Assembly (NCBI GenBank): GCA_964036045.1
Contig: OZ038384.1
Coordinates: 37,440,238 to 37,504,237 of the forward strand
Direction: 5' to 3'
DNA: 64,000 nt
From: Eutreptiella sp. 'Long Island Sound 2002'
Taxonomy: Eukaryota; Euglenozoa; Euglenophyceae; Eutreptiales; Eutreptiaceae
This document shows positions 1 to 64,000 of this stretch, piece after piece (the stretch's first letter is position 1; the number at the start of each line of letters is the position of its first letter). Made by a program: the position numbers and the translations under genes. The notes under the pieces are model-generated. The model was given only the letters and a program-made list of their open reading frames with translations, was not told where the DNA came from and ran no database searches.

Positions 1-267
1 GGACAAGTTTGTCTACCGTCTTTGCGGCATGGGGCCTGCAATCCGAATGTTGTGTATGCAGCGCGACCGAGACGGGCCAAGCAAGTCTCTTGTTCCTAGA
101 TGCGCATGGCCAAGGAGTGGGCGCTCCTATCCACGGGGAGAGCTCATGGGGCTGCTACCCCGACCGGCAGGGAATCGGCGGCGTTTGTGGCTCATGCCAA
201 AGCTACCCCGGGGCTGGAAATGAGACCAACGCCGAGCTGCTGATATCTTGGACTCGGCGGAGTAGCT

Positions 268-478
268 ACAATTGGCGCCGAAGGAAGTTACATACGCTGA
301 GCTGGCGCTGGATTTCGAGTTGAAGGTGCAGCGGGCGCCGCCGGTTAGCCTGGAACATGCGTTGCGCATGGTGGTTGTGCCGCTGCAGCAGAGAGCAAGC
401 GTTCTACAAGGCGATCAGGGCAGTGCAGCCCCACATGGCGGGGCACATCCTGCCGGCCGAGGAGTCCCCCCACTGTAA
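268..478 (+). pseudogene. Protein-like remnant at the window edge
   Basis: Two short overlapping frames look protein-like. One reads PKEVTYAELALDFELKVQ from about 275. A second, in another frame from about 385, reads REQAFYKAIRAVQPHMAGHI. They are adjacent and need a frame change to join, so this is either a decayed ORF or two exon scraps. Both frames end before 480. The style resembles the C-terminal tails of algal retroelement ORFs, but no diagnostic motif is present, so no function is assigned. Confidence 0.2.
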
Positions 479-565
479 ATCCTCCATCCTTCTAGGGGAC
501 GTGCCAGTGTGGGAGTCAAGGGGCTCCTGTTCTTTGGGTCCCGGGGGCAAATGGCATCCCATATT

Positions 566-640
566 TTTCATACCCCCCCCCCCCTCCGGGGGTACCCCCG
601 AAAAAAAAGCTGGCACCCCATATGGAATTTTTTTTCGACT
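566..640 (+). repeat. Dispersed C-run/GTAC hairpin repeat, copy 1
   Basis: A run of 12 C is followed by TCCGGGGGTAC, CCCCCG, a run of A and AGCTG. The C-run and the GGGGGTAC can fold as a hairpin. A near-identical block occurs at 2083-2150, including the following ATT-rich stretch. A shared block of this length in otherwise unrelated DNA indicates a dispersed repeat, possibly the end of a small mobile element. Confidence 0.6.
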
Positions 641-803
641 AGAGGAATTTTTTTACTGTGTGCTAGTTGAACTTGCATGGAACCCTCACTTTGTCACATT
701 GTATGACATTGGCACATGAACTACTGCTGAGATAAAAGTAAGTGGGGTTTTTTTTTTGCATGGCGCCATTGATTTCTCTCCCGTAGCGGGGGACACTTGT
801 TAA

Positions 804-1058
804 ATGCAATCGTCAGCCCGCGGACAAGGGAAATTGAAAGGTGAGACCAGGTTGCAACGTGACATTCTCGCCAATGCAGACAATGTGGCAGAGCAAGCAG
901 TAGCAGCGAAGGCCCTCAAGGCAGGAGACAAAGCAGCCGCATCAGTCATGGCGGTTCAGAAACAACATGATGCAGATTATGACCCTGACGAGGACGAGGA
1001 CAACACCGGTCAGAGTAGTAGTAGCAACAGCAATAGCAGTAGCCAAAGCAGCGACAGA

Positions 1059-1090
<32 letters not shown>

Positions 1091-1271
1091 TAGCAGCGGC
1101 AAACAGAGTAGTAGTAGTAGCAACACGCGGGCCGAGAAGCCGAAGAAGAAGCAGATTCCGAAGAAGAAGAAGCACACGAAAGCGAAATCCCCGGTAAAGC
1201 AGCAGGCTCCGGGCAACACAGGCCAGAAGCGACCCGCAGCTTCCCAAGGTGGGAAGCCAAAGAAGCAATAA
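804..1271 (+). CDS. Ser-rich, Lys-rich low-complexity protein (155 aa)
   Basis: This open frame starts at an ATG directly preceded by an in-frame TAA at 801-803. A possible splice acceptor (TCTCCCGTAG) ends at 786, so the ATG may lie near the start of a final exon. The first 70 residues are mixed and mildly charged. Residues about 70-110 are almost all Ser and Asn, coded by an (AGY)n tract. The last 45 are strongly basic, with KKK and PKKK clusters and a terminal KPKKQ. There is no enzyme-like domain. Such a tail fits a nuclear or nucleic-acid-binding disordered protein. The Ser tract is an expanded trinucleotide repeat, so the frame could be fortuitous. I do not recognise the protein. Confidence 0.4.
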
Positions 1272-2290
1272 GTGGCCGCTGGGGATAACCGGCAACAAGG
1301 TGCGTTGGCCGGCAACGGGGTGACCGTGTAATGCCACTCGAAACGCGAAACGACTCGAAACGGCCTTACGGGAGTGGGCACCCCGTTTGGCGGGCGAAAC
1401 GTTGGCACGCCAATGAAGGTTGGTAGGACATGGGGCTACGGTTGGGGGGGTCACGACGAACGATGTGGATGCGGTGCAGCGATAAACACGCGTTTAACTA
1501 TACGTTTTTTGTAGTCAGATAAAACCATAGGAGAAAAAAATTTTGGCGATGTGCGCGCAAGAACAGCGTAGTGCAACAATGTGCAGCATTCACACACATA
1601 CACAGACATACTAACACACCAACACACAAACCGTACCCTCACTAAGAACCAATCTTTGTTGGCAAGCCATTGTGGCGTAGCGGTCATCAACCAGCATGCG
1701 AGAAGGCAATGGGGACATGACATTGTGGGGTCCACTGTAGGCTTGGGCAACCTCCCGAACGGCTAGAATGGGCACCAATCACCCTTGTCCTTCAATGTTG
1801 CTGTCCTTCAATGCTGCTGGTTCTGTTTCTCGCCCCAGATAGGGTGTATTGCCTTATTTAGGGACTCTTTCGTGCCGATAGGAGGCCAGGGTGGGGCGCT
1901 ACACTGCAGCCGGAACAGACCGGGGGTCTTTGTGCCCTTAAACACAAATACCACCCATATCGGCTGAAACATCCATGGTTATCTCGAAAAATACCCTCCT
2001 TGCACCTTCCAAACCCAAACACGTGGGGTAGACTTAAGGAAATTTCCGGTTTTGGGGTTCGGAAAAAAATTTTCGCGCGAATTTTTTTTTCGTACCCCCC
2101 TCCCCCTCCGGGGGTACCCCCCGAAAAAAAAGCTGTACGCCGGTACCAGGAATTTTTTCCTCCCTCCCCCCCCTCTACAGCAGCACCTCGCTGTGCACGG
2201 CGTTACTCTGTGGCAATGGAGGCTACAATGGCCACTACATGCGGCCCCTCAATCCAACCGTCGGAACGCCCCTCCCAGACTCCGTACTAT
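1272..2290. other. No gene recognised
   Basis: Both strands hold only short, biased frames. The region contains AT-rich spacers, a CACACA-rich stretch near 1585-1625 and the second copy of the C-run hairpin repeat (2083-2150). Confidence 0.5.
2083..2150 (+). repeat. Dispersed C-run/GTAC hairpin repeat, copy 2
   Basis: This matches the block at 566-640: a C-rich run, TCCGGGGGTACC, CCCCG, a run of A, AGCTG, then GGAATTTTTT. Just upstream is a near-palindromic A/T tract around CGCGCG (about 2063-2090). The GTACCCCC and GGGGGTAC arms can pair. Confidence 0.6.
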
Positions 2291-2296
2291 CCACGC

Positions 2297-2613
2297 TTTT
2301 TCTTTTCATGTGGTCCCACATTGTGGGCTATGCAGAGGGGCGGATAGTCGAGCACACCTTGGCCAAGGTGTGTGACGAAGCAACATCGATTTTGGACAAC
2401 ATAACATTGTCATTGATTACCATTGCTTGGGGCATTGCAATGCCCTGTGCAACGGTCAATCACTGGCCGTTGCATGGGGCCAGCAACGACGAGTCAATGA
2501 CATTGTTGTGGGGTCCAAAACGCACATTGTCTCGCCAAACACTTGGAGCAAGGGGTGCTTGACTATTTGCGCCTCTCCGCGGCCCACAATATGAGACCAC
2601 ATGAAAAGAAAAG
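2297..2613. repeat. Imperfect long inverted duplication of a protein-like fragment
   Basis: The left arm (about 2297-2420, plus strand) translates as FLFMWSHIVGYAEGRIVEH and onward. The right arm (about 2490-2613, minus strand) translates as FLFMWSHIVGRGEAQIVKH and onward. The two arms are about 120 bp each, diverged, and separated by a spacer of about 70 bp. Differences between the arms often preserve amino acids, so each may descend from a coding segment. This is a fold-back structure; I see no terminal motif that defines an element. Confidence 0.6.
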
Positions 2614-3935
2614 GGGCGGATAGACCGTCCTCACGCGGTTTGAAGCGGAGATGGTGGTACACAAGCAAAGGGCTGACATGTGCAACAAAACACTCATGAG
2701 CAGCGATCATTGGGTACCATTCTTGATCACGCTATAACGCATCATGAACCATACAGCTGCAGCACTTTGCTGCGGTTTCCCGTCATGGATGCAGATGGTG
2801 ACCTCGGGGAAGGTGACCTTGGGGCAGGTGATGGTGAAGGGGAGGGGGGTGATGGAGAATGCATGACGAAACGGATCTTCTCTAATGATGCAGAATCATG
2901 TGTTATAGTCTTCCCATCCCGCTGATACTCAATTGCCAAAAAATCCGCACCTCTGGAAGAGGGACCAGCGACAACACTGCGACTTTCTGCACCAGCGGAC
3001 CGCGTGTTGTACAACGGCCAACTGGGCTTTATCCAATGCAGGGTGTACTGTCACTATTACTATTACTATGTACCAAGAGGCAAAACACGCTACAAATGCC
3101 CTCTTGGCCAACTGCCTTGACACAACATATGAACATCATGTATCTCAAAACCAAGGCATCAGGAAGCACACGTGGCACACAGTGGAACGAGTTGAAAAAT
3201 GCACCGCCAAAATCAACGGTGCAAAAATTGACGGAACCAATGCCTAGTGTTGCTTGTGTTGCTTGGACAAGGGGGGGCAAGGTAGGTGTGGTCAGCAAGG
3301 CAAAATTGATGTGACCAGCGTCTGACAGGGGTAAGGATTTATGCCACCAGCATGTGACCGGCGCAAGTGTGTCACCAGCACAGACCCCTTCCCTGAGCAG
3401 CCGCTTGTATTAATTGAGTGAATTTGTGTCTAGCCCGCTGAAGCCTTGACCCGCAAAGCCTTTCGCCTCCCCACACGGCCATAACACCTAAGCCTTCCCG
3501 TGTCTCCCTCAGCACCTTTCACCTCCCCACTCGCTGCCATTGCCCAGGCACCTCCGCGACACACTGTGTCCCACCCCTGCACTCCAACAGCCCCGCGAGC
3601 CCTGTCCATCCAGGCAACCCCACAGCGTCTGCCACCCGTCCATCCATGAGCTCCCATAACACTTTCCGTCTTTCCACAAGCGCCCGTGGAGCCCCTCACC
3701 AGCCCCATGAACTGCCATAACACTCCGCACCTCCCCAGGGGCGTCCCCATGCCTACAGCACTCCACATTGTGCTCCTGGGAGGGGGGGGTTGGTATGTGC
3801 AAAATTTGGAATGGCGAAATGTGGTGCATGGAAAATTTGGCACCAATTCGTACATACCACTGAAATTTGTGGTACAGAATTCCCAGAATGTGGCACAACA
3901 AGCATACATTGTGTAATGGTGGTTTTATTTCCTAT
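2614..3935. other. No gene recognised
   Basis: No frame has recognisable motifs or convincing splice context. A CT-rich stretch at 3430-3740 gives long antisense frames only because it lacks stop codons. Confidence 0.45.
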
Positions 3936-3939
3936 GGGC

Positions 3940-4290
3940 CTTTGGTTGGGGCCTGTTATTTCCTGGAGGCTTGTTGTTGTTTGTTGGAGGCTTCTGGAGG
4001 GTTGCAGTCAATTTCCAGGAGGCTTCTGGGGGCTTGCTGTTATTTCCTTGGGGCTTGCTGTTATTTCCTGGGGGCTTGCTGTTATTTCCCAGAGGCTTCC
4101 GGATGGTTGCAGTCATTCCAAGAGGCTTCTAGATGCTTGTTGTTATGTCTTGGAGGCTTGTTGTTATTTCCTGGAGGCTTGTTGTTATTTCCTGGAGGCT
4201 TCTGGAGGGTTGCAGTCATTTCCAGGAGGCTTCTGGATGCTTGTTTCTATTTTTTGGTGGTGTCTAGATGCTTGCTGTCATTCTTGGGGT
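3940..4290 (+). repeat. Minisatellite of about 21 bp with TTATTTCCTGGAGGCTTG units
   Basis: Repeated units of the form GGGCTTGCTGTTATTTCC(T/C)(G/A)G recur every 21 bp around 4030-4095. Related, more diverged units (TTGTTGTTATTTCCTGGAGG, TTCTGGAGGGTTGCAGTC) fill the rest. Overlapping ORFs here are translations of the repeat. Confidence 0.75.
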
Positions 4291-6068
4291 GCACTATGCA
4301 CGGCTCCTGGGTGGGGCGCCTTGTCCCCCTCCCCCCACCTTGCCCGCTTCGGCTCAGCGGGCGACACCGCTCCCGGCTGCCCTTGCGGGACAGGCTGCTT
4401 GTCACCTCAGGTGGCCTCCCGTGGGGCCACTCTGGTTGCCTTGCGCGGGGGCTCGTCACCGGCCTCCGCATCACTCACCTCTTTGTCCTCGGACCGTTGG
4501 AGAGCGTTGACGCCCCATGGAGGACAAGCAAGCCCTGGCACAGGCCACAGCCGAGCCGAGCCAGCGAAGAGGAAACCTGAGCCCTTGCTGAGGATCCTTA
4601 GCTCATGGCGTGTACACTAGGCGGGGGGCATAGGGAGGTGGCTAGGACAAGTCCTGCCTCTAAGCTAACCCCTGTATGCGCAATATGCGCAATGTGCAGG
4701 ACCTTAAAAGGCTGACCTGTTTCTGCAATGGAATTTGGTGATTCCTTTCTTTGGTCTTTGAAGCTCAAGTTTTCCGTGTGATTTGAGGCTGGGGATGGTA
4801 ATTTAGGGATATTGGTTGCTGACCTGCCATTCATTCTCACCCCTTCTTGTCCTTTGGAGTTGGAGATTGGGGAATCACCTGACGACTAGCACATTCATGA
4901 TGCAATGGTCACCGTGTTGGGGCTTTACAGCGCTACCCATGTGACTTCCCCGCATTCTGGGACCACTGCAGCCTCCCCCTAACACAGGGACGCACCCTGA
5001 GCCCGTACAGTGGGCCTGCTTCGATGGGAGCAACTCAACCCGAGGACGCCAGAGTGGCCATACGGGCTAATCTGGGAGACCTGGTAAAAATGGCAATCCC
5101 CCCCCCCCACACACACACACATTATTGTGTCCAAAATAAGAGCATGCAGCCCATCCTGGCCTCCCTGAGAAAACATCAAAAAGCAGGGACAAAAGCAATT
5201 TATGTCCGACCTTGTGTGCCCACGTCCAGTCTCCTCAATCCACTGACGCTGCCAGCATAGTCTGAGGCATTGGTGGCTGCATCATAGCAATCATCCAACA
5301 GCCCTATCGTCATCTCTGGCAGCCTCAACATCCGCCAACCCAAAACAGGGATCATGAACATTTGGCTGGTCCAGATTTTTTGAAAACACAGTAGAACGCA
5401 ACCTGCACAGGGGGTCTTCCAAATGAGAACGAGCACCAAATAAGAAACAATAAAATTACAAAGACACACATTTTCTTGAAGGGGGAGGTTTACTGCACCC
5501 CTGCAGCACAAACAGGCAAATCAGGTGCAACCCCTGATCACACCGGTCGGTTTTCTATCATATCCCGCAGCCCGGATGTGCACCAATGTGCGAATCCAGA
5601 TACCTCCTTGTAGGAGCTGTTTTTTTTTTCCTGCGTTTGCTGTGTTGCTTTGTGCAAAGGAAAGTATGTGCAAAGGGAATTTCCTCCAACTGCCAACTGG
5701 GTATCCTCCTAACCTGTTGGTCAATTGTGATCAGCTTGCTCCTGAGTGACTCATCGTGTCTTTTTTTGAGGAGCAGCGGTTAAGCTGGCAGTCACCTGCT
5801 AACGGACGGTATATACCGGCCAACCAACTGATAGCAGTCACCGGCCAACTGTCCAACCGCAGGCTGTTTCGAAAAGGGACTGTGGTGACCCAGTTTTTTT
5901 TTTTTAGTTAGGGAGCACCCTGATGGGTATGCATAATTGAAGCGCAAACACTGCTTGATTAGCACAGTTCTGCACCGTGCCCGCATTCTGTTGCATCCCT
6001 GGTGGTTGAAAGCATCCGTTGTATCCAAGACTTTGTGATTTCAAGGATTTCCAACGCTGTCCACAACA
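4291..6068. other. No gene recognised upstream of the CemA-like gene
   Basis: This stretch holds C-run and (CA)n microsatellites near 5098-5122 and no convincing coding sequence. It presumably contains the promoter and 5' leader of the gene starting at 6069. I see no clear TATA element at a fixed distance. Confidence 0.4.
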
Positions 6069-7049
6069 ATGCAACACATCCGCACTGCATCGGTGTTCGA
6101 CACGTACGGGACCCCGGAGCCATGCGTCGGGGGGCAGGAACCCCGCTTTTTTCGACGGTCCACAATTGCTCTCATTTCTTTGGGCGCAACCGTTGCGCTC
6201 TGTGGCTTCGGGATCAGCTCCAAGGCTTCCGCTGCTGCCACACAACATGTGGTGTGGACAACAAGTGTCCAAGCCACAAATGCAATGACCCGCATTTCAG
6301 TGCCAACAGGGCAACGCTTTGACCTGAAAAGTATTCCGTCCTCAGGGTATGCCCCTCAGCCATCTGCCCCCAAGCCAGAGAGGGTCCCAGAGTCAATCTC
6401 AATGGCAGGATCCACACGCCCTCCAACAATCGCCCCCTTGGAGCACCCATCGCCGGTGGCCTCCCCTGCAATGTGGGTGTGGATCGGGCGTGTTTTGTCC
6501 TCGCTGATATTCCTTCTGGGCTTCCGCATGTGCGATAAGATAGAAGGCAAGTCGGCGATTGCCATGGTGGCCACAACAGGGGAAACAACGGAAGGCGCTG
6601 ATGGGACCAAGAAATCAAAGCGAGCCATAATCCGCAGCTTCTTCGCAAGGCCCAAAAAGGAGACTCTCCAACCCGCTGACCCGGAGGATGCTCAGAAGGC
6701 TGTCGCATTGGCGGAAGCTGAGGAGGACAACCAGATGGAGACCAGCAGCAAGTCTGCAGCGGCAGATGAGCCATTCCGGCTCAAAATGTGGCAGGCCGCC
6801 GCTGGCGGGCTGTTAGCAGTCGTCCTTGTGAACTCGACCCTGAACTCTGTGGTCTACTCATACCTGGACACATACTCTGATGCTCTTGGGCTAGTTGAGC
6901 GCGGTGGTACGGAGGTCGCCGAGAAATTGATGCAGGCCAAGGAACAGCTGCACTACGACATGGTGATGGGCCACATTCCGACAATGACTCAGACGGAGCT
7001 TTCAGAGAAGTTGCAGGAGATTGGCCATGAACTGGAGGAAGAGCACAAG
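6069..7049 (+). CDS. CemA/PcxA-like (DLDG1-type) plastid envelope protein, exon 1
   Basis: This encodes residues 1-327 of a protein of about 458 aa completed by exon 2 at 26000. The N-terminus is leader-like, with a hydrophobic stretch (about residues 31-50) ending in an Ala-rich segment, as expected for plastid import. A membrane segment lies near residues 137-155 and another near 242-262. Residues about 290-327 (KEQLHYDMVMGHIPTM, then a LSEKLQEIGHELEEE helix) match the cytoplasmic helix before the CemA domain in cyanobacterial PcxA and plant DLDG1. That family influences H+ movement across the inner envelope and photosynthetic acclimation. The donor is CACAAG|GTCAGC in phase 0. The frame is open upstream of the ATG, so an earlier exon cannot be excluded. 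Confidence 0.8.
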
Positions 7050-7359
7050 GTCAGCATGCCTTCCCACTTCACAGCCACTCTCACAACCTGGTATCCACCG
7101 CCAGTCGCCATTTCAAAGTGGGGTGGGGGGGGGCGCCATCAACAGAATTTCCCCTTTTCACTTTTGGCGCCAATGGTCATTTCTGGCCCAAACCCGTCAC
7201 CTTGCGGGTGGCAACTGAAAACCTGGTTTGGGGACCTTTTTTCAGGGCTTTGACTTATTTCCGGCATCCAAAATGGGTGAGCACCATGCAAGTAAATTAA
7301 GCTGTATGAGTATTCTTTTTCCATTGTTGATAATCGTCAGTACATGAGGAACATCTGTT

Positions 7360-7440
7360 TCAAAAAATTTGATTTTGACCACCCAAGGCCGAGACAGAGG
7401 TCCAGGTTCGAATCCCAGTGTGCACCTTTCCCCAGCCCCC
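7360..7440 (+). repeat. SINE-like repeat with pol III B box, copy 1
   Basis: GGTTCGAATCC near 7403 is a perfect RNA polymerase III B-box. It is preceded by TTTGATTTTGACCACCCAA. A related segment recurs at 7875-7960 and a weaker one at 38290-38380. No intact A box or tRNA cloverleaf is seen. Confidence 0.4.
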
Positions 7441-7520
7441 CATTGCCATTAGCCAAAAAAGCGAACAGCGTGCACCGAGGGAAAAAAACAAGTTTTGCAT
7501 TTTTTTACTAACCCCCCCCC

Positions 7521-7550
7521 CAAATTTAGTACCCCGGGGTACTAAATTTG
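7521..7550. repeat. Perfect 30-bp palindrome in a repeat cluster
   Basis: CAAATTTAGTACCCC is followed at once by its exact reverse complement. Flanking copies of TCAATAAGGCC-GGGGGGTACTAA occur at about 7560-7585 and 7790-7815, and a third GGGGGGACTAAATTTTGG follows at about 7825-7845. The block therefore looks like a small fold-back or MITE-like repeat. Confidence 0.75.
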
Positions 7551-7874
7551 GCAGGATGCTCAATAAGGCCAGGGGGGTACTAATTTTGGGCGCTGCCTGC
7601 CACGTTTTTGCGTTTTCGCAGCTTCTGCAGCTGTGGCCCATGCCTCTGCTGTTGCTTCCAACACAAAAAAGCAAATGAAACTTACTTCATTCTTCAAGTG
7701 ACACTTGCAGCTCTAAAAAGTGTACCCTCGATTTGTTCATGTACCGTTTGCTTGGGAGGCTCAGGGGGGTACTAAGTGTGGCAGATTGCTCAATAAGGCC
7801 GGGGGGTACTAAATTTGGGGGGGGGACTAAATTTTGGGGGGGTACCTCTTTTTGGGCGGCGCAGGTGTAGAAAA

Positions 7875-7960
7875 ACAGAAGCACGTTGGAAAGTTTGATT
7901 TTGAACAACCAACATTGAATTGGGGTGCTGGGTTCACATCCAATGCCCCATGGTGTAACA
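7875..7960 (+). repeat. SINE-like repeat with B-box-like motif, copy 2
   Basis: TTTGATTTTGAACAACCAA is followed by GGGTTCACATCC, in the same order and spacing as the copy at 7360-7440. The similarity outside the B-box argues for a dispersed repeat rather than chance. Confidence 0.35.
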
Positions 7961-8329
7961 CCAAAGTGCATAACCACTTAGGCCCCACTGCAGGGCCCTT
8001 TAGAATGCTTTTCCTGCAGCACCTATGGCTCATAGTTTGGATTATCTGAAGGTATGGAACTTTAATTTTTCTCCTTGTTTGTCACGTTGATTGGTGTATT
8101 AGGCTTTTTAGACTTTTTGCTTCTTTACAAAGGGTGTACATGTACAAGCACCAACAACCATTTGAGCACGCCGCAGCATGCCGCAGCACCATATTTTTCG
8201 TACCACTAGTGGTTTTTTTTTCACTGTGCATTTTTGCTAATGTCGTTATGTTGATATTTTGGTGTTGTTTCTTGACAGGTGGTGTACTCCTCCACCCTTT
8301 ACAGGGCATTTCTTGTCCTTCATCTTCCA

Positions 8330-8572
8330 ATGTCAACTGCAGAACCCACTGAAGAGGAGACAGCACAAACCAGGAATAAGAAGGCGTTCCTGCAGACTGT
8401 CTACAATGGGCAAATGGAGAATGCACTGGGCAGTGCCTACTTCTGTGGACAGCCAGGTGAATACCAAAACGGGACATTGTATTGTTCTCTCTGTGCAGTT
8501 TGGCGATCAACGAAGGGTGCCATCCTGAAGGACCATGTTTTGCGCCAAAGCAAGGAGAAAGAGAACCCATAG
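8330..8572 (+). CDS. Small ORF with a BED/C2H2-like zinc motif
   Basis: The 80-codon frame from the ATG at 8330 encodes an acidic N-terminus, then FCGQPGEYQNGTLYCSLC and KGAILKDHVLRQSKEKE. The C-x2-C followed by H and K-rich residues is reminiscent of one half of a BED or U1-type finger, which is common in transposases. A second His is not obvious. It lies inside the CemA-like intron, so it is probably a transposon exon or remnant. I cannot assign a family. Confidence 0.35.
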   Translation: MSTAEPTEEETAQTRNKKAFLQTVYNGQMENALGSAYFCGQPGEYQNGTLYCSLCAVWRSTKGAILKDHVLRQSKEKENP

Positions 8573-8734
8573 GCAGAGCTATGCATTGCTTTCATTGTGT
8601 TGAGTCCATGGGGGCCGATCCTGGTCAGGACCCGACCCCAAAGGGGGGGGACCCCCCCCCCCTCTACAGACCCCAAAATTGTTACACGGAACAATGTGCT
8701 TTGCCGGCGCTGGAGATTTTGTTTTAGGGGGAGC

Positions 8735-9233
8735 GTTAGCGCGCCGGGCATATTTATACCCGTGCCCCACCGGGGGCCTTTTAGGGGGTGCACTAAGGGG
8801 GCGCACTTAGCGCAGTGTAGCTATTTGGGCGTTTGGCTGTACTAGAGGCCCATACTTTGAGATACTAGGGGCATCATTCTGACCCCTAGCATAGGTTTTG
8901 ACTTCTGATTTTGGCCCCTTTGTTGGGGACCCCCGAGAATGCAGGGGTGGCATAGCATTTCCGCCCTCTTTTGGGCCCCAACCTTCCGGTGCTATTTAGG
9001 AAACCGGGACAATCTCCGAAACCACGCCTTGTTGCATGGCCCCTTGAGTTGGGGTTAGGGACTCGCAATCCACGCTTTGTTGCGTGGCCCCTTGAGTTGG
9101 GGTTAGGGACTCGCAATCCATGCTTTGTTGCACGGCCCCTTGAGTTGGGATTAGGGACTCGCAATCCATGCTTTGTTGCGTGGCCCCTTGAGTTGGATGT
9201 ATGTGGGTCAGATGAGGTGAACGTGGTTACCAC
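8735..9233 (-). repeat. Truncated 171-bp unit plus 48-bp tandem repeat
   Basis: Positions 8735-8990 repeat the leader and first part of the array at 9560-9790 (GCGCAGTG, TATTTGGGCGT, CCATACTTTG, GATACTAGGGGC). They are followed by about four copies of a 48-bp unit (starts 9031, 9079, 9127, 9175) containing GTTGCGTGGCCCCTTGAG. The 48-bp unit is 16 codons, and the minus strand stays open as repeats of RGHATKHGLRVPNPN. Confidence 0.75.
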
Positions 9234-9595
9234 GGCCCGGGGCGAACCTCTGGTGGGTACCCCTACAGGGGGTTGATAACCAAGCTACGGCACCCACCAG
9301 CCCAAATCCCAGCCAGCGATATTCACGGGTTGTGCCCCCCTTTAGCCCCTGGTTCTCCTGCCCAAGATACAATAATGCATATAAGCACTTGATAACATTC
9401 CAACGCCACCTAAAGACGGTAGCCGCGCCTATTGTAGTCCCCCACTGGATCCCATATATAGAGGATTGTGTCCCATCCCCATAGGCCGTGATCTGAGCGG
9501 GTAAGCGGTCACGGTACATGCCCGAGATGGGCTCCAAGTACTGATGACCTATACGACATGGGGGGAGCCTTAAGCGCAGTGCGCGCGCAGTGCAA

Positions 9596-11818
9596 CTATT
9601 TGGGCGTCTGGCCGTACTGGCGTAGAGACCCATACTTTGTGATACTAGGGGCCCCTAGGGGCCCCATGGTGACCCGTAGCGTAGGTTTTGACTTCTGATT
9701 TTGTTCCCGTTTGTTGGGGACCCCCGAGAATGCAGGGGTGACATAGCATTTCCGCCCTCTTTTGGGCCCCAACCTTCCGGTGCTATTGAGGAAACTGGGA
9801 CAATCTTTGAATCCACGCTTTGTCGCGTGGTGCATCATGGTGACCCCTGGCCTAGGTTTTGACTTCTGATTTTGTTCCCGTTTGTTGGGGACCCCCGAGA
9901 ATGCAGGGGTGACGTAGCATTTCCGCCCTCTTTTGGGCCCCAACCTTCCGGTGCTATTGAGGAAACCGGGACAATCTTTAAATCCACGCTTTGTCGCGTG
10001 GTGCATCATGGTGACCCCTGGCCTAGGTTTTGACTTCTGATTTTGTTCCCGTTTGTTGGGGACCCCCGAGAATGCAGGGGTGACGTAGCATTTCCGCCCT
10101 CTTTTGGGCCCCAACCTTCCGGTGCTATTGAGGAAACCGGGACAATCTTTAAATCCACGCTTTGTCGCGTGGTGCATCATGGTGACCCCTGGCGTAGGTT
10201 TTGTTTTCTGATTTTGATCCCGTTTGTTGGGGACCCCCCAGAATGCAGGGGTGACGTAGCATTTCCGCCCTCTTTTGGGCCCCAACCTTCCGGTGCTATT
10301 GAGGAAACCGGGACAATCTTTGAATCCACGCTTTGTCGCGTGGTGCATCATGGTGACCCCTGGCGTAGGTTTTTTTTTCTGATTTTGTTCCCGTTTGTTG
10401 GGGACCCCCAAGAATGCAGGGGTGACGTAGCATTTCCGCCCTCTTTTGGGCCCCAACCTTCCGGTGCTATTGAGGAAACTGGGACAATCTTTGAATCCAC
10501 GCTTTGTCGCGTGGTGCATCATGGTGACCCCTGGCCTAGGTTTTGACTTCTGATTTTGTTCCCGTTTGTTGGGGACCCCCGAGAATGCAGGGGTGACGTA
10601 GCATTTCCGCCCTCTTTTGGGCCCCAACCTTCCGGTGCTATTGAGGAAACCGGGACAATCTTTAAATCCACGCTTTGTCGCGTGGTGCATCATGGTGACC
10701 CCTGGCCTAGGTTTTGACTTCTGATTTTGTTTCCGTTTGTTGGGGACCCCTGAGAATGCAGGGGTGACGTAGCATTTCCGCCCTTTTTTGGGCCCCAACC
10801 TTCCGGTGCTATTGAGGAAACTGGGACAATCTTTGAATCCACGCTTTGTCGCGTGGTGCATCATGGTGACCCCTGGCCTAGGTTTTGACTTCTGATTTTG
10901 TTCCCGTTTGTTGGGGACCCCCGAGAATGCAGGGGTGACGTAGCATTTCCGCCCTCTTTTGGGCCCCAACCTTCCGGTGCTATTGAGGAAACTGGGACAA
11001 TCTTTGAATCCACGCTTTGTCGCGTGGTGCATCATGGTGACCCCTGGCCTAGGTTTTGACTTCTGATTTTGTTCCCGTTTGTTGGGGACCCCTGAGAATG
11101 CAGGGGTGACGTAGCATTTCCGCCCTCTTTTGGGCCCCAACCTTCCGGTGCTATTGAGGAAACCGGGACAATCTTTGAATCCACGCTTTGTCGCGTGGTG
11201 CATCATGGTGACCCCTGGCCTAGGTTTTGACTTCTGATTTTGTTCCCGTTTGTTGGGGACCCCTGAGAATGCAGGGGTGACGTAGCATTTCCGCCCTTTT
11301 TTGGGCCCCAACCTTCCGGTGCTATTAAGGAAACCGGGACAATCTTTGAATCCACGCTTTGTCGCGTGGTGCATCATGGTGACCCCTGGCCTAGGTTTTG
11401 ACTTCTGATTTTGTTCCCGTTTGTTGGGGACCCCTGAGAATGCAGGGGTGACGTAGCATTTCCGCCCTTTTTTGGGCCCCAACCTTCCGGTGCTATTAAG
11501 GAAACCGGGACAATCTTTGAATCCACGCTTTGTCGCGTGGTGCATCATGGTGACCCCTGGCGTAGGTTTTGTTTTCTGATTTTGTGTGGCACGACACGCA
11601 ATACCGTTTGCGACTCTCTTGCCTTGATTGTGTTTATGCTTTACGTTATATCTCTGCAGATTGGCGAAGAGCCATTTCCACTCAGGGGGACAAATACGCA
11701 TCGGACGCCCAAAAATTCCAGTGGGAAGTGGAAGTATTGAAGCAAGTCCGATTATCCGATACAAGGACGCGATTAAGGCTCGTGTGAGTACCATGTACGT
11801 AAGGGAAAGGGCATTCAT
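9596..11818 (-). CDS. Hypothetical 740-aa protein made of 57-aa repeats
   Basis: Because 171 is divisible by 3 and no unit has a stop in this frame, the minus strand stays open across the whole array. It encodes 57-residue repeats with the core GFKDCPGFLNSTGRLGPK and CYVTPAFSGVPNK. Each repeat is basic and has two Cys. About 80 N-terminal residues come from unrelated DNA upstream (11587-11818). There is no signal peptide or known domain. The plus strand is also partly open, so this may be a satellite with a fortuitous frame. A real repeat protein is possible but unproven. Confidence 0.25.
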   Translation of the reverse strand: MNALSLTYMVLTRALIASLYRIIGLASILPLPTGIFGRPMRICPPEWKWLFANLQRYNVKHKHNQGKRVANGIACRATQNQKTKPTPGVTMMHHATKRGFKDCPGFLNSTGRLGPKKGRKCYVTPAFSGVPNKREQNQKSKPRPGVTMMHHATKRGFKDCPGFLNSTGRLGPKKGRKCYVTPAFSGVPNKREQNQKSKPRPGVTMMHHATKRGFKDCPGFLNSTGRLGPKRGRKCYVTPAFSGVPNKREQNQKSKPRPGVTMMHHATKRGFKDCPSFLNSTGRLGPKRGRKCYVTPAFSGVPNKREQNQKSKPRPGVTMMHHATKRGFKDCPSFLNSTGRLGPKKGRKCYVTPAFSGVPNKRKQNQKSKPRPGVTMMHHATKRGFKDCPGFLNSTGRLGPKRGRKCYVTPAFSGVPNKREQNQKSKPRPGVTMMHHATKRGFKDCPSFLNSTGRLGPKRGRKCYVTPAFLGVPNKREQNQKKKPTPGVTMMHHATKRGFKDCPGFLNSTGRLGPKRGRKCYVTPAFWGVPNKRDQNQKTKPTPGVTMMHHATKRGFKDCPGFLNSTGRLGPKRGRKCYVTPAFSGVPNKREQNQKSKPRPGVTMMHHATKRGFKDCPGFLNSTGRLGPKRGRKCYVTPAFSGVPNKREQNQKSKPRPGVTMMHHATKRGFKDCPSFLNSTGRLGPKRGRKCYVTPAFSGVPNKREQNQKSKPTLRVTMGPLGAPSITKYGSLRQYGQTPK
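9670..11586. repeat. 171-bp tandem array, 11 full units
   Basis: Units begin with TGACCCNTGGC at 9670, 9841, 10012, 10183 and so on to 11380, with a 36-bp partial unit at 11551. All 11 units are exactly 171 bp. Differences are point substitutions only (for example GACTTC versus GTTTTC, ACCGGG versus ACTGGG). Homogeneity without indels points to recent amplification or constraint on length. The array sits inside the CemA-like intron. Confidence 0.95.
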
Positions 11819-11949
11819 GGATCAGGTTACATGCAAGTTTGCCCCAACCCAACCCCCCTCGCTAAAAATGGTGCAACCCACGCCTTTGGAATGTATGGCG
11901 TTTTTACGTCGTTTTACGAACTACACACATCAATTTTTGGCGCAAGCAG

Positions 11950-12675
11950 CGCCCAAAGTATCCGGAGCAACCTGTCACGGGTGTGCCAAAGGTGATTGAG
12001 CAAATCTTGCGGTTGGGCAAGGGTAACCACTTACCAAGGGATGAGGAAGGTGTAATTATCCAGGATGGGCTTGATGGCCAACCATTCCCTGAAGGCGGCA
12101 GTGAAGCGCCAACACTGCAGCCTGAGATTGACCGTTTGCGCCGTGAGAAAAGAGAGAGAGAGGCCAAGAAGCAAGCAAAACATGCGCAGCAGGTCCTAGA
12201 AAAGCGGCAACGCACACTGGATGCTTTTTGTGTTGCTGCGCCCCCTCGAGCCGATGTGGCTTCGTCTAGCTCCAGTCTCCCTCAACCTTCTCAGTGCTCG
12301 CAACCCCCTGTGGCTACACAATCTCAACCCCAATCCAATTCTAACCGCAAGGGAAAGGAGAGAGCCCCTTCCTCACAACCGAAACCACCGGCTAAAAAAA
12401 CCAAGAAAAGGAAGCAACCCGATGAACCTCGAACATTCACCGAGGAGGAGGTGGCAAAAATGAACAAACAAACGGAAGACAAGATCTTGGAGATGTTGCT
12501 CCGTATACATGAGAAAAGCACCGGAGCTCATCCTCTTGACCCGCAAAAAGATGGTGTTGGGTGGTGGATTAAGCGTTGTGGCGGAACTCGGTCCTTAAGG
12601 ACGCAAATCAGTTATATGGGTATTGATGCCTACTCTGCCGAGGAGTTTTGGCTAAAGTATGGGCATGATGATTGA
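11950..12675 (+). CDS. Accessory ORF of a Harbinger-like transposon
   Basis: A splice acceptor (GCAAGCAG|) ends at 11949 and opens a frame reading RPKYPEQPVTGVPKVIEQIL. It has a Lys/Glu-rich coiled segment (about residues 60-85), a Ser/Pro/Gln-rich linker, a PPAKKTKKRKQP basic patch and a C-terminal helical stretch (FTEEEVAKMNKQTEDKILEM). An exon-like stretch at about 11590-11790 (CADWRRAISTQ type) may precede it. It ends in TGA at 12673-12675, and the DDE frame continues in the same phase. It is either ORF1 of a two-gene element or the N-terminus of one protein cut by a nonsense codon. Confidence 0.5.
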   Translation, partial: RPKYPEQPVTGVPKVIEQILRLGKGNHLPRDEEGVIIQDGLDGQPFPEGGSEAPTLQPEIDRLRREKREREAKKQAKHAQQVLEKRQRTLDAFCVAAPPRADVASSSSSLPQPSQCSQPPVATQSQPQSNSNRKGKERAPSSQPKPPAKKTKKRKQPDEPRTFTEEEVAKMNKQTEDKILEMLLRIHEKSTGAHPLDPQKDGVGWWIKRCGGTRSLRTQISYMGIDAYSAEEFWLKYGHDD

Positions 12676-13602
12676 CTTCCACGCGAACATTTGTTCCGCT
12701 TCTTTTTCTTCCTCAAGCACACTCTACCTCATAGGTGTGCTCATCTCCTCTCCGGAGTAAGAGGGTGCTCTACAGAGGTTTGGTGGGCAAGTGTGCATCA
12801 TGTTCGTTCTTACTTGAATGGTGTTGTCGCTGAAATTCGATGGGCGGAACGATTGTCGGAGTGGAACCACGTTCCACACTTTCCATATTTCGTGACACAC
12901 TACGTGGATAGCATGCCCATTGCGTCCATAGGAGGCATGCTTTGTGATGTCTTGTTTAATCCTAAATACGCCGGGTGCGTATACAAAGTTACGGTTGCCA
13001 TTGACAGCCTGGGCAACATCGTTTGGATTTGTCCGTTGGCCCCGGGGACATCGGCGGATGCTCTCATTTGGGATCGCGAAGGGCCGAAAAGGAGCAAGGG
13101 GCATTATATTGATTATGAGATTGGCTCCATGGATGGTGCATACAAGGGGCGCCTCCATGTGGCATGGCCATTTATCGGTCGAAAGACGTTGACCGAGCAG
13201 CAAAAGGAGTACAACGATGTTCGTGGGTTCTATAGGGCACACATTGAGCACTTGTTTGCACGCATGTGGCACTGAGGCATTGTAAGGAACATATGGAGGG
13301 GATCCGGTACGGAGTTGCATGAGTACGTGCGTGTACTCTTGCATTTGCAGCAATTTTTGATCCGAAGACAGGTACGGTACCCTCCATATGGTCCATGGGA
13401 ACACGTACCTGTACATGTATGGACCGCACCTACACAGGAGGACAATGATGATGAGGATGTTGTGGGTGATGATGGGGATGTTTGTGCCCTTTGTTGCACC
13501 AAGTTTGACCCTGAAAAGATGTCCATGTGTGACAAGTGTGAATTGCAATATTGTACGGATTGCATTGACACGCACACATGTGACAGTGTGACATTTCTTT
13601 GA
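12676..13602 (+). pseudogene. PIF/Harbinger-like DDE transposase with C-terminal zinc motif
   Basis: The frame contains the DDE_Tnp_4-type order: VDSMPIASIGG (first Asp), a YKVTVAIDSLGNIVWICPL strand, GTSADALIW, then MDGAYKG (second Asp) and RAHIEHLFARMWH (Glu before the family's arginine/aromatic block). A TGA at 13273-13275 interrupts the frame where the family usually has Trp. Reading continues in phase through GIVRNIWRG to an acidic stretch and a Cys-rich tail (CALCCTKFDPEKMSMCDKC, CTDCIDTHTC) resembling a PHD/RING-type zinc module. No 3' TIR was found with certainty. The nonsense codon makes this copy probably inactive. Confidence 0.75.
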
Positions 13603-13651
13603 TTCTGCAACTTTGTCATGTTGTGCACACAAGTTGCGTATTCTCAATGTG

Positions 13652-14269
13652 TAAACCCCCCCCGCTTTTAATATTCACATCGGTTTAATATTCAACCCCC
13701 ATTTAATATTCACACCCCCATTTAATATTCACGGCAGTATTACTATTCACATGGGCGGAGAACACCGGCCAAAGACACAAAGCACGTGCACAACACTGAG
13801 CGGCGGGATAGACCCCCTTTTCATTTCGAAGCGTGCTCCCCTAATATGGCAGCACTTTTTGGTTCACCTTTGAAAAGGATGTACGGCGGGATCTGAAATA
13901 CCTTGCAGGCAGCAAAAGAGGCGTTCACCCACAATCTTTTCTGAGAAGCATTTGCAGCCGCAACACCTTCATCCTCGGGACAGTTTTCATCCTCCCCATC
14001 AGAGTCATCACAAGCATCAATATCACTATCTGATTTTTGGAAATCAGATAGAAGCTCCACTTCTGACTCTGCTGTGCTGATAGACCACCCATCATCATCC
14101 ATGCTGTGTGCAAAAACTGCATGCAAAATAGTGTAACAGTGTCGGTATGCCCTGAGAACTGCCCAACTTGTGAATATTAAACCAACCCCCATTTAATGTT
14201 CACACCCCCATTTAATATTCACGGCAGTTTAATATTCACACGTGAATATTAAACGCGGGGGGGGGTTTA
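13652..14269. mobile_element. 618-bp MITE-like element with TIRs TAAACCCCCCCCGC...AATATTCAC
   Basis: The left end reads TAAACC, a C run, CGCTTTTAATATTCAC. The right end, reverse complemented, reads TAAACC, a C run, CGCGTTTAATATTCAC. Both subterminal regions carry three or four tandem copies of CCCCCATTTAATATTCAC. The TA at each end may be a target duplication. No transposase is encoded; the interior carries an acidic ORF (13821-14102). Confidence 0.7.
13821..14102 (-). CDS. Acidic ORF inside the MITE
   Basis: The frame from ATG at 14102 reads MDDDGWSISTAESEVELL, then an Asp/Glu/Ser-rich stretch, then a more ordered segment (KRLWVNASFAACKVFQIPPY) before the stop. Acidic Ser-Asp tracts followed by a hydrophobic block are common in regulatory or transposon accessory proteins. 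Its position between two TIR blocks suggests an exon carried by, or captured in, a non-autonomous element. I do not recognise the family. Confidence 0.3.
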   Translation of the reverse strand: MDDDGWSISTAESEVELLSDFQKSDSDIDACDDSDGEDENCPEDEGVAAANASQKRLWVNASFAACKVFQIPPYILFKGEPKSAAILGEHASK

Positions 14270-14724
14270 GTTAGTCGACAATGGACAAGAAAGACAGTTG
14301 TGTGTTCTTGAGGGTGGCGACCAATGCGTTGTTCATGGCCTTTCCGGATGTGCATGATGTGTGTTACGTGAAGGGAAGGTGGTTTGCAACTTTCTTGAGC
14401 TAGGGCAGTTTGGGTCACCTGATTCTAAGGGCGTTTCCAAGGGGTGTGCTTGGGGGCTCTTCGGGGGGAACATAGTCTAAAAGTAGTGCGCAGTGCGCGC
14501 ACAGTGCAAAGATTCAGGGCTCAGAAGTACCCAGTTTGGGTACGTTTAGCGGAACACTATCCGGGAAATGGGCCAAGGTAGGAAAAATGGGGGAAAATGG
14601 GGGTAACTGAGGGAAATTCAGATTGCTTGGTGGAAAAATGGGAAATGTAGGGGCTGAAAAGGCCAAAAATCAAGGTTTAGGTTGGCAACAAGGCTGTGGG
14701 GGGGGGGGGGCGCATTGGTGAAAG

Positions 14725-14965
14725 CTCCCGAGGAAAAATGGGGGAAAATGGGGAAAGCGCCGGAGGAAAAATGGGGGAAAATTGGGGAAAATGGGGGAAA
14801 ATGGCGCAAAATGGGGGGGAAATGGGGAGGAAATGGGGGGAAAGGGTACCGGTTGCACCACCCAAGTTTCCTTATTTTCCCCCATTTCCCCCCATTTTCC
14901 CCCATTTCCCCCCCCTTTCCCCCCATTTTCCCCCATTTTCCCCCATTTTCCCCCATTTTTCCTTG
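14725..14965. repeat. Polypurine/polypyrimidine inverted repeat
   Basis: The left half (about 14730-14845) is built of GGGGGAAAAT units. The right half (about 14875-14960) is built of the complementary ATTTTCCCCC units, with a roughly 30-bp loop. The strand could form a very long hairpin or an intramolecular triplex. All ORFs here are translations of the repeat. Confidence 0.8.
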
Positions 14966-15556
14966 CCATGGGTACATTGTGGGTACGTTTGTGGGTACAG
15001 TACCCGCCACCGGAGCCGGGTACTTCTGAGCCCTGAAGATTCCCACATGGACATGGGGGCAATGAAGGCTGAGGGCTAGGCTAGGCTGGAGCTCCCCAGA
15101 AACCCTGGCTCCAAGTCCGTGGGCTATTGCATGCGCGGTACCAAGAGGGGGAACAGGGTGCAAGTGGGCAGAGGGGATTATATGACAAGGGACACCCGGA
15201 GAGAACACCAGGACCGGGCCTGTTCTTGCTTCGCCGCATGCGTGCTGCTTTGTATCTTGGTTGCTGCATTGCACCTATAGGAAGCGCCCTTGCTTGCCGC
15301 TTGTTGCTATGCTGCCGTGTTGCTATGCCTTACCCCCTTACCCCCGGCGTTTCCACGGGCCAGCTCCCGTCGCCGTTGCTAATGCTAAAGCTCTGCAGTT
15401 GCCACTGCCCCCGAAGCCTGGTTGGCCGGTATCCCCGGTCCTCTGGGTCCTCCGTCATGCTGTGGGCCACCCCAGGCAGCCCTGGGACCCACGGGATCGA
15501 GCAAGGCAGGAACCACCTGTCGGTGCGAGATGGCCGGTAACTCCAGTAGACGGCAT

Positions 15557-15650
15557 GATAAGTGGTTATGACTATGACTATGACTATGACTATGTATGTA
15601 TGTATGTATGTATGTATGTATGTATGTATGTATGTATGTATGTATGTCCT
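15557..15650 (+). repeat. Compound microsatellite (ATGACT)n(TATG)n
   Basis: Four TATGAC units pass directly into about 13 GTAT/TATG units ending near 15647. Frames through it encode YVCM repeats and are not genes. Confidence 0.95.
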
Positions 15651-16815
15651 CCGCGGTTCGTTGCCTGGGCGTCTCCATCTATGTTCCCCCCTCTTGTACC
15701 CTTGCGTATGCCCACCCAAACACATTGAGCGCCGTTTGGCAGTTGGAATTCGGAGCTCCTTTGTAGAGCTTCTGGGCTACCACCGCACAGTGTACTACCC
15801 ATGTGTTTTTGTCTGCTCTCTCCAATACTATGCCATTTGTCCACTCCTGGGGCTCTTTTTTGTTGTCCGTGACGGTTCGGATGCAGCTAGCATTCCCATC
15901 CGGGTACCCTACCCTTGCCGTGCGCGCCTCGGCTATTACGGCTGTGCACCGAAAGCTTGCCAAAACGCAATGGGACGTCCCTATGTCTGTGCAGTGGGTC
16001 ATGTACATCTCCTCTCGCCTACCACAATCGCTCCACGACATGGCCTCTGACCTTGTGACGTGGCTCCACAGATCCGCTGTGTGGCGGGGTCCCTGTTACG
16101 CTTCTTGGCACATTGCACACACGGCCCCTCTACACACTTTTGTGCAGATTGGTAGTTTGACCTGCTTACCCTCCAAGGCCTACAGTCTAGTCCATTCTGT
16201 CATCTCAACCACAGGTGGGCTGGGGAGTTCACCGGGGGCGGGGGGCACTACTGTTACCCTGTGGCGTTCTGAGACGATACCAGGTGCCTCGTGGCACCGT
16301 CTGCTGCCCTGTACTAGCCAGAAGATAGTTCATAGGACCGTAGGTGTAGTGGACAAACAACATCCTCCTGCTGTCTTGTTCGCTACAGTGAAAGGCGCCT
16401 ATGACATGTCAGTGACGATCTCTTCTTTGCATTTGTTGTGTAACCACTCTCTTTGCCTGCCAGCGCAGAGTCGTGCTCACGCATTTATTTCCCATAGCCG
16501 GGGGGGCTTTGGGCTTTGGGCTTGTCTTCCCGATCCGAAGAGGGCCTTAGGGGCCCACGGAGTGCCTCGCATTGGGGAAGTTAGGCTCAGGCCCACCGCA
16601 CTCACTCTCGAACCATGCGGTGCAAGAGCGGGGTATACACCTCCTAGTGCGGACGTGCGTGTGCTGGCATGGGGCATGGGGCATGGGGCATGGCACATGC
16701 AAGGCACGGAAAACGGGTCGAGATCCTTTACTGGAAGCGTTCTTGAGTCGGTAGCGTGTGAACCACAGCCGCGTCCCACAGGAGCACGTGATGCCTGATG
16801 GCCAGAGTGTTCATG
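15651..16815. other. No gene recognised
   Basis: The longest frame (plus, 15803-16798) shows no domain or conserved motif and ends in a GGCATGG microsatellite near 16670-16690. It lies 3' of the antisense LINE and could be its 3' untranslated region. Confidence 0.4.
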
Positions 16816-16818
16816 GGC

Positions 16819-19800
16819 TCAGGTAGCATGAGGAGCAAGGGTTGTAAGGCGGTTGCGATAGTGAGGATCACTAGGGGTCCCGGGTGAACCTGCACAAGGT
16901 GCGCAATGGACGGGTCCTGCAGATTGGGGTGGACCAGAAATGTCACTGTGGGGGCCCATCGTGCAGTGGGGGGGGGGGGGCATTCGCATAGGTAGTCGAC
17001 CCCCCGCCAGCATTCTCCAGTGCTGTAGGTGGCACGTGGTCCAGCGGGCGAGGAACGCCACCGACAGTGGTAGGACATGGGCACAGAGCTCCGACACATG
17101 TGGATTGAGGGTTGAGCTGGGCCGAGTGGGCCACTCCAGGGTGTCTAGGACCATCAGCAGGTCCGTGAGTGAGGGCGAGCCGTCAGCCATGGCTTCCAGG
17201 ACAACACGAACACGGTCGCTGGTTCCGTCCTGTGCTGCCGAGGAGGGGTGTGCGGACGTGACAAGGCCAGAGGGAGAAAAGACGGTCCACCTGTGGGGTG
17301 GGAGGGGGGATGGCGTGTGTAGGTCCGTTTCAAGCGCCACCGTGATGGAGGTGTTGCTGGCCGGCTGTACGACGGTCGTGCCGTGAGGCAGGTATGACCC
17401 TACTAGCTTGGGCACCGTGGTGAGGAGCCGAACAAATGCCCACTGGCTGCGCACGAGAAACGATGGGCAGGAGTGGGCTACGTGGGACCAGGGGTGGTCC
17501 ACGTGTGCGTCGCAGTAATCGCATGTGTAGTAATGCACGGAGGTGGGGGGGGGGGGGGCGAAACAGTAACGCCCGCAAGCGCAAGGCGAGCACCAGGGGT
17601 GCCCTGAGGAGGGTGGAGTTCAGGAGGAGGGCTGAGAACGCCGCAGCGTTCCAGACAGCAGTGTCCCAAGCTGCCAAGGGCGCCGCCTCTCTGATGAGGG
17701 TCTGGTCGTGTAGGTGAGCTACGCTGTGTGGAGCATTGAGGAGGAGCCGCCCTTCGCTGGTGGCCAGCGCGGCCCCGCGTAATAGAGGGAGGAGTGGGGC
17801 AGTGAAGGGCCGTGCCTGGGAGGCGCCGTGTGCTGCCAGTAGGTGAGCTTCTCGCTGGAGCAGCGCCACCGTGTGTGTGTGACCTGTGTCGTGTTGTGCT
17901 CGTACCCAGAACTCTTGGGCCCCCACCATGGCGGAGACCAACTGTCTGAAGAGGTGGTTGAGGATGGAGGCAGGGGGGGGGGGCTTTGGTGAACCCGCAG
18001 TGCATGGATGCGGTGGCATCCGCCAGGAACCTGGCTTGGCCATCCCAGCCCTTGAGAAGGGAGCGGGCTACCAGCTTGGTCAGCCATTCCGCATCCGCGG
18101 ACGTGGCAGCGATCACCGATACGCCAAAACTGTACGACCGGAGGACCCCGAGCTGGGGATTGTAGAAAACAATTCCACCGCCAACTGGATGTCCGGCCAG
18201 GGCACCGTCTGTTACAACCCATAGGATGTTAGGCAAGGGGTGGTCGGAGGCAACGTGCGCATGCACGCGCATGTCATGAAGGTGAGGGAAAGGGTGGGTG
18301 TGGACGCGCGTGCGCAGGGTGGCCAGGGCTGTGCGCAAGGCCATGCCCTCCGAAAAAGGGGCCAAAGTGTCCAGGAGGTACACTGCCGATGCACGTGACA
18401 GGGGGTTGCGGCTGACCGACGCATGCAGGTAGGTCATCGCCAGAAGGCTGAGCTTGCGGAGGGGGAGGGAAGGGCATCCGACGCCGCCAGCGTGCAGCGG
18501 AAGATGCAGGAACACGTTGCACGTCCACGGGGGTAGAGCGAAGGCCGCCCGGTACGCCTTGTGGGTGTATACCTGCAGGTCATGGTGCCAGCTCGGAGGG
18601 GCCAGCACGCTGGAAAACACAAAGTCCCAGCGGGACAGGGCAAACGCTACAAAGGACCGTACCATCAATAGGGGGGACATGGGTTTGTCACGGCTGGAGT
18701 GATACACTGACCGGAACGTGCGCAGCTGGTCGCTGAGCTTGTCCGCCGGCTGGAGGGTGTGGAATATGGGTATGCCAACGATGAGGGGTGGGGCAGGGCG
18801 GGTGCGTGTTTTGAACCTGGGTACTTCCACTATAGCCGGTTGTGGGAGGCCCTCGGCATCGAGTGTGTGGTAGCTAAACTCCAACTTGTCCATGTTGGGC
18901 ACCCCGTTGGTGTGGAGCGACGCGCGTACACACTCTCCCGCGATGATGGATACCTGCGCTTTGGTGGGTTCAAAGAAGGCGCGGTCATCGCTGTAGCAAA
19001 CTCTGTTGATAGGCAGGGCTGCGGGGGATGGCCAGGGGGGGATGCGTATGTGCTTCGGGAAGGGGAGGGAGGAGGAGGCGAGGACGGACGCGCACTGATA
19101 CCCGTTGGCCGAGAAGGGGTTGCCCTGGGAGTACCCCTCCTCGGGGGTGTAGCCTGGCGTGAGGCCGTCCGCCGATACCACCCTGATGCAAAGTTGGGAG
19201 TAGAATCCCGCTGCCCATTCCCCGTAGTTCCATGCCGGGCTGAGCCTGGAGCACAGGGGCTGGACGTTGTCACGCTGCTTCCGCAGGTATGCGTCGGACT
19301 CATCCCACCCACATCGGGCCACGGACCCATACACTTCCAAGGAGGAGGTGCATGCGGCGCGACTGACTAGGGCCAAGTCGGCCGGCCTGAGTTCATCGCG
19401 GTACGCGAAATAGTCGGGGGGGTACAAAGCGGATGCTTCGAGCGTGCGGTCCAATTTGGACTTGGCCGCGTGCGCCTCGGCGCCCGTGACCGGGCTTTCG
19501 GCCACCACCGGCCGGTAGGATGTCATCAGATTTGGGGGTTTCTTTTTATCGTTGGGGGTTTTGCCCTTATAGATGCCATACTGCACTGGCATGGTTGAGA
19601 GGGAGGGGATACCGAGCCAGGCCTGTTTGTGCGAGGCCAGCACGCCCGCGCTGAGGCCGAACCCCCCCGGCTGGAGGAGTCGATGAGGGATGTTGTCCAC
19701 AGCCGTGGCCCAGGAGCCAGGGCGGGATATAGAGGGTTGCATGAGGTGATCCGAAAGCACAGGGTTAGACGAGAGACGGTTGCAGTAGGCTGTCCTGTCC

Positions 19801-21800
19801 GCAGGGACCAGGGGCCGGAACCCCGGCCGGAGGAACTGTAGTAATACCCGTACCGGCAGGTCGAGGACCGGGTTGAAAAACGGCTCCCAACACTGTGGGT
19901 CGGTGTGTGCATGCAGCCAGTGATCGTCTAGCATTAGATGGCGGTGCTGGACGTTCATCGCAGCCTGAGTGTCAATCTCAGCCCTGAGGGCGTCTGGGGT
20001 GGAGAGGGTGGTGCGGGGGTTGGGGGCTATGCGAGAAAGGGGTTTGAGGGGTTGTGCAGGCAGACGTGAGGCGCTGCGAGTGGTGCCGGTGACGACCACC
20101 TTGGCTAAGGTAACCGCCAGGCGCTCACGCCCTCGCTCCGCTACTGTCTCGCGAAGCACCCGGGACAGCCCCTGCAGGCGAGTCTGGGACAGGGGGGGGG
20201 TCAGGGCGCGCAGGCGCTTCATGACTGTGGCTGCCGTGGGGGGTCGGGGCACGATGGATGACGCATAGTGCCACCTAGCGCGTACATAGTGGTCTCGGGG
20301 GGCGGGGTAAAGGGTGTCCCAGGCCCACACCGCGTCTATCAGGCCTGAGAGCTGCGTGGCGCGGGCAGGTTCTAGTAAGCGCCATTTGAAGCGCTTCCGG
20401 TGGAACGGTTGTGCGGCTGGATCGTGAGTGTCGATGGTGGTGACTAGGCCCATGTGGGTGCTGTGAGAGGGGAGGAGGGTGGAGTGGAGGGGGGGGACGT
20501 TCGGCGAGGTGAGGATGTGGTCAATGCCTGTGCACCGTTGCACCTCCATTGACCACCGTCCACTTGGTGAAGGTGCCTGGGGGGTGTGCCAAGTGAAAAT
20601 CTTGAAAGAGCGTCGCGCTGCGCAGCGCGTAGTACAGCAGGGAGGTGTCGCCAGACGCCTCACAATTGAAATCTCCACCCATGATGGTGGCCTGGGGGCG
20701 CAACAGGGTGATGAGCTGCTTAACTGCCTGGAGCACGCTCTTTTTCTCAGCGAAGCTGTAGTCGGGCCGGAGATGTATGGAGACCAGGAGGAGAGCACCA
20801 TACCGGGTGGTCTCAATGACCACCGCAAACCAGTCGGTGCAGTCCATGGCTACGTGGGGGGTGGAGGGTCCCTTAACCAAAGCCCAAGCCCATAGTATCA
20901 GGAATCCCGTGCCTGCCCCTTGCGTGCGGCTGATGACAAAGCCGTAACGCCTGGGGATGCTTTGGCGTAGGCTGCGATCCGACCAGGTCTCCTGATATAG
21001 GCCGTTCTCAAGGTCCTCGGTTTTGGTTTCTACACCACCGAGGTTGTTGCAATACAGGATGGTGGGGATTGGAGGTGAGGGAGGCGGGTCCAGGAACCAA
21101 CGTGCAACTGCTGTGGGGGGGGGGGGGGGCAACTGAGACCACCGCCGACGAGAAGCAGCTACGCTCTCCGGTGGTGAGGGAAACCGGGATTGCGTTAAGG
21201 ACCAGGACCCCGGCCACATCGGAGGAGGACCGGTCCGCTAGCTCCGTACGGCAGGTGGCACTGAGGGGTCGGGGAGAGGTGCAGAAAAACCCAGGGTAGT
21301 GGGTGAGGTTAGAGGAGCCATGGACGACCGTTGCCGGGCGCTCTGGCCGCCCGCATAGGGGGCAGTGGGGGGTTATGACGAACATGACAGGGGGGGGAGG
21401 TTGCAATCCAGGAACCATTCATGTCCCCGGCGCGCGTAGCAGAGAATGCCAGTGGGCGCCGGCGGTAGCTGTCGCATTGCGTCGTATTGCTTGAAGAAAG
21501 GGGGGGTCACTAGTGCAACATCGTGGTGGCGGAGCATGTGCTCGCGCGTGCCGGATGTGCTGGAGGCAACCATGTGCCATAAGGAGGTGGGGAATAACAG
21601 TAGCGGCCGCCAGACCGCAGGAGGAAGGTGTGTGCGCGCCTGAACACGGAGCTGGGCTTCGGGGGAGGGTGCAAGGGGGGGGGGGGGGGGGGGGCACAGG
21701 ACAGCGAGCCCGCCATGGGTGGAGCAGTGGGGGCATTGGGGGGGCTGGCAGTGCGTGCGGAGTGCAAAGAGGGCGCCGCAGGCCCAGCAAGCCATCCACA
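16819..21800 (-). pseudogene. LINE A ORF2: endonuclease, reverse transcriptase, RNase H, frameshifted
   Basis: A Cys-rich start (CWACGALFALRTHC, CPHC) precedes an endonuclease whose IMGGDFNCE (about 20680) is the APE Asn/Glu motif; IDHIL and a following HSTHMGLV supply the C-terminal catalytic block. The RT has QGNPFSANG (about 19115) and CYSDDRAFF (about 19000), variants of QGDPLSP and YADD. RNase H shows VVTDGAL, DAEWL and LADATAS, followed by CDYCDAHVDHPWSHVAHSC. Frame changes occur near 20530 and at G runs near 21395, 21115-21129, 17975-17985 and 17546-17557. Either the locus is decayed or homopolymer length is misread or variable. Confidence 0.85.
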
Positions 21801-21980
21801 CTCTGTCTGAAATGGGCGCTCTGACTGTTCTAGGGGGAGGAAGGACAAGAAAGCGTGTATCTGGCTGGGGATGCGGGCAGTTGCATGACGGAGGGTGTGG
21901 GTCTCAGCGATGGACTGAGCCACGCGGAGGAGAGGGGCGAAGGGGGTGATGGTGCGTGGGAGGATACGGGGGAGGTGCAG

Positions 21981-24056
21981 TCAGCGGCGTACGGTGCCAT
22001 CGAAGGGGGCCGTGTCCGCGCCTCGGGCCCCACCCGGGGCTGGCGGGGGAGCGGGTAGTGGCCACGGGGCAGGGAGCTGTGGTTGCCACTGGCCTGGCCG
22101 CGAGACTACCACCGCCGCGCTTGAGGGGTCCCACGGGGGGGGGCGTGCCCGGTGTGTGTCCTGGTGGTCCCCTTGGCGGGGGCGCTTGGCGTCCTTCTTG
22201 AGCCTGTCCCTGGGGGCGGCCTGGGTAGGGGCGACGGCGGGCGCTGAGGCGTCACAGACGTCGCTGGACCTCTCGATTGGGGAGCCATCACGCCGCGTGC
22301 TGGCCAGGGTGACCGACCATTGGGGCGGCACTGTGCTGGTGTCTAGGTACGTGCCGTCCGCACTGGAGGTGAAGAGGGAGGCCCATACGGACTCGTCCAC
22401 CGTGGCGATGCCGACACGGCGGCGGATCATCTGGGGTGTCAGGGTGATGGGCGTGAGGAGGAGATGGGTGAGCTGCACGCTGGCCGCCATCAGGTGCGTG
22501 TCCCCGATGGACTCCAGGTCCCGGAGCATGATGAGGCGTCGGCCGGGGGGATGGGGGCGGGACGTGTCTGCAGGGGGTGCGGTGGTGGCGGGAAGCTGGG
22601 CATCTTGGAGGCCCGGGGTGACGAGGCGGGGCCCGGTTTGTTGCGGGCCCGCTGGGGGGAGCTCGGTCGCTGGGCTGGTCGGAGTGGAGCCGCGGCGAAG
22701 CACCCAGTCGAAGGCCGCGTCTGAGGCCCTGCTCGTGAGCTCCTTCTTGAGGGTCTGCGTGATTTGTGTCACCCCCGCCTTGGTCTCTATGCCCCTGAAC
22801 GTCTGCACCAGGGCGTGGCGGAACGTGTCCTCCGTAGAGACCACTAGGAGGCTCTGGGAGGCTCGGTCGGATACCGCGTCGTGCATAGCCAGCCTGCGGG
22901 CTACGTCCCCATACGGTAGGGCTTGAGAGCTGGGCTGCTCGATCAGCCGGACTATCTCCTCCAGGGACTTGGTCTTGAGATCCTGCAAGTTGTTGTTCTC
23001 GTACCGCTCCTCCACGATCTCGACATAACGGGCCAGGTCCGCCCGTAACATAGGCTGGCGGTAAGCGGGGCAGGTCAGCCACAAGGACTTGGCCACGCCC
23101 ACCAGTGCCGCCGTGGTCCGTACCCCGTTGATGTTGCCGTATGCCTTGGAGCCCAGCTCGTGTGCTCGCGCCAGCGTTAGCAGTGGCTGGGCATGTTCCT
23201 CGGCCTTGTTCTCGGGCACGGAGGCGAGGGAGTCTAGTCGGGTGAGGAAATCCGCGGAGTCCGCGGAAGATAGCGCCCGGAGTTGTAGGAGCAACGGGTC
23301 GTCCGACGTGTCGTCGGCCGTTTCTTTGCGCCAGCGCTCCTTGGAGGCGTACAGCCGCATGAGGAGGCCCGGGTGGCACAGTTTGCCATCCCCATCAGGG
23401 CCGTGAGCACGCAGTTCCTTGACCCACTGGGCGGACGTGAGGACGCTGTTGGTGGGCAAAGGCGTCGGAGGGTCCGTGGGCAGGAGGTCGGGGCACGCCA
23501 GCGCGGATCCAGCCTGCTTGGCAGCCCAGCTGAGCAACCAGTATATCACCGGCAGGCGCATCACCGGGGGCTTCAGGTCGTGCTCGCCGGATAGGACCAT
23601 CAGGAACTCATCCCGGCTGAGCGTGCGGAGGGTCTGGTCGCCGTAGCGGGCGGTAAAGAGTGAGGCCTCGGAGTGCAGGTCGGTCATTTGGGCCGGTGTG
23701 GCCTGGGCGTGGAAGGCCACCAGGGCGTCAATGGCCATGCCGTAGGTTAGCCACGACGTTTGGCCTGCGTGGTTGCGCAGTGACTCCATGTCGAGGTGCG
23801 CCAGCGAGTCGGTGGCAGCCGCCCACATGAGGCATACGGACCCCAGGAAGGCGTCGTCTGCTGGGCACCCCGCGCAGAGAACCCCAGAGGGGTGGTGGTG
23901 GAGTGTGAGCAGCAGCTCGCGCGCAAGAGGGTTCCAGGCGGCCCCTGTGCAAGGGAAGCTGTCCCTGGGGGTGATAGCCGCCACGCGGTCGGCCGGAGAA
24001 AGGGCGCGGAACGCGTCCGCTGAGACATCGGGGATAACGGCTGCAGCCGGTGGCAT
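21981..24056 (-). CDS. LINE A ORF1, gag-like protein
   Basis: An intact frame of about 690 codons starts at the ATG at 24056 (MPPAAAVIPDVSADAF); an in-frame ATG 32 codons upstream is less likely. The first 450 residues are helical and mixed (for example FPCTGAAWNPLARELLLTL and LARYVEIVEERYENNNLQ). The C-terminal 200 residues are Pro/Arg-rich and basic, fitting RNA binding. No CCHC knuckle is obvious. Its place immediately upstream of the EN-RT frame identifies it as ORF1, expected to coat the element RNA. It ends about 60 bp before the first readable ORF2 segment. Confidence 0.7.
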   Translation of the reverse strand: MPPAAAVIPDVSADAFRALSPADRVAAITPRDSFPCTGAAWNPLARELLLTLHHHPSGVLCAGCPADDAFLGSVCLMWAAATDSLAHLDMESLRNHAGQTSWLTYGMAIDALVAFHAQATPAQMTDLHSEASLFTARYGDQTLRTLSRDEFLMVLSGEHDLKPPVMRLPVIYWLLSWAAKQAGSALACPDLLPTDPPTPLPTNSVLTSAQWVKELRAHGPDGDGKLCHPGLLMRLYASKERWRKETADDTSDDPLLLQLRALSSADSADFLTRLDSLASVPENKAEEHAQPLLTLARAHELGSKAYGNINGVRTTAALVGVAKSLWLTCPAYRQPMLRADLARYVEIVEERYENNNLQDLKTKSLEEIVRLIEQPSSQALPYGDVARRLAMHDAVSDRASQSLLVVSTEDTFRHALVQTFRGIETKAGVTQITQTLKKELTSRASDAAFDWVLRRGSTPTSPATELPPAGPQQTGPRLVTPGLQDAQLPATTAPPADTSRPHPPGRRLIMLRDLESIGDTHLMAASVQLTHLLLTPITLTPQMIRRRVGIATVDESVWASLFTSSADGTYLDTSTVPPQWSVTLASTRRDGSPIERSSDVCDASAPAVAPTQAAPRDRLKKDAKRPRQGDHQDTHRARPPPWDPSSAAVVVSRPGQWQPQLPAPWPLPAPPPAPGGARGADTAPFDGTVRR

Positions 24057-24703
24057 GGTGACTGCGAGCAAGAGGGATGGGGAGGGTGAGGGGTGTCGAC
24101 TTGGTGCCCAGGCGTCGTCCCGCCGGGTCCCCATGACGAGCCCGATGCGCACGGAGCTTCGCCCTGCGGGAAGTGAGGGGGGGGCTGGGGTGACTGTGGT
24201 TGGAGTGGTGTACTAGTGTCCGGGTCCAGAGGGCCCAGTGGATAATTCCCACGGCAGGCTGACACAAAGCACTGGGGGTGGGGGCTGTACAGCGAACGGC
24301 CAGGAGCGGACCAGTCTGCTGGTGTGTTCTGTGTGTGCTCTGGTGTGTTGGGTGTGTTTGTTCTGTGATTCGGGTGCCAGTGTATCTCAGAAGGCAGCCG
24401 CCCTGGAGGTAGCACACCCGGCGCGCGTCGCGGAGGAGTTGGTTCAAACCCCGGGATCGGTGGTCTCCCACCGATCCCTTCGAATACCGGACGGGGCCTC
24501 CCGTTGACCTGTTCGAGTACAGGTGACGGTGCGCACTGCTGCAGGGGTGGGTGGTTCCCATGTGTTTTGTTTTTTCAGGGTTGGGGGTAAAATGAACAAG
24601 ACCTCCACCCGATCCACCGGTACCGGTGGTGGCGCGAGTCGCTGGAGGGGGGGATGGTTCCCACGTCGCCAACTAGAGAGCTCTAGGTGCAGGGATCCCA
24701 GGA

Positions 24704-24776
24704 GCACCAACGCCCGGGATCGAACCCCCGCACTGGACGACTGAAGACCTACGCTCTCACTATTGGGCCGCGGGAG
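24704..24776 (-). other. Degenerate tRNA-like pol III segment
   Basis: On the minus strand GCGGCCCAATAGTGAGAGCG resembles a tRNA D-arm/A box, and GGTTCGATCCC about 30 nt later is a perfect B box. The acceptor stem does not pair and the T stem pairs only partly, so it is not a working tRNA. It may be a tRNA-derived SINE head or a fossil tRNA near the LINE 5' region. Confidence 0.4.
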
Positions 24777-24929
24777 TCTCTTACCTGACTTAGGGGTTCC
24801 GTCGGCTATGAATCCAATCCCAAGGGTGGGGCCGTGCGTTGTTAAGTGTGTCGTATACCGGGAGGCCCTAGTCTGCGTGTACAGGGCCGGAACAGGGGGG
24901 GAGGGGGTTGGGTGGGGTGCGGCACCGTC

Positions 24930-25085
24930 GGAGCGCCGACTGACGTGCACGGGTGGAAGAGGTGGGACAGTAACACCGCCGGATCGCCGACTGACGTGCA
25001 AGGGTGGAAGGGGAGGGACAGTTGCACCGCCGGATCGCCGGCTGCCGTGCCTGAGGGTAGGGGACGCTCCGTCGGATCGCCGATC
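24930..25085. repeat. 51-bp tandem repeat, about 3.5 copies
   Basis: Units beginning GGAKCGCCGACTGACGTGC start at 24930, 24981 and 25032, with a partial at 25074. The block lies upstream (5') of LINE A on the minus strand and may be part of a tandem 5' promoter region, as in some LINEs. Confidence 0.8.
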
Positions 25086-25999
25086 GGCTCGTTGGGAGGA
25101 AAGACAGGGGAGGGCAGGCCATCGCGGCCTGTGCTTGCGTTTGTACACCCCTTCCCCGTGGGATGCCCCAGGGTTGACACGCCATCTCAGAGGCGACAGG
25201 GCACTGCCTAGCGGTGCAAGCTCCAGCTGACAGCCATAGCCGGGGGGGGGGGGGGGGGGCAATTTTCCCCTGGCCCAGTAAGGCAAACTCCTGGGGTCCA
25301 TTGATGCTTGTCTGGAAAAGTGTGTGTAACAGTGTCATTAAAATTCACCATTCAGCAGATTACCCTTGCCCTGTGGCATCTGCAGCATGCAGCACTTGTG
25401 GCGTGGAAAAAGCATTCTGCTTGTGGAACAACTATAGCCGCACTTCCAAAACTTCCAGAAATTGGCAGGAAAGCCTCCACCTCACGACTCCCGAAGTGAG
25501 ACCCACGAGCACACAATGGGGATAGTGGGGTGCAGGGTACCAACAACACCACCCAAGTTTGACACAGACCAGAGGCTATGATACAACGGCGTGCACCAGC
25601 CATACAGCAAGCAAAGGAGGTATGTCCACCAGGGCCTACTCGAGGGTATTCAACCGACCGCCACCACAGTTCTACCAAGAATGGCGACACCAGGGTGGAG
25701 GCGCCCAGAGGGTGGTCCCGAAGCAGCAGGCTGCTGGTTGAGTAGGCGCATGTCACACACCAAAAAGACAGAATGGGACCAAGACGATCCTCGACAATGT
25801 AGTCCCACTCCAAAACCCCTGCGAGCGTGGGGCAGTCTGTGCTCCTCCGTGGAGAGTGAGGGGAAAGGGTGTCCTATTGCTACCCCCCCCCCCCAACCCC
25901 AAAGCCTTACCCATGCTTGAGCAACCCTGCACTGCACATACCCATAGCCCTTGCTACATACAGCTCTTGCCAAACACCCTCACACCTGCGCAAATTCAG

Positions 26000-26395
26000 G
26001 TTGAACAGCTGCATGCCACAGCCAACACCATTAGTGACGCAGTTGTTGCATTCCTTGTTGTTGCGACTCTCATCAACTACAAAAGCGCCGTGTCCAAGTA
26101 TTTCAAGGGTGTCTCGAACGGCTTCCTCACCCTCAGCAATACTTCGCAGGCTTTCACCCTTCTGCTCGTTTCTGACACGCTTGTGGGTTTTCATTCTGCA
26201 GATGGCTGGGATGCAGTACTGAAGGCGCTGGGAAGCCACTGGGGGGCAGAGGCAGAATCCCTGGAGAGCCCGATTAGTATTTTTGTGGCAACAGTGCCTG
26301 TGGGGCTTGACGTGGCTTTCCGATTCTGGGTGTACAAAGAACTCCGGGCATTGTCCCCCAGCACTCAGGTCATCCTGGACGAGATCGACGGGTGA
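26000..26395 (+). CDS. CemA/PcxA-like (DLDG1-type) plastid envelope protein, exon 2
   Basis: This final exon supplies 131 residues and a TGA stop. It carries the diagnostic C-terminal CemA domain. A membrane helix (DAVVAFLVVATLIN) is followed by SNTSQAFTLLLVSDTLVGFHSADGW (AF-x3-LL-x-D and GFHS-x-GW are family hallmarks). Then come LESPISIFVATVPVGLDVAFRF (P-V-x-LD) and WVYKELRALSPSTQVI (the YL-x-R-x-SPS block), ending EIDG. Spacing matches plant DLDG1, cyanobacterial PcxA and plastid CemA. Because it is nuclear with introns, it is closer in role to DLDG1 than to plastid-encoded CemA. The start is set by the acceptor CAAATTCAG|GTTGAA. Confidence 0.88.
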   Translation, partial: VEQLHATANTISDAVVAFLVVATLINYKSAVSKYFKGVSNGFLTLSNTSQAFTLLLVSDTLVGFHSADGWDAVLKALGSHWGAEAESLESPISIFVATVPVGLDVAFRFWVYKELRALSPSTQVILDEIDG

Positions 26396-29300
26396 GCAGG
26401 CAGCAGTCCAGTTCAGAATCAGACAAGAAATGTCAGCACCTGAGAACAACATTTTGTTGACCTGCAGCATGACATTGCACCTCATTATGTCGGCAGAGTC
26501 TCCACCTTCTCCGGTTCAATGGACCTGTGCATGGCAGTCCTTTATAGAGCAGTCCTTTCTTATTACATTTTGCAGTCTTCGGTTTCATCTGCTGCTGCAA
26601 GCACAGTATTTCGTAAGAAAACCTTTATATGTTGTGGGGGGTGTGGGTTGGGTGCATTCACGCCCTGTGGATTTGTGATTTGACCTGTGTGTTTGTGGTG
26701 CCTCTGTTTGGGTATCATGCACCATTTCTTCCACCTTATGCTGCGCCTCTACCCATGCACCAAAAACAGTTCAAGCCTTGCACCCTTCCTCAGTGCAGCA
26801 GTAAGTGACAACATGCAATCTCACTGCTTCCTCTGCGCCTCGCAGCCGTTAACCCCACGTCTTCAAGCCCCATTGCGCAAGCGCACACCGCTGCACACAC
26901 TGGAAACCGTTGTGTGTAAGTTGCACTAAGGCAAGGGGCGAGGCCCGAAGGGAAGAAGGTCAAAGGGTACTCTGTAGGAACAGTTGTTCATGAGCGAACC
27001 ACAAACCAGATCTCCAGAGGCCTGCTCACAGTTTACAGATAGCACTTGTGGCATATCAGGTCATACCCAGTCTAGACCCAGGCACAATGCAAAGTCCGCT
27101 GAGGCTGTTGCTCAGGAAACTGCTCCTCCTGGAATATCCGGGTGTTTGAGCACATTTGAAGCAAACAATATGCATCCTCCTGGTCCCTGGCAGCATGCAT
27201 TATGCTTGGGAGAGTGCATTGTGTTGTACCCTACGCGCCACGCCCATCCGATTTGCATTTTCAGAGATGGCTATACCCAAAGGCAACCACAAAATGATGG
27301 AATTCTCAGAACGCTCGGGAGGTGGGGCTGCAGCAGTGGAGTCGCTCTGCCCTCATGTGCACGCCCCTTTCTTGAGACGTCGCTATCGGTTCAAGCATGT
27401 GCTGCGGTGCAAAACGCAAACCTGCCGCCGTGTTGGGTTTCACTGGACCCCATTTCAGTCTACTGCGTGACAAAGGTACCACATTGGCCATGTGGCACCG
27501 CTTTTTTTTTGGCACCAGCCTTTACCACGCAGGTGTTCATCATATATTAATGCTGCAACAAGTCATCTCTTATGTGGCTTGTCGCTCTCTTTCTATCTGC
27601 ATCTGTGTTCATGTCCACCACTGTGGTGTGTGTGTTTGTTGCAAGCGGGGGCACTGCGCCGAGCCCGCGATCCAGGGTTCTCTTTCTGCTGGCCATCTGC
27701 TATTGTCTCGGTGTGTCCAACACAACCGCAGTATCAGGCAACATGGCATAAGGCGCCTGCTACAATACATAAATGCAACAAACAGTTTCTCGGCTAGGCT
27801 CTTCCTTAGTGGAATTGTCAATGTAATCTTTTGTAACTATTCCGTCCTGTGAGTATGTTTCTGTGTGTGGGGGTCAATGAAACTGCCCAAGTTGACTGGA
27901 ACGGCAGGCCAGCCTTCTTCTCATGGGAACCAGCGCTACAGGGTGACAACGGAACCGCCAACATACTACACATTCCAGCCACCTTCGCCACTCAAGCTGA
28001 GCTCAAGCTTCCCGCCAATTCCATAGAGGACCCCTGGTGAAACACATTCACAGCAAACCACGGCCAATGGAATATTTGTTTCTGTCTCTTTTTGTGCTCC
28101 TGCTGTGGTGTGCGGGAGGCCCATCTCTGCATCTAGGAAGCTGTCACCCTCCATGCAGTGCTCCTGCTGTGGTGTGCTGCAAGGCCCATCTTCATGTGCA
28201 GGCGAGTGTCATTCTGCATGCACGCCAACTCAGGATGACATGGCAGTGCATCTCCATCGTCCCAACACAATGTGTGTTAATAGGGGCCTTCTTTGCATAC
28301 CTCCTTGGGGTCTTATTCCTGTTGAGAAAAATCCCAAATCAATACGGTCCCTGCACCTACTACAGCTGGGACAAGGCTGTAATAGCCTTGGCAAGAGGGA
28401 GTGGAAGCATTGCTCCGGTGGAATGAACATGAAAAACTTCGCTATGTGATCCTTTCTCTTGGATGTCGTTGAATGTGCAGGTACCCAGCCCATGGACTAT
28501 TGCTTCTATCTTGATTTCCCCCCGATCCTCTCTCTTGGAACGCACGGTGTTCTCCGTGCAAGCGGGGAAAGAAGGGAACAGACATTTGCCGGGTGCTGGT
28601 GACCCCTCCCCCGTGTCAAAAGGGATGAGGAGCGCACTGCAAGTGCTGTGGGTCAGAGCCGTCCAATTTCCAAGTCAATCCCACGTATTCTAGGTCCATT
28701 TTACGTGGAACAAGAGGAGCATAGCTCCATGGAGGGGACGCAAATATGGTAAAGGACACGGAGCCTGGCACATCCCTCGCAGAAGAGACATTTTGGTTTT
28801 TCTTGAGGGGCAGAAGGGGAGCAAGGCGCCAGCTGGACAAGGGAGGGAGGAGAGAGCCCAACACAGGGGGGGCGATCAAAAGTACGCCCCCACCAAGGAC
28901 AAGCTCACAGAGGGTATCCTTCTTCTTGCCTTTCAAGAAAAAGTTTAGGTGGCACACGGAAGACCTGTGCACAATGCAGGGAGGCAAGATCCGAGAGGAA
29001 AAAAGGAGGGCAGATTATCCACAACTATGTATGGACATGCACTTTTAGGCTGGACAGGGCGTATAAAGTGAAGATGGTGGCCTCCCGCATCTGGGTTGCG
29101 GAGGACAGAAATTGGGCACTAGAGGTATATATAATCGGGAAGGGATCAATTTCATGGTGGAAGGCTCAACAAGTCTTTTTGGGGATTCGCGCAAAGCCAG
29201 CACAATTGCACCACAAGGGTCGGCATCCAAATTCATGGTGGGAACTAGTAGGCCAAGGAGGAGTCATGCCAACACCAAACCACGAAGGCCAAGGAAAGTA

Positions 29301-30330
29301 AAGAGGGCTTAGCACTTTGGATATTTGGCCAAAGGCTTGCACAAAACCAACACAAACATGCCACAAGGTGACGTCTCACTGAAGGTGTGGATTGGTAAGC
29401 CAACGAAGATGTGATCATTTGGTGGTATACCATGGAAATTTACAAGAATATAAGTATGTGTCAAGGAAGGAGGGTTTTTCAATAAGACCTTCCATGTCAC
29501 CATTTTTTGCTCAGGCGTGGATGCATTGTCAATGATTTCTTCTTTTAGGGTTTCTATGGGACTCACGCTTTTGTGAGGGGACAAGTGCCTTTGTCAAACA
29601 GCAAGGGCACCTCAGCCAAATAGGTGCCAAAGTGTGGATGGCTTGGTGTGGAGGAGCAATGTGTGCTGTCATCACCAAGGGCACTTTTGTCCAATAGCGT
29701 CATCTCCACCATGGTTGCCTTTGTAGCAATCGCACAATCAACAGGCCGGGCACATCCCCCTTGGTTAGCAGGGGTGTGCTTGTGAAGAGAGCCTTCTTCA
29801 CCATGGGAACCTTCGTTAGCAATGGCACCTTCATCAGTAGAGGCGCGTTTGTGAAGCCTAGGATGTAAGGTTAGTGTGTTGGGCACACATAGGGCATGTT
29901 TTTAGGCCGAAAGGCCCCCAACCACACCTATCATGTTTTCCACAAGACGACAGAGGTTGCGTAGCCATTTCTCCGAGATTTCCCCAAGATGGCGGGGGCT
30001 ATGCAACCATTTCAGTTTGTCCTGATATGGCATGGGTTTTGTAGCCCTTTTAGGTTTCCTACTTTTATGGAATTGAGGGCATGCATGGTTTATACTATGA
30101 CAAGGTCGTGTATTGATTTTGCCCTGTGGTTTCAGGGAAGTTTGTTGATGTCGTAGTATGGGATGGGTATGGGCCATCTTGCACATGAGGTGGTTTCTCC
30201 AATTGTGAGGTCGGGGGCCATCATGTGGTCTACAAGGTCTGGTGCATGTCATTTTCCATTTTATTGGAAGAAAGAATGGCACTTTGTTGGCCCAACAACA
30301 ATCATATAAGCATGTACCCCCCCCCCCCTT
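26396..30330. other. No confident gene; weak exon candidates
   Basis: Candidates only. About 27264-27480 has an acceptor-like TTTTCAG before an ATG and reads MAIPKGNHKMMEFSERSGG. About 27870-28037 reads VDWNGRPAFFSWEPAL. About 28220-28426 encodes a hydrophobic helix (CVLIGAFFAYLLGVLFLLRK). They could be upstream exons of the membrane protein at 37161, but no chain of matching splice phases can be shown. 28.7-30.2 kb holds only low-information frames. Confidence 0.3.
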
Positions 30331-33300
30331 GTCCAAGCATGGGCAAAATGTTGGCAGCCATTCATGTGTTCTTGCGGGAGGGGGAAGCACCGGACTCGTG
30401 GACACAGTCCCTATTAAAGTGTCTGCCTAAGTTTTCCGGGGCGGAGAAAACCAAGGACATGCGTCCGCTGGCCTTGCAAAACGTGCTGATGAAGTGGGTG
30501 ACAACTACTATTATGGTCCAGCTCGCGGACGTTTTTCCGCAGATTATTCCGAGGGAACAGAAAGGGTTTGTCCCGGGACGACACATGATTGATCATTTGA
30601 TGTTTGCTCGCTCGGAGTGGGAGGCACACCCAGACCAAATTATGGTAGCCATCGATTTTCAGAAGGCCTACGACTCGGTAACGTTTCCCATGTTGAAAGT
30701 ATCACTGCTGTACGTGGGCCTGCCGGAGGCATATGTAAGTGTGCTGATGTCAGTGATGTCGGGGCCAATAATGTTTTGTGTAGGGAAGGGGTTTGTGCCG
30801 GGTGAAGTGCTGAGGCCGCAGTCAGGCATTCGTCAAGGGGACCCCTTGTCCCCGCTGCTTTTTGATGTGGTCACAATCTTTCTCATTTATGATTTTAAAC
30901 GGTTGCATGTGACCGTCCGGATTCTGATGTACGCAGACGATATTCTGCTTTGTATCCCGGGTCGGTTGGAGTCACAGGTGTCGGACCTGCGTGCCTTGAT
31001 CTACTGTCTGCAGGTTTTTGGGTATTTCTCGGGATTGCGGGTTAACTTTGAAAAAACGTATGCAGTAGTGAAAATTTCAGATCCGGACGTGCCACAGCCC
31101 AAGGCAATGGGGGGCATAACAGTGAAGCCGTACGTGAAGTATTTAGGAGCGTTGGTGGGCAACCTCACAGTGGCGGCCTGTTATGCGCCGGTACTCGCCA
31201 AAATGCTGTCGCGCGCGCGCACTGTGGCGTCACTGTCCCTGGGCATGGCAGAGCGGGCATACCTCTTCGCCTCCTGGGTGGCACCGGTGGTATACCTCAC
31301 AGCACGGGCGTATGCCCCGACAGAGCACGTCATCTCCCAGCTAAATATGATACACCGGGTGGCCCTCGATCTAACCACCTGGCACCTGACCATGCCTATA
31401 CTCGCGCTGCCGGTGACGGAGGGGGGGTTTGGGCAGGCGGGGCTGGGGGTGTACGCGCAGTGGGTGCACAGCCAGGCATTCGTGCAGGTGGTGGTGCGAC
31501 CGGCGTCCATCGAGAAGGTGCATGCGGACCCATTTCACAGGTGGGCGAGTGGGAAAGGTCTGGTGCTGGACCCTCTATTCCTCCCATACCTACAGCTGGC
31601 TCCCATTCCACTGTCCAAGCCGACCTTTCTGCAGGGGAGCCTCAATTGTTACTCGGTGGTGCGGAGAGGGGGGGGGGTGACGGCGCCACCCCCCTTGCAT
31701 GATCTGCCTAACCTGCCGATATGGCACTCGGTTTTCTTTCGGAATTCCCACTGGCTTACATATGTATCCCCCGCGCTACTGAAGAGCGGGGTGCTGCGGT
31801 GGGTGGACCTGATCGAGCGTAGGTCCATACCACAGCAGTTACATAGCAAGCTGGCGCCCACATGGCGGTCCGTCTATACCGAGTCGGCGCGAGCGGTAGT
31901 GGCCATGTATCGAGCGACCTATGAGCCGCCACAGGCTCCGCCTCTAGAGCAGTGGGGAGTGCAGTGGACCAAACAGCGCATGCTGCTTTTTTTGCAACAG
32001 TGCACGCGCCCCAAGGCGCGACAGCCACCAGACGTGTGGCGCGTTTACAACAAACTACATCTCCCAAAATGGGACTTGGATTTCATAAAGCGGGTGCTCT
32101 GGCGCAAGCTGCCAGTAGGAGTGCGACAAGAACGACTGGGGGGGAATTTGTGCCCGATGGACGGGAGGTTGGAAGACCATCGGCATGTGCTGAAGAACTG
32201 CTATTTCTCGGGATTCATGTTTGATACGGTACGCAAGGCCTTTGGCCTGGTACAGCGGGAGGGGGGGGCACTGGAACCGAGTCGCCTCCTGCTGGACGAG
32301 CCTCTGTTGTCCCTCCAAAGCACGCAAGGCCTGGTGCTATGGGCAGGCTTGCGGGCACAGTGGCGGTTGCGCTGTGAGGTTAAATATCAGCGGCAACAGG
32401 TGTCCCTGCATGACTTTGTGGCGCTGTGGGTGGCGGGGCTGGAGAGTTGGCGCAGTGAGCGTAACATGTCATGCAGTAGATCGGATCTGCAGCACCTCAT
32501 CGCACAGTTGCAGGCGTGGGGGGAGTCCCGGACGATGTTTTGGAAGGCGCCTCAGGCACCCACAACAGCCCACACGCCATCCACGCAGCTCGATCCGCTT
32601 CAAAAGAAGGAGGCAAAGTGGGGGGGGTACAAGGCGACACTGCTGAAGGAGCTGGGGGACATGCAGGCACAAGGGTGGGAGGTGGTATATACCGATGGGT
32701 CAGCAAAGCGGGTAAGGGGATGGATGCAGGCAGGGTATGGGGTGTGGTTTGGGGAGGGCTCATCCCGCAACTGTCATGCCTGTGTCCCGGCACACGAGCG
32801 CCAGAGCATCAGTCGGGGGGAGTTGAGAGGAGTCCTGCGAGCGCTCCAGGACCGGCGACCAGGGGAACGCATGGTAGTGGTGTTGGACTCCGAGTACGTA
32901 TATAAAGGGGTAGTGGAGTGGTCGCCCAAGTGGCGCCGACATGCCTGGCGCTGCTCAACAGGGGAGGTGGGGCATCGGGACCTGTGGGAAGCAATCCTGT
33001 GGCTGCGGGAGTCCGCGGGTGGGGACGTACGACTGCGATGGGTACCCTCACATTTGGCGGTGCCGGGGAACGAGGCGGCAGATGCGCTCGCGGAGAGGGG
33101 GAGAGAACTACACCCAAACAATCTGTTGCCGCTATCCAAGCGGCGCAGGGTCGCGGAGTGGGACGAGCTGGGGTTGGAACCGATGGTAGAAACCGAGCCA
33201 CTATCCGATCCGGACACAGGGGAGGATTCGGGGGCGGGGACGTCGGAAGACGAAGAGGTGTTGTCCGTGTCATCAGCAGAGCTGTCCGGGGGCGGGTTCT

Positions 33301-33434
33301 CCACTGATGTCAGTGATCGGGCACGGGAGAGGGCGCAGGAGTTTGGCAACATGGGGGTGTGGGACACAAATTACAGTACGGATGTCAGTGACAGCCGGAA
33401 GCGTAAGGGCAGGAGGGTAATCAAGACTTCCTGA
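30225..33434 (+). CDS. LINE B reverse transcriptase-RNase H protein
   Basis: The frame is uninterrupted for 1069 codons. The first 40 or so codons are upstream DNA and not part of the protein. RT motifs appear in order: LPKFSGAEKTKDMRPLALQN, MVAIDFQKAYDSV (catalytic Asp), SGIRQGDPLSPLLFD, and LMYADDILL (catalytic Asp pair, about 30926). A C-H-H-C-like element (LCPMDGRLEDHRHVLKNC) follows. RNase H has VVYTDGSAK, SRGELRGVL, VVLDSEYV and WVPSHLAVPGNEAADALAE, i.e. all catalytic positions. The tail is acidic and Ser-rich. The intact frame, even across a 10-G run near 31671, suggests a young insertion. Confidence 0.92.
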   Translation: MVYKVWCMSFSILLEERMALCWPNNNHISMYPPPPCPSMGKMLAAIHVFLREGEAPDSWTQSLLKCLPKFSGAEKTKDMRPLALQNVLMKWVTTTIMVQLADVFPQIIPREQKGFVPGRHMIDHLMFARSEWEAHPDQIMVAIDFQKAYDSVTFPMLKVSLLYVGLPEAYVSVLMSVMSGPIMFCVGKGFVPGEVLRPQSGIRQGDPLSPLLFDVVTIFLIYDFKRLHVTVRILMYADDILLCIPGRLESQVSDLRALIYCLQVFGYFSGLRVNFEKTYAVVKISDPDVPQPKAMGGITVKPYVKYLGALVGNLTVAACYAPVLAKMLSRARTVASLSLGMAERAYLFASWVAPVVYLTARAYAPTEHVISQLNMIHRVALDLTTWHLTMPILALPVTEGGFGQAGLGVYAQWVHSQAFVQVVVRPASIEKVHADPFHRWASGKGLVLDPLFLPYLQLAPIPLSKPTFLQGSLNCYSVVRRGGGVTAPPPLHDLPNLPIWHSVFFRNSHWLTYVSPALLKSGVLRWVDLIERRSIPQQLHSKLAPTWRSVYTESARAVVAMYRATYEPPQAPPLEQWGVQWTKQRMLLFLQQCTRPKARQPPDVWRVYNKLHLPKWDLDFIKRVLWRKLPVGVRQERLGGNLCPMDGRLEDHRHVLKNCYFSGFMFDTVRKAFGLVQREGGALEPSRLLLDEPLLSLQSTQGLVLWAGLRAQWRLRCEVKYQRQQVSLHDFVALWVAGLESWRSERNMSCSRSDLQHLIAQLQAWGESRTMFWKAPQAPTTAHTPSTQLDPLQKKEAKWGGYKATLLKELGDMQAQGWEVVYTDGSAKRVRGWMQAGYGVWFGEGSSRNCHACVPAHERQSISRGELRGVLRALQDRRPGERMVVVLDSEYVYKGVVEWSPKWRRHAWRCSTGEVGHRDLWEAILWLRESAGGDVRLRWVPSHLAVPGNEAADALAERGRELHPNNLLPLSKRRRVAEWDELGLEPMVETEPLSDPDTGEDSGAGTSEDEEVLSVSSAELSGGGFSTDVSDRARERAQEFGNMGVWDTNYSTDVSDSRKRKGRRVIKTS

Positions 33435-33600
33435 TACGTGGCCTAAAGGCACGTGCCTGACCATAAACTAACCGGAGGTGGCGCCAGAGGCGCCTTTCTG
33501 GACCGATGGGACAATGTGTGGTGGCGCCTGACGGCGCCTTGCTGGACAGCACGAACAATGTGTGTCGCGGCTCCGCCGCGTGATACTTGCTGATTGAGGG
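30340..33600 (+). mobile_element. LINE B: 5'-truncated non-LTR retrotransposon
   Basis: The element begins inside the reverse transcriptase and lacks ORF1 and the endonuclease, the usual outcome of incomplete target-primed reverse transcription. It runs through RT, a zinc motif and RNase H, and ends in a tail with several hairpins (33447-33580). It is on the plus strand. No poly(A) tail or clear target duplication is visible, so both ends are approximate. Confidence 0.85.
33447..33580 (+). other. Hairpin cluster in the LINE B 3' tail
   Basis: AGGCACGTGCCT (33447-33458) is a perfect palindrome. Then come GGCGCC-AGA-GGCGCC (33480-33494), GGCGCC-TGAC-GGCGCC (33523-33538) and CGCGGC-TCC-GCCGCG (33566-33580). 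The last three are each preceded or separated by similar sequence (CTGGAC, ACAATGTGTG), so the hairpin unit is tandemly repeated. Hairpins at the 3' end are recognised by the RT in some LINE families. Confidence 0.65.
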
Positions 33601-33654
33601 CATAGGTCTGTCGGTGGGGACCTATTGCTGAACTTTTCACTGTTCTATGGCCAA

Positions 33655-34196
33655 GCATGGGCTTGTCCAAGCACGAAGACCCCGTGTGACCGTTGTTTTG
33701 ATGGTTTTTTCTGACCATGGGTTTTATAGTCAGAAATTCAGCGCTTGCTGATTGTGTGCTGATTGTAGAGGGAAAGAGGGGCGGAGTCATGTTTGTGATG
33801 GTTCCTCCTGCTCACAACATTCTGATTGGTACTACAACCCAATGCTATCTGTTTTGCTGTGGTTTCCAGCCATGAATAAAGTTGCTATCACTGGCTTGGG
33901 TGTCAGGTACATCCAATCCACTAGTGAGCATGCACCTGCCACCATTGTTGGTCCTTCTATGCGTGGGGATGGCTTCATTCATTTGAACTACACGAGGAAC
34001 ATGCAGAATTTTGCCTTCACATCATGCTCTAGTGCCATGTTTGTGAGAATTGTGCTTGGTGTGGGGAACAGGCAGGTTTTCTATGTGTAGTGTCTTTTTG
34101 TGTTGCATGTTGTGCACCAGCACGGGCTTGTCTAAGCACAAAGACCCCGTGTGACCATTGTTTTTCTGACCTTGGCCGTGCTTGGACAAGGGTGGG
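33655..34196. repeat. Dispersed CTTGTCYAAGCA hairpin repeats
   Basis: GGGCTTGTCCAAGCACGAAGACCCCGT-type sequence at 33658-33710 recurs at 34123-34165. It is followed there by GTGCTTGGACAAGG, the inverted partner, so 34123-34190 can fold. Short related motifs occur near 3268, 30330 and 37033. This is probably a small MITE or SINE family. Confidence 0.5.
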
Positions 34197-34229
34197 GGGG
34201 GGTGCATGGCTAGTGCAGGGCACGGATTA

Positions 34230-34400
34230 AGCAATTGTTTGCCCGTTTGTGGCATTGAGTTCTGGTGAGGAAAATCTGGCATTGCAGTCCAAATGAGTTG
34301 CATCCGTCGGTTTGTATTTTTGTTGCACTTTGCGCAATTTTGTATTTGGAGGTAGGTCCGTAACCCCAAGCACCTAGGCTGCCATGCAAGATTATGAAGA
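34230..34400 (-). pseudogene. Transposon-like protein fragment, copy 1
   Basis: The minus strand reads QNCAKCNKNTNRRMQLIWTA and later NSMPQTGKQLLNPCPAL. A related fragment occurs on the plus strand at 39560-39710 (RRMQNWVKCNKM, PPMPQTAEQMFYPSPTV). Conservation of MPQT and KCNK at the same spacing shows common origin. No family recognised. Confidence 0.4.
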
Positions 34401-35066
34401 TGAGGTTGAGGTTTGTGTGTCGTGCTATTAGAAGCATACCACCACATTTTGTGTTGCATGTACTGAAAATTATTGTGTGTATTGACCCACACATTTGTGG
34501 GGACAAGACTGTTTATTAGGCACAAAACATGTCACATGTGTTGCACAAGTGGAAATTATAGATTTGGTGTTATGTTCCGTGCTTTGTTGGGACAGCTTTG
34601 GGGTTGATACTGGTCTGCTTGGGGGGCTTCTATGGGGCTGTACCGCGCGCTGTGCACAAACTTCGTACAAGACCGTACCCAAGCTGCATAGTAGTGTCTA
34701 GTACCAGTAACAATGAGCGTTTTTATGCATCTATATGAGTTGCTTGGATGGTTTGCCCTCATTTCTAGTGTATTGGTGTGTGCTCTTTTGCATTGTTTCC
34801 GATAGGTGCGTGGTATTGATCAAGAATTTGAATTTGGATTGATATGGCCCCTTTGGTGTACACTATGATTTCGGCGATGGCCTCTTCCGTACCTTTGGAG
34901 CTGTCAAGACGAAAAGAATCTGGATTGCCTTATGAGGCTGTCCAACATTGTGGGGTGTAGTATGGTTTGTTTAAGCAAGATTATTGCCAATTGTAGCAAA
35001 AAACCCCAATTTCTCCCCACCATGTGCGCGCACAGTGTGCCGACGCAGCCCCTATAGGGGACACAC

Positions 35067-35114
35067 GGGGGGGCCGTCTCCTCCGTTCGGGTACGCGACC
35101 CCCCCCCCCCCCCC
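35067..35114 (+). repeat. GTCTCCTC...GTACGCGAC-C(n) dispersed repeat, copy 1
   Basis: GGGCCGTCTCCTC, GTTCGG, GTACGCGAC and a C run match 45901-45948 at about 28 of 30 positions. A partial copy in the other orientation lies at about 36755-36792. Confidence 0.6.
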
Positions 35115-35299
35115 ACCTCCCTGCCCACTGGGCCCACTTAGTTACCAAGGGTCAATAGCTGCCGGCCATACATATGGTGGCGCCGAAGGTGCCCGAAAAT
35201 TTTTTCCCTTGCCCGCGTAGCACCCCTCCCCGCCCAAGCGGTGGAGCACCCCAATGCTTTTGCCACATCATTGCTCTCTATTTTGGACCCCAATACTCA

Positions 35300-35365
35300 C
35301 TCTAACCCTAGCCTAGGGTGAGAGCTAGGGCTAGGGTTAGGGTTGGGGTTAGGGTCAGGGTCACC
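35300..35365 (+). repeat. Degenerate TTAGGG-like tract
   Basis: GGGCTAGGGTTAGGGTTGG and neighbours form a short run of telomere-like hexamers. A second short tract lies at 36518-36560. Too few and too degenerate to be a telomere. Confidence 0.5.
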
Positions 35366-37160
35366 GAGCTGGTGGAACCAGTCTTGGTTTTATAACCCTT
35401 TTTAGTGTCTAGGGTGGACCTACCAGGTTTTGCAGCAGCAGCAAGCAAGCAAGCAGCAAGCAGCAAGCAGCAGCACACGCGAAATGGGTAAAAATCAGAA
35501 CTCCGTCGTGGTGCTTTGGATTTAGTTGAAATTTTGGTGCATGATACCTATGGGTGTGAAGTACAATTACACAAAGTTTGAGCGAGAAACTCCACGGTGG
35601 CGGCCGGGAACAAGATTCGCAAGTGGCGGACCTCAGTTTCAAAAACTGCAGTTTAGGGCCAAAAACAGCCATTTTTGGGCCAAAAAAGCCCTGGAACACA
35701 TTCAAAACGGCCAAACGAACAGAAACGGTGGGTACACTCCACGTGCGGCTTGACTTCCCCGTGTCAATGAGTTCTTTGCGGCCCTCTAACTCCATGATAT
35801 GTCCCGGAAACGGCCCAAAAAGGCCCCCACAAGCTCCAAATTTTGTGTAGATTGGCTGCCGACAGCCACAAACCAAGAATAGGCCATATCTTTGGCTACA
35901 TGGCTCAAAATGCGATTCCGAGGGCACCTACTCCACCCGCAACCCCCCACCTTTTGTGGTTTCCACCCCTCATAATTGCCCAAACGGACGCCTAGACCCC
36001 AATACCTAGGCCCACTAGGCTGCGGCAAGCTGCAAGCTCAAGCCCAAACAGGTGGGTGCCCAAATGGGTCAATAGGGTCCAGTAGGGGCAAAAAGATGAC
36101 TTTTCTCAAAAATGATCCTCGACCATGTGCGACGCTAAAACAAGTGTTTTTGGACCATTTTGAGGTAATGGTGGCCCATTGTGGTCCTCCAAAAATCCCA
36201 AAATGCCTTGAAAATGGGCTGTTTTGGGACCAAAAATGGGTCAAAAATGGGTCAAAACCGCATTTTTCCATACCTCATCCTAGACCATTTGAGGTGCACA
36301 AACGGGTGAAATGAGCCCATTTTGAGCCCATTTTGGGGCATTTTGGCCCCTCAGAAGTCCAAAAAGCCTTGAAAGTGGGCCTCGTGGTGATGGGGTTCAC
36401 TTACAAGCTGATTCCACTTTGTCAAGAGCCATCAATGTGTGAATCATTCTTGATGTCCCTCACCAGTCATAGCTGATGTTCCCTCCCCCACCAGCTCGGT
36501 CCCAATATTCAGTCTTGATTAGGGTTAGGTGTAGGGTTAGGAGCAGGCTGAGGGTTGGGATGGCGTTAGAGTCAAGGTTGGGCTCAAGGATAGTGTTAGC
36601 CATGAATGAAATTTGGTGGATGATGTTCAGCCCAACCTTGTGCCAACCCCCCCCCCCCCCACTCCAGGTTGCCCCACCTGGACCCCCCCCCCCCCCAACC
36701 GACCCTCCCGGCTCCCCCCCCCCCCCCGTGGGGGCCTTCGGCCCACTTCTACTGGGGGGAGAGTCGCGTACAAAAGCGAGGAGACGCCCCCCCCCGTGAG
36801 GGGACAGTAAAGTCGGGATTCTTGATACAAAAATTTCTTGCCAAGCAAACACACCCTCTAGGGTACTTGGAAGACAAGGAAAGAGGGATTGAAGCCTGCA
36901 TCTAAGACTTACTTCTGCCCATCACGGCATTCTGCATCGCGTGCAAGCCATTTTAATTGGTTTCGGTGTGATGAGGTGCCATGGATGAATTTGCCATACC
37001 AACATGCACCCCTCCATGTCCATGCATAAGCACAGCCTTGTCTAAGCAAGGTAAACTTGTGGTACTGTTATTGCTACTATTGTTTTCTGGGACCTGGGCT
37101 ATGAGCGCCAGTTGAGTTGCCCTTCTGCCGCCCACACCAGCCACCACCATTTGTCAACAG

Positions 37161-37510
37161 GGTTTGTGCTTTCGTGGCCAAGTGCCATGAACTTCTGGTT
37201 CATGCACGCTCGGCCCCTCTGCCCAAATGATGTGGATCCTGCGCTGACGGGCACTGTCTTTCTCACTGGCACTGCCGCAGTACTGGCATTCGCCAATGCG
37301 GCAGTCTGCGCTCTGAAGTACACCTTCTTTAAGGTGCACTGCTACGGCGAGACCATGTCTGTGCTGCGTACCGAGAGCACGGACACGACGCGGTGGGTGG
37401 TCTTCTTCGTGGCAATGGGCTGCAGCTACGGGCTTGACAGCAGCAAACATGCTCTGGACCTGCCGCCCAATGCGGACCGGGCCCTGAGTCTGGCCTCATA
37501 CGTCATCCAG
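37161..37510 (+). CDS. Unidentified membrane protein, internal exon 1
   Basis: The exon follows an acceptor TTGTCAACAG| in codon phase 1 and reads GFVLSWPSAMNFWFMHARPL. A first membrane segment (LTGTVFLTGTAAVLAFANAAV) is followed by a charged loop, then RWVVFFVAMGCSYGL, then the start of a third helix (RALSLASYVIQ). The donor appears to be GC (CATCCAG|GCATTG). The next exon completes the third helix in frame. An upstream exon must exist but is not identified. Codon composition and alternating hydrophobic segments support a real host gene; I do not recognise the family. Confidence 0.55.
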
Positions 37511-37876
37511 GCATTGTTCCCTCCCCCCATCTGCAGCGCCCAGTTGCCTGCCCGCAGTTTTTGTTGTCGAGAATGTGAGATACCTTCTGTCACTTGTAAC
37601 AATTGACGGCCATTGCCGGCCACGGTTTGTGGTTTTACCACAACCCACCATAGGACATCCCCCAACCGCGTTTGGTAAAACAGCGACCGCTGGTGACGGG
37701 TAACCAAAGGTGCTGTCCACTACAAAATTTTTTGCTGAGGTGCAGCGGCATTGCAGATCACTGTCGGTCCCCCCAGTCACTCCGTTGGCCTTTAATGCTT
37801 CGCCACCAACTCCTTGCTACAACCCAAGCCCCTGGACTGTGCTCAGGCTCTGCCTTCCTCATGTTTTTTGCCGCAG

Positions 37877-38010
37877 GGTGTCGCTGCGGTAGTCCTCTAC
37901 TTAGCCTTGCTGCGGCACCGCAAGTTCTGTGGAGTCTACGAACCACTCCCTTTTGATGTTGCCCAGTTTGAGCAAATTTCCAGTGCCGATGCCCCTCTGC
38001 AGCTTGGAAC
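37877..38010 (+). CDS. Unidentified membrane protein, internal exon 2
   Basis: The acceptor TTTTTTGCCGCAG| opens GVAAVVLYLALLRHRKFCGV in phase 0. Joined to exon 1 it gives SYVIQ|GVAAVVLYLALLRHRK, a continuous membrane helix ending in basic residues. YEPLPFDVAQFEQISSADAP follows. The 3' boundary is uncertain: a GTTTGC donor near 38014 lies just before a 13-C run. The chosen frame is supported by helix continuity, not by homology. Confidence 0.5.
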
Positions 38011-38289
38011 TCTCGGTTTGCCCCCCCCCCCCCTCCAAATCCCACCCAAGCTTTGCAAGGGCAGTGCAGGGCAGGATTGACCCATGCAGACACTATTCTA
38101 ACCCCTTGGCTGCCGCGGTTGCCACATTGAACTACAATCAATCATTTCCTGCCTGCCCTACGAGCACACTGTTTGTGGGCGACAAAGTGTGCACCACAAT
38201 CAGTCAATGTACCACACTTTCTCAGTGAAGAACTCCCCAATGTGCCAGAATTAGCTGGTGAACCCCCTGATTCTTACAAAGCAGGCTCC

Positions 38290-38380
38290 TGCTGCTGCCT
38301 GCTGGTCGCAGGGAGCGCCCAAAGCAAGCACCAAGGGGGTGGCGTGTTCAAATCCAGACCCCCCCCCCTGCAGGCCAAAA
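38290..38380 (+). repeat. SINE-like B-box segment, copy 3
   Basis: GTGTTCAAATCCAGACC occurs in the same kind of context (CAAGCACCAAGGGGG before, a C-run after) as the 7360 repeat. Weak; no A box seen. Confidence 0.25.
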
Positions 38381-38993
38381 CCTGGATGCCCCATTTTGTG
38401 TGGGCATGGCTGATGAGTGATGCCTTGATGAGTAGTGCAGCGGAGTGGTGGCTCCGCTGCCGGGACTGAGCATTGTCTCAGCCCCGCCTGCTGGGGCAGC
38501 GTAGAGACAAGCCCCAGGGTGTATGATTCATGGCCAACTGGCACCAATGGGAGGGTGAGAGCTGACGCAGACAGCCCAGGAAACATTCGATAGCCACCTC
38601 GTGTGGTGAACTCAATCCAACATTTGGCACTGGTCTGGTTAGCGCTGCGGTCGCTGCGGTGCAGCAAGGCAACACAATGCGCAGAGAGAATTGTGACGAT
38701 GACCATATGCCTTTGACATGGGGGTATATGCAAGCTCCGTATCCGTCGCTTCATGGCCCCAACCACCAACACCAAGTACACTGACACCAACAAGGAGCCC
38801 CCTTGAGCCAAGATCTTCCTCCTCAAGGGGAAGGAGGGGAGAGGGCGCGACGACCCCCCTCTTCTTTTACCCCTATTTACGGCGTCACCGCCGTAAAGCG
38901 GCAGGTGTATTGGGGTTGTGCACCATGTTCCCTATGCAACATTTCTTCTCTGTCACTCCACACGAGACGGCTATCCAACACTACGCAAATAAC

Positions 38994-39208
38994 CGCATCC
39001 AACCAGAGAGACCCAAGAATTAACGTCATGCAACCAAAGTGCACCTGAAAATAACAACATCCATCCGGAGCACACCAAGGAATCTTGGCATCCAACCAGA
39101 GAGCACCAAGAAGTAACAGCATGCAACCAGCGAGCACCAGGGACTTACAGCATGCATTCAGAGACCACCAAGAGACAACAGCATCCATCCGGACACCACC
39201 AGGAAGTA
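38994..39208 (+). repeat. Minisatellite of about 31 bp, about 7 units
   Basis: Units of the form CAGCATGCAACCAGAGAGCA followed by CCAAGAAGTAA recur about every 31 bp, with substitutions. Confidence 0.8.
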
Positions 39209-39559
39209 CGGTTTCCCTTTTTTGGTTGTAGCAACACAAAGCCAAAAAAAAAACACAAGGAAAATCGATTCCGGGCGAATAGTTCAACGTTTTCTTTGCA
39301 TAATTCAAAAAAATCGCAGAAAATTAAATAATTTTTGAACATTGATTTTTGCAGAATACAATTGCCGCGGATTCTTACAATTTGTTTGGTGTTTGGCTGC
39401 TTGCACCGGCGGTTAGTGGCGGTTATTCACAAGCGGACAAAACTTGTTCTGTCCAGTTTGGTTTGTTGCTGACGTAACATGGTGCTTTTTCGTTGTGTTT
39501 TCTCCATGGTTAGGAAATTGTTACAATGACACCACCCGCCGAAACGCTTCAGCTGGTTG

Positions 39560-39710
39560 TGAGCGAACCTGGCGCCGAATGCAAAATTGGGTCAAGTGTA
39601 ACAAGATGCGAATAGATGTGAATCGTAGCCCCATTGCCCCTTCAAATATTGTGCACCAACCCCCAATGCCACAAACGGCTGAACAAATGTTCTACCCCAG
39701 CCCTACAGTA
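39560..39710 (+). pseudogene. Transposon-like protein fragment, copy 2
   Basis: Reads RTWRRMQNWVKCNKMRI and PPMPQTAEQMFYPSPTV. Related to the minus-strand fragment at 34230-34400. It abuts the decayed Harbinger-like copy on the opposite strand, so it may come from another element. Confidence 0.4.
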
Positions 39711-41040
39711 ACCGTGGACATGGTTGTATTGATGTTGCCGCTTTGCGAGGTTACAGCAGTGTGTATGTGGCCTTTATAAGCGCCATCATTGGCACCAACT
39801 TCACAATCTGTGAAATCCCCCTTGGTCCTTTGTGGACCTTCGGGATTGCAAATAAGGACATCCGTGGAAGTGCCAGGTGCAAGGGGACGTTCCAAACAAT
39901 ATTGCCAAGCTTATCAATCGCGACAGCCACTTTCCAAATATGGCCTGCATGTTTTGGATTGAACAACACATCCAACAATGCACCTCCTATTGAACCAATA
40001 GGCATGGAATCAACATCATGGGTAGTCTCGCCCCACACCAACCACTAATTTGTGCCCGGGCCGAGCCTCGAGGGCGGGATCTTCGAAGAGCAACAAAGGA
40101 CATTTCTTACGCGCATCATCTTCCCCAATCTAGCGCGGGCGTTCAATGCAATACAACAAACCACAAACTAGCACGTTGTAGGCTGGAAATACCTAGACAA
40201 GGGCCCCCTAAGGTAGTAATTGTGGGTGCCTCGTTGTCCCAAATGGCTGAATCTTTGTGCTGCACGCCGCGTCAAGTGGTCCCCCTTAACATGCATTTTC
40301 TGGTCAAGCTATTGATCAAATATGCCCCAATCAGTTCTTCAATGCTCACATTTGTTTTAGTCTTTGGTGTACTATACCAACCCTCAATGGCACGTCTCAG
40401 CGCCAAAATATTTACGCCCGGCTGCTTTAAAAAAAAGTCTTTTTGCTTGGTGATTGGAAACCCATACTGTGACTGAAACATGTATTCTTTGTCCAAAGGA
40501 GAAGGGAAGAGATGGACATATTGGAAAGAACCTACGTACTCCATGGATACCATTGCTATGCTACCAGTCATCCCCGCTCAAAGCTAAGCATGTTGTCATG
40601 CCTGCACACAGTAGCCCCCCTTCACATCGGTTGTTACGTCTGACGTCACATGAAAGTCTAAATCCTCATATGTTGCATGTGCAGGATGAAACCCCGTGTA
40701 TTGTATGTTGTCGTCATGCTCGGCAAGGTCCTCCAGACACATGTTACAAAAACTAGCTTCGGTTTTGTCATTTTCAACCGCACCAAATTTGGTGCCACCA
40801 TCATTCAACTCGTCCTTGGGTACATCCTAGGGCTCCTAACCGTAGCCGTAGCCGTTGCACGAACCTTCTCTATCTCGATGTCAGACACTAAAGGCTCTTT
40901 GGCTACAGGGCTGCGCTTCCCGCCGTGGGGTGCCATTTTCATGCCTTTTGATACATTTTGGTGACACCGAGAGCCCAAAGGTGTGTACAAATAGCCCCTA
41001 GAAACTTTTGCCCGTATGTCAAGGGCACATGATTTCAGCA
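39692..41040 (-). pseudogene. Decayed Harbinger-like transposase, second copy
   Basis: The minus strand reads, in order, an acidic/Cys segment (FCNMCLEDLAEHDDNIQY, about 40700), an N-terminal helical block (NVSIEELIGAYLINSLTRK, about 40330), then DVDSMPIGSIGGALLDVLF and VAVAIDKLGNIVWN. A frameshift leads into APGTSTDVLI and NDGAYKGHIHTA. The last part matches the transposase at 12676-13602 closely, including both Asp motifs (MDG is NDG here). Frame changes and lost residues make it inactive. Confidence 0.7.
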
Positions 41041-41772
41041 CGTGACAACATTAGTTGATCGTTGCATGCATCGTGATATCAGAGGTAGTATCGGCAAAAA
41101 GTGCTGCCTTAGGGCCATCCAATTTTTTTAACGTGGAGGAGGTTGATGTCGTCCTCGCAAAGGAGAGACCATATTACGTGCTACCCGCATCCCTCCAAAA
41201 TCCCATCATGTTGCGTTTCAAGGTGCGTCCCGATAGATATTTTGACCCGCACATCCCCTGTGTGCTTTTGGAGGCGATGTCGCCGTCACGCTTGTTCAAG
41301 GAAAAGGAGCTGCAGCATACGGACCTTATGCGAGGGGTCAAAAACTATCTTGCAATTCCTCGGTGAAGGGCTGCACAAGCTAGGGACGGTATGGATGTGA
41401 TGAGGTACATGGGCAGTTTCCAAAGGGTGCGTTACCATTGGGAAGTTAGTGCCTCCGGTGCTGATAATTGGGCTCAGCCGCCAAAAGGCTCTGGTTCGGA
41501 TGCATGGGAGCGCTGCGTTGCATTCCGCATTCGCAAGCACTACCCCCATGGCGAAATATCCCACCTCAAGGAAAAATGATTCGTTGCCTTGCCGTGTGAA
41601 GGTCTCCGCTGCCAGCCGCTTGTGAAAAAAAAAACACCCCAAGAGGGGTTGTTCAATCATTCATTCATAGTTGAAGAAGTACGCACGCCATGAAAAGAAT
41701 GAAATAATGATAATAATAAAATAACGCACGCCATCAAAAATCTCCCAATGTTCATTGTGTCGTATCCCTAAA

Positions 41773-42027
41773 TTAGAAAAGCTTTGGCAAAAATTCAGAG
41801 ACGAACGTCCCCACCACGACACACACGCAAGCGCAAGCACAGGCAAAGAAAACGAAGCACAAGTGGACACACCAATATATGTGTTCACTTCGCTCAGAAA
41901 GAAATGGTTTCTGCAAACAAATTGTGCACACCTCACTGTTATCCACATCATCATCCAGTTGAATCTCCTCATGTACACCGGCCCATACATGGGGCCAAGG
42001 GCCATTAGCGGGGTCATCAAACTTCAT
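41773..42027 (-). pseudogene. Zinc-motif tail of a Harbinger-like transposase
   Basis: Reads NGPWPHVWAGVHEEIQLDDD then VCTICLQKPFLSERSEHIYW. This parallels the tail of the 12676-13602 copy (YGPWEHVPVHVWTAP, acidic run, VCALCCTKFDPEKM). It lies upstream of the other decayed copy on the same strand, in the wrong order to be its tail, so it is a separate fragment. Confidence 0.55.
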
Positions 42028-42580
42028 TTTTCACAGATTAGCGTTCTTGTTAGGCCCTGCGATTTTCCCACATTCTAGAAATATTGCATTATAGACATTG
42101 TGCTGTGTGGAGAAACAAGCCCCGTTGATGGGCGGTATGTAATTCTGCTGTGGAGTGGGTTTTGCATGTGTGTTAGGGTTTGTGGAACACCGCAAGGTCA
42201 TGGGATGAACTTGTGTGTTAGGTTGGTTGAAATGTACTTATGCTTTCAAAAGCAGTACAAATGCATATCTATTTCATTGCACAGGTATTGCTTGCTGCAT
42301 ATGTCTTACTACGCAGTTGTATGAATAACACTTCTAAGCTTACTGTGTACACAATGTCAGAAAAAACCGAGCCAAGCATCACTCTAGGGGTGAACATCAA
42401 CATACGAATTGCCATATGAGCAGTTTCTACCTTGGAGCGATCTTTGGCTTGCTTTTTTTTTAATTTTTCCCTTTTTGGTTGGACATACGATGCTGTTCAC
42501 ATCTTGAGCAATCTTTGGCACGCTCTTTTGCTGTAGGGCCGATTGTGCATCCCTTTGAATGCCCCTGTTACCTTAATATC

Positions 42581-42627
42581 TACCCTTGGTGCACGCTAGA
42601 ATGCCCAATCTCGTTCTAGCCTAGAAC
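42581..42627 (+). repeat. Element A left TIR
   Basis: Starts TACCCTTGGTGCACGCTAGA. It contains CCCAATCTCGTTCTAGCC, so the TIR already includes one copy of the GTTCTAG motif. Differs from the right TIR at positions 11, 22, 23 and 32. Confidence 0.9.
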
Positions 42628-42794
42628 CGGCTAGAGCGGCTAGAACGAAAAAAAGAGGGGGATACCCCCCCCCCCCCCCCGCAGGGCGGGGGATGAGGTG
42701 TCTAACCTGGACCCCCCTATCCATACTCGGGGGCCCATACTTTTTTTCTCACAATTTCACTGTTTTCACCACATTTTGGAGTCCAAAATTTTTT

Positions 42795-42885
42795 CGTTCT
42801 AGCGGCGTTCGGGCGACGTTCTAGCGAGCGTTCTAGAACGTCGCTAGAACGCCGCTAGAACGGTTCGCTAGAACACCGCTAGAAC
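42795..42885. repeat. GTTCTAG motif cluster with hairpin (element A left subterminal)
   Basis: Seven GTTCTAG or CTAGAAC words occur in 90 bp, arranged so that CGTTCTAGCGGCGTTC pairs with GAACGCCGCTAGAACG. More copies occur in the TIR (42611-42647), the introns (44187-44306, 45675-45790, 46994-47062) and the right subterminal region (54541-54600). Confidence 0.85.
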
Positions 42886-43067
42886 GATATATATGAATGC
42901 TCCGCCACTCCTCAAAGAGAAGCTGCCCCGGCTACCATGGCCAGCCGTGGCCAATCACAGGGTCCCGATGCTGGACCCGACTCACGGAGCGCCGGGTTCC
43001 CCCCCCCACCCCACCCCCCGGATAGCCCGGTTAGCCCCCCACTGCACCCCATAGGTCACTTGGAAGG

Positions 43068-43875
43068 TCACTTGGCGGGCCGGCGCCGGGTCACTTGGTG
43101 GTGAGTTAGCCCGATTAGCCCGGTTAGCCTGATTAGCCCCCCTGCCCCCCCAGGCCCCCATTCGCGAGTCGCGACACGTAGGTTACCCCTCCTGCGTGGT
43201 GGGGGGTTGCCGGGGCTCATCCTTGCTCCCGGCACCCCCCTTCTCACCCCCACCCCCCGTGTCCCCTTCCTTCTCACCCCCCTTGTCACCCCCGCCTCAC
43301 CCCCCTTGTCACCCCCCTCCCCCTTGTCACCACCCTCGTCCCCCTCGTCATCCCTGTCATCCCCGTCGTCCCCGGCCCCCAAGGCCTCCCGGAGGTGGGC
43401 CTCCACTTCCTCCCGGGTGCGGAAGAGAAGCTCTCCCGGGACCCGGAAGGTGCCCCCCTCTTTCTCCCGCTTCCTCTTCTTCCCCTTCTTCCCCATGTTA
43501 CCCCCCTCCCCCTCCCCATTGGACCCCTGCGACACCACCCACCACTCCCCCGGGTCCAACTCCTCATCCCCATCCCCCAACACCGTCACTTGGCTGACGG
43601 TCCCCCCATTGCCCCCCTCCGCCCAAGGGACATACCGGGTGTCCCCCACACCCGGCACATTCCCATAGGGGTCCCGGCCCCTATCTTGCAAGGGGGGGGC
43701 TTGGGGTTGGGGGGGGGCTGGCTTTGCCTTGCCCTTGGCCTGCGGCTTGGCCTTGGGCTTGGGCTTGGGGGGGGGCGCCTCTTCTTCGTCGCTACTCTCG
43801 AAGTGGCGGGGGCGGGGTTTTTCTTGGGGGCCTTGGGGGGGGGTTTGGGGGCCTTGGTGGGGGGTGTCTTCCCCC

Positions 43876-43918
<43 letters not shown>

Positions 43919-45860
43919 ACTGCTGTCATCCCCCCCCGGTCCCTCAACCTGGCCCAACCCTTGCGCTGCGGGTCCATGCCCCCCGCACTCCTGCCCGATT
44001 CCCACCTACCCAAACCCTCCAGCACCGAGAGGGCCAAATTGGGGTTCGTCCCCAACATGCGGCTCAACTCGGTGACCCCCACAAGGCGTGTCCGCCCTCC
44101 ACCATCGCGCCACTCCGCGCGCACCCCGCAGGGGTCGCCTCCACACGTTTGCACGCTGACAACATGAAGAGACAAACAAAATGCAGGAGCGTTCTAGCGG
44201 CGTTCTAGGCAACTGTTCTAGCAGCGTTCTAGCGACGTTCTAGCGGCGGCGGCACGGCGGTGGCTAGATCAGCGCTAGAACGGTTCGCTAGACCAACGCG
44301 AGAACGCAATCGACATACCGTGCCCTGGCGGTCCAGGGCGGGGGAGATGGCCCCCAGTGCCTTGGCAAAGGCGTCCGCGGGGTTGGGGGGGTGCGGCTGC
44401 GGGGGGCCGCCAGCGGGGGCTGCGGCGGGCTTGGGCTTGGGCTTGGGCCGGGTGGCGATGCCGTGCACCACCCCGGCATACACCCCCCGGTTCGCCGCCT
44501 CGGGGTTGAAACCCCCGAAGTTCAGCAGCGCCGACCAGGTCGACGTCCACACCGAGGCCTTCCCTACCCACTCAACCCCCCCCCAAGCCCAGCCCTTGCC
44601 AGCAGTGGGCGACGAATCGACAGTGGGTGCCCCCCCCCCTCTTTCCGCTCGGGGGTGAAGATGTTGGTTTGCGCCAACTCAAACATCTTCACCCCCCTTT
44701 TGGGGGGGGGGCCACCCTCCCCCATCGCTTCCCCGGCCCCGGCAACTCACGTTGCCACCCCCACGACCCCTCGACCACCCCCAGGCGCAGGGGCTTGTCC
44801 AGGTGGACAACCCCCCCCCCCCCCGTCCACCCATACCCACCGCCCCGCCCCCAACAGCCGGTGCTGCACCCGCACGAACAAAAACTGGAGAGTCCATACC
44901 GGACTCTCCGGGGCGACGAGGAGGGGGGTGTTCAGGTTTGGGGGCTGGGGCCCAGCTAGGACTGCCGGGTCCCATGGCAGGTCCTGGAGGCCCCCTGCAG
45001 CCCTCGACCCCATCAACCCCCTGAGCCAGTCGCTCGTCCCCCCCCCCACCGCCGGCGCCGCCTCCACCACCTTGGTCTCCTCCTCCTCCTCCTTCACGCT
45101 CGCCTCCTCCATCTCGCCATGCACGTCCACCTCCACCACCTCGTCCACCTCCTCGTCCTTCACCCTCGCCACCACCGCCGCCAACTCCCTCTCGCTCTGC
45201 CTCACCGCCTGATCGAACCCCTCGATCGCCGCCTGCTTCTCGGCCACCTTCGCCTTCGCCTTGCGAAGTTTGGCCTCCCCCCACAGGATCCTCTCCTCCT
45301 CCGCTCCCTCTTCCACGAGGCTGCGCAATTTTGCCTCCCAGGCCGAGACTTTCGTCTCAGCCCTTGTCTTGGCCGCCCTGGAGGCGGCGCGGGAGTCCAA
45401 GAACCCTTTGAGCTCTCCCCGCGCCACCTCCACCTCTGCCGGTTCGTCCAACGCCGCCGCACCCTTCCGGGCTACCAATGGGGGAGGGGGTGGGGACTGT
45501 GGATGTGGGGCTTGGGGTTGGGGCTTGGGCTTGGGCTTGGGCTTGGCGAGGGGGGCTTTGGGGTGCGGGGCCTGCTCGGCCTTCGGCTCCGCCTCCTCGG
45601 CCGAAGCTGCACGCCTGTCCGCCTCCAGGATCTGCGCAATCAACGCCTGGGTCGCTGCGTTTTGTAGCACAGGAGCGTTCTAGCGGCGTTCTAGGCAACT
45701 GTTCTAGCGGCTTTCTAGCGACAGTTTAGCGGCCGATCGTGCTGCCTAGATCAAGACTAGAACGATTCCCTAGATCACCGCTAGAACGCACATCACGAAA
45801 TATACCTACCTCACCAGCTCGTCCAACTGCTCTGGACGTGCCATCTTGGATTGAAATATT
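43068..45860 (-). CDS. Element A gene 2: low-complexity accessory protein (approximate span)
   Basis: Exons read downward on the minus strand. A short first exon ends MARPEQLDELV (about 45845-45812). A coiled-coil exon follows (45660-44320: AQILEADRRAASAEEAEPK, a PKPKPKPQ repeat, KLRSLVEEGAEEERILWGEA, KVAEKQAAIEGFDQ). The next (44155-43068) has LSRMLGTNPNLALSVLEGL, a poly-Ser run, a KP-rich basic stretch, and RVPGELLFRTREEVEAHL before an acidic GDKGE tail. Introns 45662-45811 and 44156-44318 carry GTTCTAG motifs. Frames do not join cleanly at every junction, so the copy may be decayed. It is homologous to B's gene 2; function unknown, possibly DNA- or transposase-binding. Confidence 0.5.
44156..44318 (-). 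other. Intron of element A gene 2 carrying GTTCTAG motifs
   Basis: Donor GTATGTCG at 44318 and acceptor TTGTCAG ending at 44156. Almost the whole intron is GTTCTAG/CTAGAAC repeats, including GTTCTAGCGGCGTTCTAG and GTTCTAGCGACGTTCTAG. Confidence 0.65.
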
Positions 45861-45900
45861 CTGGTTCAGGGAAGCCTGCATGTGACCCTGGCCCACGGGT

Positions 45901-45948
45901 GGGCCGTCTCCTCGGTCCGGGTACGCGACTCCCCCCCCCCCCCCCCCT
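45901..45948 (+). repeat. GTCTCCTC...GTACGCGAC-C(n) dispersed repeat, copy 2
   Basis: Near-identical to 35067-35114. It sits inside an apparent intron of element A next to an 18-C tract, so the repeat may have inserted into the transposon or been shared by conversion. Confidence 0.6.
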
Positions 45949-45999
45949 CCTTACCTCCATGGCATCCCTGCCCGAGCATGGCACTTGCGACCGCGGCCC

Positions 46000-46963
46000 C
46001 CCATGCACAACCCACGACACGTCAAAGTACGCAAACAACCATGTCATGCACTGCGCTTGCACATTGGCCTCCCTGTGGATGGCCGACAATTGACGACCCG
46101 ACACCTCGTCCGGACCCTCCACCCGACAGCCCCCCCCTCCCCCCCCCGGTTGTTGTGCTCGTTGTGACCATGTTTCAGAAAGCGGTTAATGCTTTCCGAA
46201 ACGTCACCGGAGAACATAGCCAGGCCAAACGGCTTAATGTTCAACAACATGGTATCTACATCCTGCTCAAGGCTTAGAGATACCATGATGCTGTTCCAGC
46301 AGTGCAGTGTCGCCGGAAATCGCGCGCAACAACAGCACAATTCAATGGGTTAGGGCCCTGATATGTACAATAGAGGGCCTGCAGCAGATCCCACATGTTC
46401 GCGATGGCCTTATACTTGGCCGTGCTTGGCCTAATGCCGAGGCACTTAGCAATATTCCGCCACGCGTCAAAAAAATTGGCCATCTCCTCCCCATCCGGGG
46501 ATGCTGACCCATAAACGCTCCAACCTGCACGCCTCTCCGACAGGAGAGTTTGCAGGTCTCGACGGAGCGCAGGGGTGACCAACCTAGCCTCCCGATCGAC
46601 AAACTCCCCCAACAAGCGGCCCATGGCCATTGTCAACTGCAAAATGCACAAGACGACCCAGGCACGTGGCAATTTCAAAATGGGCTGCGTACTGCAGCCG
46701 GCAGCTTGCAAGGATGGCGTCCCAAGGAGGAAGGCCGTGTAGTTGGCCTCATCACCCTCCAAGGTCCGGGGGTTAGCACTACCCTCCCAAGTCTTCGTTG
46801 GGGCATTCCATATGCCCTCATTAAACATGGAGCCCACTTGGGGGCATCTGGACACCCCGATCACCCGTCGCGTCCACGGTTGATCCCCCCCGAGGATCAC
46901 CTTTGCCTCCTCCTTGGAGGCCCCCCATTGGACCAGCCCCGTGTCGATGATATCTTGAATCAC
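46000..46963 (-). pseudogene. Element A transposase-like gene, exon 2
   Basis: Begins after acceptor GTGTTCAG| with VIQDIIDTGLVQWG. Conserved with B: CPQVGSMFNEGIW, FLLGTPSLQAAGC, WVVLCILQLTMAMGRLL and SASPDGEEMANFFDAW. A frame change near 46300 then leads to DVDTMLLNIKPFGLAMFSGD and ESINRFLKHGHNEHNNRGG. It continues to QCMTWLFAYFDVSW. The N/D-x-x-ES-x-NRFLK block resembles the Glu motif region of several DDE transposases. The frame change shows decay. Confidence 0.7.
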
Positions 46964-47091
46964 CTGAACACGAGACATGGGGGGTGGTTAATTTCGTTCT
47001 AGTCTAGTCCAATCTAGCGTCTAGCGAGCGGTGTTTGAGGCCGACTAGATCAAAACTAGAACGAGTGAAAGGCACTAGGTGAGAGGAGTAC

Positions 47092-47183
47092 CTCCCAATT
47101 GCTCTTCCACAACGTCCCAAGGGTCTCCATGGCCTTGTCATCGCAATTGGCCATGCTCAACACCCAAAGGCCCGCTGGGGAGC
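47092..47183 (-). pseudogene. Element A transposase-like gene, 3' part of exon 1
   Basis: Reads SPAGLWVLSMANCDDKAMET, then LGTLWKSNWE, ending at donor GAG|GTACTCC. Aligns with B's RIPACVWVIGLAICGDKAMA and LATLWEDNIK. Interrupted on its 5' side by element C at 47184. The 128-bp intron to exon 2 (46964-47091) carries GTTCTAG motifs and has the same position and phase (0) as B's. Confidence 0.8.
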
Positions 47184-47207
47184 TTAGGCGTCACAAGTTG
47201 CCCACCC
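47184..47207 (+). repeat. Element C left TIR
   Basis: TTAGGCGTCACAAGTT followed by GCCCACCC. Differs from the right TIR only at positions 17 and 18. Confidence 0.9.
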
Positions 47208-47387
47208 TCTAGGACCCTGTATACGCGCGATGTGACAATATTCTACATTTCTACTTTGAGTATGCTATTTGACATATGTGACCAAAGTTGTTGGCAGAGC
47301 TGTGTGACACCTGTTGAAATACGTGTTGATGTGTTAGCCTTGTGTATCCCCGTCTTCTAGTGTGTTGTATTTGACGTTTTTCTGAAG

Positions 47388-47688
47388 CTGGCCGAAAATG
47401 AGGCCAGCTTTTGGGTAACATCGCCAACAACTATGTGTATATGCAGTTTTTGACCCTTCTGGCCGAAATTTCGGCCAGCTTTTTGGTTTCCTAGTGAATA
47501 GGCATAGTTATTTTTATTCTTCTTAGGGCTGGCCGAAATTTCGGCCAGCTTTTTGGTCTGTTCACTATTCAAGCACTTTTTTTCTCGTTTTTGGGCGGTG
47601 TGGCTGAAATTTCGGCCAGTTTTTCCTATTTTTGAACATTTAAGCAATTATTTCCCCTTCGAACACACCTCGTTGAAATTTCGGCCAG
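47388..47688. repeat. Palindrome cluster, element C left subterminal
   Basis: Five copies of CTGGCCGAAATTTCGGCCAG or variants: 47388-47407 (variant), 47459-47478 (perfect), 47529-47548 (perfect), 47600-47619 and 47669-47688 (left-arm variants). The spacing is a regular 70-71 bp, about seven helical turns. Confidence 0.95.
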
Positions 47689-47759
47689 CTTGCAATTGTC
47701 GTTGTTCATGACTATTACACCATACACTCCTACATAGCTGTTTTCTTGTCTCAGCATTA

Positions 47760-49853
47760 ATGTCTTCTGCTATTAATGTCAATGTTGTACATGCTGCAGT
47801 TACTGGTGCTTTTGCTACTACAGCCAAAGGGCTGTTGCGAAATGCATTACGTGGTGGGACTCTGTAAAAGCTTTTGCAATTCTGCCTCTTGTTGCGGAAG
47901 AATCGTAGGAGCCGGCACTCCCTGACACAGTTGAAGGCCCCCGCCACTGAGAAGAAGCCCCCACGATGGTACATGACATTTTTGTCACAGTTCCATGCCC
48001 TACACTGCCTGCTGCGTCGTATGGCCCTCCCATACTCTAACTGTGGGTCTGGTTACAACTGGGGTATTATCTCTTGACGCCAACGCCGTAAGGTAGGAGT
48101 CCTTGGTCAGTGTAACACTAAGCAGGAGTCCATTCACCATCGTGCTGGACCAGCAGCACACAATTTGTGGAACACCATGCACCGTAGGCAAGTTTGTATA
48201 TGGTTTGATAACCTGAGGCGTTACAGGTCGGGAGCTGATCCCCATTCACCCGACTTAGCCCTAAACTGTACAGCTGTTGCTGTTTTGCACACTACTGCCC
48301 TACCTGCATACTAGGGTCTGCCGGAGCTGGCCGAGATTGAGGCCAGGGTACCAAAGGTTGTAAATGACATCTTTCGCTCACACAGAGCATTCTTTGATCG
48401 TATTGATGTTGCCAACCAAGGTATTCAGAGAGTTTGGGTTCGTGCCCCTTTGGATATTGCCAGAAAAAATGTTCGTTCCCTCAACTGGAGACCCTTTTTC
48501 CTGTCTGAGCTCCGCTCCGGCACACACAAAGAGCTTTTGCAACTCGTGGTTGATTTGTCATGTGTGGAACACCGCACCAGACACTGTGTTCCGCTGCTTG
48601 TGGACATGAAAATACACTTTGCCCTACTTAAGCTGTGTTATGGTGCTGCCTATGTTCCGTGGAATGTACCACAATTACTGTTGGGTTTTCCTTTGGTGTA
48701 CGGAGTATGGCATAGCTATAAGTATTGCATTGAATTGATGTACAGGGCGGCCCTGCCGTTCATTGAGTTTTTGGAGCAGGGGAACAGCCTTCAGGTTGGG
48801 TCTATCCTCCCTCGCAAGGTCAAGGTCATCCATATGGAGAAGACGTTGCTTGGACTCATGCTAGCCACATCGTCCAATAGAGGCAGACTAGATGAGCGCG
48901 TCACTACCCTGCTCAATAGCCAGCGGGACTTGACACCCATTCAGCGCAAGGGTTTGCGTATGTTATTAGCCCTTAAGGCTTTGCTGTACACATACTGTCT
49001 AGCTGCTTTCAGCATTGGGACTTTGGTTCGTGAGTGCAACTGGGAGGGCCGGGGGGCAGGTTCCGGGATTGTAGCTAAGCAGGCACTTGAGATGTCCCTA
49101 TTGCTCATGCTGAACATCCTAAAGCCCGAGGAGCAGTTAGCCACCGAGTATGTGAAAACCACTGCTGTTGCTCTTTTGTTTTGGAGTCAGTGGCATTCCG
49201 CCTCCCTGGGGTGTATCCACTCTGAGGAGCTGGGTGAGGCACTTCTGAGTCGGTTTTCAGCCCACTGTCGCCGCGACATTGCCTGTACCAGTGTCCAACA
49301 GTCGTCCGATTTATTTCTGACACTTCCCCCTGTCCAACCGGGAGAGAAAGTTTTGCGTGGTGTGCTGACTGAGAGATCCGTGGCAATGTTCTCTGCCAAT
49401 CTTAAACAATTCATCTTGACAGCCCATACACAGAGCCTGCCCATTTGTGTTCCCGTTCCGGACTATAAAGTTGAGGTGAGAAGACAGGATGCAGTTGATG
49501 ATCTGACATTCCCCGGTACCATGTCTAGGACACGAATCACCACACACCGTTTAAAAGTGGTTCTGTTGCATGCAATGCAAAATCTAGTTGCGCGTACCAG
49601 GGTTCCTGAGGGTGTTGAGGATTTGTTACAGACAAATGCACCTGCCCGCACTGCTGCCCCGCAAGGGGTGTTGCGTACTGCACATGCCTCTATCCGCGCT
49701 GCCAACCGTGCACCGCCTGCTGCTCATGCTGCTGCTCCTGGTGGAATTGCCTTGCCCCCAAAGCCACCCCCGGAGCCCCGAGCCAGAGGCCCCCCAATAC
49801 CCCCCCCCCAGCCCCCCCCCCCCCCCCGCCCAGTACCCCCCCCGCGCCCCTGA
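47760..49853 (+). pseudogene. Element C gene 1: decayed transposase-like protein
   Basis: A single reading frame runs from an ATG at 47760 (after acceptor-like TTGTCTCAG) to 49853 with three in-frame stops: TAA 47865, TGA 48075, TAG 48312. Upstream parts include HALHCLLRRMALPYSNCGSG and VCIWFDNLRRYRSGADPH (possible first Asp). The intact part has VPLLVDMKIHFALLKLCYGA (possible second Asp) and LVYGVWHSYKYCIELMYRAA, then a helical domain and a Pro-rich tail. The D-N, VD-x2-I and GVWH-x-YK blocks recall DUF6589-type transposon proteins of fungi and animals; that is a recollection, not a search. An imperfect palindrome (48327-48346) lies inside the frame. Confidence 0.5.
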
Positions 49854-50072
49854 TGATTCCTTTGCCGTCGACTCTTGTGATAGTGACCGGGATATTGATT
49901 GTGATGCAGACAGCGTTGCCTCCTTTGAAGCCCTAGATGAGGCGGAACACATCGGTGTGGATACCCAGGACTGGGACTAATTCCTGTTTGCAGCTGTGTT
50001 TGTCACTGTGGTATGGGTTCTGCCACGGATTGCCAGTGATTTTGGTGTGTCTATTTGCTGTTTCATGTTTTT

Positions 50073-50163
50073 CTGGCCGAAATTTCGGCCAGACTTGTTG
50101 TTTTGTCATATGGCTACCCCCAGAACACAAATGACATAAGGTTCTGGCCGAAATTTCGGCCAG
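50073..50163. repeat. Palindrome pair between the element C genes
   Basis: Perfect 20-bp palindromes at 50073-50092 and 50144-50163, again 71 bp apart, with a degenerate half (CGCCGAAATTT) at about 50214. They lie between the two genes, upstream of the ATG at 50350. Confidence 0.95.
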
Positions 50164-50349
50164 CCTCTCAGAATGGTGTTTGTACACAGTGGTTTGACAT
50201 GCAGAGCAGTGCTCGCCGAAATTTTGGGGGGTTATCCGATTTTCCTCTCAGGTAGTCCGTTTTGGTCCTTTTTTGGTTTATCTGTGCTTGTTATTTGCTA
50301 TCTTGGAACTCTCCCCTTCATGAAATGTTGCCCTGTAGCCCTTTATTTT

Positions 50350-52936
50350 ATGACTGAGCCTGGAGAGGTATCACAGGACATGGCTGTTTCGCCAGATGGT
50401 GAGCCTGCAGCAGACAATGGGCAATCTCAAGTGCAATCCCAGTCTCAAGAGGACCAGGCGGCACAGACGGACTTCAAAAGAAGCCTAAGGCCGCACCAAA
50501 GAAAAATTCAACATCCTCCATCAAGTTATCCGACTGGGTTACGTCAACGACGAAAATAAAGGTTCGGTGGGATCAGATTATTATCGACCACGACCGAAAA
50601 TTTGGGCAGGTCTGTAGGATTTCGGATGATCGCGTGCAACGCCGCTACGACGATCTGAAGGCAGCCCCGCTTGTGGATTACATCCAGGATCTTCTTTTTT
50701 ATAAAGTCACTCGTATGTTTGTTGTGGTATTCTTCTCGATAGTACCGTTTTCGCGTCTGAATTTTCGACCGTGCTGTTTCGAATATTCCTGTTGCACAGC
50801 CACTCGCTGGGTTCTGTTGGGGGGTCAGCATGTTTACACTGCTGCCCAAAAACACAAGACGGAATTTGAGATGAAAAATATGGAGACTCGGGATTGGACC
50901 CTGGTATTTGGTGGTTATGAAGTCAAACAGGACTGCCCCCTACGGACTAGGCGCCGGCTTGCAGGCTTACATCAAATCCAGACCACTGCTGGCTCAGCAT
51001 CCACCGCATCGGAGCGAATGTCCCTACTCCTGGATAGGCTTGAGGACGAGGATGCCAATGAGTACACCGTGTACCATCACATTACTATTATGCTTGAAGA
51101 GTGTGGTGTTACTGCCGAGGAAGGCACTGTGGTGTGTTTCGTTTATTAATTCGGTTTTGTCGATCAACCTGGCCGAAATTTCGGCTAGCTTCTGTGTTCC
51201 ACATGTTCTCCTGTGCAGAGTGCTGTTGCCAAACGGTGGGATGGCGTTGGGCGGTTGGTGAAATTTGTGGGTCTTGCTGCAGTAGACGCCATGGCAGCCA
51301 TGGAGAAGCGTGGATTGCATCCCGCACTGGGTACGTTCAAGGAAGTGGAAGGCATCACGCCTGACCGACTTCGCGACATCGTAGGTTACATGGATGGCAC
51401 AAAAAGTGCCCTACCTGGTCTCAAAAAAATTATAAAAGATGTTAAAAAGGCCCGGATGTGGTCCTGTTACATTCTTCATCCCGAGGCGGTTACCAATGGG
51501 CTTGTGAACAACACCAGAGGTATGTTTTGGTCAAACAGGGGTTTGTATTCGAATAAATCGACCGACCTGGCCGAAATTTCGGCCAGCTTTTGTGTCGTTC
51601 AATTAATGCACAATCGGAGCCCACCCTGTGACACCACCTGTCTGCAGCTACACTTGGTACCATCGAGATGGCCAAAAGGCAGTGCGCTATTGCATCACAC
51701 CTCAAGGTAGCCTATGGCAGCTGGACCTGGACTGAAGAAAACCCCTGGCCACCGTGGTCAGCAGTAATTAAGGCTCCTCTTTGGAAGGAACCCAAATATG
51801 AGGGGTTGCGCGGATTGTTGCAGAAGCCTGTTGCTAAGCCTGTTTGTGAAAAATCTGATACTGGTCTGGTCAGTATCCAGTGTGCTAGGGAGTCCCTCGT
51901 TCAGTCAAGCACAGGCAAACTCATTGCAGAGTCAGGCCGTGTGGAACTGATGGCAATGCGTTGTGGAGTCCCTGTTCCCAATATCATTAGTTCACTGCCC
52001 TTTGCTGCTTGTGTCATTGAGGTTCCCCGCCTCTATACAGCTGGTTTGCATAAAATGGTTGCGCAGCTGCTTTTGTCCGGTGTGCCTGTGTTCATTGCGG
52101 GTGAGTCTGCTGATGTGAAAGCCACTGTTGCTGCTTTGAAGGCCATTGTGGCTGAGGATATGTATCAGTGTGATGTTGCAATTTACAATTTGTCAACCAA
52201 GACCCCGCTGTACACTTCTACGTCCCATCTGGTTTCCATTTGTTCTGCCACTGCCTTTGATAAAAGGCTGCCCCGTTACGTGGCTTTTACTGAAGGACCC
52301 ATGTTGTCTGTGATGCCTGTTGAGATATTCTCATTTCTTTTGAGCCTGGTTCCGGTCCCAGAACGGGCAGGCAACTGGTTTTTGCTGGGCACCCTGTCTG
52401 TGTATTTTGCAAGCATGATGTCTACCAGGTTTTCCAAGGACTATAATGTTGTGTGTGCCCTTTTGGGTGAGGAGACTGTTGTGCCTGATGAGTTTGTTCA
52501 GTCCATGAGAGCAGCTATCACCAACGCCGACACGTGCCCCCCCAAGTCATGGGAGGATGTGTACCACGACTTGGGGGCAGGTTTTCCTGTGGATTGTTCT
52601 GGGGTTAGGTATGTAGATGAGGATCCTGAGGAGCAAGATGGGGAGGCAGAGTCGCAATCAGAGACACACACTCCAAAGAAGAAACCCAAAACTGCCCCTG
52701 CCCCCTCACCTAGTGGCATGCAGTGCGCTCAGGCCACCCCAGCTTCCTCCTCAGGCACTGTGGCCCCTACTGGCAGAGGTATGCATGCTTTTGTGAATCA
52801 TTTTTCACCATCCCAGGGTGGAAACACACAGTCACAGAACTCTGCCACTGCCAAGCCTCGTGCTGCAACCCATGCCAAGCCTCCTGCTAACACAAGTGGT
52901 AAGAAGCCCCGTGCATCTGGTCTCCGCAAGCGCTAA
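50350..52936 (+). CDS. Element C gene 2: ParB-like N-terminus, weak methylase-like C-terminus (4 exons)
   Basis: Exons: 50350-50712, 50800-51131, 51219-51519, 51648-52936. Donors are GTATGT, GTGTGT and GTATGT; acceptors end CACAG, TGCAG and TGCAG. Exon 1 needs one frame change near 50460, where an acidic start passes into a Lys-rich linker. Exons 1-2 read KIKVRWDQIIIDHDRKFGQV, ISDDRVQRRYDDL, then TRWVLLGGQHVYTAAQKH; the GGQH-x2-x-A block recalls the ParB/sulfiredoxin fold (G-x-HR-x2-A). Exon 4 has alternating strands and helices (DVAIYNLS; GNWFLLGTLSVYFASMM) faintly like N4/N6-type DNA methylases, but no DPPY. The tail is basic. Introns 2 and 3 each contain the 20-bp palindrome. Confidence 0.5.
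51132..51218 (+). other. Intron 2 of element C gene 2 with palindrome
   Basis: An 87-bp intron, GTGTGTTTC to CTGTGCAG, containing CTGGCCGAAATTTCGGCTAG (51169-51188, one mismatch). Confidence 0.6.
51520..51647 (+). other. Intron 3 of element C gene 2 with palindrome
   Basis: A 128-bp intron, GTATGTTTTGG to TGTCTGCAG, containing a perfect palindrome at 51567-51586. Phases on both sides agree (phase 1). Confidence 0.7.
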
Positions 52937-52975
52937 TGCCAGTCCTACTGCTTCTATTGCCTGTCAGTATGAAGT

Positions 52976-53299
52976 CTGGCCGAAATTTCGGCCAGCATGC
53001 AGTCCTCAGCCTCTTCGGCCTCTTATTATTGTGTTTCCCCATAGGCACTGCAAAAGTCAGATTCGATTCGTCATTTGGCAAGTATTTGCTTGTAATTGAG
53101 TCTATTATGTTGCACACCCTGTTCAAATGTTGCTGCTCCTATGTTCCTTGCTCATGTCTACTGTCATAGGTACCCATTTCAGTGATCATATTCGGAGTTT
53201 CGATGGACCTGGCCCAAATTTCGGCCAGCTTAGGCCTGTCTGCCAAATAGGACCATGTGTTGGGACATTTTTCGAAGAGCTGGCCGAAATATCGGCCAG
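52976..53299. repeat. Palindrome cluster, element C right subterminal
   Basis: A perfect copy at 52976-52995 and single-mismatch copies at 53209-53228 and 53280-53299; the last two are 71 bp apart. With the left cluster these flank the genes. Confidence 0.95.
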
Positions 53300-53699
53300 G
53301 TTGGTCAAAAAAGGAAATACAAGTGCATGCTTTGGGATAGTTTTCTGTGTGCTTCAATGAAAGGTATGTTTGGGGTTCCTTTATCTGTGTTGTATAGGGG
53401 GATTCTGTGATCACCCTGGAACAAAGGGAGAGAGAAAATAGGCAGCCCCCCCCCCCCCCCCCGCAGTGGAATGCAGTGGTCTAAATGTAAAACAACACTA
53501 TATATTGGTGATTGAATATCTTTATTTTCAAAATCTGTGTGTTTCCCGAAATGCAAATAAAGGCATATATTTGAAATACACACCTTGTTTTTGCATGTTG
53601 CCACCAGGGGGGTTTGGATACCCAAAAAATAACACCCCTTTTCACATACTTTTCCCCTCACTACAACATGGACTTACGTGGGCCATAGCGCCAGGTGGG

Positions 53700-53723
53700 G
53701 GGTGGTTAACTTGTGACGCCTAA
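53700..53723 (-). repeat. Element C right TIR
   Basis: On the minus strand TTAGGCGTCACAAGTT followed by AACCACCC. It is the inverted partner of 47184-47207. Confidence 0.9.
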
Positions 53724-54405
53724 GGTGAGCGGGCCAAGCGCTCGAAGTTGGCCAAGGAGATGGTGAGTTGGGTCCAATTGCCCCTGGCCACGGGGTAGGC
53801 ATCTCCCCGGACGATGAACGTCAACGGGAAGGTGCGGTTGATTGACCGCACCAAGCCCGGCCGGGAGAGAATGTATGTGACCCATGAGGCGAAGGGCCAT
53901 GAGATCCTGGTGGCCTTGGGAAACACCGTGGCAACGGGGTTATCCAATTGCACCGGGGCGACCAACTCCTTCCAACGGGCTTGGAAAGCCCGCTCGGTAC
54001 AAATTGCACGGGAGTAGTGGCCACTACGGACGGTGCGGTGCTACTCCAACTTACGGAGCTCGTAGAGCTCCGAGGGGTCCTCCACGAGGACTTGGGGGCC
54101 ATCATGTTGAGCACTAGTTCACACATGGCGGTGGGGGGAAGTAGGGAGGCGGTGTATGCCTCAACGGCGGCCTTGCATGCCTCACCCGTGGCTTGGGTAG
54201 AAGTGGCGGAGTTCACATGTTGGACGGGGTTGTTGCATTGCCGCCGTGCTAGGGGGCATGATAGCGCCCACGTGGCCAAGTAATGGCCCACCCGCTCATC
54301 CTTGAGGTTTGAGGCCCCACTCAACTCCCGTAGTGCCTTAGACAAGAGGGAATTATCCTTCCCGGGTGAGGAGGGAGCAAGGGGGGTAGTGGCGGGGCGT
54401 TTCAT
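53724..54405 (-). pseudogene. Element A transposase-like gene, 5' part of exon 1
   Basis: Starts MKRPATTPLAPSSPGKDN at 54405 and includes VGHYLATWALSCPLARRQ, LPPTAMCELVLNMMAPKSSW, then a frameshift and an in-frame stop before ERAFQARWKELVAP and ISWPFASWVTYILSRPGL. It ends TFIVRGDAYPVARGNWTQLT, SLANFERLARSP exactly at element C. The RGDxYP-x6-WxQL block is shared with B and may hold a catalytic Asp (inference). Confidence 0.8.
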
Positions 54406-54586
54406 TGCAAAGAAATGTGCAATATCTAAGCCCCAAAGAAGGAAGCATGGAACAATGCACTACGGACAATAGCAAGCAAGCATGCACGCACGCACGCATG
54501 GAATAATGAAGAAATAGGGATATGTTGGTAGACATTATATCGTTCTAGTATTGATCTCATCTAGGCTAGAACGTTCTAGCTAGAGC

Positions 54587-54633
54587 GTTCTAGGCTAGAA
54601 CAAGATTGGGTCTTCTAGCGTGTACCAAGGGTA
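54587..54633 (-). repeat. Element A right TIR
   Basis: On the minus strand it starts TACCCTTGGTACACGCTAGA. The first ten bases are identical to both ends of element B. Position 11 is A here and at B's right end, but G at both left ends. Confidence 0.9.
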
Positions 54634-57193
54634 TCGGACGTAACATCCAATTGACACCCCCCCTCATCTTTTTCAACAGTCACGGGTGTCACAGTCATGG
54701 GGTTTTCCTCTCCTCACATGCTACACATGTATATTTCGCATACATGGGTTTCATCCTCACATGTCGCACCTCTGCGCAACACGGGCTATTCAAAAGCAAA
54801 GCAGGTTTGTAAGCGTTGTGTGGCATGTCCCGTCCAAAATCTAACGCTCCATTAGGAACATCCCGTCCGAAAACGCTTGCAATGTTTCCTGTAGGTACGA
54901 ACTGACATCCAAAGGTCGAGGAACACACCTAGAATCGTTGTTTTCATAGGTGCGTCAACACTACCGGAAATCTGGCATAAACGGAGCAGTTTGTGAATGT
55001 CTACTTTTGGGACATTGTCCTTTCCCCAACACTCATTCTTAGGTTTCCATCCATCATGTTTTCACTGTCAACAGCGGAATCATTTGAGCAAAACAGTTTG
55101 GTGCACCTCATGGTGGGCCATGTAGGACACCCTTGTCCATGCCCCCAATTTGTATGTGTGTGGTGTGTGGGGTTCCTGAGCCCTATTATCTCGCGGTAAC
55201 AGAGAAAGATGGGTACGGTTGCAGTGAATTTCACCTTCACCAGTGAACCTCCATGTACATTGAGGATTCTGCTGTGTGTTGGTGTACAACTGACCATCTT
55301 GTTCCCCAAAAACATTTTCGAAGTACCAGGTGGTCATATGTACTATGTCCTATGTACCTGCTCCGGGATATTGGAGGATCACCACATGGTCACTGCAAAG
55401 GTACAAAAACATGATCAAAATACACTTATTTGGTCATGTTTGTGTATACCCGTCGCTCTGGGGCATGTGCCATCTATCGCGCGTGCTCATGTGGTGGTGA
55501 CATATGTTACCGGTTGGCGATATGGAGGCCATGTTGGGAATCCAAACAACGTCGCTCTACGTGAAGACAAGAGTAGTACCACTAGATTAGAGGATTCCAA
55601 CACCTTACTTCCGGTTTCAGTTTTTTATACTTCGTCCCCCCCAAAGAAAAATAGATTTAAAGCGTTTTTGTGCTCTCATTTGGTGAAATGCAGGTTTACC
55701 GTCATGCCCCGATGTTTGGTTAATGTGAATCATGCCAGAATTCTTTTTGGGGCAGAGCAACCATACGTACCGTATAACGGCACGCGATTTCACTGGCAAT
55801 AGTGAAACTATTTGGACTTGATGGACACCAAGGGGTTGTTGGATTTTTATGTTTTTGGGTTCACCTATTCTCTGCTTCTGCCCCGTACGTCAGGCGGTCC
55901 ACTTTGTTCCACTATTGACAATCAAACTCTTGGCTGTTGTGTTCCGTTGTTGACCGTTTCTGCAGCTGCTCTAAGTTGCGATAGACAACAATGCACCATG
56001 TTGTTACCATGATGTTTAGAATGAGGGACTTGTACTCAGGGTTCCAAGAGCTCAATGAATGCGCCGAAGCACATCAGCAGGGGCATGCCCTCTTTCATGA
56101 TGGACAGGCCAATCTCTCTCAAGGAGTTTGGTTGGGGAATATCTCTCCTAGGGCATGGTTAGGTGATCTTTTCTCCATGCATGTACTCTTTGTGGGATGA
56201 GACCAACTCTCCATGCACGTGTTCCCTTCCGGTGGGATCATTTCTCCATGCACGTGCTCTCTTAGGGCCGAGGTTAGGTCCCATGAGTAGCCCGGGAGGC
56301 CGTTGGCCTATTGCGTGCTTCTTTGCCCAAGAGGTGGATCTCCATGTCTATGGTGTATTGCTCATTTGCTAATTTGGTTAGGATTGGTTTGTTGATCCTA
56401 ACCGCTAACCGCATCATGGTTTGGTGCCCTTGTTGGTGCATTTACATGCCCCATGTGACCATGTATGTGCATGTGCACTTCCTTCTCTCATGTTGATGTA
56501 GTCAAGACGTCCGGAGACTCAAATGTGACTCATGTGCTCTTTGACGATGGCCTGGCGGCGGTGTCATTTTTTGCCCCCTCCGCCTCCGGTGAGACCATCC
56601 ATGTCGACCGGTAGAAGTAGTGTGAATTTTGGCTTACACTTTTGCATGCATGACTTTAAGTCCATAGGATGATCCCCGTGCCCATGGACTCTGCGTTCTT
56701 GCGTTGCATGTGGTTCGACCGGAAGAGTAGGTTGAGTCTTACTCACGCTTGTGGGAATTTTTGCTTGGCTTTTCTTGCCGGACCCGTCCTATGTGAATTC
56801 CATGGGATGACTTCTCATAGGGTACAGAATGGAAGGGCATATTCTCTTGGCATGTGTTGGAGAGTGCAAGTTCATATTCCCATGTGTGTGAATTTGTTTT
56901 CTTTTGCCAAGGGTGAACCATTTGTAGACATTTGTGGACTCTTGTTGGATCATTGCTGGACCTTGACGTATGGGACTCTTGGATCATTTTGTCATTGGGC
57001 TTTCAATTGGAATTGTTTGTGTCAACGCTGTGGTCTGAGGGATTTGCCTAGGATTGAACCCGGGCCCGAAAAGTCTGCTCTTTAATTGGAAATTGGCAAC
57101 ACTTGATGAACAATCAAGAGGTTCAAGTTACTTCGAGAGCGAAGTTTATGCAATGCCCGCACCCATGCAGATTTTGCTTAAACAGGGTGCTAC
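54634..57193. other. Spacer between elements A and B, no gene
   Basis: Only unconvincing frames (for example plus 55209-55802). A motif CTCCATGCACGTG(C/T)TC recurs three times near 56174-56260. A possible hairpin-free AT-rich stretch follows. Confidence 0.4.
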
Positions 57194-57229
57194 TACCCTT
57201 GGTGCGCGTTTCAAACCCAATGTTGTTCC
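57194..57229 (+). repeat. Element B left TIR
   Basis: TACCCTTGGTGCGCGTTTCA, then AACCCAATGTTGTTCC. Immediately inside is a 12-bp inverted repeat, TTGTTCCGGCCA (57223-57234) with its partner at 57260-57271. Confidence 0.9.
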
Positions 57230-57586
57230 GGCCAAATTGTTCCAATGTTCTAGGCTATCTGGCCGGAACAAAAAAAGTTCAAAATTTATTTACCCCCCAA
57301 CCAAGCCTACCCGTACATGGTGGCAAAATATGTTGTTTGCTAGCCTTGGGGGTCCCCGCTGGTATGCTCATATTTGTTGCCCGGCGCGTTGCCACGTGAA
57401 AAAAACTTGTTTTCAAAAACAGTTTTTGTTAGAACACCATTGGAACACCGCTGGAACAAGTTATTGGAACGTCGCCGGAACAAGCACTCTACAACAAGAG
57501 CAAAGCACAAGGAAGGGTAAAATGGTAACATACATTGTTGTGTAGGGTGCCCCCGGGGGCCCATCGGGTTAGTCTCTTGTTCTCAC

Positions 57587-60151
57587 CTAAAAGTCCTGCG
57601 TGGTCGGGGGCCCGGCGGGCGCCCCCGAACTCTTGTCACCCGCCCCACTATCCCCCCCATCTCCCTCACCGACCATCACCCCTTCACCCACCACCCCTTC
57701 ACCCTCCACCCCTTCACCCACCACCCCTTCACCCTCCACCCCTTCACCCTCCACCCCTTCTCCCACCACCCCTTCACCCTCCACCCCTTTGACCTCCATC
57801 CTTTCCCCCTCCACCCCTTCGACCTCTTCCCCGACGCCCCCATCCCGGTTAGCCCCAGTAGCACCCAAACTTGCCCCCGGTCCATCCCCTTCGTCTCCCC
57901 CGTCCCCGTCCCCGTCGTTGCTCTCGTCCCCCCCCTCGTCCGCGTCCGCGTCGTCCTCCTTGTCCTCCTCCTCGGCCGCCATCATCTTGGCGAGGAACTT
58001 CTTCGCCTGCGTCTTGGTTTTCCAAACCGACGCTCTCGGGATGGCGAAGAGTTCGGGGGTTTTGGGGAAGGCGATCCACGTCTCCCCAACCCCGGGGGGC
58101 CACCCGCGGCAAGGGCCTCTTTGCCCTGCTCGATCCCCCACTGCCCATTGTCCCGAAAAACTACATACACTTGCTCCCCCGCTTTGTATTTGCACCCCCC
58201 CCCCCTCTTGCCTTTGGCTTGGCCTTGGGTTGGGGTTGGGGGGGCTGGGCCTTGGGTTGGGGGGGCGCGGCTCTCTTGGGAGCCTTGCGAGGGGGTTTGG
58301 TGGGCTCCTTGGTCGGGGGGCGGGTGGGCTCCTCGAACGCCGAGGAGTCGGTGGTGGACCCCGAGGAGGAGTCCGTTGAGGAGTCGCTGGACGACTCCTC
58401 ACTGGAGGACTCCCCCGGGAGCCTCTTCCTTTTTTGGGGGGCTGGTTTGGGGGCGCTCTTGGATTCCCGCTTGGGGGGGCGTTGGGGTTTGGGTTTGGGT
58501 TTGGGTGCTGTTTGGGGGGCTGCGTGGGGGTTCCGGGGTTGGGGTTGCACGGGCGGTGCACACGCGGGTGGGGCGGGGGCTTCTGCGGCCACTTGTTGGC
58601 AGTGCGGCGGCGCTGGGGACATGTCGCCAATGCTGCCCCACCCCTCGATGCGCGTCGCGAGAACGCTGCCGCGGGCTGCCACGTAGTCCATCATGGCCGT
58701 GAGGAACTCGAGCACGGCGACGGGCTGCAAGTGCAACTGCTAAAGCAACGTACCCAAATAGATGGGCCGGGGATCGCTTCCCCAGAACCCCCAGAACCAC
58801 GGCGTGCTCCCGAACCTCCCCCCAGTTACTCATTGAGCTCCCAGCCGAGGGCGCGGGCAACTAGAGGCGATGCGCTTGGAGAGGCGCAACTTGCGCGGCC
58901 CCTTGTGGGGCAGGCCGTGGCGGCTCCGATGGCCGGTGAGCGGGGGTTGCCCACGGAGGATGTTTGGGAGCGCCCTGAGGTGGGGGAGGGGCTGGCGAAG
59001 CCAGCGCAGAGCTGCTGCGTGGCTCGGAGCGCGTGGCCCCCTGTGCCCCCAGTGGGGCTGGCGGGGGTGGTGCAGACAGTGCTGCCCCCAGGGCCTCGGT
59101 CTCGGTCATCCCGTCCTGCGGACAAGGATGCCGGAGAGAGGCCAACCCTACCCAGACACCTTGTTCCGGCGACGTTCCAACAACCTGTTCCGGCGACGTT
59201 CTGGCGACGTTCCAGTGGCCGCTGGAACCCCGCCAGAACGTCGCCGGAACAGGTTGTTGGAACGTCGCCGGAACAGTGGAAAATAGGCACAGTTCGGCGC
59301 GCGCACAGGGCGCACTGCGTGCACTACGGCCCCGTGGGGGGGGGGGGGGGACATCCACTACAAAGAATCCTAGCCCCTTTATGGGCATGGGGCACCAACA
59401 ATCACTGGGCGTCCTTGGGTTTTCCCCTTCCCCTGGACAACAAAGATTCCTAGCCCCTTTATGGGCATGGGGCACAAATAATCACTGGGGGTTCTTGGGT
59501 TTTCCCCTTCCCCTGGACAACAAAGATTCCTAGCCCCTTTATGGGGTTTTGGCACAAATAATCACCGGGGGTTCTTGGGTTTTCCCCTTCCCGTGGACAA
59601 CAAAGATTCCTAGCCCCTTTATGGGCATGGGGCACAAATAATCACTGGGGGTTCTTGGGTTTTCCCCTTCCCCTGGACAACAAAGATTCCTAGCCCCTTT
59701 TTGGGCTTGGGGCACAAATAATCACTGGGGGTTCTTGGGTTTTCCCCTTCCCCTCAACAACAAATCATCAAATTCCTAAAGAGCAAAGAGCAAAAGGGAC
59801 ACAGGGGGGAGCGGGGGGAGCAGGGCAGGCAGGGACACACTAACCCAACGCACTGATTTCCACTGCGCGCAAAGCGCGCCAAAGCATACACCCAAACCCA
59901 AACCCAAACGTCGGCCCAAACCAAAACCCGCACCCGAACCCACACCCAACCCCTAGCCCAAACCCAAGCCCAAACCCACACCCAAGCCCAAACCCACACC
60001 CAGGCCCAAGCCCAAACCCACACCCAGCCCCAAGCCCAAACCCAAGCCCAAACCCCCACCCAAGCCCGAACCCGCAAACCTGCATATTCTTGGTGGCCTT
60101 CAGAAGCGCCAACATCATTTGCATCATATCTGCGCTGACGGGCGCGGCCAT
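57587..60151 (-). CDS. Element B gene 2: PK-rich, Ser-rich and acidic accessory protein
   Basis: Exon 1 reads MAAPVSADMMQMMLALLKAT and ends KNMQ| at 60080. The next acceptor is TTTGCGCGCAG| at 59863. Further exons include LQLHLQPVAVLEFLTAMMDY, VAARGSVLATRIEGWGS (about 58735), a PKPKPKPQ basic stretch, a Ser/Asp-rich run, AGEQVYVVFRDNGQWGIEQG, and VGETWIAFPKTPELFAIP, SVWKTKTQAKKFLAKM, then an Asp/Glu-rich tail and VEGEG/VVGEG pentapeptide repeats, ending at 57587. One frame change near 58110 and uncertain middle exons (58860-59860, where GTTCCGG motifs and an 80-bp repeat lie). It shares order and the FAIP/FRVP-to-acidic segment with A's gene 2. Function unknown. Confidence 0.45.
57660..57800 (-). 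repeat. 15-bp minisatellite coding VEGEG repeats
   Basis: On the plus strand CACCCCTTCACCCTC units repeat about nine times. On the minus strand they encode VEGEG or VVGEG at the C-terminus of gene 2. Confidence 0.9.
59361..59760. repeat. 80-bp tandem repeat, 5 copies, inside element B
   Basis: Units starting CAAAGATTCCTAGCCCC occur at 59361, 59441, 59521, 59601 and 59681, exactly 80 bp apart, with few substitutions (the first unit reads AAAGAATCC). Absent from element A. Confidence 0.95.
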
Positions 60152-61217
60152 GGATAGGAGCAGAAGAAAGAAGAGAGCTGAGGAACGGGGGTGGTGCAGA
60201 GGGGGTGGTCTCTAGTGCAGCCCTGGGAACACAAGGCACATGTCGAACAGCATCATGTTGGTGGAGATGAATGTGAAAGTACAAGAAAACCCATTGCAAC
60301 ACTTGCCGCAGGGCGTCGGCGTCCGAATCAATGGATGCCTGCGAGCGACCGCAGCTGGCGGTCCCAGTAGCCGTTTGCCGGCCACCGCCCCGGGCACTGT
60401 GTTCGTTGAAAGCCTGCTTCAGGAAGCGGTTAAGGCTTTCGACAATGTCATTGGAGAACATTGGCAATCCGAACGGCCAAATGTCATCCAATACGCGATC
60501 CGCATCCTCCTCCAGGAACAGGAGGTAATGGGACGCGGACCTAGGAGCACAATGCTCCCGGAAGGCAGCTGTCGCTGCCCGGCATTGGGGACGCGTACCC
60601 GGCTGATAGGTGTGGTACAGGTCCTTCAAAAGCTTCGCCATCCCCATCACAGCCCTATAGAGGGGCTCCTCCGGCCCAACTGACAGCAACAATGCAACAT
60701 CGGGCCAAGCCGCAAACAGGCGCGACGTCTCCTCACCATCCGGGGAACAATCCTTGCCTAGGCGGCACCCAGTGCGATGCTCATGCAATACCGCCTGAAT
60801 CGCCGCACGGGACACCTCATCGCCCCGGGCTAGCCGCTTTGCCGCCAACCGCTCAATGTTGGTCATTTGCAACCGGCCCATCGCCATGCAACAGTGCAGA
60901 ATGCACATGACAACGCGGCAGCGGGCAATGACCACCACTGGTTCCACGGAACAACGTGCGGCCTTCAGCGATGGTGTTCCCAACAAGAAGGACGTCCGCT
61001 GTGCGTGGTCCGACTCGGTGGTCCGGACCACGTCTATGCCCCGCCAAGCAGCGGCGTCGGAGTCCCAAATCCCCTCGTTGTATAGTGACCCCACTTGTGG
61101 GGCCGGTGTGATCCCGATGGGGCGCACCCAGGGGGAATCACCACCGAGCCAGGCATCGGCCGCTTCCTCATGGGAATTGAAGACCACCCGGTGGGTGTCC
61201 ACGACCTCCTGGATGGC
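59754..61217 (-). CDS. Element B transposase-like protein, exon 2
   Basis: Acceptor TTTTTTCTTAG| then AIQEVVDTHRVVFNSHEEAA. Conserved blocks are APQVGSLYNEGIWD, SFLLGTPSLKAARCSVEP, VVMCILHCCMAMGRLQ, CSPDGEETSRLFAAW, and EDADRVLDDIWPFGLPMF followed by SNDIVESLNRFLKQAFNEHS. The last matches the N-x2-ES-x-N pattern near the catalytic Glu in MULE-like DDE enzymes (inference). After QVLQWVFLYFHIHLHQ similarity to A ends. The frame then runs through a hexamer-repeat intron of gene 2, so the true C-terminus is probably near 60180. Confidence 0.7.
   Translation of the reverse strand, partial: AIQEVVDTHRVVFNSHEEAADAWLGGDSPWVRPIGITPAPQVGSLYNEGIWDSDAAAWRGIDVVRTTESDHAQRTSFLLGTPSLKAARCSVEPVVVIARCRVVMCILHCCMAMGRLQMTNIERLAAKRLARGDEVSRAAIQAVLHEHRTGCRLGKDCSPDGEETSRLFAAWPDVALLLSVGPEEPLYRAVMGMAKLLKDLYHTYQPGTRPQCRAATAAFREHCAPRSASHYLLFLEEDADRVLDDIWPFGLPMFSNDIVESLNRFLKQAFNEHSARGGGRQTATGTASCGRSQASIDSDADALRQVLQWVFLYFHIHLHQHDAVRHVPCVPRAALETTPSAPPPFLSSLLSSAPIHGRARQRRYDANDVGASEGHQEYAGLRVRAWVGVWAWVWAWGWVWVWAWAWVWVWAWVWVWAWVWARGWVWVRVRVLVWADVWVWVWVYALARFARSGNQCVGLVCPCLPCSPRSPLCPFCSLLFRNLMICC
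59863..60079 (-). repeat. Intron made of GGGCTTGGGTTTGGG-type hexamers
   Basis: Between donor ATGCAG|GTTTGCGG and acceptor TTTGCGCGCAG|, nearly every base belongs to degenerate TTGGGY/GTGGGY hexamers. The same hexamer encodes PK repeats in exons of gene 2 in both A and B (for example 45515-45545, 58480-58505). Confidence 0.75.
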
Positions 61218-61355
61218 CTAAGAAAAAAACATCAATTTTGTTGGAACCAGATTGTTCCGGTGGCGGTTCCAACGAAACACTTGAACGTCGCCGGAACGTC
61301 GCCGGAACAAGTTATCGGAACGTCGCCGGAACAACACGGTGTGTGCGCGGCACAC
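61218..61355 (-). other. Transposase intron of element B with GTTCCGG motifs
   Basis: A 138-bp phase-0 intron at the same site as A's 46964-47091. Contains CGTTCCGATAACTTGTTCCG, GTTCCGGCGACGTTCCGG and related words. A's intron has GTTCTAG words instead. Confidence 0.8.
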
Positions 61356-62081
61356 CTTAATATTGTCTTCCCAAAGGGTTGCTAGGGTCGCCATCGCTTT
61401 GTCCCCGCAGATTGCGAGGCCGATGACCCACACGCAAGCGGGAATTCGTCCCCAAAGGCCCATGTTGGCGAAGGACACAGACAATTGGGACCACTCCCCG
61501 CCTGCGCAGGGGTAGCCATCCCCCCTGACAATGAAAGTCAGGGGGAACGACCAATCGATCATGCGGCACAACGGGGGTTGGCTAGCAATGTAGCGCAGCC
61601 ATGATGCCCACGGCCAACTGATGCCCGTGGCCTTGGGATCCGAAGTGCTCACCGCGGGGGCCAGCTCCAAGGGGGCCAGTAGATCTTGCCAGCGCTGCTG
61701 GAAAGCCCTCTCAGGGCAAATCGGACGGGCGAATGGAAGGCCCGTGGTCGCGGTGTACTTCAGCCCGCGGAGGGTGTACACTTCCGAGAGCGTGCGCCAA
61801 GCGGATTTGGGCGCACGCAGGCCGAGGATGAGCTCGCAACACTCATCGGGGGGGAGCACCTCGGAGGCGTACTTGGCGATTGCCCCCTGCTGTATCTCTC
61901 GTACACATCTTGGTTGGGCCAAGCGCACGGCCACCGCAAATTGGCGGCGGGCGTGTGGAGAGGAGATGGCCCATTCCGCTATGAACTCCCCAACAAGATC
62001 CCCGTCCCGGAGGCTAACAGCACTAGCCAAATGGACGAGGTGGGTGGTTAGTTGCGCAACGCGGGTTTGCGATCTAGGCAT
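61356..62081 (-). CDS. Element B transposase-like protein, exon 1
   Basis: Starts MPRSQTRVAQLTTHLVHLAS at 62081 and encodes 242 codons. Conserved with A: GEFIAEWAISSPHARRQ, LPPDECCELILGLRAPKSAW, ICPERAFQQRWQDLLAPLEL, ISWPWASWLRYIASQPPL. Near the end, LTFIVRGDGYPCAGGEWSQL, then VIGLAICGDKAMATLATLW, are the most conserved blocks between the two copies; the Asp residues in them are candidates for the active site. Donor AAG|GTGTGCC, phase 0. It looks like a transposase because it is the main gene between TIRs, but I do not recognise the superfamily. Confidence 0.7.
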
Positions 62082-62555
62082 GATGAAGCTACAACAATGA
62101 ACTACGAAGCGAAATTCGGCAATGCATACCTCTAGGGGAAGATGCCCGTAGACACACCGAGTATTCAGGCAAGGAACAAATACCAAAATGGGACCCTAGG
62201 CATGGCCACAATGCACAAATCAAACGGGAGAATGGGGACGCCAACGTTGAAAAGTCATACAACGCTGCGTCTGAACTACAAGAAACAGCAGGCTTGCAAA
62301 TGGATACGAAAAGCTCGAAATGTGTACACCTAGTGGAAGGTGGCACCAACGGCTCACAAGATGTCAACATGGCCCCGATGGGAAAGACAAGCCTTGGACG
62401 CGTTATACATGCAAGAAAGAGACAAAAAACATCATTTACGAACTTGGAAACTCATGGTGATGGATCTGGTTATCTGGCCTGCGACACTTGTTCCCGTGGT
62501 GTTCCCAACGAGATTGTTCCGGCGGGAATTGTTCCCATTGGGAATATTCCAGTCG

Positions 62556-62591
62556 GGAACAACATTGGGTTTCAAACGCGTACCAAGGGTA
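62556..62591 (-). repeat. Element B right TIR
   Basis: On the minus strand TACCCTTGGTACGCGTTTGA, then AACCCAATGTTGTTCC. It differs from the left TIR at positions 11 and 19. Confidence 0.9.
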
Positions 62592-62649
62592 CTAGTCAAT
62601 GTGTGACAAAAGTGTAGGGAGGAATGAAATCTGCATCCATAGTGTGGCA

Positions 62650-64000
62650 AACGCAGCCCATATCTAGCAGGCGTCCGTGACTTCATTGCCCCGAAAGCCG
62701 GCATGCCCCTTTGTCCAATTGTGGCCTGCTAGCAGGGTAGGCGGAATGTAACTCAGGAGGGAACGAATTGCTGAGCTCCACGTTCCGTCTAGGCTGGCGG
62801 ATGCAGGGCCTATGGGAGGGGGCGGCGCAAAATGGAATCTATGTGCTGATTGTCCCCAAGCAGTTTGAAGTTTTTTGCCAGGCAGTTCTGCAGTCCACCG
62901 GAGAAACATGACTACAGCCCAAAACCTTGCTCTCTCGGAGGTTTGATAAGGGGTGCTGTGGCACATCACATAACTTACACTGTCTGGAAAGAACACCGCC
63001 GCGGCTGAAACCAACCCTGGGCGCCGGCTAACCCATCCAGATACACCCAGACCGTGTTTTGTACTGCTTGGTGGAGCAGGGCGAATGACTCGTGACAGGT
63101 TCATGCGTGTAGGTCGCTTTCTTGGAGTCGGTGTGGCACGTTGAGTAGGGAAGAGAAGTACACCATACTTCAGTGAGGAGGAGAGGGTTGCCCTGTGCAG
63201 GGGGGGAGGGAGGGAGGGCTAGAAGGGGACAGTGGTCTGGGGACAAAGCAAGATGGGGACCAATATGTGATGAGAGGTCCGGATGGGCGCGAGAGGGTTG
63301 TGCATGAGGGACGGGAAAGTGTTCTCAACCTTGGCCCAGCCTGGTGAAAGCTGTTTCATCTTGGCTAGTGAGGGTGGGAGACTTTGATGTGATGCTTGGG
63401 ACGGTACCCAAGGAGCATCATTTGTCTGTGTGCAGAACAGGGGTATGTTGGCGCGGTAAGGTGAGGGCGGGGGGAGCACGGGAGGGATGGATGGAGCTAA
63501 AATTTCATCTGCAATTGCTCACCAAGTAAGGACAGCTGACGGAGGAAGGTTGCCTTTTCAGCGGGGCTCTTGTACCGCAGGTGCAGCGCGCAGCAAGCAT
63601 TCATGGCAGTCCTGTGGAGAGAGCTAGACTGTTGGGAGACCATTTCGGCATTTACCTCATGGTGTATATGTGCGGGGCCATTTCTGTTGATGTAACACAT
63701 GACGTTGATGGTGTGTGCTCCCGAGCGTGAGAGCCGGAAGTGATGGAGACTGAGGCCTCTATCTTTGAGGGTGGTGTAGCAGTCTTTTGGTGAGACAAGC
63801 CAAGCGATTCTGTGGTTGTGGTTTGCCTTCGGGTCGTGTCAAACATTGGGCTAGACCATTTTTTTGATGGCATTCGCTCCTAGGGCAGCCACAGTGTGGT
63901 AAGAACGGTGGTTGGCTAAGGAGAGGATTTAGCTGGATGATCATCAATAGCACGCATTCTGAAAGAGTTAGAGTCAAGGGCGGAACGGTTGTACAATAGG
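62650..64000 (-). pseudogene. Fragment of a third LINE: RNase H and flanking region
   Basis: On the minus strand WVYLDGLAGAQGW (about 63045) is an RNase H first-Asp motif. A frameshift leads to PYQTSERARFWAVVMFLRW (Glu), another frame shows GDNQHIDSILRPP (Asp), and WTKGHAGFRGNEVTDA (about 62690) closes the domain. Upstream frames at 63.5-63.9 kb (CALHLRYKSPAEKATFLRQL) may be the segment between RT and RNase H. At least two frameshifts make it dead. The RT itself would lie beyond the window. Confidence 0.7.

Follow-up and report, generated by a model that had tools for sequence, protein, structure and literature searches.

Results

A two-gene transposon within a minus-strand gene

The window analysed here (the whole stretch of DNA, 64 kb in length) contains a 6.54-kb element with two genes and terminal inverted repeats, referred to below as element C. 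An earlier, sequence-only reading had given its span as 47184-53723; the inverted repeats extend this slightly, to 47183-53724, or to 47183-53723 if the target duplication is taken to be 6 bp. The left terminal inverted repeat (47183-47207, plus strand; 25 bp, with a CTTAGGCGTCACAAGTT core) is complementary at 23 of 25 positions to the right repeat at 53700-53724 (minus strand), and its 17-base core has just one other match in the window, at 48213 with 4 mismatches. Flanking the repeats are the two copies of a target duplication: GGGAG at 47178-47182 (or, as 6 bp, GGGGAG, taking in the element’s last G) and GTGAG at 53725-53729 (or GGTGAG), the right-hand copy having one mismatch to the left.

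Element C interrupts a minus-strand gene, parts of which are found at 46274-46987 and 53821-54459. A paralogue of that gene lies in the same window (59754-62195, minus strand), 43-61% identical to it in the matched parts, and it was against this paralogue, by comparison at the protein level, that the target site was defined; both flanks match adjoining parts of the paralogue protein, with the junction codons retained on both sides. The family of the interrupted gene has no Pfam match, and the paralogue carries long low-complexity stretches. The element is a genuine insertion, as shown by the 25-bp inverted repeats, the 5-6 bp target duplication and an interrupted gene that has a paralogue in the window; terminal inverted repeats and a target site duplication are likewise the marks of a class II DNA transposon. 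No second copy of the element’s DNA was found in the window by BLAST.

The surroundings hold several other features. Two CemA-like parts stand 18.5 kb apart, one at 6039-7250 (E 0.0013, below Pfam’s cut-off) and the other at 25742-26392 (E 2.8e-30), and correspond to consecutive portions of the Pfam profile. This suggests a nuclear cemA gene (encoding a plastid envelope protein) with very long, transposon-filled introns at 6039-26395, and hence a host that is an alga or a plant; tRNA and Rfam scans gave no match informative on the host. Tandem units of 171 bp, more than 96% alike between most neighbours, occupy 9665-11585 and are open on the minus strand as a 741-aa frame with a repeated peptide, whilst the long open frame at 30189-33434 encodes reverse transcriptase and RNase H domains and marks a retrotransposon.

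The two genes of element C

Gene 1 (47760-49980, plus strand, the end being approximate) encodes a putative transposase. The copy in the window is decayed: three stops interrupt its frame, which also shifts at a run of C; P0001, a database protein from another copy, nevertheless aligns in a single frame over 677 residues at 94% identity (47760-49790). Beyond the run of C at 49790-49850 the database copies P0001 and P0003 continue in different frames, and this tract therefore varies between copies. The gene 1 family comprises at least 48 matches, which range from close copies through a subfamily at about 43-55% identity to the distant P0048 at 30%; P0048 as a query itself finds P0085, P0086 and P0087. 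In this comparison, made at the level of proteins, the gene 1 cluster has 267 member sequences, with matches on many contigs. Using P0001 numbering, D150 is present in 11 of the 11 sequences with a residue there, and D282, E360, H318 and H479 are invariant in 13 of 13 gene 1 sequences; on the strength of these invariant positions, a DDE-type transposase is plausible. P0001 has no Pfam match up to an E-value of 10, and its relatives have nearly none; the predicted structure has a mean pLDDT of 47. When the gene 1 profile was run against the viral collection it returned 36 pattern matches and no relatives, and P0048 likewise found no relative there.

Gene 2 (50350-52936, plus strand) is predicted to have four exons, the first with what looks like a frame change; its start (approximate) and its splice sites are predictions. 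The three introns, all GT-AG, lie at 50713-50799, 51132-51218 and 51520-51647 (plus strand). The last exon leads to the 422-aa family of P0049, with 40 matches, of which the two largest clusters hold 175 and 134 member sequences on many contigs. Scanned in pieces, gene 2 gave no significant match in Pfam or NCBIfam, DUF1985 and DUF287 included, and no recognisable DNA-binding domain was seen in Pfam, NCBIfam or the predicted structure. That structure is poor (mean pLDDT 42.8), with no match in the PDB at an E-value under 0.28, and the gene 2 region has no match in the phage collection. Each of the two proteins has a family of many copies, and neither family is significantly matched in Pfam or NCBIfam. 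Four database proteins (P0019, P0023, P0038 and P0047) join a gene 1 piece to a gene 2 piece in one frame, as would be expected of internal deletion derivatives.

A 20-bp palindrome confined to element C within the window

Scanning the 64-kb window with the palindrome CTGGCCGAAATTTCGGCCAG at up to 3 mismatches gave 13 matches (six exact, three with one mismatch, one with two and three with three), every one of them between 47388 and 53299 and hence inside the element; dinucleotide shuffles gave an expectation of 0.01 per window, with a maximum of 1 in 100 shuffles. The six exact copies have perfect two-fold symmetry. When the scan was extended to 7 mismatches, a degenerate fourteenth copy appeared at 50212-50231, with 5 mismatches and 68 bp after the copy at 50144. 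The element has no match with 4 mismatches, that single match with 5 and one with 6 (the shuffled background for 6-mismatch matches inside the element averaging 0.25 over 20 shuffles), and across the remaining 57 kb no match is better than 6 mismatches. There is thus a clear gap between copies and background, and the copy number is 13-14; this bears out the sequence-only reading, which had counted six exact and about eight altered copies and had placed them all inside the element, the latter point holding within the window. The exact 20-mer occurs in none of the contigs of the viral collection and, among 257 billion bases, in 11 prokaryote stretches, each with a single site and most of them from Marinobacter and Onishia/Halomonas; a text search of the papers available did not find its 16-bp core.

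The left array consists of five copies, all upstream of gene 1: 47388-47407 (3 mismatches), 47459-47478 and 47529-47548 (both exact), 47600-47619 (2 mismatches) and 47669-47688 (3 mismatches). Three are found between the genes, at 50073-50092 and 50144-50163 (both exact) and at the degenerate 50212-50231; one each in gene 2 introns 2 (51169-51188, 1 mismatch) and 3 (51567-51586, exact); and three downstream of gene 2, at 52976-52995 (exact, 40 bp beyond the stop) and in a right array at 53209-53228 and 53280-53299 (1 mismatch each). The remaining copy (48327-48346, 3 mismatches) is palindrome-like and lies within the coding sequence of gene 1, where it encodes the peptide LAEIEA, common among gene 1 relatives; this copy and that at 47388 have an altered half in common (22 nt, 91%). 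A candidate in intron 1 of gene 2 was rejected: even in the best alignment made by eye it differs at about 8 positions, and matches of that quality arise 5.35 times per element in shuffled sequence; the intron has no significant copy.

Non-coding DNA therefore holds 12 of 13 copies, or 13 of 14 with the degenerate one. About 30% of positions lie outside coding DNA, which gives the latter a binomial probability of about 1.4e-6; this figure uses the predicted gene model and assumes independent sites, an assumption that duplicates do not satisfy. The proposed placement in subterminal DNA, gene spacer and introns holds for these 13 and fails for 48327, whilst copies upstream of gene 2 and in two of its introns are found as described. 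Clusters towards each end do exist, in the form of the left and right arrays, but they begin 205 bp inward on the left and 425 bp inward on the right rather than at the tips, and the DNA outside them has no copy; five of the 14, placed between genes or in introns, are a long way from either end.

Regular spacing without a common helical face

Intervals within the arrays are 71, 70, 71 and 69 bp on the left, 71 and 68 bp between the genes and 71 bp on the right, so that every interval below 200 bp (7 of 7) falls at 68-71 bp, in line with the 70-71 bp previously noted for several copies. Random placement of 14 sites matched this in 0 of 100,000 runs, with at most 4 such intervals, in a simulation whose model does not include duplication. 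The earlier proposal that the spacing amounts to about seven helical turns, such that bound proteins would face the same side of the DNA, does not survive: at 10.5 bp per turn, 68-71 bp corresponds to 6.48-6.76 turns (a phase of 171-274 degrees), and same-face binding is rejected on that ground.

Spacer lengths are kept at 48-51, whereas most spacer sequence is not, given that 13 of 14 comparisons between clusters have z below 2 (the exception, 47459 against 53209, reaching z 2.5). Within the left array, z is 2.2-3.1 in three of six pairs, and the array perhaps arose long ago by tandem repetition; the middle spacer pair has z 0.9, and the middle and right arrays hold spacer length with little or no common sequence. 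A stretch of 49 nt around the copy in intron 2 (51169) is 82% identical to that around the copy in intron 3 (51567).

The palindrome in other copies of the element

Other copies were compared through the reading frames of database proteins rather than through their DNA. In these frames the palindrome is retained at four equivalent sites, in 8 of 87 proteins, among them the following: at 47669 in P0003 (as GRNFGQ, where the copy in the window is altered), at 50073 in P0002, at 52976 in P0056 and P0079, and at 51567, in intron 3, in P0074, P0083 and P0084. With the palindrome masked, a search recovered six proteins that span a site through their flanks, of which five keep the peptide with no more than one change per six residues; the sixth, P0009, has two changes and is degenerate at 50073. 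In the close copies core residues match at 33 of 36 positions and flanks at 185 of 214 (sums made by hand); with conservation of the core scarcely above that of the flanks, these copies show common descent and not selection. P0084 is the most diverged, matching at 56 of 87 positions in the exon, 13 of 32 in the intron flank and 5 of 6 in the palindrome; it is the only copy to point to constraint on the palindrome, which it suggests as a single case.

Discussion

A proposed role for the palindromes

The sequence-only reading took the palindromes to be a multi-site binding system and not a passive repeat. Confinement to the element within the window, the non-coding position of 13 of 14 copies, the regular spacing and the four positions kept in other copies all speak for this, whilst the same-face argument has to be given up; the layout, in our view, is more readily explained by a multi-site binding system than by a passive repeat, a proposal that is partly supported.

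Synthesising these observations, we propose with moderate confidence that a protein encoded by the element, probably that of gene 2, binds the palindromes as a dimer and controls the element’s own expression or chromatin (see also PMC10398659). Each palindrome would serve as a two-fold symmetric site for a dimer; the binder is most likely the gene 2 product, in that gene 1 looks the more transposase-like of the two, having conserved D150, D282 and E360 or E489 (P0001 numbering) and a high copy number. Such a protein would coat the element’s promoters, gene spacer, introns and 3' region, the regular spacing letting adjacent dimers touch, and the coating would keep these regions expressed or unsilenced, much as VANC21 does on VANDAL21 in Arabidopsis. 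A second role, in drawing the ends together, is possible.

Of the other explanations, the one to which we give most weight, although we think it unlikely, is that the palindromes are cis sites for transposition, at which the transposase or a helper assembles the ends, as TNPA does on the subterminal repeats of En/Spm or the BED domain on those of Hermes. That the left 0.5 kb holds five copies and the right 0.75 kb two to three would suit this, as would the existence of two-protein systems with subterminal arrays (PMC2613891, PMC10368747), but the copy-free outer 205 bp and 425 bp would not, nor would the five of 14 copies between genes or in introns, where end assembly needs none. We regard it as improbable that the sites bind a host factor, for example a stress or cell-cycle regulator, captured as promoter or enhancer sites: copies do lie upstream of both genes, and the core GAAATTTC contains what we take to be the inverted nGAAnnTTCn arrangement of the heat-shock element, yet a host site would be expected elsewhere (the best in the other 57 kb has 6 mismatches), identity over 20 bp exceeds the need of known short host sites, and copies in introns and the 3' region are less expected.

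Improbable, too, is a functionless short module spread within the element by tandem and dispersed duplication. The weak likeness of the left-array spacers and of one left-right pair, together with the alike surroundings of 51169 and 51567, is what such a history would leave; against it, the spacers have mostly diverged where the palindromes and the spacer lengths have not, almost no copy lies in coding DNA, and the palindrome persists in the diverged P0084 (one case). An action as RNA hairpins in element transcripts seems to us very remote, even though every copy could form an 8-bp stem and several lie in introns or probable untranslated regions. The seven altered copies among the 13 retain 7 to 9 of 10 pairs with no compensating changes, which points to a role in DNA and away from an RNA hairpin; the regular DNA spacing, and the copies upstream of gene 1, where transcription would have to be assumed, also speak against RNA.

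Returning to dimer sites for the gene 2 product, a broader and more tentative possibility is that an undescribed algal two-gene transposon lineage has independently evolved a VANC-like self-recognition, in which a dimer would read a 20-bp palindrome about every 70 bp in promoters, spacer and introns, labelling the element as ‘self’ so that it is expressed in the face of host silencing. Were this so, the anti-silencing strategy would have arisen more than once, here through unrelated transposon proteins in an algal lineage, both of which appear to represent families absent from Pfam; the long perfect palindrome and fixed spacing would then make for an unusually easy test system for transposon self-recognition. 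In the literature that we found, sequence-specific anti-silencing by transposons is confined to the Arabidopsis VANDALs, and the matches listed in searches on transposon-encoded palindrome binding, algal anti-silencing and algal DNA transposon superfamilies do not describe this element.

Comparison with known systems

Like KDZ (Kyakuja-Dileera-Zisupton) elements, element C encodes large proteins, and KDZ accessory genes counter silencing (TET/JBP in fungi) (PMC12730594); unlike them, its gene 1 has no Pfam match and its duplication is 5-6 bp, as opposed to 8 bp in Zisupton and Dileera and 7 bp in Kyakuja (PMC12730594). Hermes, a hAT element, offers a parallel in its BED domain, which binds a quasi-palindromic pair cooperatively and for which precise spacing matters (PMC10368747); duplications in hAT elements are 8 bp, and 5 to 7 bp in some lineages (PMC12730594). 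With En/Spm (CACTA) elements it has in common two proteins and a motif repeated near the ends (PMC2613891). Membership of CACTA/EnSpm is nevertheless rejected: the termini are CTTAGG and not CACTA, the duplication is 5-6 bp and not 3 bp, element C has no tnp2-like Pfam match, and its sites also occur in introns and between genes, whereas the En/Spm and Hermes models place them near the ends (PMC2613891, PMC10368747).

VANC21 occupies intronic, intergenic and terminal non-coding regions of VANDAL21, a Mutator-like element, and needs dense motif arrays (PMC5735166). In both systems the motif is confined to its own family (here, within the window) and forms dense non-coding arrays, and an extra gene accompanies that for the transposase (PMC5735166); the VANC-type pattern of arrays in introns, gene spacer and ends describes 13 of the 14 sites in element C. 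The VANC21 motif, YAGTATTAY, differs in being 9 bp, unidirectional, tandem-repeated and non-palindromic, as compared with a 20-bp palindrome at 68-71 bp, and the gene 2 pieces, unlike VANC, have no DUF1985 or DUF287 Pfam match; moreover, binding and demethylation have been demonstrated for VANC21 (PMC5735166), whereas element C is described here from its sequence. Taken as a whole, the layout of element C resembles the anti-silencing targets of Arabidopsis VANC21 more than it does end-binding sites of the En/Spm type (PMC5735166).
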